This document shows positions 1 through 26,066 of a stretch of 26,066 nt of DNA, piece by piece. This DNA is from a virus: the IMG/VR virus record IMGVR_UViG_3300021964_010405, positions 1 to 26,066 of that record; one strand, written 5' to 3'. Each line of letters opens with the position of its first letter. Positions within the stretch are counted from its first letter, which is position 1. Under the pieces are notes generated by a model. That model was not told the DNA's origin. It did not search any database and was given only the letters and a program-made list of their open reading frames with translations. The position numbers and the translations under genes are program-made.

Positions 1-329
1 GCACATCTATCCCAATCAGTTGTTAAAATAGAACTCATAGCATGACATTTATGATGATCCATAAATTCAATAGGATATTTTCCTGGTATTGCTTTTTTTA
101 TTTCTCTTTTAATATTTTGTCTTTCTAATAACCCAGGTCTTTCATAGTATGCAACTCCATCAACTTTTTCAATATGATGCCGCATCCAACGAATAGAATT
201 AGAAGGAAAAGAATTATCAAATTTTTTACGAGTAAAACGTTCTTCATGGGAAGCACGCCTTACAAAGCCATTTTGCAATAACGCAGCGGCAGAATCATGA
301 TGATATGCGCTAATTCCGAATATTGTCAT
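1..329 (-). CDS. Carbamoyltransferase (NodU/CmcH/TobZ family), N-terminal part
   Basis: This gene runs off the left edge; about 109 N-terminal codons are visible. Read on the minus strand from ATG at 329, the protein begins MTIFGISAYHHDSAAALLQN, followed by a HEERFTRKKFDNSFP segment and later a DHHKCHAMSS segment. These match the N-terminal metal- and adenylate-binding domain of O-carbamoyltransferases (typical forms are GIxxxHHDSAA, EERFTRxKHDxxFP and HHxxHA). Family members move a carbamoyl group from carbamoyl phosphate, through carbamoyl-AMP, to a hydroxyl of a sugar or antibiotic. An AAAGGTA-like ribosome site lies just upstream. The start lies inside the end of the preceding minus-strand oxygenase gene (20-base overlap), so the two are probably co-transcribed. 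Given the sugar genes elsewhere in the window, I infer that the acceptor is a sugar, but it is unknown. The family call is firm; whether the C-terminal domain is present cannot be seen. Confidence 0.85.
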   Translation of the reverse strand, partial: MTIFGISAYHHDSAAALLQNGFVRRASHEERFTRKKFDNSFPSNSIRWMRHHIEKVDGVAYYERPGLLERQNIKREIKKAIPGKYPIEFMDHHKCHAMSSILTTDWDRC

Positions 330-867
330 TAAAATACCTTTTATAAATACTTGTTAGTTGTTTTTTATTTACTGTAGTATAATTAGGTTTATCAATAAAG
401 CTTACAAAAGCCCATCTATTTTTTTTAACTAGTGGCTGTATTCTATGAACCATAAAACAAGGAAATATAACTGTCTTACCTGGAATAGGATAAATTCTAG
501 CTATAATCTCTGTAGGTTCTGGAGCACTAAACTCTGTTTGTTCTACTCTTACTCCTTTTGGATTCCAGTTGCCTATCTCAAAAGGTTGCCCATCAGTTAA
601 ATAAATTAAATGACTCCAAAATCTAGAAGGTCTAGGACAAGAAAGAATACCATTAGTATAGTCCATGTTATCAAAATGCCATTCATAGCATTCTCCTGGT
701 TTTAATAAAATAGCTGTTTGTCCTGCAAAATTACATACCCATTGATGTCCGTACCAGTAATAATTTTTTTCACAGTGCTCAACTATTTTATAGGCTTTTT
801 TAGCTATCTCCCCACTAAAACCTATGTGTATAGAATCTACCCATCTATCGTCAATGAAATCTTCCAA
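310..867 (-). CDS. 2-oxoglutarate/Fe(II)-dependent oxygenase-like protein
   Basis: The 185-residue protein has the layout of a compact double-stranded beta-helix oxygenase. Candidate iron ligands are H64 and D66 (in YEWHFDNM) and H141 (in FMVHRIQPL), and R151 could bind the 2-oxoglutarate carboxylate. Length and motif spacing fit the small prolyl-hydroxylase-like proteins common in marine phages; the substrate is not evident. The only reasonable start is TTG at 867, about ten bases after a GAGGAG-like ribosome site; no in-frame ATG lies near it. Its 5' end overlaps the upstream SGNH gene by 31 bases and its 3' end overlaps the carbamoyltransferase by 20, so these three form one minus-strand operon. 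A cupin without oxygenase activity is the main alternative. Confidence 0.7.
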   Translation of the reverse strand: MEDFIDDRWVDSIHIGFSGEIAKKAYKIVEHCEKNYYWYGHQWVCNFAGQTAILLKPGECYEWHFDNMDYTNGILSCPRPSRFWSHLIYLTDGQPFEIGNWNPKGVRVEQTEFSAPEPTEIIARIYPIPGKTVIFPCFMVHRIQPLVKKNRWAFVSFIDKPNYTTVNKKQLTSIYKRYFNDNIRN

Positions 868-1427
868 CGATTTTCAATCTCCTCTCGAAGTTTCATAGCA
901 AAAATCAAATGTCCTTTTTGATTAGTGTGTCCCCTTCCATCAGGATGATCTTTTGCTAAGTCTCGCATATATTCCCACCAGATACAAGGATTATTTTCTA
1001 ATATATCATGTTCTAATATGTTGGGTCGATAAATAGGAATTAACATTAAATTTTCTGGAGTAGCTTTTGCTGCAACTGCTTGTACAAATAAAGCGTTGAT
1101 TCTCCAATACCACGGCATTTTAGTTAGTTTTTTAAACCATAAATCACGAGTTATTTTACTCCAAATATTTTCTTGTCCCCAATCGTATGGGATAAGATAG
1201 TGACCATCTCCGTAAGGATCTACTCGATGATGATGTCCTACTAACCAAATAACTTTAAAATGATTGACAAGATTATTTTTTATGATATACTCAGATTGGG
1301 CATCTAAAGTAATTCCTGGCTCTTCCCAGCGATTTTTTAAGTTAAGTAAATCAAAACACGGTTTAGGTGCTTCAAGACTTGGTATAGACCAAGAATTACC
1401 TATAACAAAAATATTAGAAATGCTCAT
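837..1427 (-). CDS. SGNH-hydrolase-like protein (minus-strand member of a divergent pair)
   Basis: The 196-residue protein has an SGNH/GDSL fold signature. A first beta strand leads into GNSWS (residues 10-14, with S12 or S14 as candidate nucleophile), a block III-like strand WLVGHHHRVDP lies near residues 61-71, and a C-terminal DGRGHTNQKGH segment resembles the catalytic Asp-His block. SGNH enzymes hydrolyse or transfer acyl groups on sugars and lipids. The GNS rather than GDS motif makes activity uncertain. The ATG at 1427 overlaps the ATG (1420) of the divergent plus-strand gene, which is also SGNH-like. A plausible promoter lies inside that neighbour (see 1561-1589). Downstream it is coupled to the oxygenase and carbamoyltransferase genes. 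Confidence 0.55.
   Translation of the reverse strand: MSISNIFVIGNSWSIPSLEAPKPCFDLLNLKNRWEEPGITLDAQSEYIIKNNLVNHFKVIWLVGHHHRVDPYGDGHYLIPYDWGQENIWSKITRDLWFKKLTKMPWYWRINALFVQAVAAKATPENLMLIPIYRPNILEHDILENNPCIWWEYMRDLAKDHPDGRGHTNQKGHLIFAMKLREEIENRWKISLTIDG
1264..1291 (+). promoter_or_regulatory. Sigma70-type promoter with extended -10 for the plus-strand SGNH gene
   Basis: The -35 box TTGACA (1264-1269) is followed by a 16-base spacer and the -10 box TATACT (1286-1291), with TG one base upstream of the -10 (an extended -10). Transcription would begin near 1298, about 120 bases before the ATG at 1420 and within the minus-strand SGNH gene. It is predicted by inspection only. Confidence 0.5.
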
Positions 1428-2076
1428 AATTGCTTGCGGAGATTCATATACTGCTGGAGAAGGTCTTGCATCACAAGATCAAATTTATGCACATCTTATT
1501 GCTAGAGCTTTTAAATCTGAAATTAAAAACCTAGCTCAAAGCGGTGCTTCTGAATATCTTATTTTAAATCAAGTTGAAGAGGCTGTCAAGTTAAAACCTG
1601 ATTTAATTCTTATTGGACATACTAGTGAATATCGTTGGCAAGTATGGGATGTTAGACGAAATCATTATCAAGGTTTTTTAGTAGCTAATCATATACTAGA
1701 AAATGAAAAATACTATCGTAATTGGATTTTATCTGAACAACTTTTAGGAAATCGTAGACAAGAAGATAAACGACACCAAGCTGCTTGGCACGCAGCAGGA
1801 ATGTTATATTTTGAAAACGAAAGCGTAGTGCAAAATTTATGGGCGAGCGCTGTAGCTAAACAAATACTACTTTGTGAACGAGCTGGTATAAAACATGTTC
1901 ATATGTGTTGTTTTCCTCATCTATACCCAAAACTATGTGAACTAACAGATAATCATATAGATTTACATTTAGATTTGATGAAACATAAAGACCCCGCTGA
2001 GGATAGATCTCATGCAGGGCCTTTATCTCATTTACAAGTTGCGGAGGCTATCCACAAACGTCTACTAAAGATTTAA
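1420..2076 (+). CDS. SGNH/GDSL-family hydrolase-like protein
   Basis: The 218-residue protein begins directly with a beta strand and block I, CGDSYTAGEG, with S9 the expected nucleophile. Block II is QSGASEY and a block III-like segment is GHTSEYR. The C-terminal DRSH (D195, H198) is a good Asp-xx-His pair. This supports an esterase or acyltransferase-type SGNH fold, though GHTSEY is not the classical GxND. The frame stays open upstream, but ATG 1420 puts block I where the family has it. The start overlaps that of the divergent minus-strand SGNH gene by 8 bases, and the 3' end overlaps the convergent gene at 2048-2290 by 29 bases. It is therefore a lone plus-strand gene between minus-strand operons. 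Confidence 0.7.
   Translation: MLIIACGDSYTAGEGLASQDQIYAHLIARAFKSEIKNLAQSGASEYLILNQVEEAVKLKPDLILIGHTSEYRWQVWDVRRNHYQGFLVANHILENEKYYRNWILSEQLLGNRRQEDKRHQAAWHAAGMLYFENESVVQNLWASAVAKQILLCERAGIKHVHMCCFPHLYPKLCELTDNHIDLHLDLMKHKDPAEDRSHAGPLSHLQVAEAIHKRLLKI
1561..1589 (-). promoter_or_regulatory. Sigma70-type promoter for the minus-strand operon, inside the divergent gene
   Basis: On the minus strand the -35 box TTGACA (1589-1584) is followed by 17 bases and the -10 box TAAAAT (1566-1561). Transcription would start near 1554, about 127 bases before the ATG at 1427. It mirrors the plus-strand promoter at 1264-1291. Both are predictions from sequence. Confidence 0.45.
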
Positions 2077-2290
2077 AATCTTCCCATTTTTCTTCTTCTT
2101 CCATCATATTATTTTTATATAAAGTATTAGCTACACGGCGAGCTACTGTAGATGGAATTTCATATTGGTCTTTTATATCTTTTAAAATTGAAGAAATAGA
2201 TTCTTGTCCAGATTTAACTTGAACCATTAAATCTACAATTCTTTGGATTTCAGCTCTCAATTCCTTCTGTTCTTCGTCTGTCAGTTTCAT
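2048..2290 (-). CDS. Small phage protein, possibly related to T4 DsbA-type DNA-binding proteins
   Basis: This 80-residue charged helical protein begins MKLTDEEQKELRAEIQ and carries a central KDIKDQYEIPSTVARRVANT segment. That segment resembles the pattern in T4 DsbA, a small double-stranded-DNA-binding protein linked to late promoters (a RIRAKDELGV-type helix, a turn, then a helix ending LYHKDN; here LYKNN). The resemblance is from memory of the family and weak, so treat DNA binding as a suggestion. A good ribosome site, AAGGTG, lies about eight bases before ATG 2290. The 5' end overlaps the preceding minus-strand gene by 41 bases, and the 3' end overlaps the convergent SGNH gene by 29 bases. 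Confidence 0.55.
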   Translation of the reverse strand: MKLTDEEQKELRAEIQRIVDLMVQVKSGQESISSILKDIKDQYEIPSTVARRVANTLYKNNMMEEEEKWEDFKSLVDVCG

Positions 2291-2651
2291 TACTAATCAC
2301 CTTAAAATTTTCTCTAAGTGAGGTTGGGGTTTTACGAATTATTCGTTCTTTTTCTAGTTGTTCCATTATTTCTTTAAATAACTCTAAAGAACGATACTCA
2401 ATTGTTTCATCAAAGTCTTCTTTTGATAATTCTGAAATTAACATCTTTTGATGTAATAAGTTAAAGGCTGAAATTAAATTAGCAGCACCAATTTCTCGTG
2501 ACCCAGCGCAGTCGCCCTCCGGGCGAGGGTCAAAGAGTTCCCAGGTACAAGCTTCCCAAACTTCTCCTGTATCCTCATCCCATACATCAATTGGCATAGA
2601 GGTAACTACTTTTCTTATCAACTTATAAGCGCTTTGATATGAAACAGCCAT
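2250..2651 (-). CDS. Uncharacterised phage protein, 133 residues
   Basis: I do not recognise this protein. It is acidic to neutral and mostly predicted helical after an N-terminal region with DVWDEDTGEVWEACTW, and its C-terminal third is rich in Glu, Arg and Lys. There is no signal peptide, membrane segment or metal motif. The start at ATG 2651 is well supported by an AAAGGA ribosome site six bases upstream. It follows the 130-residue gene by two bases and overlaps the next gene by 41, so it is an internal gene of the minus-strand operon 2048-3046. A GC-rich stretch near 2505-2530 contrasts with the AT-rich surroundings. Confidence 0.6.
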   Translation of the reverse strand: MAVSYQSAYKLIRKVVTSMPIDVWDEDTGEVWEACTWELFDPRPEGDCAGSREIGAANLISAFNLLHQKMLISELSKEDFDETIEYRSLELFKEIMEQLEKERIIRKTPTSLRENFKVISNETDRRRTEGIES

Positions 2652-2653
2652 GT

Positions 2654-3046
2654 TTATTCCTTTCTCAAATCAACTACCCAATCATCTAGATAATCGTTAG
2701 AATAAAACCACCCTAAAGCTACAGACACACTTCTGACAATTTCGCAAAAATTGTCGTTGGTTAGCGCGTGTTCAAACTCTCGTTTGAAGCGAAGCCAAGG
2801 GTTAGACAAATTCTTAACAGGTCTAATAGATTCAAAATCACTTTGATTCCAATGAATACAACGCTTGGAATAAGCTGGTTGAGCATTTAAATAATATTCA
2901 TTTTCTTTTAGAGACTCACGCAACTCAGTATATAGTTCTTTAAACAGAAGAGCCTTATCTTCATTAGAATAATCAGAAATAAGTATTCTTCTTGCGTTGC
3001 GTACTAAATTGCGAAAAGGATTTTTTCTATTCATTTTTAGAAACAT
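2654..3046 (-). CDS. Uncharacterised basic phage protein, 130 residues
   Basis: I do not recognise this protein. Its N-terminus is strongly basic (MNRKNPFRNLVRNARRIL); the rest is aromatic-rich and probably helical, with several Trp and Tyr residues. The start could be ATG 3046 or the in-frame ATG 3034; neither has a clear ribosome site. A convincing promoter lies just upstream (3061-3089), which would give a leader of only about 8 to 20 bases. This gene therefore appears to head the minus-strand operon that continues through 2250-2651 and 2048-2290. The basic tail might contact nucleic acid, but this is inference. Confidence 0.6.
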   Translation of the reverse strand: MFLKMNRKNPFRNLVRNARRILISDYSNEDKALLFKELYTELRESLKENEYYLNAQPAYSKRCIHWNQSDFESIRPVKNLSNPWLRFKREFEHALTNDNFCEIVRSVSVALGWFYSNDYLDDWVVDLRKE

Positions 3047-3060
3047 TTTCTTGAACTTTC

Positions 3061-3089
3061 ATAATAGCAGAAAAATTGTAACTTAGCAA
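3061..3089 (-). promoter_or_regulatory. Phage-type promoter TTGCTA-N17-TATTAT
   Basis: On the minus strand the -35 box TTGCTA (3089-3084) and the -10 box TATTAT (3066-3061) are separated by exactly 17 bases. It matches the layout of four plus-strand promoters in this window (7398, 20877, 22710, 23882). Predicted start is near 3054, driving the 2654-3046 operon. Confidence 0.65.
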
Positions 3090-3097
3090 GTATAATT

Positions 3098-3418
3098 TTA
3101 TAAAGATACGACATCATCGTCGTCAGAAACCATTTTAGTTAGCATTTTAGGACGCATACCTTGCCAAAACTCTTTTTCTTTATAAAAACGCATACGAGTA
3201 AGCATACGCCACCAAGCATTAATTTCTTCAACAGCGGCATCATGATACTCTATTAACCGATACTGATCAATACCTATAATTTGATAAGAAGCTTCGCGCA
3301 TCCACTCGTGAGCTATCCAAGGATTCCATCTTGCGACATTTTTTGACTCATCAACTAACTTTTTAACTGACCAATCACTATAGTTGTTAAGACTACTGTA
3401 AGTGTGTTTCTTTGTCAT
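3098..3418 (-). CDS. Uncharacterised phage protein, 106 residues
   Basis: No family is recognised. The protein is rich in Trp, Tyr and Met (for example NPWIAHEWMREASYQ and EINAWWRMLTRMRFYKEKEF), looks largely helical, and ends in an acidic VSDDDDVVSL tail. There is no signal peptide or membrane segment. ATG 3418 has a GGAG motif about ten bases upstream. Its start overlaps the end of the 68-residue gene by 26 bases, so the two probably form a small minus-strand pair separate from the 2048-3046 operon, which has its own promoter just downstream. Confidence 0.55.
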   Translation of the reverse strand: MTKKHTYSSLNNYSDWSVKKLVDESKNVARWNPWIAHEWMREASYQIIGIDQYRLIEYHDAAVEEINAWWRMLTRMRFYKEKEFWQGMRPKMLTKMVSDDDDVVSL

Positions 3419-3599
3419 AACTATTTAGCTCCTGTTGTACTTCTTCGTAAACTTCCATAATAAAACGTGCAGCAATAAACTCACCTGAGTCTTCTTGCAT
3501 ATTTGTATATTCTTGAATTAGTTCTTTTGCTTCTTCCACTCCCTGGTTAGCTAAAGATTGAAAATATGTAATAACATAGGGTAGTCGTGGTCGTGACAT
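3393..3599 (-). CDS. Uncharacterised small phage protein, 68 residues
   Basis: The short, mostly helical, acidic protein begins MSRPRLPYVITYFQSLANQG; no family is recognised. The start ATG 3599 follows an AGAGGA ribosome site about ten bases upstream. It is the first gene of the minus-strand block facing the divergent plus-strand operon at 3673. The 73-base gap holds a clear plus-strand promoter, but I could not find a convincing minus-strand one with normal spacing. Confidence 0.55.
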   Translation of the reverse strand: MSRPRLPYVITYFQSLANQGVEEAKELIQEYTNMQEDSGEFIAARFIMEVYEEVQQELNSYDKETHLQ

Positions 3600-3637
3600 A
3601 AAATGGATATCCTCTTTTTGTTATAGTTAGTTTTTTA

Positions 3638-3666
3638 TTGACAACCCTTATATTTTTTGACATACT
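3638..3666 (+). promoter_or_regulatory. Promoter with perfect TTGACA -35 box ahead of the plus-strand operon
   Basis: TTGACA (3638-3643), a 17-base spacer and CATACT (3661-3666, four of six consensus bases). The expected transcription start is about 3673, the A of the first ATG, so the first message could be leaderless. It is the only evident promoter for the genes from 3673 to 7390. Confidence 0.55.
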
Positions 3667-3672
3667 AATATC

Positions 3673-3861
3673 ATGTATGCCACAGAAAAATATGTCAGAC
3701 AAGAAGCAAAAGAGCTTCATGCTCAAGTTAGAGAGGTTGCCACCGATTTAGGTGGAGATTTACGATATCTTGCATCCGAATTACAAGAAATGCGTGCGAG
3801 AATCGAAATACTTGAGTCAAACATAAAAGAACTGAGAGAAATCATAGATGACCACTCATAA
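3673..3861 (+). CDS. Small coiled-coil protein
   Basis: The 62-residue protein has an almost continuous heptad pattern from about residue 15 to 60 (LRYLASELQEMRARIEILES and following), which predicts a single long coiled coil. No enzyme motif is present. The start ATG 3673 has no ribosome site and coincides with the expected transcription start of the promoter at 3638, which suggests leaderless translation. A second ATG at 3677 is out of frame. It overlaps the next gene by 14 bases. It may be a scaffold, a regulator or an oligomerisation partner; the sequence does not say which. Confidence 0.6.
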   Translation: MYATEKYVRQEAKELHAQVREVATDLGGDLRYLASELQEMRARIEILESNIKELREIIDDHS

Positions 3862-4120
3862 AATAGTTGGGTTCGCGTTTTCCGATTCAACAAACTTATC
3901 ATACATCAAAAATCAGTTAGAAGCAATAAAAAAAGAACATCCTGACGTAGATACAGAGTGGGCTACTGAAAATGATTCTCGACTGTCTCGTCTACCTACT
4001 GATCATCGTAATCGTCTTCCTGTTTTAATTTATTATAAAAATAATATTTATGGCAATTACCTTCTCGGAAAACATTCTTATGAGCAGGTTCAACAATGGT
4101 ATAACTCTCTAGGTATTTAG
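3848..4120 (+). CDS. Small protein with possible thioredoxin-like fold
   Basis: The 90-residue protein alternates strands and helices. The region RLPVLIYYKNNIYGNYLLG, with a proline just before a hydrophobic strand, resembles the cis-proline strand of thioredoxin/glutaredoxin folds, and the final SYEQVQQWYNSL resembles their last helix. There is no CxxC pair, and in fact no cysteine at all, so it cannot be a redox thioredoxin. This assignment is weak. It overlaps the upstream coiled-coil gene by 14 bases and ends directly before the aminotransferase. Confidence 0.5.
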   Translation: MTTHKIVGFAFSDSTNLSYIKNQLEAIKKEHPDVDTEWATENDSRLSRLPTDHRNRLPVLIYYKNNIYGNYLLGKHSYEQVQQWYNSLGI

Positions 4121-5221
4121 TTGAAATCTATAGCGTTTATTCCCCATCGACAACGTATAAAAAAACATAAGCTTGATTATCTTCGTGCTATCTCAGATGC
4201 TATGGACTATCCGTACCAAGCAGAAGATGGTCGTGATTTAGCGCCTATACAAAGAGAACTAGCAGATAAATGCGCTGAGCTATCTGATCTTCCTTTTTGG
4301 AATTTTACAAATTGCGGCACCGACTCTTTACAAATAGCTGTTCACGCTTTAACAAAAGAGGGCGATACTATTTTAGTTCCTGCATATGGCTGGAGAGGAG
4401 TAGCAAACGCTGTTAGGTTTATGAATAGACGTTTAAAGTTTATTGATATAGATGAAACTGGTAATATTTCTGTTGAAGCATTAGAAAACTGGGCGAAAAT
4501 AAAAAATAACTATGCAAATGCGCTTATAATTATACATAATTTTGGCACAATGGCAAATGTACCAGAACTATGTAAAGTAGTTAAAAAATATCTTCCTGCA
4601 ATAAAAATAATTGAAGATGCAGCTCCTGCATTTTATATGGGAGCACCTATATCTTATAAACCTGGACAATTATCTGATTTAGTATGTTACTCTTTCGATT
4701 TTACAAAAGGACCGGGCACGTTAGGTTCTGGTGGAGGAATTGCAACTCGTCATGCTGATATTCATGAGCGTATTTATGAAATTCAAGCGCACGGAACTTC
4801 AAAACAAAAACAAATAGTAGGTTATGGCACTAAGAGTTTTTTAGATAATACCTCTTGTGCCGTTCTTTTAAAAGAAATTCAGCTGTATGAGCAATTCGAG
4901 TATCGAGAGCGTCGAAATCAGATTGCTACTTGGTATAATGACAATCTTCCCTTCAAATCTATACCCGGAGAAAATTATATTTGGGAAAGATTCTCAATGT
5001 TTGTTCCTTCAGAGCAAGTTGCTTCTGTATTAGAAAGGCTTCACTCAGTCAATTGTTTAGCAAGAACTATGTTCAAAGAACCAATGTCTTCTTTTCCTTT
5101 TTTTGAAGCTCAAGAAGAACTTCAAGGAGTAAAATATTTTACTGAGAATTTAATTCATTTACCCTCTCATCATTACCTAGAACAAGAAGACTTAAATGTG
5201 ATTAAAAAATGTCTAGAATAG
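4121..5221 (+). CDS. DegT/DnrJ/EryC1/StrS-type PLP aminotransferase
   Basis: The 366-residue protein is a fold-type I PLP enzyme of the sugar aminotransferase family. Visible landmarks are CGTDSLQIAVHAL (residues 65-77, phosphate contact), the VPAYGWRGVANAV loop, IIEDAAPAF with D166 contacting the PLP ring nitrogen, and YSFDFTKGPG with K196 as the Schiff-base lysine, followed by GSGGG. Relatives install an amino group on a keto-sugar nucleotide using glutamate. The start is TTG at 4121, immediately after the previous stop. The gene overlaps the PP-loop gene by 13 bases, and a nucleotide-sugar epimerase follows, which supports a role in sugar synthesis. The exact sugar is unknown. Confidence 0.82.
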   Translation: MKSIAFIPHRQRIKKHKLDYLRAISDAMDYPYQAEDGRDLAPIQRELADKCAELSDLPFWNFTNCGTDSLQIAVHALTKEGDTILVPAYGWRGVANAVRFMNRRLKFIDIDETGNISVEALENWAKIKNNYANALIIIHNFGTMANVPELCKVVKKYLPAIKIIEDAAPAFYMGAPISYKPGQLSDLVCYSFDFTKGPGTLGSGGGIATRHADIHERIYEIQAHGTSKQKQIVGYGTKSFLDNTSCAVLLKEIQLYEQFEYRERRNQIATWYNDNLPFKSIPGENYIWERFSMFVPSEQVASVLERLHSVNCLARTMFKEPMSSFPFFEAQEELQGVKYFTENLIHLPSHHYLEQEDLNVIKKCLE

Positions 5222-6234
5222 GTTGGTATTTAAATAATAAATATTATAGTAATAAATGGTCTTGTATAACTGAAAATAATTATTCAACTAAGAATGTAAC
5301 ATTTTATTTTTTTGAAGATGCTTTTGACAAACTAAACTGGGAAGTTGAGCCGTCTTTATCATATGATTATCTTTTAGAACAAAGAGCTAAACAATTAAGA
5401 GACTCTTATGACTATTTAAGACTTTGGTATACTAGTGGATCAGATTCTGAAACTATATTACAAACTTTTTTAAAACATAATATTTATATTGATGAAATTG
5501 CAGTTGCTAAAAACCCATTTACAGAATCAGATAGAGAACTTAATAAAAGAGCTATTCCAAGGCTAAAACTATTACAAGATAAATTTCCTAATACCTTTAT
5601 AAATATATTTCAAACATCTGCACAACAATACTTAAATATATTAGAAAGTCAAGATTATGATAAAATTGCTTCAGATATTACATTAAGAAGTATGAGTTAT
5701 TTATCTTCTTGTTACTATACACACTCAAAATTATTAGAAGCACCTCATAATAAATTTAGTAAAGTTGCTAATGTTATAGGACATATAAAACCTAAAATAG
5801 AAAAACGAGATAATAAATTTTTTACTTATGAATGGGATTCTGTGGTTAGCACATTTTCGTTAACTCCAAATTTAGAGATGTTTTATACTAGTCCAAATTT
5901 TCCCGAACTTCATTTAAAACAGTGTCATATAGTAAAAAATTACATTAAATATAAATATCCGCAAATAGGCAATCAAATTTTTGCTGAAAATAATCAATAT
6001 AGAAATGATATTGAGTATGCTATAAGAGTTCCTATTGATAATACATATACATTTGCTAAAGAAGGTACTTTAAGAAATTTAACTCCTAAAGCAAAGCTTG
6101 CACTTCAAGAAGCATATAAAGTAGCACCTGATGTATATCACGCATTTAAAAACATATCTAAAGATTATACATTTATGTTTAAAAAATGGAATAAATTAGG
6201 AATTAAATCAACAGAATATTGCTTAGGAAAATAA
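5209..6234 (+). CDS. PP-loop (adenine nucleotide alpha-hydrolase-like) protein
   Basis: In this 341-residue protein the segment LRLWYTSGSDSETILQTFLK carries SGSDS (residues 76-80), which matches the SGGxDS PP-loop of ATP pyrophosphatases such as asparagine synthetase, with the second Gly replaced by Ser. The preceding strand and following helix fit the fold. Enzymes of this type adenylate a carbonyl or similar group before amide or thio transfer. No N-terminal glutaminase cysteine or zinc-binding CxxC is visible. It sits between an aminotransferase and an epimerase with short overlaps, so one possibility is amide formation on a sugar intermediate; that is inference. The remainder is Tyr/Asn/Lys-rich and unfamiliar. 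Confidence 0.6.
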   Translation: MSRIGWYLNNKYYSNKWSCITENNYSTKNVTFYFFEDAFDKLNWEVEPSLSYDYLLEQRAKQLRDSYDYLRLWYTSGSDSETILQTFLKHNIYIDEIAVAKNPFTESDRELNKRAIPRLKLLQDKFPNTFINIFQTSAQQYLNILESQDYDKIASDITLRSMSYLSSCYYTHSKLLEAPHNKFSKVANVIGHIKPKIEKRDNKFFTYEWDSVVSTFSLTPNLEMFYTSPNFPELHLKQCHIVKNYIKYKYPQIGNQIFAENNQYRNDIEYAIRVPIDNTYTFAKEGTLRNLTPKAKLALQEAYKVAPDVYHAFKNISKDYTFMFKKWNKLGIKSTEYCLGK

Positions 6235-7158
6235 ATGAAAATATTAATTACAGGTGGATTAGGTTTTATAGGCGCTCATTTAGCAAACGCACTAAGTAAT
6301 CATGATATTACTATACTAGATAAATATGATCTTAATTATATAGGATTTGCAAAAATATATAGAGGACAGGTAGAAGGTATTGTTCCTATATCAGAAATAG
6401 AAGAAAAACACCGAAAATTAAATGTACAATATAGAATATCATTAATTAAAAATATTAATATTATTAGAAAATGGTCTTTTGAGTATTTACCTACAGATTC
6501 TTTTGATTTAATAATAAATTGTGGTGGTTTATCTGAAGCTGTTTTATCTAAGTTTTTTGGAGAGTTTTGTTATAATTCTATTGTAGAAGGTTATAAAAAT
6601 ATTAAAGCTACATATTCTTGTCCTACTATTCATATAAGTTCTTCAATGGTTTATGGTTCTTGGAAAGGAAAAATTACAGAACTAAATACATTAAACCCAG
6701 TTGATTACTATGGAATATGTAAAGCAAAAGCAGAAGGATTTATAGATGAAAATGATATTGTATTACGTCCTATTCACGTATATGGTATTGGAGACGCTAA
6801 ATTTCCAATCTGGATGAATATTGAAAGACAAATAAATAAAAATCAACCTGTAAATGTAGAGGCAGCAGATTGTATTTATATTGATGACTTTGTCCAAATC
6901 GTCAAAAATATTCTTGACTCTTGGAAACCAGGTATATATAATATAAGTTCTAATTACATTAGAAACGGAAAAGATTTACAAAAAGTGTATCCAAAACATT
7001 TTAAAATAAAAGAAAAGTTAGGGCCTACTGGAAAACCGAGAGGTTCTTTAAATAGTTCAAAATTATTTGAAACTTTTAATGTAAAACTTCAGTATAATAA
7101 CTACTTAGAAACAATACAGGATTATTATAATAAATATGAAAATTTATGTAAGAAATAA
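6235..7158 (+). CDS. NAD-dependent sugar-nucleotide epimerase/dehydratase (extended SDR)
   Basis: The 307-residue protein opens with a Rossmann nucleotide site, ITGGLGFIGAHL (residues 5-16). It has a Ser-rich strand IHISSSMVYGS (133-142) and a Tyr-xxx-Lys pair (Y159, K163 in YYGICKAK), the catalytic set of extended short-chain dehydrogenases acting on nucleotide sugars. The middle section (residues 40-80) is unusual and longer than in GalE. ATG directly follows the previous stop, and the 3' end overlaps the bS21 gene by 23 bases. It is probably an epimerase, dehydratase or reductase for the same sugar as the upstream aminotransferase; substrate and product are not deducible. Confidence 0.8.
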   Translation: MKILITGGLGFIGAHLANALSNHDITILDKYDLNYIGFAKIYRGQVEGIVPISEIEEKHRKLNVQYRISLIKNINIIRKWSFEYLPTDSFDLIINCGGLSEAVLSKFFGEFCYNSIVEGYKNIKATYSCPTIHISSSMVYGSWKGKITELNTLNPVDYYGICKAKAEGFIDENDIVLRPIHVYGIGDAKFPIWMNIERQINKNQPVNVEAADCIYIDDFVQIVKNILDSWKPGIYNISSNYIRNGKDLQKVYPKHFKIKEKLGPTGKPRGSLNSSKLFETFNVKLQYNNYLETIQDYYNKYENLCKK

Positions 7159-7390
7159 TAATGTAACTAAAGCGTGGTCTATACTTAAAAAGAAGTTACA
7201 CGAAGATGGAACTTTTAAAAAAGTAAGAGATCAAGCTTATTACATTAGTAAGGGAGAAAAACGTCGTTTAGCCAAAAAAGCTGGAGTGGCTCGTTGGAAA
7301 AAGAAAAAAATACAATTAGACGAACAGTTTGAACGAAACGAGCGTTATCAATTTAAAAACCGTAAAAAGCATATCAGTAAAAAATCTTAA
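7136..7390 (+). CDS. rpsU: Ribosomal protein bS21 homologue
   Basis: The 84-residue basic protein begins MKIYVRNNNVTKAWSILKKK and continues with a kinked helical region ending RRLAKKAGVARWKKKK. This is the bS21 pattern: a short V-x-N/E-x-x strand, a helix of the A-x-x-x-LK-KK type, then a long Lys/Arg-rich helix. bS21 is a small-subunit protein near the 16S rRNA 3' end that helps translation initiation. Phage-encoded bS21 is known, notably in phages of marine alphaproteobacteria, and is thought to exchange into host ribosomes. The C-terminal tail beyond residue 60 is longer than typical. The gene overlaps the epimerase by 23 bases and lies about 0.3 kb before the tmRNA, giving a cluster of translation functions. 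Confidence 0.75.
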   Translation: MKIYVRNNNVTKAWSILKKKLHEDGTFKKVRDQAYYISKGEKRRLAKKAGVARWKKKKIQLDEQFERNERYQFKNRKKHISKKS

Positions 7391-7397
7391 TGTAATC

Positions 7398-7426
7398 TTG
7401 CTTGTTGCTATTTTTTCTGCTACTAT
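7398..7426 (+). promoter_or_regulatory. Phage-type promoter TTGCTT-N17-TACTAT
   Basis: TTGCTT (7398-7403), a 17-base spacer and TACTAT (7421-7426). Predicted start is near 7433, about 20 bases before the ATG at 7454. It could drive the small gene, the tmRNA and the downstream sugar genes. Same layout as the promoters at 3061, 20877, 22710 and 23882. Confidence 0.65.
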
Positions 7427-7453
7427 TTATTTAACGGAAAAATGGAGATTACA

Positions 7454-7705
7454 ATGAAAGCTTATAAGGGAATTTTTAAAAAGAAAAACGGTGAGTCAAG
7501 AACAATGGTTTTTTCTAGAATTAGTGATTTACCTTCTTCTTTTGTTGCTTCTAAAATTTCAGGGGCGGGATCTGAACAACGATATCCTGAGGGTATGGAG
7601 CTTGTTTGGGATTTAGAAGCAGATAACTTTAGAATATTTAATTGGAAAGCTGTAGAAAGTATGCCTTCACAATTTGATATTGATGAAGATTTATTTAATA
7701 TTTAG
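7454..7705 (+). CDS. Small conserved-looking phage protein, 83 residues
   Basis: The start is taken at ATG 7454 because GGAG (7444-7447) sits six bases upstream; an in-frame ATG at 7442 is four codons earlier but has no ribosome site. The protein (MKAYKGIFKKKNGESRTMVF, ending FDIDEDLFNI) appears mostly beta, with a central PEGMELVWDLEADNFRIFNW segment. I have an impression of similar small proteins in marine T4-like phages but cannot name the family. It is the only protein gene between the promoter at 7398 and the tmRNA, and its stop is followed directly by the tmRNA acceptor region. Confidence 0.6.
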   Translation: MKAYKGIFKKKNGESRTMVFSRISDLPSSFVASKISGAGSEQRYPEGMELVWDLEADNFRIFNWKAVESMPSQFDIDEDLFNI

Positions 7706-8054
7706 TGCTTCGTTTGAGGAGAAGTAGAATAAACATACTGGACCCGGGGGCGGTACCCGGCGACTCCACCATAAGCACACTGCCTGAAAAGGGAAAGGCA
7801 GAGTTGAAACACACTCGGTAAGTCGAAAGACTGAAGTTGGGATCAGGTCCAACCAGTGTGCTTATGATGGGGTCGAAATAGGATCGACAGGTGTAGTAAA
7901 AACTAAACCGAGAAGCAGGTGCGCAAGCGACCTTGACCGCAAGAAACACTATAATTGCCAACGATAACTTCGTAGCAAATGAGGATTATGCTCTAGCAGC
8001 TTAATTACTCGGGGTAAGGGTTCCACCTAGCAACAGAACGGGCCCACCAATTAT
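7706..8054 (+). ncRNA. ssrA: Circularly permuted, two-piece tmRNA
   Basis: The gene has the permuted order seen in alphaproteobacteria. The acceptor piece comes first: a T-arm (stem CCGGG 7744-7748 with CCCGG 7756-7760, seven-base loop), the 3' acceptor strand CGACTCC and CCA ending at 7771. After an intervening segment (7772-7868) comes the coding piece, beginning GGGGTCG (7869-7875). GGGGTCG pairs with CGACTCC over seven base pairs and places a G-U pair at position three, the alanine identity element. The tag frame from GCC 7957 to TAA 8002-8004 reads ANDNFVANEDYALAA. The coding piece ends with a conserved CCTAGCAACAGAA segment (8028-8040) and closing stem. tmRNA frees stalled ribosomes and marks the peptide for proteolysis. 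The outer ends (7706 and 8054) are approximate. The next gene's ribosome site lies directly after it, with no terminator between. Confidence 0.9.
7772..7864 (+). repeat. tmRNA intervening segment bounded by an 11-base inverted repeat
   Basis: TAAGCACACTG (7772-7782) directly follows the acceptor CCA, and its exact complement CAGTGTGCTTA (7854-7864) lies four bases before the coding-piece 5' end. This extends the seven-pair acceptor stem into one long helix in the precursor, closing off the segment that must be cut out. Inside are smaller hairpins: AGTC-GAAA-GACT (7821-7832) with a GNRA tetraloop, GTTGG/CCAAC (7836-7840 with 7849-7853), and TGCCT/AGGCA near 7781-7800. RNase P and other tRNA-processing nucleases would be expected to act here; that is inference. 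Confidence 0.8.
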
Positions 8055-8064
8055 AGAGGATTTA

Positions 8065-8703
8065 ATGCAAAATTTATATATTCTAGGAGACGGGGGTTTT
8101 TCATCTGAAGTATACGATTGTCAAATACTTCAAGAAAGCTCTGTCTCACACTATAATTTTATTGATTTTTTAAGCTATACGCAAGATAAAAATAAACTTT
8201 TATATTCTTCTACTGGTTTTGATTTTGATTATCCAAGAAATGCTGCCTTCATTTTTGGTTTGACGAGTAGGAAATGGCGTGATATAATCAAAGAACATTT
8301 ACAAGAAAGATATGTTTTTAATAATTATCATTTTCCAAACGCTATTTCTGCAAAAGCACACATATCAAAACTAAGCACAATAGGTATTGGTAATGTTATT
8401 CAGCCTTGGGTAATGATTGCTGGTAATGCAGAAATTGGAGATTTTAACGAGTTTAACTGGTCAGCTTCAATTTCTCACGATTGTAAAATGGGTAATGATA
8501 ATATCTTATCTCCTTATGCGGGAATTATGGGTTTTGGTAAACTCAAAGATAGAAACTGGTTTGGTCCCTACGCTCTTATGGGTTCTTATACAGAAATGGG
8601 AAGTGAAAACCATTTAAGTGCTCACGAGTTTATTCTAGAAGGTAATCTAGGAAACCGCAAATTAGTTAAACAAGGACAAATTTTAGAAAAACCAAAAAGA
8701 TGA
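8065..8703 (+). CDS. NeuD/PglD-like left-handed beta-helix acyltransferase
   Basis: The 212-residue protein starts with a short Rossmann-like domain (MQNLYILGDGGFSSEVYDC) typical of the NeuD/PglD family. It continues into hexapeptide-type turns from about residue 95 to 195. The SISHDCKMGN segment (H138) matches the catalytic histidine region of the sugar N- or O-acetyltransferases in that family, which use acetyl-CoA. The start ATG 8065 has a GAGGA ribosome site directly after the tmRNA. It probably acetylates an amino sugar made by the DegT-type aminotransferases nearby; this is inference from context. It overlaps the next gene through ATGA. Confidence 0.75.
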   Translation: MQNLYILGDGGFSSEVYDCQILQESSVSHYNFIDFLSYTQDKNKLLYSSTGFDFDYPRNAAFIFGLTSRKWRDIIKEHLQERYVFNNYHFPNAISAKAHISKLSTIGIGNVIQPWVMIAGNAEIGDFNEFNWSASISHDCKMGNDNILSPYAGIMGFGKLKDRNWFGPYALMGSYTEMGSENHLSAHEFILEGNLGNRKLVKQGQILEKPKR

Positions 8704-9482
8704 TAATTTTATTTAGATGTTGTGAGGCGGCTACTTCAGCAGGAAGTATGGGAAGTGAAACACAAATAGTTCCTCGTTGGGAAGGTAAATATAAGAACGA
8801 AATTTTTAATGCTTGTTGGCACTCAATGCAACAAGGTATTGAAGAAACAGATAAAATTTATTTTATTTCTGATAGAACTTCACCAGAATCTCTTGCTAAA
8901 TTATCAGAAACAACTATAGCACAAACAGAAATTAGAGAGATTGTGCCTATGGTTGAAAAACAAAAAACACATCCATACCCAAAATATCATCCTGTAGTAG
9001 TTAATGATGCTTCAGAGTTTGCTACACAGCTAATTGATATTGCAGAAAAGAATCCTGATGAAATTATATATGCTTGCGAAGATGATTATTTACATCTTCC
9101 ACATGCAATTCTTGCAATGAAATGGTTATTTAATGCAACAGATCATCAGGGGTTTTATGTACCATATGATTATCCTGATAGATATTCTTTAGATTCCAGT
9201 AGACAATGTGAAGTATTTATTGGTGCTTATGGGCATCTAAGAACTATTCAAAGCTCTACTTTAACAATGGCTGCCAAAGGTAAAACTTTCTTACAGTATA
9301 AGTATGAAATTTTACAAGGAGGTGTTTTCGCACAAGACTCATGGACTTGGAAAGCTTTTAACCAAGTTAAATGTCTAGCTCCTATTCCTGGACATACTAC
9401 ACATCTACAAGACAGATGTATAACACCCATTATTAACTGGAAACAGTATTTTGATTCCCTTCATCCAGAAAAAATCTTTTAA
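8700..9482 (+). CDS. Glycosyltransferase-like protein
   Basis: The 260-residue protein lacks a strongly typical N-terminus but contains IIYACEDDYLHLPHA (around residues 120-135), similar to the metal-binding acidic motif of GT-A glycosyltransferases. A later QDSWTWKAF segment is followed by PIPGHTTHLQ. The early region (ETDKIYFISDRTSPESL) alternates strand and helix as in a GT-A nucleotide-sugar domain. No membrane segment is seen. The start overlaps the acyltransferase stop (ATGA), and its end overlaps the following aminotransferase by 32 bases, so it belongs to the sugar operon. Donor and acceptor are unknown. Confidence 0.5.
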   Translation: MIILFRCCEAATSAGSMGSETQIVPRWEGKYKNEIFNACWHSMQQGIEETDKIYFISDRTSPESLAKLSETTIAQTEIREIVPMVEKQKTHPYPKYHPVVVNDASEFATQLIDIAEKNPDEIIYACEDDYLHLPHAILAMKWLFNATDHQGFYVPYDYPDRYSLDSSRQCEVFIGAYGHLRTIQSSTLTMAAKGKTFLQYKYEILQGGVFAQDSWTWKAFNQVKCLAPIPGHTTHLQDRCITPIINWKQYFDSLHPEKIF

Positions 9483-10455
9483 TTACGCAATCCTTTCTCA
9501 CTATATAGACTCTGCTGTAAAAACTAATCAGTGGAGTAACTATGGTTGGGCAGTACAAGAGCTAGAAAAAGAAGCACGTAACTTATTAAAGATATCAGAG
9601 GAAAAAGCAGTAATCGCTGTTAATTCTGGTACTTCTGCAATTGATTGTATTATACATGGAATGCGTCGATTTGAAGAGCGTAATTTAAGAATTACAACCC
9701 AAGATTTTACTTTTCCTTCTAATGGAATAGGAGCAGCAGAAGGACCTATAGTAGTAGATTTTGATAATGACTTAAATATAAATTATAGAGATGACTATTT
9801 AGTTCATTACGGTGATATTTTAATTGTCACTAATTGTTTTGGTCATTTACAACCAATAGAACAAATTGTAGATGCGTGTAATAAATTAAATAAGTTTGTT
9901 ATTTTTGATAACGCAGCAACCCCATATTCCTTTATTAATGGTCAAAATAGTTGTAATTATGGAGTTGCTTCTTATATATCTTTACACCATACAAAACCTT
10001 TAGGGTTTGGTGAAGGGGGTTTAGTTATTATTGATAAAAAATATGAAGAAATGTGTAGACGAGCTACAAATTTTGGTAAGTTAACAGCTAAAGATTCTCA
10101 CAGCGAATTTAGTGGTAATTTCAAAATGAGCGACCTTTCTGCAGCAGGTATTTTACAGTGGTGGAAAGAACTTAATTTTGATATTGACTCTTTAAAAGAT
10201 GCTTATTTAGAAAATTACTATAAACTTCAATACAAATTTAGAAGAGAAATTAAAGGACAATCGTTTCCTAATATAGCAGATGAGTTTTTTCCTTTTTGTT
10301 TTCCTTGGATTGCAGAAGATCCTACCTATAATCCTTTTAGTAATGTAGAGTTTAGAAAATACTATAAGCCTTTAAGAGGTCTTCCTATTAGCCAAGAAGT
10401 ATACAATCGTATACAATGTTACCCTGTTCACAAGGACATAAAAGATTATGAATAA
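9451..10455 (+). CDS. Second DegT/DnrJ/EryC1/StrS-type PLP aminotransferase
   Basis: The 334-residue protein carries VNSGTSAIDCIIHG (residues 58-70), VIFDNAATPYS with D153, and SLHHTKPLGFGEGG with the Schiff-base lysine at K182, all in the order of the sugar aminotransferase family. It is only distantly similar to the other aminotransferase at 4121. The start is TTG at 9451 inside the end of the preceding gene; it gives the common IPF opening of this family, and no upstream ATG is available. Directly downstream is an RmlB-like dehydratase. Dehydratase plus aminotransferase plus acetyltransferase is the usual set for making a 4,6-dideoxy amino sugar, though the order of reactions is inferred. 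Confidence 0.8.
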   Translation: MIPFIQKKSFNYAILSHYIDSAVKTNQWSNYGWAVQELEKEARNLLKISEEKAVIAVNSGTSAIDCIIHGMRRFEERNLRITTQDFTFPSNGIGAAEGPIVVDFDNDLNINYRDDYLVHYGDILIVTNCFGHLQPIEQIVDACNKLNKFVIFDNAATPYSFINGQNSCNYGVASYISLHHTKPLGFGEGGLVIIDKKYEEMCRRATNFGKLTAKDSHSEFSGNFKMSDLSAAGILQWWKELNFDIDSLKDAYLENYYKLQYKFRREIKGQSFPNIADEFFPFCFPWIAEDPTYNPFSNVEFRKYYKPLRGLPISQEVYNRIQCYPVHKDIKDYE

Positions 10456-11422
10456 AACAGCAATTGTAACTGGTTGCGCTGGATTTATTGGTAATAATTT
10501 ACTATTAAAACTATTATCAGATGGTTGGTATGTTTATGGTATTGATAAAATAGATACTGTGTCAAGTACTGATGAATATGTATCTTATTATAATAATTAT
10601 AAAAATCAATTTACTTTTATTGCAGAAGATGTGCTAAAACAAACTTGGCTTCCTACTGCTGATGTTATTTTTAATCTTGCAGCAGACAGTCATGTAGATA
10701 AAAGTATAATTGATTCTTCTTCTTTTGTTCGTAATAACATTGAAACAGTTAGACATTTGTTACAGTTAATTGAAAAAAGAGTAGCAATTAGTGTAGATCC
10801 TCCTTTATTTTTTCATTTTTCAACAGATGAAGTTTATGGAGATTTAGAAGTAGGTAGTTTTAACGAAAGCTCTCCTTTAAACCCAAGTAATCCTTACTCA
10901 GCAGCAAAAGCAGGAGCAGATTTATTACTAAGTTCTTGGGCTAGAACATATGGACTTAATTACATTATTGTTCGTCCATCTAATAATTTTGGAGATTTTC
11001 AATATCACGAAAAATTAATTCCACTTGCTGTAAAAAAACTTCAGGCAAATAAAAAAATTCATTTGCACAATAGAGGAAAACCAGTTAGAACGTGGACTCA
11101 CGTAAAAGATACTATTGATGCCGTTCTTTTACTGTACGAAAAAGGAGAAAGAAATCGTATTTATAATATTTCTTCTGGATTCGAGCAACCAAATTTAGAA
11201 ACAGCTAAGAAAGTTATTAATTGTTTTTATATGGGAAAACCAAATGTTAATGTTCCAGATTTTCAAACTCATTTAGATTTTTCTTATGAAAGACCTGGGC
11301 AAGATGTGAGATATGCAATAAATTGTATGCCTTTAAACGAACTTGGGTGGGAACCTAAAAAACATTTTGATACCTCTATTGCAAGTGTTGTAGATTTTTA
11401 TAGAAATAGGTTTATTTGGTAA
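10448..11422 (+). CDS. dTDP-glucose 4,6-dehydratase-like enzyme (RmlB family)
   Basis: The 324-residue protein has a Rossmann site VTGCAGFIGNNL (residues 7-18), AADSHVDKSI (79-88), STDEVYGDL (125-133, with T126, D127 and E128 matching the catalytic Thr-Asp-Glu), YSAAK (Y150, K154), RPSNNFGDFQYHEKLIPL and a C-terminal RPGQDVRYAI segment. This set is close to RmlB, which turns dTDP-glucose into the 4-keto-6-deoxy sugar in three steps on bound NAD. Related dehydratases act on CDP-, GDP- and UDP-sugars, so the nucleotide is not certain. It overlaps the aminotransferase upstream by eight bases and the next epimerase by one. Confidence 0.85.
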   Translation: MNKTAIVTGCAGFIGNNLLLKLLSDGWYVYGIDKIDTVSSTDEYVSYYNNYKNQFTFIAEDVLKQTWLPTADVIFNLAADSHVDKSIIDSSSFVRNNIETVRHLLQLIEKRVAISVDPPLFFHFSTDEVYGDLEVGSFNESSPLNPSNPYSAAKAGADLLLSSWARTYGLNYIIVRPSNNFGDFQYHEKLIPLAVKKLQANKKIHLHNRGKPVRTWTHVKDTIDAVLLLYEKGERNRIYNISSGFEQPNLETAKKVINCFYMGKPNVNVPDFQTHLDFSYERPGQDVRYAINCMPLNELGWEPKKHFDTSIASVVDFYRNRFIW

Positions 11423-12429
11423 TGACAAAAGTATTTATTACAGGAATAGGGGGTCTTTTAGGTAGCACTCTTGCAAGAAAATTAATTACTGCTGGAGGCT
11501 ATGATATTCATGGCTGTGATACTTTTATTGGTGGAATTCCTGACAATGTACCTTCTTCAGTAACTTTACACGAATTTGATATTTTAGAATTTGATAAACT
11601 TAAAGAAGCTACAAAGGAAAGTGATTGTATTTTTCACACAGCAGCTCTTCCATATGAGGGGCTTTCAGTATTTTCTCCTAAAATTACAGTAGAATCAATT
11701 GTGTCTGGAACTGTTTCTGTTGCCTCTGCTTGTTTAGCTAATAATATTAGATTATTAATTAATTGTTCTTCTATGGCACGATATGGAGCACAAACACCTC
11801 CTTTTACAGAAGATATGCCTCGTGCACCAGAAGATCCATACGGTTTAGCTAAAGCACAAGCAGAAGAACACTTAGAACTTTTGCATAAACTACACGGATT
11901 AAATTTTGTCACAGTAGTGCCACATAATGTTATTGGTCAAGGACAGAGATACTTTGACCCGTTTAGAAATGTAGTAGGCATTATGATTAATCGAGTACTA
12001 CAAGGAAAAGAAATTATAATTTACGGAGATGGAGAACAAAAACGTTCTTTTTCTAATGTAAGAGACTGTATTGACGCAGTTTATAAAATTATGATTTCTA
12101 AGAGAGATTTAGCAACGCAAGTATATAATATTGGTCCTGATGAAAATGAAATTAGTATCAAACAATTAGCTTATAAAATTGGTAATTTTTGCAATGTGTA
12201 TCCAAAATTATTACATTTTCCTGATAGACCAGCAGAAGTAAAAAACGCTTTTTGTTCTAGTGATAAAATAAGAAAAGATTTTAATTACAATGCTGCTATA
12301 TCTGTAGAAGACACTATTAAAGAAATGGTTAATTGGATTCGACCAAGAGTCCAACCTTTTGAGTATCATCTAGATCTTGAATTTACTAGAGAATACACAC
12401 CTAAAACCTGGACAGAAAAGATTATTTAA
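11422..12429 (+). CDS. NAD-dependent UDP-sugar epimerase-like enzyme
   Basis: The start is ATG 11422 (TAATG overlap with the previous stop); an upstream TTG at 11416 is less likely. The 335-residue protein has ITGIGGLLGSTL (6-17), a serine motif INCSSMARYG (113-122) and a YGLAK pair (Y140, K144), the extended-SDR active site. Later, HNVIGQGQRYFDPF and GDGEQKRSFSNVRDC match the substrate-binding loops of UDP-glucose/UDP-GlcNAc 4-epimerases. Downstream is a GT2 glycosyltransferase with a one-base overlap. It is the third SDR sugar enzyme in the window, so the cassette may make more than one nucleotide sugar. Confidence 0.8.
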   Translation: MTKVFITGIGGLLGSTLARKLITAGGYDIHGCDTFIGGIPDNVPSSVTLHEFDILEFDKLKEATKESDCIFHTAALPYEGLSVFSPKITVESIVSGTVSVASACLANNIRLLINCSSMARYGAQTPPFTEDMPRAPEDPYGLAKAQAEEHLELLHKLHGLNFVTVVPHNVIGQGQRYFDPFRNVVGIMINRVLQGKEIIIYGDGEQKRSFSNVRDCIDAVYKIMISKRDLATQVYNIGPDENEISIKQLAYKIGNFCNVYPKLLHFPDRPAEVKNAFCSSDKIRKDFNYNAAISVEDTIKEMVNWIRPRVQPFEYHLDLEFTREYTPKTWTEKII

Positions 12430-13187
12430 TGTCAGTAAAAATTATATGCCCTTATGTAAACGATATTGAAATTATAAACCACAAAAATCGTTTTTGGAAC
12501 TTATCTGTTTATTATGAAAAAGATACTGCAATGATTGGTTCAGATATGATGTATCAAAAACTGTGGAATCAATTTCCAGAAGATGATATTTTTATCTTAC
12601 ATGCAGACATGTTTCCAGAAGAAACAGATGAATATAATAAATGGTTTGATAAACTACTTGAATATGTAGAAAAGTATCCTGAAGCAGGTATGTTTGGTTG
12701 TTTACTATTATATCCAGCAAAAGACAAAAATGGAAATTTTTTCGTACAATGTGCAGGTGGACGATTTACTAATGACATCCCAGATCATTTTGGAAGCGGA
12801 CTATATCTAGAAACAGGCGGAACTTTTAAAGAAACGTTAGAAACAGACATTGGTCAATATAACAAAGTTCGTAGTGTTGCTTGGACAACTTTCGGAGGAT
12901 TATATATTAGAAGAGAAGTTCTTAATAAGATTGGCAATTTTGATCCTAGATATGAATGGACCTATAATAGAGACGTAGATTATTGTTTAAGAACAAGAGA
13001 AGCAGGATTTAAAATTTATCAAATTCCCGTTCGATTATTTCATCACGAAAGTCGGGATAATAAAATAATTAAAAACAATAATAATAATTTACTAAAAGCA
13101 GAAATGCGTAATCTAGAAACACTTAAAAATTTATGGAGTAATAGTAAGTTTTACAAAACACTTGACGAGGTAGTTTCTAATGAGTAA
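12429..13187 (+). CDS. GT2-type glycosyltransferase
   Basis: The 252-residue protein shows IFILHADMFPEE (a DxD-like metal and donor site), then FGGLYIRREVLNKIGNFD and NRDVDYCLRTREAGFKIYQI followed by VRLFHHES. This is the standard C-terminal pattern of family-2 glycosyltransferases (acceptor-side aspartates, Cys-x-Arg, closing histidine). The N-terminus has a strand IICPYVND as in GT-A folds. No membrane anchor is present. It overlaps the epimerase by one base and the small membrane protein by eight. The sugar transferred is unknown. Confidence 0.8.
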   Translation: MSVKIICPYVNDIEIINHKNRFWNLSVYYEKDTAMIGSDMMYQKLWNQFPEDDIFILHADMFPEETDEYNKWFDKLLEYVEKYPEAGMFGCLLLYPAKDKNGNFFVQCAGGRFTNDIPDHFGSGLYLETGGTFKETLETDIGQYNKVRSVAWTTFGGLYIRREVLNKIGNFDPRYEWTYNRDVDYCLRTREAGFKIYQIPVRLFHHESRDNKIIKNNNNNLLKAEMRNLETLKNLWSNSKFYKTLDEVVSNE

Positions 13188-13407
13188 AATGTACATAACA
13201 AAAGAACAATTAAAGGAAATGTTTATGGATAGAAAAAGAAATTTTACAGGACCTTTTACTTATTTATATATTTTTTTAATATTATTAATATGTTTTATTC
13301 CTGTATTTGCTATTATATTATTAATTAGCTTTCTTGCTATTTGTTATATACCTTTTTATGTTTTAGATGAATATGTTATTAGGAGACTATTAAATGCAAA
13401 AAATTAG
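13180..13407 (+). CDS. Small integral membrane protein
   Basis: The 75-residue protein has a charged N-terminus (about 20 residues, several Lys and Arg) followed by a long hydrophobic stretch from about residue 27 to 62, long enough for one extended or two tightly packed membrane helices, and a short basic tail RRLLNAKN. No family is recognised. It lies between a glycosyltransferase and a methyltransferase, overlapping both, so it may tether the pathway to the inner membrane; that is only a suggestion. A GAGG ribosome site precedes the start. Confidence 0.6.
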   Translation: MSKMYITKEQLKEMFMDRKRNFTGPFTYLYIFLILLICFIPVFAIILLISFLAICYIPFYVLDEYVIRRLLNAKN

Positions 13408-14104
13408 TGAAGCTTTTGTAAAAGCTAGTTTAGAGTTAGCAGACGGAGAAAAAGGAAAACTTACAGATGTAGAAAGACAACTTTATGGTCAAGCATCTAT
13501 TAAGTTAAAAACTTTTTTAAATAATGTTTGTTCTAAAGACAATACAAGATATTTAGAGCTTGGAGTATATAGAGGATCAACTCTTATGAGCGCTGCTTAT
13601 GGTAATAAAACTTTAACGGCTCTTGGTGTAGAAAACTTTAAGTACGACAAAACAGAACCTAAAAAATGGGCAGACGAGGGTTGGCCCAATATGAAGTCTA
13701 ATTTATACGATACACTAACTAAATACTCTTTTGACGATAGTGTTGATATGTCTAAGATAAAAATTATTGAAAGTGATTTTCAGGAAATATCTTGGGGCTC
13801 ACAAGCAAAATTTGATGTAATTTACTTTGATATTGAACCTGTAACAGAAGAAATTTATGATGAATTTTTTAAAAAAGTATTTCAAGCTTTTTCTAGACAG
13901 TGTATTGTTATTTTTTCTCAATACTCAAAAGATGATAAAGCTACTATGTTAGAATCAAAAATTGAACAATATAGTGATAGATTGGTAACAGAATTTAAGT
14001 TCCAAAGAGTATCTAGCGGAACAGCAGATGCATTTGGTTATCATAGCGGAATCGCTGTGTATGGTTTTAGAAAGAAAGCATTTGCAAAAAATGACGAATC
14101 GTAG
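13394..14104 (+). CDS. Class I SAM-dependent methyltransferase-like protein
   Basis: The 236-residue protein has the motif I glycine loop RYLELGVYRGSTLMSA (residues 52-66, ELGVYRG) and a later strand FDVIYFDIEPV that fits motif IV. This is the pattern of the methyltransferase group found in sugar and surface polysaccharide clusters. It probably uses S-adenosylmethionine to methylate a sugar or another small group; the acceptor is not visible. ATG 13394 is well supported by AGGAGA seven bases upstream. It overlaps the membrane protein gene upstream and the next glycosyltransferase by 14 bases. Confidence 0.65.
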   Translation: MQKISEAFVKASLELADGEKGKLTDVERQLYGQASIKLKTFLNNVCSKDNTRYLELGVYRGSTLMSAAYGNKTLTALGVENFKYDKTEPKKWADEGWPNMKSNLYDTLTKYSFDDSVDMSKIKIIESDFQEISWGSQAKFDVIYFDIEPVTEEIYDEFFKKVFQAFSRQCIVIFSQYSKDDKATMLESKIEQYSDRLVTEFKFQRVSSGTADAFGYHSGIAVYGFRKKAFAKNDES

Positions 14105-14930
14105 TAAAAATAGTATTATAAGTTTAATTTCTTATGATGCAGATTATTTACCTAAAAGTATTGAAAAATACTATGAATATGTTGATGAAATTATTTTAGG
14201 GCTAGACAAAGATAGAATTTCTTGGAGTAATAACTCTTTTTCTTTTAATGAAAATAAACTTTGGAAAGAACTTGACGCATTAGATGGAGATTCTAAAATT
14301 TCTATTATCGAAGAAGACTTTCATAAAAGCGAAGTAGCTATTGAAAATGATAATTATGAAAGAAATTTTTTAAAAGAACAATGCTCTAATAATATAATTA
14401 TTAGTATTGATGCTGACGAACAATTACTACAAGCTAAAGACTTTTTTTACAATTTTCTTCCTTTAACCTATTCTTACATAGAAAAATATGATATTTGTAT
14501 GAATTGGGCTACTCCTTACAAACAAATTGAAGATATGACTCTTGTTATTGCTGAAGATGATGATTCTCCTTTGCTTGCAGAAAATCAAAGTTTTATTACA
14601 AATAAAAACGCAACTTTTACTTATGCTCGCTGGACTAATAAAAGTGCGGGCGGACTAAATAGACTTTTAAGTCCTGCTATTATGCTTCATTATTCTTTAT
14701 GTAGAGAAAAGGAAGCATTACATACTAAAATTAATAACATCGGGCATTCTGATATTGTAAATGAAGATCCATTTTACGAAATTTGGTCACAGGTAACTAT
14801 GGATAATTATCACGAACTAAGAAATTTTAAAACATCAGGGCTTGGAGGAGTTCAGTGGCCTAAACTACGCGCAGTACCAACCGCAGAACTTGAAGCTTAT
14901 TACTCTAGCTATTTTGATAAGGTATACTAA
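14091..14930 (+). CDS. Glycosyltransferase-like protein (GT-A type)
   Basis: The start is placed at ATG 14091, giving MTNRSKNSIISLISYDADYL. The frame is open further upstream but would overlap the methyltransferase far more, and the family normally begins with this strand. In 279 residues it has SIISLISYDADYLPKSI, IILGLDKDR, and NIIISIDADEQLLQ, where DAD matches the DxD motif of family-2 glycosyltransferases. A later HYSLCREKEALHTK region may form the acceptor side. It overlaps the next gene by one base (TAATG). No membrane segment is seen. Confidence 0.6.
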   Translation: MTNRSKNSIISLISYDADYLPKSIEKYYEYVDEIILGLDKDRISWSNNSFSFNENKLWKELDALDGDSKISIIEEDFHKSEVAIENDNYERNFLKEQCSNNIIISIDADEQLLQAKDFFYNFLPLTYSYIEKYDICMNWATPYKQIEDMTLVIAEDDDSPLLAENQSFITNKNATFTYARWTNKSAGGLNRLLSPAIMLHYSLCREKEALHTKINNIGHSDIVNEDPFYEIWSQVTMDNYHELRNFKTSGLGGVQWPKLRAVPTAELEAYYSSYFDKVY

Positions 14931-16081
14931 TGAAAGTAGAATTAGTTGGAAAGTTTTTTGATAATCACTCTTTGAGTATTATTAATAGAAACTTAGTAAA
15001 ATATTTAAAAGATAAGTGTGATTTATTAGTTACACCTTTAGATTCTGTAACTACCGAATTTGGAGTAGATATAGATACAGTAAAAACGCTAAAAGACCTA
15101 TCAAATAAAAATGCGATTCCTGATATTCAAATTAGGCATACATACCCTCCAATTTGGAATTGGCCTACTAACTCAGATACAAAAGTGGTATTTATTCAAC
15201 CTTGGGAATACACAAAAGTTCCTTTTGAGTGGCAATACAAGTTTGAAACTTTTGCAGATGCTTTATGCGTTCCAAGTAACTTTGAGAGAGATATATTTTT
15301 AAAAGGAGGTATTAATCCTGATAAAATATTTACTGTACCTAATGGATACGATGATAATGTATATAACAAAAAACCTGTAAAACCTTATAAAAATATTGAT
15401 TCTAGTAAGTTTAACTTTGTATTTATCGGTAATGGACAATGGCGAAAAGGTGTTGATATTTTACTAAATCAGTGGAAAGATGCTTTTACTGCTTCTGATA
15501 ATTGCAGACTAATCATTAAAGATAACTCTGCTATTTATGGACATAATAACTTATTAAATGAAGTTATTAAGATGCAGTATAAAACAGGCTGTGCTCCTAT
15601 TGTGTATATTGATGAGCAACTAACTGATGAAGAAATGGCTGCTATTTATAAAAATTCAAAAGTACTGGTGCATCCTTATAGAGCAGAAGGGTTTGGTATG
15701 CATATCCAAGAAGCCTATGCTTGTGGTTGTCTTCCAATTCTTCCAGATTTTGGCCCTCATCAAGATTTTATCCCAGAAGATCATTACCTAAAGATTCCAA
15801 CTGAACAAAAGATGTTTAATATTTGTGATCCGTCTATATTTGCTACAAAGCCAGGAGATGCTACTACCTTAATGAGCACTCATTCTTTCTATAGAGAACC
15901 TATTGGACAAACACTCCAAAATGCATTAAAATATATTTATTTCCATCATAATAAAAAAGAATGGTATAATAAAATTAATGCAGCTGTTCCAGAAAATAAT
16001 TGGAATCATGTAGTAAATAAATATTGGGAGGTACTTGAAAATGTCGCAAACAGACAAGGAACTCAGCGAGCTAGACAATAA
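14930..16081 (+). CDS. GT-B (GT4-type) glycosyltransferase
   Basis: The 383-residue protein has the two Rossmann-like halves of a GT-B enzyme. The C-terminal half has FVFIGNGQWRKGVDILL (residues 164-179) and the retaining-enzyme motif VHPYRAEGFGMHIQEAYACG, with E253 and E261 forming the spaced Glu pair that holds the donor sugar. The N-terminal half has VPSNFERDIFLKGG and VPNGYDDNVY, also typical. Such enzymes retain the configuration of the transferred sugar. It overlaps the previous gene by one base and the Fe-S carrier gene by 41 bases. Confidence 0.82.
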   Translation: MKVELVGKFFDNHSLSIINRNLVKYLKDKCDLLVTPLDSVTTEFGVDIDTVKTLKDLSNKNAIPDIQIRHTYPPIWNWPTNSDTKVVFIQPWEYTKVPFEWQYKFETFADALCVPSNFERDIFLKGGINPDKIFTVPNGYDDNVYNKKPVKPYKNIDSSKFNFVFIGNGQWRKGVDILLNQWKDAFTASDNCRLIIKDNSAIYGHNNLLNEVIKMQYKTGCAPIVYIDEQLTDEEMAAIYKNSKVLVHPYRAEGFGMHIQEAYACGCLPILPDFGPHQDFIPEDHYLKIPTEQKMFNICDPSIFATKPGDATTLMSTHSFYREPIGQTLQNALKYIYFHHNKKEWYNKINAAVPENNWNHVVNKYWEVLENVANRQGTQRARQ

Positions 16082-16469
16082 AATTTTAAGAGATTTTCAT
16101 TTTAACGCTCCACAAATTAACAATGAAGTACAAGGAACGCTACCTACAATTACAAATAAAGCAAAAATATTTATTGAATCTAATTTAACTCCTGGTTCTT
16201 TTTTTCGATTTGGAATTGCTGGTGGAGGATGCTCTGGGTTTAATTATCTACTAGATGAAGATACAGAACAATCAGAAGATGATATTGTTTTTTGTGATTT
16301 ACCTAAAGCTGTTGTAGATAGAGAAAGTTTAAAATATTTATACGGTTCTATAATTGAATTAGAAGAACAAGGATTCGGAAAAAATTTAGTTATAGAAAAT
16401 CCCGGAGCAAAAAGCTCTTGCGGTTGTGGAAGTAGTTTTAATTTTGATTTTGACTTGTTAAATGACTAA
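16041..16469 (+). CDS. A-type Fe-S cluster carrier (IscA/ErpA/HesB family)
   Basis: ATG 16041 is preceded by GGGAGG (16026-16031). The 142-residue protein has a disordered, charged N-terminal 30 residues, then the HesB fold with GIAGGGCSGFNYLL (C64) and KSSCGCGSSF (C127 and C129), the three conserved cysteines that hold the cluster. All three are present, so cluster binding is likely. Cellular relatives pass [4Fe-4S] or [2Fe-2S] clusters to target proteins. Marine phages are known to carry such genes, thought to support host Fe-S metabolism during infection. Here it overlaps a glycosyltransferase and an iron-dependent hydroxylase-like gene. The insert between C64 and C127 is about typical in length. 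Confidence 0.85.
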   Translation: MSQTDKELSELDNKILRDFHFNAPQINNEVQGTLPTITNKAKIFIESNLTPGSFFRFGIAGGGCSGFNYLLDEDTEQSEDDIVFCDLPKAVVDRESLKYLYGSIIELEEQGFGKNLVIENPGAKSSCGCGSSFNFDFDLLND

Positions 16470-17100
16470 TTATAATTGGATTATAAATGAAAGTAAACTT
16501 CCTTGGTTAAAACTAGACATTGAGTTTCCGTATGAAAAAATGTTGGAAGAAGCTAAAGCACTTAAACCTAATTTTGTTAAACACCGTGCAGAAGATCAAA
16601 TATCTGGATACGGACACAAAGGCTGGTCTAGTTTATGTATTCATGGTATCTCCCCTAGTCATACTAATCATTTTGAGTCTTATGGATACAAATCCAATGA
16701 TGAAACTCCCTACAGATGGACTGATATATCATCTAAATGTTGCGAGACTACTAAATGGTTAACAGAAGTATATCCTTGTGATACGTATTATCGTGTACGT
16801 TTTATGTTATTAGAGCCTGGCGGTTTTATAGCTCCGCACAACGACATGAATAAGCATAGATTATCTCCTGTAAACATAGCTTTAAATCACCCAAAAGGGT
16901 GTATAATGAAAATGGCACACTACGGAACAGTTCCGTTTAATGAAGGTGAAGCATATCTTCTTGACGTAGGTAATATTCATGCGTATTATAATAAAAGTAA
17001 TGAAGATAGATATCATATAATAATACATGGAAATTATAAATCTAACAAACAATGGAAAAAATTAGTTGAAAACAGCTACAAGAAAAATGGGATTAAATAA
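16462..17100 (+). CDS. Aspartyl/asparaginyl beta-hydroxylase-like Fe(II)/2-oxoglutarate oxygenase
   Basis: The 212-residue protein has IAPHNDMNKHRLSPVNIALN (H126 and D128), MAHYGTVPFNEGEAYLLDVG and NIHAYYNKSNEDRYHIIIHG (H173, and R183 for 2-oxoglutarate). The HxD followed by RL, then GE-x-x-LLD and H-x-x-x-N...R, is the pattern of the Asp/Asn beta-hydroxylase family. These enzymes hydroxylate protein side chains or small molecules using oxygen and 2-oxoglutarate. It overlaps the Fe-S carrier by eight bases, suggesting linked expression of two iron proteins. The substrate is unknown. Confidence 0.75.
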   Translation: MTNYNWIINESKLPWLKLDIEFPYEKMLEEAKALKPNFVKHRAEDQISGYGHKGWSSLCIHGISPSHTNHFESYGYKSNDETPYRWTDISSKCCETTKWLTEVYPCDTYYRVRFMLLEPGGFIAPHNDMNKHRLSPVNIALNHPKGCIMKMAHYGTVPFNEGEAYLLDVGNIHAYYNKSNEDRYHIIIHGNYKSNKQWKKLVENSYKKNGIK

Positions 17101-18460
17101 AAACTATATTGTTGGATTATACGATGATAGTGATAGTATACCAAATCCTAACGCAGCACAAAGATCAAAAGAATTAACAGAATTTTTTACCAGATTTAAG
17201 TATTTTGGTCCTATAGTTTACGGGAAAACTGTTAATGAAGTACTAGATAAAGCATTAACTTACGAAGTTGATTATTGTATTGTTCAATGTGTTGGTCATA
17301 TTATAAAAGAGTATGAGTTTTTTAGGCTTCTAGAGTCTTGGATGAATAAATATAATTTTTTTATTACAGGACATATAATGGATAAACAAAGTAAAAACTC
17401 GGCTCATCCAAAAGGAAATGGGTATTATGGGTTACATAAGCAATGTTTGTTAGTTAATCTAAATTATTATAAAAAATTTGATCGCCCTGTTTATGGGAAA
17501 AAAGAAGATTCTGAAGAAACAATTGTTACAAAAGCTATTAGGCATGTAAGAGATATACATGATGACTATACTCCACTAGCTCTAAAACCAACAGAAGAAA
17601 CTGTTGTATGTACACCTTTAGTAGATGGCTGGAATTTTATTAATAAAAGTTTAGAAAATGGTTTGCTTGTTTACAACTTTTTACCAAAAATTAGAGAAAC
17701 AAAACAATATGTATATCCTAATAAAAGTGCGGAAGAACTAAATAAACAGCTTTCTTGGATTAGAGAAATAGTAGATTATGCCCCTACTTGTGTGTTTTTC
17801 TGGAATACAGAGGGGTATTCGGATGTAAAATACGTAAAACTACAAAAACCAATAGATAAGCTATACTCCGTAGCTGCTGCTTTTAAACCTAATTTTTTAC
17901 TTAATGTTTTTGGATTTCATGAAAATACTGAAGTTATCTATTATGATTATAGTAAACAAGCTCTTGCCTTTAAAAAATTATTACTTCAACACTGGGATGG
18001 AGAAAACTACCCAGAGTTTCTAAATTGGGCTAAAAATAAGTGGGCTATTAATGAAACAGCAGGTCAATCAACTGAAAATGAAACTTATCAAGATTTATGG
18101 CAAAACGAAATAAAATGGTGGAAGTCAGAACAAAATATTAAAGAACACTGGCAAGCATATAAAAAATTAAAACATACATTTATACATACCGACATTTGTA
18201 AAACACCTGAAAAAATAACTTCTCAAATTACGGGAAAAGATACAGAATTAATATGGTGGAGTAATGTATTTCATACAGTAAATGCTCATTATGTTAGGGG
18301 TTTACAAGGGGTAAAAAATTGCTATAATGAATGGTTAACACAAGTAAATAATAAAAACCCAAATATTTATATTATGGGAAAAGATTATTTAAATCGTCCT
18401 GTTGAGGGAGGGACTTTAAAGGAGTATATAGATGAACAAAGACCTTTTGAAAACATTTAA
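17087..18460 (+). CDS. Large uncharacterised protein in the sugar operon
   Basis: The start is placed at ATG 17087 (MGLNKNYIVGLYDDSDSIPN), 14 bases before the previous stop. In 457 residues I see repeated strand-helix units and segments such as YCIVQCVGHIIKEYEFFRLL, FFITGHIMDK and YYGLHKQCLLVNLNYYKKF, which give the impression of a GT-A-like nucleotide-sugar domain, but there is no clean DxD, Rossmann glycine loop or other catalytic motif. The second half is rich in Trp, Tyr and Lys. I recall similar unannotated proteins beside glycosyltransferases in marine phages, without being able to name a family. It overlaps the small gene downstream by 29 bases. Confidence 0.55.
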   Translation: MGLNKNYIVGLYDDSDSIPNPNAAQRSKELTEFFTRFKYFGPIVYGKTVNEVLDKALTYEVDYCIVQCVGHIIKEYEFFRLLESWMNKYNFFITGHIMDKQSKNSAHPKGNGYYGLHKQCLLVNLNYYKKFDRPVYGKKEDSEETIVTKAIRHVRDIHDDYTPLALKPTEETVVCTPLVDGWNFINKSLENGLLVYNFLPKIRETKQYVYPNKSAEELNKQLSWIREIVDYAPTCVFFWNTEGYSDVKYVKLQKPIDKLYSVAAAFKPNFLLNVFGFHENTEVIYYDYSKQALAFKKLLLQHWDGENYPEFLNWAKNKWAINETAGQSTENETYQDLWQNEIKWWKSEQNIKEHWQAYKKLKHTFIHTDICKTPEKITSQITGKDTELIWWSNVFHTVNAHYVRGLQGVKNCYNEWLTQVNNKNPNIYIMGKDYLNRPVEGGTLKEYIDEQRPFENI

Positions 18461-18638
18461 GTCAGAAGAGGATTTAAGACACTATTTAAAAGTAAATGGA
18501 ATGAGTGGAAAAGCCTTAGATAAGTGGGTTAATGAGTGGAAAAACCCCTCTCCTAAAGATTTTAGTACAAAAACTGTTAAAACAACTATGATCAGTACAA
18601 GTGAAGATGAAACTGTGGAAAGCAAAAACGAGAATTAA
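18432..18638 (+). CDS. Small uncharacterised protein, 68 residues
   Basis: ATG 18432 has a strong AAAGGAG ribosome site seven bases upstream, which argues that this short frame is a gene. The protein has a helical N-terminal part (LLKTFKSEEDLRHYLKVNGM) followed by a W-containing helix and a Ser/Thr/Glu-rich, probably disordered tail. No family is recognised. It overlaps the end of the large protein upstream by 29 bases and the oxygenase-like gene downstream by 32. Confidence 0.5.
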   Translation: MNKDLLKTFKSEEDLRHYLKVNGMSGKALDKWVNEWKNPSPKDFSTKTVKTTMISTSEDETVESKNEN

Positions 18639-19191
18639 AGGAGATTTTTCTTTTGTTAATTCTTTAATATATCGCGATCATACAGATTATGATTTAAAAG
18701 GTGTTGTCGATGCTATTTCTGTAAAAAGTGCTACAGGAAGTGTCTATGATTTTTATAGGGATAGTCTTTTAGAAAACCCAATAAATTTTAAATATACAAA
18801 ATTGTATCATCAATTTAAGGTTAAAAAACTTATAGATTCTTTTGAATTAGAAAAAACTAGAATCAGAATACATCGACAACTTCCTACTTATCAAACAAAA
18901 TTACATGTAGACGAGCAAAATACTAAAGTTAAAACTAAAGAAGACGTTAGGCTTAGAATCTTTACTGCTTTAACTTCTTCTAAAGATTTCATATATGAAT
19001 TTAAATCTGGAAAAGATTATTGCATACATAGTTTAAAACAGGGAGAGAGTCTTGTTTTTGACCCAGATGAAGTAGAGCACGGAACAAAAAATCTATCAGA
19101 AACAGAAATTAGATATTCTTTAGTACAGATAGTAAAACCAAATGATTGGTTAAAATCATTTATAAATAATAAACAAGAAATTATATTGTGA
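18607..19191 (+). CDS. 2-oxoglutarate/Fe(II) oxygenase-like protein
   Basis: The 194-residue protein has a double-stranded beta-helix iron-site pattern: QTKLHVDEQNTK (H100 and D102), a strand RLRIFTALTS, then VFDPDEVEHGTKNLS (H158) and IRYSLVQIV with R169 as the 2-oxoglutarate contact. The spacing matches the other small oxygenases here, particularly the Asp-hydroxylase type. The start is either GTG 18601 or ATG 18607; I chose ATG. No strong ribosome site is seen, so translation may be coupled to the gene upstream. It is the third protein of this fold in the window. The substrate is unknown. Confidence 0.65.
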   Translation: MKLWKAKTRIKGDFSFVNSLIYRDHTDYDLKGVVDAISVKSATGSVYDFYRDSLLENPINFKYTKLYHQFKVKKLIDSFELEKTRIRIHRQLPTYQTKLHVDEQNTKVKTKEDVRLRIFTALTSSKDFIYEFKSGKDYCIHSLKQGESLVFDPDEVEHGTKNLSETEIRYSLVQIVKPNDWLKSFINNKQEIIL

Positions 19192-19192
19192 T

Positions 19193-19471
19193 ATGAATAT
19201 AGATTTTGGAACAGCTTTTCATAAACCAAATGGAAATGCAACAAAAGTAACTTTAAATGAATTTAGAGATATTTTATATCTACATATAAGAGAATATTCT
19301 ATGGATGGAGATACTGGACACTGGTTTCCTACTAAAACAGGATATGCTTTTCCAGCTGACGAAATATCATCACTAATCTCTTTACTTGAAAAAGCAGAAG
19401 AGATTATTAATAATCGTTATAAACACTCCTATCAGTTAGAATTTAACTTTGGAGAAGAGTATGAGTATTAA
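19193..19471 (+). CDS. PC4-like single-stranded DNA-binding protein
   Basis: In the 92-residue protein the section from about residue 17 to 68 (KVTLNEFRDILYLHIREYSM, a GHWFPTKTGYAF hairpin, then a helix of the SSLISLLEKAEE type) fits the PC4/transcriptional-coactivator fold: four curved strands followed by one helix. The bacterial and phage members bind single-stranded DNA as dimers. Key signs are the Y-x-x-R-E strand and the K-x-G-x-x-F turn before the helix. It starts one base after the preceding stop and overlaps the next gene by 11 bases. The call is moderate, since the family is short and variable. Confidence 0.5.
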   Translation: MNIDFGTAFHKPNGNATKVTLNEFRDILYLHIREYSMDGDTGHWFPTKTGYAFPADEISSLISLLEKAEEIINNRYKHSYQLEFNFGEEYEY

Positions 19472-19775
19472 AGCCTGGAGCAATGAACAGGAAGATGAAT
19501 TAATTTTATTATATACTATTGAGGGTAAAAAAGATGTACATAATCTTGCCAACCACTTTGGAAAAGGGTATCGTAGTGTTATAAGTAAATTAGTTCAATT
19601 AAAAATTTACGAAAAACCAGAATTAGAAGAAGAGAATAAAGGTCAAACAGTAAAAGTTATGTTAAGAGATCTTGAAGAACTTTTAGAAATTCAAATTCAA
19701 GGTACAAACCTTAATAAAAAAGAAAATTTAAACGCATTACTTAACGCAGTAAAGGTAAAAATTAATAATGCCTAA
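19461..19775 (+). CDS. Helix-turn-helix (SANT/Myb-like) DNA-binding protein
   Basis: The start at ATG 19461 follows GGAG (19451-19454). The N-terminal 50 residues contain WSNEQEDELILLY, then a second helix HNLANHFGK and a third YRSVISKLVQLKIYEK. This three-helix pattern with RSV-x-x-KL-x-x-L is shared with the repeats of the protein at 22813-23502. The C-terminal half (KVMLRDLEELLEIQ and following) is helical and may mediate pairing. It is probably a small transcription regulator. It overlaps the PC4-like gene and the DUF3310 gene by 11 and 8 bases. Confidence 0.6.
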   Translation: MSIKAWSNEQEDELILLYTIEGKKDVHNLANHFGKGYRSVISKLVQLKIYEKPELEEENKGQTVKVMLRDLEELLEIQIQGTNLNKKENLNALLNAVKVKINNA

Positions 19776-20247
19776 GCATAATTATATGTATGGAAAAGAA
19801 GCGTTTGATTATGATAGAGAAAAAGAAGATTGGGATTCTTTTCTAGTAAGAAAAGAATCTGAAAGAAAAAGTATGAAAACCACTAATGAAGTTTATCCTG
19901 TCAGGGAAGACGTACCGGCTGATCTTTGGGGTAAACCCATAGCAAAATCAAAAGTGCAAGGTCCTATTGGAGCAGCCGCATTAAGCGAAAAATCTATCAC
20001 ACAGAGAGAACACTCAAGCACGGCAGATGCTGTAAATCACCCCCCACACTATAATAAAGGTATTGAAACTACAAAATACATAAAATCTTGGGATATGAAT
20101 TGGAATCAAGCTAATGTAATTAAGTATGTTTCTCGTTACAATTTAAAAAATAAGCATGATGTAAATCTTCAAATACAAGATTTACAAAAAGCTCGTTGGT
20201 ATTTAGAAGATTTAATTAAAGAGTTGGAAAAGCAAAATCCTTATTAG
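19768..20247 (+). CDS. DUF3310-domain phage protein
   Basis: The 159-residue protein has a variable, charged N-terminal half followed by VNHPPHYNKGIETTKYIKSW and ANVIKYVSRYNLKN, and ends in a DLQKARWYLEDLIKE helix. This matches the DUF3310 family (NHPxHY...IE...Y, IKYxxR, DLxKAxWYLE) found in many tailed phages and often labelled nucleotide kinase, with no solid biochemical basis that I know. The domain runs from about residue 89 to 150. It overlaps the upstream DNA-binding gene by eight bases. A role in nucleotide metabolism or replication is plausible but unproven. Confidence 0.8.
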   Translation: MPKHNYMYGKEAFDYDREKEDWDSFLVRKESERKSMKTTNEVYPVREDVPADLWGKPIAKSKVQGPIGAAALSEKSITQREHSSTADAVNHPPHYNKGIETTKYIKSWDMNWNQANVIKYVSRYNLKNKHDVNLQIQDLQKARWYLEDLIKELEKQNPY

Positions 20248-20292
20248 AGTGTTTATGTGCTCAAGATATAAGAGCTACAAAAGAGAAAATCA

Positions 20293-20883
20293 TTGAAAAA
20301 CAAACTTCTTATTAACTTTTGTGGAGATTCTTTTTGTAAAGATATTCAGGAACCTTCTTGGTGTAATTTAGTTGCCTCATCTTTAAATGCAAAAATAATA
20401 GGTACTGGTGAAGGAGGCACTGCTCACGAACACGCAATAAAAACTTTTAATGAAAAAGCAGATATAACTATATTTTGCTGGACTGAGTATAATAGAATAT
20501 ACCATAAAAAATATAGTTTTAACTTTGAAAGCGTCCAACATCATTTATTAGAAAATAAAGCAAAGTCTAACAGAGCGTTTTTAGCAGCTAATGCGTATTA
20601 TCAATATTTACACGGTCAAAAACTTGCTATAGAAAGACAGATTAGAGATTTATTCTGGTTTGATCACTGCGTTTTAGAAAAAGTTAATAAAACATTTTTA
20701 CATCTTTTTTGTTATGAAAATACCTATATTTTTAAAAACGGTATAAATACCCCTTTAATTCTTAAAAGAGACTTTGAAAGCACTGACAAAACAATTGATT
20801 CTCCTATTCATAATCACTTAAACATTAATGAAAATAAAAAACTAGCTGAACAGGTTTTACATTTTTTAAAAAATTCTTGCTAA
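20293..20883 (+). CDS. Third SGNH-hydrolase-like protein
   Basis: The 196-residue protein starts at TTG 20293; there is no ATG in a suitable place. Block I is NFCGDSFCKD with S13 as candidate nucleophile, block II is GTGEGGTAHEH, a block III-like strand is FCWTEYNRIY, and the C-terminal HNHLNINENKKLA resembles the catalytic His block. Order and spacing parallel the protein at 1420-2076, so the two are probably distant relatives. Its last bases overlap the promoter of the DNA ligase gene. Function is unknown; sugar or lipid deacylation fits the fold. The 45-base gap upstream (20248-20292) shows no clear ribosome site. Confidence 0.6.
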   Translation: MKNKLLINFCGDSFCKDIQEPSWCNLVASSLNAKIIGTGEGGTAHEHAIKTFNEKADITIFCWTEYNRIYHKKYSFNFESVQHHLLENKAKSNRAFLAANAYYQYLHGQKLAIERQIRDLFWFDHCVLEKVNKTFLHLFCYENTYIFKNGINTPLILKRDFESTDKTIDSPIHNHLNINENKKLAEQVLHFLKNSC

Positions 20884-20905
20884 TGCCCTTCAAATCTGCT
20901 ATTAT
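20877..20905 (+). promoter_or_regulatory. Phage-type promoter TTGCTA-N17-TATTAT for DNA ligase
   Basis: TTGCTA (20877-20882) overlaps the stop of the SGNH gene, followed by 17 bases and TATTAT (20900-20905). Predicted start is near 20912, about 20 bases before the ligase ATG. Confidence 0.65.
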
Positions 20906-20930
20906 TAAACTTCATTAAAGAGGGTTGATG

Positions 20931-22664
20931 ATGAACTACACCGAGCTGAAGAACTTCGTTCTTGAACATTCCCACAAATATTATGATTTATCAGCGCCAA
21001 GCATCTCCGATGCTGAGTGGGATAAGGCTTATGACAAGCTTGAAGCAATGGAACAAGCGCAAGGATGGAAAGACTCGGATTCCCCTACTTTAAAAGTAGG
21101 CGGAGCTTCTGGTAAGATACGTCACCCGTATGCCCTTTATTCACTAAGAAAAGTATATGACAAAAGCGAAATTGAGGAGTGGATGGATGTTCGCACGCCA
21201 AAAATTGATGGAACTAATCTTACTCTTATTTACAAGCGTGGAAAACTCCATTTGGCGCTCACTCGCGGGAATGGAGATCGAGGCGATGATGTTACCGCGC
21301 TCGCACAAGAAATCAGCAACATTCCAAAGCGAATCTCTACCGACCATTTGCGCGTAGTTATCAATGGCGAATGTGTTACAAATAATAAGGTTGAAAACTT
21401 TCGCAATTATGTTAGCGGCGCGCTAGGGCTAAAATCTCCTAAAGAATTTCGTGAAAGATCTATTCAGTTTATTGCTCACGATATTCTATCTTGGAATATG
21501 AGCTATCTCAACAAGATAGAAATTCTTAAGAATATGAACTTTTTTACAGTATTAGATGACGAAGCGTGGGAATATCCTTGTGATGGCGTTGTCTATCGTT
21601 GTAACGATTGGCATCGTTGTAATGATTTAGGATATACTTCTAAATATCCTCGTTTTGCAGTAGCGCTTAAAACTCGGGAAATTCAAACAGCGATTACCAC
21701 GCTACAAGAAGTTATTTGGACAGTTGGAAGAACCGGAACAGTTAATCCAACAGGAGTAGTCTCTCCTGTTATTCTTGACGACGCTACTATTTCTCGCGTC
21801 ACACTACACAATATTGAACAGATTGAAATGCACAATCTTGGGCTAGGAGACAGTATTGAGATTGAGCGGGCGGGTGGAGTTATTCCTAAATTTCTTCGCG
21901 TGATTGAGCACTCTGCACACAATCTAAAAATTAATCAACGACACGCAGAATTGGCTATTAAAGAAGCAGTAGTACGTCATGGTCCCCGACTCAGGGTAAA
22001 GTCAGGGCAAGGCTCATCACTAAAATTGCTTGAACATTTTATCGCAACTCTAAAAATTAAAGGGTTAGGTCCAGCATCTATCAAAAAGCTAGGACTAACC
22101 CATCCAATAGATCTATTTGAAGAACAACCGTGGCATAAACTTGGAGTAAACGGAGAAAAGATTGAAGAAGAGCTTGAACGAGCTAAGCTACAACCGTATT
22201 CTACAGTACTAGGCGCTCTAGGTATTCCAGGACTCGGAAGAACCGCTGCTAAACTAGTAGTGCAGCATATTCCCGAGTTTCGTTCTTTAAGAGATATTGA
22301 CGTATTACCGATTAAGGGAATCGGACCTAAAACAATTGAATCAGTTTTAACCTGGCTAGATGATAACGAAGAATGGGTGATGCAACTCCCACTCCAACTA
22401 AAAGAAGAAATGTCAGTAACCGAAGTGTTACAAGACAACAAAAAAATCTGTATTACTGGTAAGATGGATATGACTCGTAATGAGTTAGCCGATCATCTTT
22501 ATCAATATGGATTTAAGTTTACTTCATCAGTTACAAAAGATTGCTATGCTCTAATTGTATCGGATGATAACCAATCGTCAAAGTATAAAAAAGCACAACA
22601 GCTGGGAATAAAAATTGTCAACTACTGGCAAAATAAAAGTGCTGTACTAAATGGCGATTTTTAA
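20931..22664 (+). CDS. ligA: NAD+-dependent DNA ligase without zinc finger
   Basis: The start ATG 20931 lies six bases after AGAGGG; ATG 20928 is possible. The 577-residue enzyme has domain Ia (HKYYDLSAPSISDAEWD, residues 15-31), the adenylation motif TPKIDG with K91, TRGNGDRGDDVT, GEC with E147, DGVVYR, and the OB-fold with GRTGTVNPTGVV. Helix-hairpin-helix repeats follow (KGLGPAS, PGLGRTA, KGIGPKT), and a C-terminal BRCT domain begins at KKICITGKMD. It seals nicks in duplex DNA during replication, using NAD+ as the AMP donor. The section between OB-fold and first hairpin, where bacterial ligases have four zinc-binding cysteines, contains none, and the protein is about 90 residues shorter than typical LigA. 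All other catalytic motifs look intact. Confidence 0.92.
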   Translation: MNYTELKNFVLEHSHKYYDLSAPSISDAEWDKAYDKLEAMEQAQGWKDSDSPTLKVGGASGKIRHPYALYSLRKVYDKSEIEEWMDVRTPKIDGTNLTLIYKRGKLHLALTRGNGDRGDDVTALAQEISNIPKRISTDHLRVVINGECVTNNKVENFRNYVSGALGLKSPKEFRERSIQFIAHDILSWNMSYLNKIEILKNMNFFTVLDDEAWEYPCDGVVYRCNDWHRCNDLGYTSKYPRFAVALKTREIQTAITTLQEVIWTVGRTGTVNPTGVVSPVILDDATISRVTLHNIEQIEMHNLGLGDSIEIERAGGVIPKFLRVIEHSAHNLKINQRHAELAIKEAVVRHGPRLRVKSGQGSSLKLLEHFIATLKIKGLGPASIKKLGLTHPIDLFEEQPWHKLGVNGEKIEEELERAKLQPYSTVLGALGIPGLGRTAAKLVVQHIPEFRSLRDIDVLPIKGIGPKTIESVLTWLDDNEEWVMQLPLQLKEEMSVTEVLQDNKKICITGKMDMTRNELADHLYQYGFKFTSSVTKDCYALIVSDDNQSSKYKKAQQLGIKIVNYWQNKSAVLNGDF

Positions 22665-22812
22665 TAGATTTTTTATAGAAGCAAAAACGTAAATACATTC
22701 ATTTTAATCTTGCTTCTAATTAAAAAATCTCTTATAATCTAAACATAGTCAAGAAGACAACAACTTCTTGAATATCAACTTTAAATCTTAACTTTGTAAT
22801 GAGGGAATATAA
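22665..22812 (+). promoter_or_regulatory. Promoter and leader of the helix-turn-helix protein gene
   Basis: This 148-base gap has no gene. TTGCTT (22710-22715), a 17-base spacer and a perfect TATAAT (22733-22738) form the best promoter of its class in the window. The predicted start is near 22745, giving a leader of about 68 bases. A GAGGGA ribosome site lies about six bases before ATG 22813. The leader begins with a perfect hairpin, listed separately. Confidence 0.75.
22749..22771 (+). promoter_or_regulatory. Stem-loop at the 5' end of the 22813 gene leader
   Basis: TCAAGAAG (22749-22756) and CTTCTTGA (22764-22771) are perfect complements around a seven-base loop ACAACAA. It begins about four bases after the predicted transcription start. 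It could stabilise the message as an RNA hairpin, or be a palindromic operator as DNA; the sequence alone cannot decide. Confidence 0.6.
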
Positions 22813-23502
22813 ATGAGTAAGTTTGAATACACAGAAGATATGGAAGCTCGTATGCATGATGTATGTGCTTCAGGCGTCACGGAAGAAATTGTCGAAGAGC
22901 TAATGAGCGAGTTCGATTTTCCACGGCGCTCGGTTACTGCTAAGCTACGTAAGCTTGGCTTTGATGTTCCTAAGAAGCCTGGCGCTGCCCCAGTCTTCTC
23001 ACAGGAAGAGACTGACGCTCTTGCAGACTATCTACAAGCCAATTCTGGCACGATGACTGCTGAAGAGATTGCTGCTGACTTTGCCGACGGTAAGTTTACA
23101 GCTCGTCAGATCAACGGTAAGGCTCTTTCCATGGAAATGACTTCACATGTAAAGCCTGCCGAGAAGAAGGTTACTCCACGTACCTACACCGCTGAAGAAG
23201 AGGCTCAGATTGAGTCACTTGTCGACGAAGGTGCTTTCCTGGAGGATATTGCTGAGAAGGTTGGTAAGCCAGTTAACTCAGTTCGCGGTAAGCTTCTTTC
23301 TATGGGCCGTCTACAAGACGTTCAACAGAAGAACAAGAAGTCCGCAAAGACAGATCCTTATGAGGGGATTGAGGATCTACTAGACCAAACTGTTGAAGAG
23401 CTTGCAGAGCACTTTGACAAGACAGTTCGCGGTGTTAAGACCGTTCTAACTCGTCGTGGTCTTTCTTGTGCTGACTACACACCAAAGTCAGTGGCTGAGT
23501 AA
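22813..23502 (+). CDS. Four-repeat helix-turn-helix DNA-binding protein, probably highly expressed
   Basis: The 229-residue protein seems to be built from four related three-helix units at about residues 5-50, 60-110, 124-170 and 182-222. The clearest are FPRRSVTAKLRKLGFD, KPVNSVRGKLLSMGRL and KTVRGVKTVLTRRGLS, each ending in a recognition-like helix of the R/NSV-x-x-KL-x-x-xG type. A similar unit occurs in the protein at 19461. It probably binds DNA along several contacts, as a regulator or nucleoid-type protein. The codon use is unlike its neighbours: every lysine codon I read (20) is AAG, arginine is mostly CGT, and leucine avoids TTA. With a perfect -10 box, a leader stem-loop, a good ribosome site and a following terminator, it looks like a strongly expressed single-gene unit. 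The exact function is unknown. Confidence 0.7.
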   Translation: MSKFEYTEDMEARMHDVCASGVTEEIVEELMSEFDFPRRSVTAKLRKLGFDVPKKPGAAPVFSQEETDALADYLQANSGTMTAEEIAADFADGKFTARQINGKALSMEMTSHVKPAEKKVTPRTYTAEEEAQIESLVDEGAFLEDIAEKVGKPVNSVRGKLLSMGRLQDVQQKNKKSAKTDPYEGIEDLLDQTVEELAEHFDKTVRGVKTVLTRRGLSCADYTPKSVAE

Positions 23503-23524
23503 TCTCAGACCTTCTTAACTAACT

Positions 23525-23552
23525 GGGGGACAATAGTGCGCTATTGTCCCCC
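23525..23552 (+). terminator. Strong hairpin terminator after the helix-turn-helix gene
   Basis: GGGGGACAATAG (23525-23536) and CTATTGTCCCCC (23541-23552) form a perfect 12-pair stem with loop TGCG. The downstream sequence TATTGGTATTTAAATG is T-rich but not a clean T-run, so termination efficiency is uncertain. The stem may also protect the 3' end of the message. Confidence 0.8.
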
Positions 23553-23565
23553 TATTGGTATTTAA

Positions 23566-23871
23566 ATGGAATCTCTTAATCTATCAGAACTAGAAGATGA
23601 AACAATAGATTATATACTAGGACTATCTCCTCCCGCCAGAGCCGCTTACTTTGCAAGTTTAGTAAAATCTTTTTATCCTAAAGTAGAAATACAGTCAATA
23701 GAATGGCAGCATCTTATGGAAGCATATGCTGCTTCTTGGTATGCCGAAAAGATATATCGTTATAATCGGTTTTTTAATGAATCTTTTACTGCTGTTTATA
23801 CAGAAACAGGACTAATTAGAGACATAGTTCTTGATATTTATTTTAATGATGACGATTTGATCGTTCACTAA
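23566..23871 (+). CDS. Uncharacterised phage protein, 101 residues
   Basis: The acidic protein begins MESLNLSELEDETIDYILGL and is mainly helical with a central AASWYAEKIYRYNRFFNES region. No family, signal or membrane segment is recognised. It starts 13 bases after the terminator hairpin without a clear ribosome site, so it would depend on read-through from upstream or on an unseen promoter; this weakens the start assignment. The next promoter begins right after its stop. Confidence 0.5.
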   Translation: MESLNLSELEDETIDYILGLSPPARAAYFASLVKSFYPKVEIQSIEWQHLMEAYAASWYAEKIYRYNRFFNESFTAVYTETGLIRDIVLDIYFNDDDLIVH

Positions 23872-23881
23872 CAAACTCATC

Positions 23882-23910
23882 TTGCTATTTGGTTTGACCT
23901 ATGTTATACT
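23882..23910 (+). promoter_or_regulatory. Phage-type promoter TTGCTA-N17-TATACT for the regulator and helicase
   Basis: TTGCTA (23882-23887), a 17-base spacer and TATACT (23905-23910). Predicted start is near 23917, giving a leader of only about 13 bases that still contains the GGAGG ribosome site of the next gene. Confidence 0.7.
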
Positions 23911-23929
23911 CTACAAAATGGAGGAATAA

Positions 23930-24712
23930 ATGGCGCGACCACTAACAAAATCAACAGAAATTACAGAAGCTAAAATTCGTCAAGTTATTTGGATGCTTGA
24001 AAAAGCAAACAAGACGAAAAAAGAATGCTGTGAGCATCTTGGTATTGCTTATAATACTAAGAGACTACAAACAATTATTGATGATTTTAGGGCTAAACAA
24101 GATCGAGAAGCAAAGCTAAAAAAACTCGCTAAAACAAAAGTATTTACCGATGCTGAAAAAAATGGTATAGTTAAAGACTATCTAAATGGAGAAACGCAAA
24201 CAGCTATTGCGAGACAGTATCATGTATCTCCACAAAGAATTAAAAAGATTTTAATAGAGATGAACGTGCCAATTAGAGCACGTAGTAAAAAAGCACAACC
24301 AACCGTAGATCACGTAGTTCAAAACTTAGATGTAAAGTTTAATATAGGAGATAAAGTATTTCTTCCACGTTCTAATGACTATGGCGTAATTGAACAAGTT
24401 TTTGATGAAGATTACCTAGAATATTTACGGGAACCAAGACGTCGTAAATACGTAGAGCTTCATGCTTTTGAAGCAGCTAAAAAGAAGCATGGAGAAGAAT
24501 TTGAAGGAAAAGAAGATATACACTGGAATATTTACTGGGAATATGATAATGGTAGTGAGTGGAAAGAGTTTGCTATAAAAGAAAAAATTAATAAAGTTGA
24601 GTCTATAATCGAAGAAACAGGTAGGGAGTATTACCGTATCTGGATTCAAGGAGATCATGGACATTTTACTGACGAAGTCAGACACAATCTTTATCCAGTA
24701 GTCACACAATAA
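23930..24712 (+). CDS. Helix-turn-helix DNA-binding regulator
   Basis: The 260-residue protein has two helix-turn-helix units. The first, in residues 10-52, contains NKTKKECCEHLGIAYNTKRL. The second, in residues 72-118, contains GETQTAIARQYHVSPQRIKK, very similar to resolvase/Hin-type DNA-binding units, followed by a basic RARSKK tail. The C-terminal half begins with a beta-rich KFNIGDKVFLPRSNDYGVIE segment like an SH3-type barrel and is otherwise unfamiliar. A GGAGG ribosome site precedes ATG 23930 and the promoter at 23882 drives it. The stop overlaps the helicase start (TAATG), so it may control or load the replication module. It is likely a transcription factor, but a replication initiator is possible. 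Confidence 0.65.
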   Translation: MARPLTKSTEITEAKIRQVIWMLEKANKTKKECCEHLGIAYNTKRLQTIIDDFRAKQDREAKLKKLAKTKVFTDAEKNGIVKDYLNGETQTAIARQYHVSPQRIKKILIEMNVPIRARSKKAQPTVDHVVQNLDVKFNIGDKVFLPRSNDYGVIEQVFDEDYLEYLREPRRRKYVELHAFEAAKKKHGEEFEGKEDIHWNIYWEYDNGSEWKEFAIKEKINKVESIIEETGREYYRIWIQGDHGHFTDEVRHNLYPVVTQ

Positions 24713-26066
24713 TGGCATTAGATTTACAAAAAATTACTCTGCGTAGATTATTGGATACGCAGAGCCATGAACTATATTCTAAAATATCTGGTGATTATTT
24801 TACCGGAATAAATCGTGTTATCTATGATAAAGTACAAACATTTTATAAAGCAAATTTACGTCTTCCTAGTATAGAAGAATTTCATATTATTCGTAAAGAT
24901 GAAGTACTTCAACAATATCTTGATACAGAAATCATTTCTGAAGATAATGTAAATGAAACAATTGCTAATGAGTTTTTGCTTTCACAATTACAAGATTATT
25001 TTATTCGAGAAGAGACTATTGACTTTTTAGATAAATTTGTAGATTCTCTTGATAATTTAGAAAAAATAGAAATTGTAGATAAATTTCAATCACACTTATT
25101 ACACCTTAATTCTGCAATACCTTACGATGATGAGCTTTATGATGTAGCAGAACTTGAGTTTTTTCCGTCTGAAGATGATTTTCGTATTTTTCCAACAGGA
25201 TTATCTGCTGAATATGATTCTGTTAATGGGGGTTTTGCTACACAAGAACTAGTATTGTTGGGCGGTCGCCGCGGTTCGGGTAAATCTATTATCTCTTTAA
25301 ACCTTGCTTTAAATAGGTTTTTAGAAGGTAATACTGTATCTTTTTTCTCAATTGAAATGCGGTACAAAGAAGTTTATGATAGAGTGCTTAGTATTATTTC
25401 TGGTGTTCCTTTCTTAGATTTATTTAGAAACAAACTTAATGATGGGCAAAAAATTCAATTAGCAGAAGCAAAGTTTAAAAACTTTTATGAAGAGTCTGAT
25501 TTAGTTAAAAATCTTTTAGGAGAACTAAAACAGAAGAAAGATTTCAAAAAGTTTGAAACAAGAGTTAAAACAGAAAAACCAAAACTAAAAGATCATAGAT
25601 TATTTTTAATTGATGATGAATCTCTAACTCTTAATCGAATTGATCATTATTGTAATATGTTTACAAATAAATACCCAGACTATAATATGGCAGTAGTAGA
25701 CTATTTAAATATCGTAAAACACCCAGATCAAAAGAACTGGACTTCTCAAATTGAAATTGCAGATAATCTAAAATCTTTAGCGCGTAAACATGATGTGACA
25801 ATGCTAACACCTTATCAAATTGATGCAACGGGAGAAGCTCGTTTCGCAAAAGGCATTTTAGATGCTGCAGACAGAGGTTTAAACTTTTTTCCACCGCCTG
25901 AGAATGAGCAACGAGAACAAGAAAGCAAACTAACAATTCATACTACTAAAATTCGTAATGGTAAACATATGAGTTTTGATGTGTATATGGATTGGAGCTG
26001 TGTTAAAATTGACCCTAATCAGTCTGCAATAATTAATGAAAAACCTCATAATTCTGTAAAATTTGG
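24712..26066 (+). CDS. DnaB-type replicative DNA helicase, C-terminal end cut by the window
   Basis: ATG 24712 overlaps the previous stop by one base; 451 codons are visible and no stop is reached before the edge. After an N-terminal domain of about 155 residues, the RecA-like domain shows ELVLLGGRRGSGKSIISLNL with Walker A at 184-192 (K191), FFSIEM (glutamate E215), Walker B MAVVDYL with D330, and MLTPYQID with Q369 in the position of the conserved motif H3 glutamine. The segment TTKIRNGKH near residue 411 fits the arginine-containing C-terminal motif. The protein unwinds duplex DNA at the fork as a hexamer. There is no primase domain in the visible part. The insert between residues 235 and 300 is Lys-rich and longer than in DnaB. 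Confidence 0.85.
   Translation, partial: MALDLQKITLRRLLDTQSHELYSKISGDYFTGINRVIYDKVQTFYKANLRLPSIEEFHIIRKDEVLQQYLDTEIISEDNVNETIANEFLLSQLQDYFIREETIDFLDKFVDSLDNLEKIEIVDKFQSHLLHLNSAIPYDDELYDVAELEFFPSEDDFRIFPTGLSAEYDSVNGGFATQELVLLGGRRGSGKSIISLNLALNRFLEGNTVSFFSIEMRYKEVYDRVLSIISGVPFLDLFRNKLNDGQKIQLAEAKFKNFYEESDLVKNLLGELKQKKDFKKFETRVKTEKPKLKDHRLFLIDDESLTLNRIDHYCNMFTNKYPDYNMAVVDYLNIVKHPDQKNWTSQIEIADNLKSLARKHDVTMLTPYQIDATGEARFAKGILDAADRGLNFFPPPENEQREQESKLTIHTTKIRNGKHMSFDVYMDWSCVKIDPNQSAIINEKPHNSVKF

Follow-up and report, generated by a model that had tools for sequence, protein, structure and literature searches.

What does a phage keep between the two pieces of a permuted tmRNA? The question is raised by a locus in a 26-kb virus record of a marine-type phage (IMGVR_UViG_3300021964_010405; the window, as used here, is this whole stretch of 26,066 nucleotides); the spacer of permuted tmRNAs is generally treated as discarded filler. 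Our reading, to which we assign a probability of about 0.82, is that the locus is a phage-borne permuted ssrA of the alphaproteobacterial type, whose intervening sequence (ITS) would act as an exchangeable, protected cargo slot.

The two-piece tmRNA and its surroundings

The original prediction had named a permuted two-piece tmRNA of alphaproteobacterial type at 7706-8054 and had proposed a covariance search as a check. ARAGORN detected a permuted tmRNA (tmRNA*) as the sole tRNA-type gene of the window, and the cut-offs of both Rfam models were exceeded: RF01849 (alpha_tmRNA), the top-scoring model in its clan, matched at 7670-8048 (142 bits, E 3.5e-39, cut-off 50) and RF04321 (tmRNA_permuted) at 7707-8004 (114.4 bits, cut-off 47). 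The predicted position agrees with a gene that starts right after the stop of the upstream ORF (7705) and whose final pseudoknot strand terminates near 8048. The 5' end of the acceptor piece was placed by the P2 pairing of GCUUC (7707-7711) with GAAGC (7912-7916) and by the upstream stop codon (7703-7705). The features of the region are as follows.

7136..7390, plus strand: phage ribosomal protein bS21 gene, 5' neighbour (PF01165, 39.3 bits; phrog_21469; synteny)
7442..7705, plus strand: putative gene, a small ORF abutting the tmRNA 5' end, its neighbour in related phages too (synteny)
7706-8048, plus strand: two-piece tmRNA gene (ARAGORN, Rfam)
7706..7771, plus strand: acceptor piece with P2 helix strand, T-arm, acceptor 3' strand and CCA (ARAGORN, Rfam, sequence)
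7744..7760, plus strand: T-arm CCGGG-GGCGGUA-CCCGG (covariance-model alignment)
7761-7767, plus strand: acceptor 3' strand CGACUCC, pairing with GGGGUCG at 7869-7875
7769-7771, plus strand: encoded CCA (sequence)
7772..7868, plus strand: ITS, 97 nt, ORF-less, predicted closed multibranched hairpin (sequence, fold)
7772..7782, plus strand: 5' arm of the ITS closing helix, UAAGCACACUG (fold, helix comparison)
7854..7864, plus strand: 3' arm of the ITS closing helix, CAGUGUGCUUA (fold, helix comparison)
7865..7868, plus strand: UGAU motif beside the 5' end of the coding piece, predicted RNase P site (ITS 3'-end comparison)
7869..8048, plus strand: coding piece with acceptor 5' strand GGGGUCG, D-arm region, pseudoknots before and after the tag, and the tag (Rfam)
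7957..8004, plus strand: tag frame ANDNFVANEDYALAA plus TAA, from GCC at 7957 to TAA at 8002-8004 (ARAGORN, sequence)

The anatomy described in the original prediction was read again at these positions: the CCA-ended acceptor segment (7761-7771) lies 5' of the coding segment, the seven-pair acceptor stem with 7869-7875 includes a G-U at pair three (G3:U70, that is G7871:U7765), and the open tag ANDNFVANEDYALAA, with its resume codon, stop and hydrophobic C-terminus all present, ends in YALAA. As judged from the sequence, every part of the two-piece tmRNA is intact in the window. The exact tag had no match in 84,980 bacterial and archaeal genomes and was present in two viral contigs, so that the search yielded no host donor. 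Of the proteins of the window that were examined, none was annotated as SmpB, which is assumed to come from the host. With permissive Rfam settings no other RNA family was found at the locus, barring two sub-threshold matches at chance level, and a known RNA family in the ITS or its flanks was rejected on these grounds.

The claim that the gene is phage-borne held as well, given the virus record, the bS21 gene, an NAD-dependent DNA ligase and families of phage transcription regulators. A sugar-nucleotide epimerase, the phage bS21 and the small ORF lie 5' of the tmRNA and a hexapeptide-repeat protein 3' of it, and the arrangement is found again, in part, in eight further viral contigs (L246, L293, L337, L040, L426, L448, L087 and L452), with bS21 5' of the tmRNA in 9/9 syntenic contigs, the window included. 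Phage-encoded bS21 has been described (Mizuno 2019, cited in PMC7162821) and is likewise encoded here, but in the window it is physically linked to the tmRNA in an order kept in nine contigs, a linkage that points to a possible translation-takeover cassette. The window also carries an Fe-S cluster assembly gene (IscA/HesB-type, PF01521) at 16035-16469.

While the original prediction treated the locus as unusual, phage two-piece tmRNAs are a kind already known and common. Such tmRNAs were reported in 2022 in marine phages such as Melnitz; the Melnitz paper counts 53 two-piece structures suggested by ARAGORN in phage genomes, 50 of them from marine or aquatic samples, and the functions guessed for the window, keeping messages moving or redirecting proteolysis, had previously been put forward for Melnitz (PMC9004378). 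Our blastn search returned tmRNA-like matches in Melnitz, DSS3_MAL1, MD18, RcXuper, V10, DSS3P8 and other records. IMG/VR was scanned for the pattern CTCCACCA-gap-GGGGNCGAAATAGGATCGAC and gave 63 matches with gaps of 142-172 nt and many with gaps of 25-55, 80-110 and 111-141 nt, for which the counts are to be read as "at least". The Melnitz ssrA (MZ577097; PMC9004378) resembles that of the window in being a phage two-piece gene of alphaproteobacterial type with a closed long ITS ending in UGAU; it precedes a late-transcription coactivator with a predicted glutamine riboswitch, whereas the window tmRNA follows bS21 and the permissive Rfam search gave no riboswitch match at its locus. The unusual biology of the locus sits in the ITS, which the original prediction did not describe.

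The intervening sequence and its closing helix

The window tmRNA shares with the cellular alphaproteobacterial two-piece tmRNAs (RF01849 / RF04321) the order acceptor-ITS-coding, G3:U70, the encoded CCA, the conserved D-loop and T-loop, an ANDN... tag and the ITS-closing helix. It differs in being phage-borne, in having an ITS that is swapped between phages, and in the length of this ITS, 97 nt versus a cellular median of 28 nt (26 parsed loci, from the best-scoring of 289 genomes). Even among 17 parsed cellular loci picked for long spans, one ITS measured 165 nt, the others at most 65 nt, and none held an ORF.

The predicted fold of the window ITS has an energy of -34.2 kcal/mol (z -3.7), while the interior by itself is mildly stabler than its shuffles (z -1.0). 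Across 90 distinct phage ITS, the 11 pairs of the closing helix were paired in 92% of cases, compared with 70% for shuffled partners and 29-61% when the arms were slid by 1-3 positions; pairs 2-11 were paired in 89-100%, with many changes on both sides of the arms and the pairing kept. A helix run of at least 6 pairs occurred in 98-100% of ITS, with or without an ORF, versus 16% of shuffles, and TGAT was the commonest phage ITS 3' end (85/97 distinct long phage ITS). As cellular ITS share the closing helix, it is not phage-specific and probably ancestral, and a phage invention was rejected. The idea that ORF-less ITS are generally built on a tRNA-like fold was also rejected, with T-arm-like hairpins by the 3' arm in 14 versus 8.9 expected.

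Exchange and cargo of intervening sequences

Comparison with relatives shows that the ITS moves between phages separately from the tmRNA body, as the window has one relative with the same body and another ITS and one with the same ITS and another body. A sister phage (L246) shares 95.7% identity with the window across 9.5 kb, and the two tmRNAs match exactly up to the T-arm and again from the end of the D-loop onwards, while the ITS, whose identity equals the background, differs, as do the T-arm, an acceptor pair and two bases of the D-loop; the edges of the exchange are thus not always exactly the ITS ends. Conversely, L408 carries the window ITS (96/97 nt identical) in a tmRNA that has unrelated flanks and the tag ANDNFAPSGFALAA; just outside the ITS, its acceptor pairs 5-6 differ from those of the window in a compensated manner. 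In another pair, L298 and L302, the bodies are identical and the ITS wholly different, each with its own distinct microgene, and in the Ruegeria phage isolates V10 and DSS3P8 the 80 nt 5' of the ITS are 100% and the 3' side 99% identical versus 63% for the ITS, against a background for unrelated ITS cores with a median of 52%, a 95th percentile of 62% and a 99th of 81%. The correlation between ITS and body identity was 0.21 (187 tmRNAs), more than one kind of ITS was found in 29/41 testable body clusters (221 phage tmRNAs), more than one body in 26/34 multi-member ITS clusters, and in 25 pairs an ITS identity above 0.85 was combined with a body identity below 0.70. These frequencies, like those for cargo below, describe a sample set by ITS length and exact flanks, among the matches listed.

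Many of the ITS in relatives carry a predicted coding microgene and, in one case, a tRNA. A small ORF with a Shine-Dalgarno (SD)-like site was present in 72 of the 227 distinct phage ITS with a length of 75 nt or more, versus about 7 for shuffled sequences and 3 for the reverse strand, and this share varied with length: 0/66 at 75-100 nt (shuffles 1.1, reverse strand 1), 9/37 at 101-110 nt (0.8 and 0), 29/66 at 111-130 nt (1.7 and 0) and 34/58 at 131-175 nt (3.0 and 2). About 78% of the SD-like sites lie in ITS nt 1-14, the region of the closing helix 5' arm. The encoded peptides form recurrent families with synonymous substitution and pN/pS of 0.14-0.45 (sums over non-independent pairs), a mark of purifying selection: 0.21 for family A (MDEVxLWxFRxxCVEYICINNYSxxHARL), 0.45 for ...KYLG, 0.31 for ...YLSGxxKSSNYD, 0.28 for MNWDWHW... 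and 0.14 for MFKAYIxWSICADIxLLAGIIYLVFF, which probably forms one membrane helix. Third codon positions show the most differences, and the ratios of the other frames were near or above 1 where computed. A scan for family A identified 71 contigs, 49 with the gene inside a tmRNA ITS and 22 with a free-standing copy without tmRNA flanks, so that family A is a genuine phage gene family that occurs within the slot as well as elsewhere. The free-standing copies (MDEVxLWxxRxxLVxxICINNYS) were seen in viral contigs L567, L574, L576, L582, L587-L591 and others to L608. No convincing PHROGs or Pfam match was found for the ITS microproteins (best phrog_16066, E 5e-4, unknown function), so that their assignment to known families was rejected, and families A and B had no match in phage isolates.

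The tRNA, a complete tRNA-Arg(UCU) detected by ARAGORN, lies inside a phage permuted-tmRNA ITS (L037:4705-4781); the L581 body resembles that of L037 (88% identical after the ITS), and its ITS holds a family-A microgene. The four Melnitz isolates, among them L241 (MZ577097), contain, under the SsrA annotation, an unannotated 54-codon ORF that starts in the ITS with GGAG upstream and encodes MFKWLSKTRLVVITRDYF...; 33/51 aligned residues are shared with the metagenomic L457, the last part overlaps the tmRNA coding piece, and among phage isolates the ORF matched only the Melnitz strains themselves. The window ITS differs from that of Melnitz in having no ORF. Since it held neither an ORF with an SD-like site nor a tRNA or recognised RNA family, cargo is shown in relatives only, and the window ITS is, on its sequence and predicted fold, an ORF-less, structured version of the cassette. 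We found no discussion of ITS content in the available sections of the Melnitz paper (PMC9004378) and no mention of protein genes in an ITS in the part of the permuted-tmRNA literature covered. A tRNA-Ala gene within a permuted tmRNA ITS of a nominally archaeal MAG was described as unique (PMC11915505); a gene nested in the ITS is common to both, but that tmRNA is cellular, whereas here phage ITS carry a tRNA-Arg (L037) and, in many cases, protein microgenes.

Alternative explanations and a possible mechanism

Alternatively, the locus might be an ordinary ssrA captured from a host, with neutral filler as its spacer: fold-back would be all that the ITS needs, its interior would drift, and fast divergence would look like swapping. 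Such filler would fit with cellular ITS that likewise keep only the closing helix, and with the missing ORF and mild interior stability of the window ITS, yet we consider it unlikely, as near-identical ITS in unrelated bodies (L408 and the window; the 25 pairs) are impossible by drift, and the ORF excess, the pN/pS well below 1 in many relatives and the free-standing microproteins also speak against it. Shared ITS and coding signal refute filler for the family, but not for the window's own ITS interior. That the window ITS is itself a functional structured RNA, e.g. a decayed tRNA or a regulatory RNA, and not empty filler, is a possibility that we hold to be real but doubtful: the whole ITS folds strongly, its closing stem encloses four hairpins, with a T-arm-like 5-bp hairpin adjoining the 3' arm, and it is kept almost unchanged in a different body (L408), but T-arm-like hairpins are not clearly enriched over ORF-less ITS, the interior alone is close to its shuffles, no Rfam family matched, and the identity with L408 may reflect recent transfer only.

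Two further explanations, both highly improbable, concern the contigs themselves. Most loci are metagenomic contigs, the identity of the T-arm and D-arm flanks falls in a range that could confuse assembly, and L245, 100% identical to the window over 12.6 kb, may be non-independent; swaps could thus be artefacts joined at conserved tRNA-like segments. However, a swap of this kind is also seen between the isolates V10 and DSS3P8 and is then not an assembly artefact, the same ITS/body combinations recur in several contigs, and misassembly would require two false joins, with the correct phage picked up again beyond them. A cellular contig that was misclassified and bears a non-functional piece of a bacterial ssrA would suit a 26-kb fragment with no structural genes among those annotated, but not the bS21, NAD-dependent ligase and phage regulator families on the same contig, the synteny in eight other viral contigs, the intact tmRNA parts or a tag absent from the cellular genomes searched.

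For the favoured reading of the ITS as a cargo slot, we propose that a single transcript would be cut by host tRNA-processing enzymes, with RNase P acting at G7869 and 3' processing reaching the CCA at 7771. The two mature pieces would pair, be charged with alanine via G3:U70 and, with host SmpB, add the YALAA-ending tag for host proteases during infection. Within the ITS, the closing helix alone would have to persist for correct folding and cutting, which would allow the interior to change. The conserved T-arm/acceptor before the ITS and acceptor/D-arm after it could serve as homology handles, so that recombination between co-infecting phages would swap the ITS contents with the tmRNA unharmed, making the ITS a protected slot. 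Much more tentatively, and with a low likelihood in our judgement, the phage ITS might be a dedicated, recombination-served niche for microgenes, the translation of which is coupled to tmRNA maturation. In 31/72 cases the ORF runs past the predicted RNase P cut and has its stop codon in the coding piece, in 21 of them at the D-loop UAG and in 10 further on; a cut ITS would then be a stop-less message and its stalled ribosomes would be tmRNA substrates, while a translated precursor might be shielded from cutting, giving a built-in switch between peptide and rescue RNA. This competition between translation and maturation is speculation, and it raises the question of how one transcript is shared by ribosomes and RNase P. 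If the ITS is a cargo slot, annotation pipelines have hidden genes for proteins and tRNAs behind the label "SsrA" in many marine phages, cultured ones such as Melnitz included, and the swapping of tiny genes within an RNA gene that stays intact would offer a clean natural experiment.

Some minor observations concern related tmRNAs. An unusually long tag, ANDNALSNVTFVDFSAPVTAVNEDFALAA, recurs together with short ITS in viral contigs L136, L140, L152, L156, L193, L194, L211 and L212, and in L143 and L144 the tag called by ARAGORN, AKKSTTFASILPVKVERVSLVQEALAASA, does not begin with ANDN and is either divergent or miscalled. In the 84,980 cellular genomes, the pattern with a gap of 80-110 nt gave 41 matches, among them L252, L262 and L277 with phage-like spacers. 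One MAG, Rhodobacteraceae Water_Bin34 (G002), had eight permuted tmRNA matches, probably from phage contigs binned into it. The isolate genome of Pseudaminobacter soli (L277 / G003) contains two permuted tmRNAs, one with a phage-type ITS of 102 nt that equals the ITS of viral contig L064 and likely belongs to a prophage or phage-plasmid.

Follow-up and report, generated by a model that had tools for sequence, protein, structure and literature searches.

A distant marine homologue of the phage T5 D5 protein with four helix-turn-helix units and strongly biased codons

Early in infection, phage T5 makes large amounts of its D5 protein, which binds duplex DNA cooperatively and is required for replication and late transcription to proceed normally; the classical work on it was reportedly that of McCorquodale et al. 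and of Rice et al. in 1979. In the available text of PMC3326045, D5 was described with an XRE-type helix-turn-helix (HTH) domain. In the available text of a 2026 preprint (PMC13405049), T5 D5 was described as an HTH-motif protein of 26 kDa by mass photometry, which triggers retron-Kva2, is predicted by AF3 to bind the msDNA stem-loop of this retron, and is toxic to E. coli on its own. Because it triggers retron-Kva2, D5 matters in phage-host conflict. D5 is a little-studied and apparently major protein of T5-like phages, and a type IX retron has recently been reported to be triggered by it.

We analyzed a stretch of viral DNA of 26,066 nucleotides (hereafter the window), in which an ORF at 22813-23502 starts with ATG and encodes a protein of 229 aa, with a calculated mass of 25.4 kDa and a pI of 4.9. 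The initial annotation of this DNA, made from the sequence without database searches, stated that the protein could not be assigned to a known family. It was found that phrog_323, "transcriptional regulator, D5-like," matches the protein at 8e-28 and that a tblastn search with it matched 898 phage records, 895 of them at ≥80% of its length, with "D5 protein" as the annotation in many of these records. The best identity was 42.7% (coverage 97%), to Vibrio phages of the T5 family Demerecviridae, and the top match of a Foldseek search in viral models was the D5 of a Vibrio phage (9e-20). Two scans of viral contigs added further members, namely 53 close relatives and, in the profile scan, over 500 relative-encoding stretches, from which 80 loci were retained; two alignments (A1 and A2), of 35 and 53 relatives, were built. 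As the reference for T5, the T5-like E. coli phage DT57C was used. Since sequence, length, gene order, and codon signature agree, the window gene is, by these sequence criteria, the D5 orthologue, encoding a protein homologous along its full length to D5, the DNA-binding/transcription protein of T5, and the earlier view that it belongs to no known family is withdrawn. The principal genes of this part of the window are as follows.

19449-19775, + strand: small one-unit D5-like protein with its own C-terminal half (phrog_323, 2e-5; phrog_1725, 0.017)
20925-22664, + strand: NAD-dependent DNA ligase, one ORF of 579 aa (phrog_3869, 5.7e-117)
22813-23502, + strand: D5 homologue with four tandem three-helix HTH units (phrog_323, tblastn, AlphaFold2)
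23930-24712, + strand: homologue of T5 D2 with HTH units (phrog_3611, the PHROG of T5-like D2, 9.2e-28)
24712-26064, + strand: DnaB-like replicative helicase in the T5 D6 position, open at the window end (phrog_19, 1.7e-49; Pfam DnaB_C, 2.1e-22)

In seven annotated T5-like phages, the gene order is ligase, D5, and DnaB-type helicase, and the window keeps this order with two extra ORFs, a small one and the D2 homologue, ahead of the helicase. The PM135 helicase, encoded at the same position, also belongs to phrog_19. The window D2 homologue was aligned with T5-like D2 by HHalign at 99.7% probability (E 1.3e-26, 211 columns). The protein encoded at 19449-19775 is the probable counterpart of T5 D3, as suggested by its match to phrog_1725, the D3 PHROG; a direct HHalign comparison with D3 was weak. 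Positions 4121-18460 contain a long run of glycosyltransferase, aminotransferase, and epimerase-like genes, which looks like a sugar-modification cluster adjoining the replication genes. In both marine contigs in which it was identified (L204, L205; L206 8398-11136), the capsid-domain ORF was unusually long, its open frame spanning about 910 aa.

To the initial annotation, the protein appeared to consist of four tandem HTH units, and structure prediction had been named as a way to check this, with a model lacking such units as the refuting outcome. AlphaFold2, run on the alignment of 53 relatives, gave a model (mean pLDDT 89.6, pTM 0.42) with four groups of three helices, each group closing with a recognition helix and joined to the next by a flexible linker. 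The predicted units, with approximate residues, are located as follows.

22813-22968, + strand: HTH unit 1, about residues 1-52, recognition helix 38-47 (AlphaFold2)
22984-23154, + strand: HTH unit 2, about residues 58-114, recognition helix 97-106 (AlphaFold2)
23167-23328, + strand: HTH unit 3, about residues 119-172, recognition helix 154-163 (AlphaFold2)
23344-23478, + strand: HTH unit 4, about residues 178-222, recognition helix 205-215 (AlphaFold2)

When the profiles of the units were compared with one another, all six pairs scored 23 to 49, whereas the highest of 180 column-shuffled controls reached 18.5, and the profile of unit 2 matched that of unit 3 at a probability of 97%. Therefore, the units are true repeats, and the architecture first read from the letters is borne out by both the model and the repeat comparison. 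The alignments of 35 and 53 relatives, the model, and the repeat test show the four-unit HTH architecture to be common to the D5 family; it is not described in the available text of the accounts of the D5 fold cited above (PMC3326045, PMC13405049).

The fold of the units was compared with that of known DNA-binding proteins by VIA-align. Unit 1 aligned with homeodomains at Z 6-7 over 49 residues with an rmsd of about 2, and unit 3 aligned with the DNA-binding domain of Caulobacter GcrA at Z 7.2-7.4 with 25-27% identity, with homeodomains tied. At this unit size, Z values of 6-7.4 appear to indicate a shared fold, no more. For Myb/SANT, one of the comparisons proposed earlier, PF00249 scored 13.1 bits, below its curated cut-off of 24.4, and there was no significant Pfam match of window D5 to either Myb or GcrA. 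GcrA (PF07750) was absent from the Pfam matches of window D5 up to E 1, and it matched just 6 of the 53 family members, at best at 2.6e-4. The same Pfam scan contained no model for RsfA at E up to 1 and none for histone-like proteins. A Sigma70_r4_2-like match to unit 4 was present in 52 of 53 family members and was sub-threshold in window D5. A sequence search of solved structures with window D5 alone found nothing convincing, whereas the best matches of the D5 profile to solved structures were short repeats and homeodomain variants. A Foldseek search of the PDB with the whole model gave no match at E 0.001, the outcome to be expected when four domains are joined flexibly (pTM 0.42).

The residues that are invariant in the alignment of 53 relatives lie mostly in the third helices of the units: 18 of 24 fall in these four helices, which make up 41 of the 229 positions (p 6e-11). 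They include R39, S40, K44, L45, and R46 in unit 1; G102, K103, and L105 in unit 2; R158, G159, K160, L162, and S163 in unit 3; and R206, G207, L212, R214, and R215 in unit 4. The recognition helices hold 13 of the 31 basic and none of the 43 acidic residues of window D5. In the model, four loosely joined units with basic recognition helices would fit long, cooperative, and weakly specific binding. The net charge of the whole protein is about -12 at pH 7, in keeping with its pI of 4.9, compared to about 0 for DT57C D5. Such an acidic charge is unusual for a DNA-coating protein and is a point against simple electrostatic coating, although the recognition helices are basic.

The codon usage of the gene differs strongly from that of its neighbors. 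All 20 lysines are encoded by AAG, as had been counted initially, and none by AAA, compared to about 17% AAG elsewhere in the window; alanine is GCT in 16 of 23 cases, arginine CGT or CGC in 10 of 11, and glycine GGT or GGC in 12 of 13, and leucine TTA does not occur. Measured against the synonymous usage of the other window genes, D5 was the most deviant gene (z 24.6), so that the impression of strong bias relative to the neighbors is confirmed; the other genes were below 3 apart from the ligase at 20925-22664, which was second (13.5). Because the window record is just 26 kb, codon ranks beyond it were taken from relatives. When the 98 annotated genes of DT57C were ranked by codon deviation per codon, D5 came 1st and the gene of the major head (capsid) protein 2nd. 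In stretches of a 173-kb marine contig with a relative (74-75% identical), D5 ranked 1st of 53 and the capsid gene 4th. In most of the further loci, D5 ranked 1 to 3. The preferred lysine codon depends on the lineage (AAG in the window, AAA in DT57C and in L047), and arginine is CGT/CGC in all three. Since D5 tops the ranks in DT57C and in the marine relative, with the capsid gene near the top, the D5 bias very probably reflects extreme expression. Several marine relatives (L029, L030, and L033) show little or none of this bias, and so very high expression would not be universal in the D5 family.

The initial annotation had described the gene as standing alone between a near-perfect promoter and a 12-pair hairpin. 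The D5 ORF begins 148 bases after the ligase stop (22664) and ends 63 bases ahead of the next ORF (23566), and it is accompanied by the following elements.

22710-22738, + strand: T5-type promoter, TTGCTT-17-TATAAT, the sole exact TTGCT-N18-TATAAT in the window
22749-22771, + strand: predicted hairpin at the 5′ end of the D5 transcript, TCAAGAAG-7-CTTCTTGA (-8.3 kcal/mol, z -3.1)
22801-22805, + strand: Shine-Dalgarno sequence GAGGG, 7 nt ahead of the ATG (sequence reading)
23525-23552, + strand: 12-pair, terminator-like hairpin with 7 G-C pairs and a weak T tail

The exact TTGCT-N18-TATAAT motif is expected by chance 0.09 times in the window, and in 30.7 kb of DT57C it was observed 7 times against 0.06 expected. 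The available text of PMC3326045 gives the promoter consensus of the T5-like phage AKFV33 as TTGCTw, 17-18 bp, and TATAATA, which the D5 promoter matches exactly through TATAAT, with a difference in the base that follows. The term near-perfect is correct for the -10 element (TATAAT, 6/6), but the -35 element TTGCTT agrees with the E. coli consensus at just 3/6 positions, which is why a generic promoter scan did not return this promoter. The hairpin after the gene has the 12 pairs initially reported, with a folding energy in context of -26.6 kcal/mol (z -6.6), and a strong hairpin lies within 70 nt past the D5 stop in 31 of 32 D5 genes compared to 0.2% of shuffles. No Rfam family was found at the D5 locus.

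The hairpin at 22749-22771 should form the beginning of the D5 transcript. A stem of at least 7 pairs was found in 82% of 51 marine D5 leaders, compared to 6.9% of shuffles. The stems vary in sequence (TCAAGAAG, GTTGAGA, CGAAAC, AGTTGG, and GAGAGA), with pairing kept, and in CAAGAG-type stems the outer pair is T-A, A-T, or G-C; these are direct comparisons of leader sequences. Where an exact T5-type promoter precedes D5, all 12 distinct leaders have the leader hairpin, whereas most other exact T5-type promoters have no hairpin at the corresponding place. About half of the marine leaders, not including that of the window, carry the Shine-Dalgarno sequence in the loop of a small hairpin with arms GATC/GATC or GTTC/GAAC. 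This hairpin lies in the last 25 nt before D5 in L063, L067, L073, L104, and about 20 further loci, and its arms change together, being GATC/GATC at some loci and GTTC/GAAC at others. Phage T4 gp32 limits its own synthesis via its own mRNA, which is a precedent for autoregulation. We tentatively suggest, as an idea that is on balance unlikely, that the marine D5 mRNA is a dedicated high-output unit stabilized by its 5′ hairpin and that D5, which retron-Kva2 reportedly senses through a DNA stem-loop, may bind one of these two kinds of hairpin and so limit its own synthesis.

By analogy with T5, the D5 of this T5-like marine phage likely binds duplex DNA and is required both for replication and for the switch to late transcription. 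It would be made in very large amounts early in infection, from a transcript that carries this gene alone between two hairpins and may raise D5 output far above that of its neighbors. The protein would then lie on duplex phage DNA with several units at once, the loose linkers between the four units favoring long, cooperative binding of weak sequence specificity; it would also support phage DNA replication and be required for early transcription to give way to late. The earlier guess of an abundant DNA-coating or master regulatory protein corresponds to the usual description of T5 D5. In outline, that first interpretation holds, with its four Myb- or homeodomain-like HTH units and probable abundance, the latter indirectly supported by the codon usage and by published mass spectrometry of a T5-like phage (PMC8624392); its statement on the family does not hold.

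A different possibility is that D5, instead of coating DNA, works as a true transcription factor, a master regulator that recognizes specific sequences at a small number of late promoters. The four Myb/GcrA/homeodomain-like units, the high conservation of the recognition helices, and the annotation "transcription factor" in several phages are all compatible with such a role. However, the D5 codon signature exceeds that of the major capsid gene, which better suits a bulk protein, and so does the strong mass-spectrometry signal of D5 (Gp110/T5.118), which was among the major virion-associated proteins of the T5-like phage phiR2-01 (PMC8624392); we regard the specific regulator as conceivable, although rather improbable. 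The same presence among the main proteins of phiR2-01 particle preparations could indicate that D5 serves chiefly as a component of the virion or of the head interior and is packaged along with the DNA. This is very unlikely, given that T5 virions are without identified D5, according to the same report (PMC8624392), and that the D5 gene lies in the replication cluster, distant from the structural genes.

The unusual codons might also have a different origin, namely recent acquisition of the gene from a host instead of high expression, since the composition of D5 is sharply unlike that of its neighbors. Against this, the gene is present at ≥80% of its length in 895 phage records, and those examined resemble one another in gene order; the bias recurs across lineages that differ in their preferred codons; the DT57C capsid gene shows a like codon shift; and just four relatives, all on MAG contigs, turned up when genome contigs of bacteria and archaea were scanned. 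Host acquisition as the cause of the bias was rejected on the grounds of the recurrent bias, the capsid shift, and the four MAG-contig relatives, and we consider it highly improbable. The bias is instead the pattern of translation selection on a protein that appears to be mass-produced.

These results extend the D5 family, itself already known, to many marine virus contigs; what is new is a distant marine member, the four-unit architecture, the relation of D5 to D2 and D3, and the leader hairpin, which points to a little-studied element of D5 mRNAs. The top codon signature of D5 holds in both enterobacterial and marine phage and, together with the four HTH units and the unit common to D2 and D3, gives testable reasons for the proposed DNA coating and for a possible bacterial sensing of D5.

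Among known systems, RsfA and the bacterial histone-like proteins, named in the initial annotation, resemble D5 in the proposed DNA-binding role. The GcrA DNA-binding domain and the Myb and homeodomain units appear to share the three-helix fold of the D5 units, with unit 3 nearest in structure to GcrA and unit 1 to homeodomains; GcrA has one such DNA-binding domain plus a sigma-70-binding domain. T5 D3 (PHROG 1725) shares the HTH unit (D3 compared with D5 unit 1: HHalign 95.7%, E 9e-9) and differs from D5 in having one unit plus its own C-terminal region, and T5 D2 (PHROG 3611) also shares the unit (D2 compared with D5: HHalign 72.5%, E 3e-5) and differs in having another C-terminal half. Unlike D5, neither D2 nor D3 is in the top ten codon-deviant genes of DT57C. 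The closest system is T5 D5 (T5.118; PHROG 323), with homology over the whole length, four aligned units, the ligase/helicase neighborhood, exceptional codon bias, and a T5-type promoter that lies upstream of the window gene. Compared to DT57C D5, the window protein is about 38% identical, 26 residues shorter, and much more acidic. The window D5 has its own promoter and hairpin, whereas T5 D5 comes directly after ligB; a D2 homologue and one small ORF separate the window D5 from the helicase; and the window ligase is a single-chain protein encoded by one ORF, in contrast to the separate ligA and ligB genes of the T5-like phages examined.
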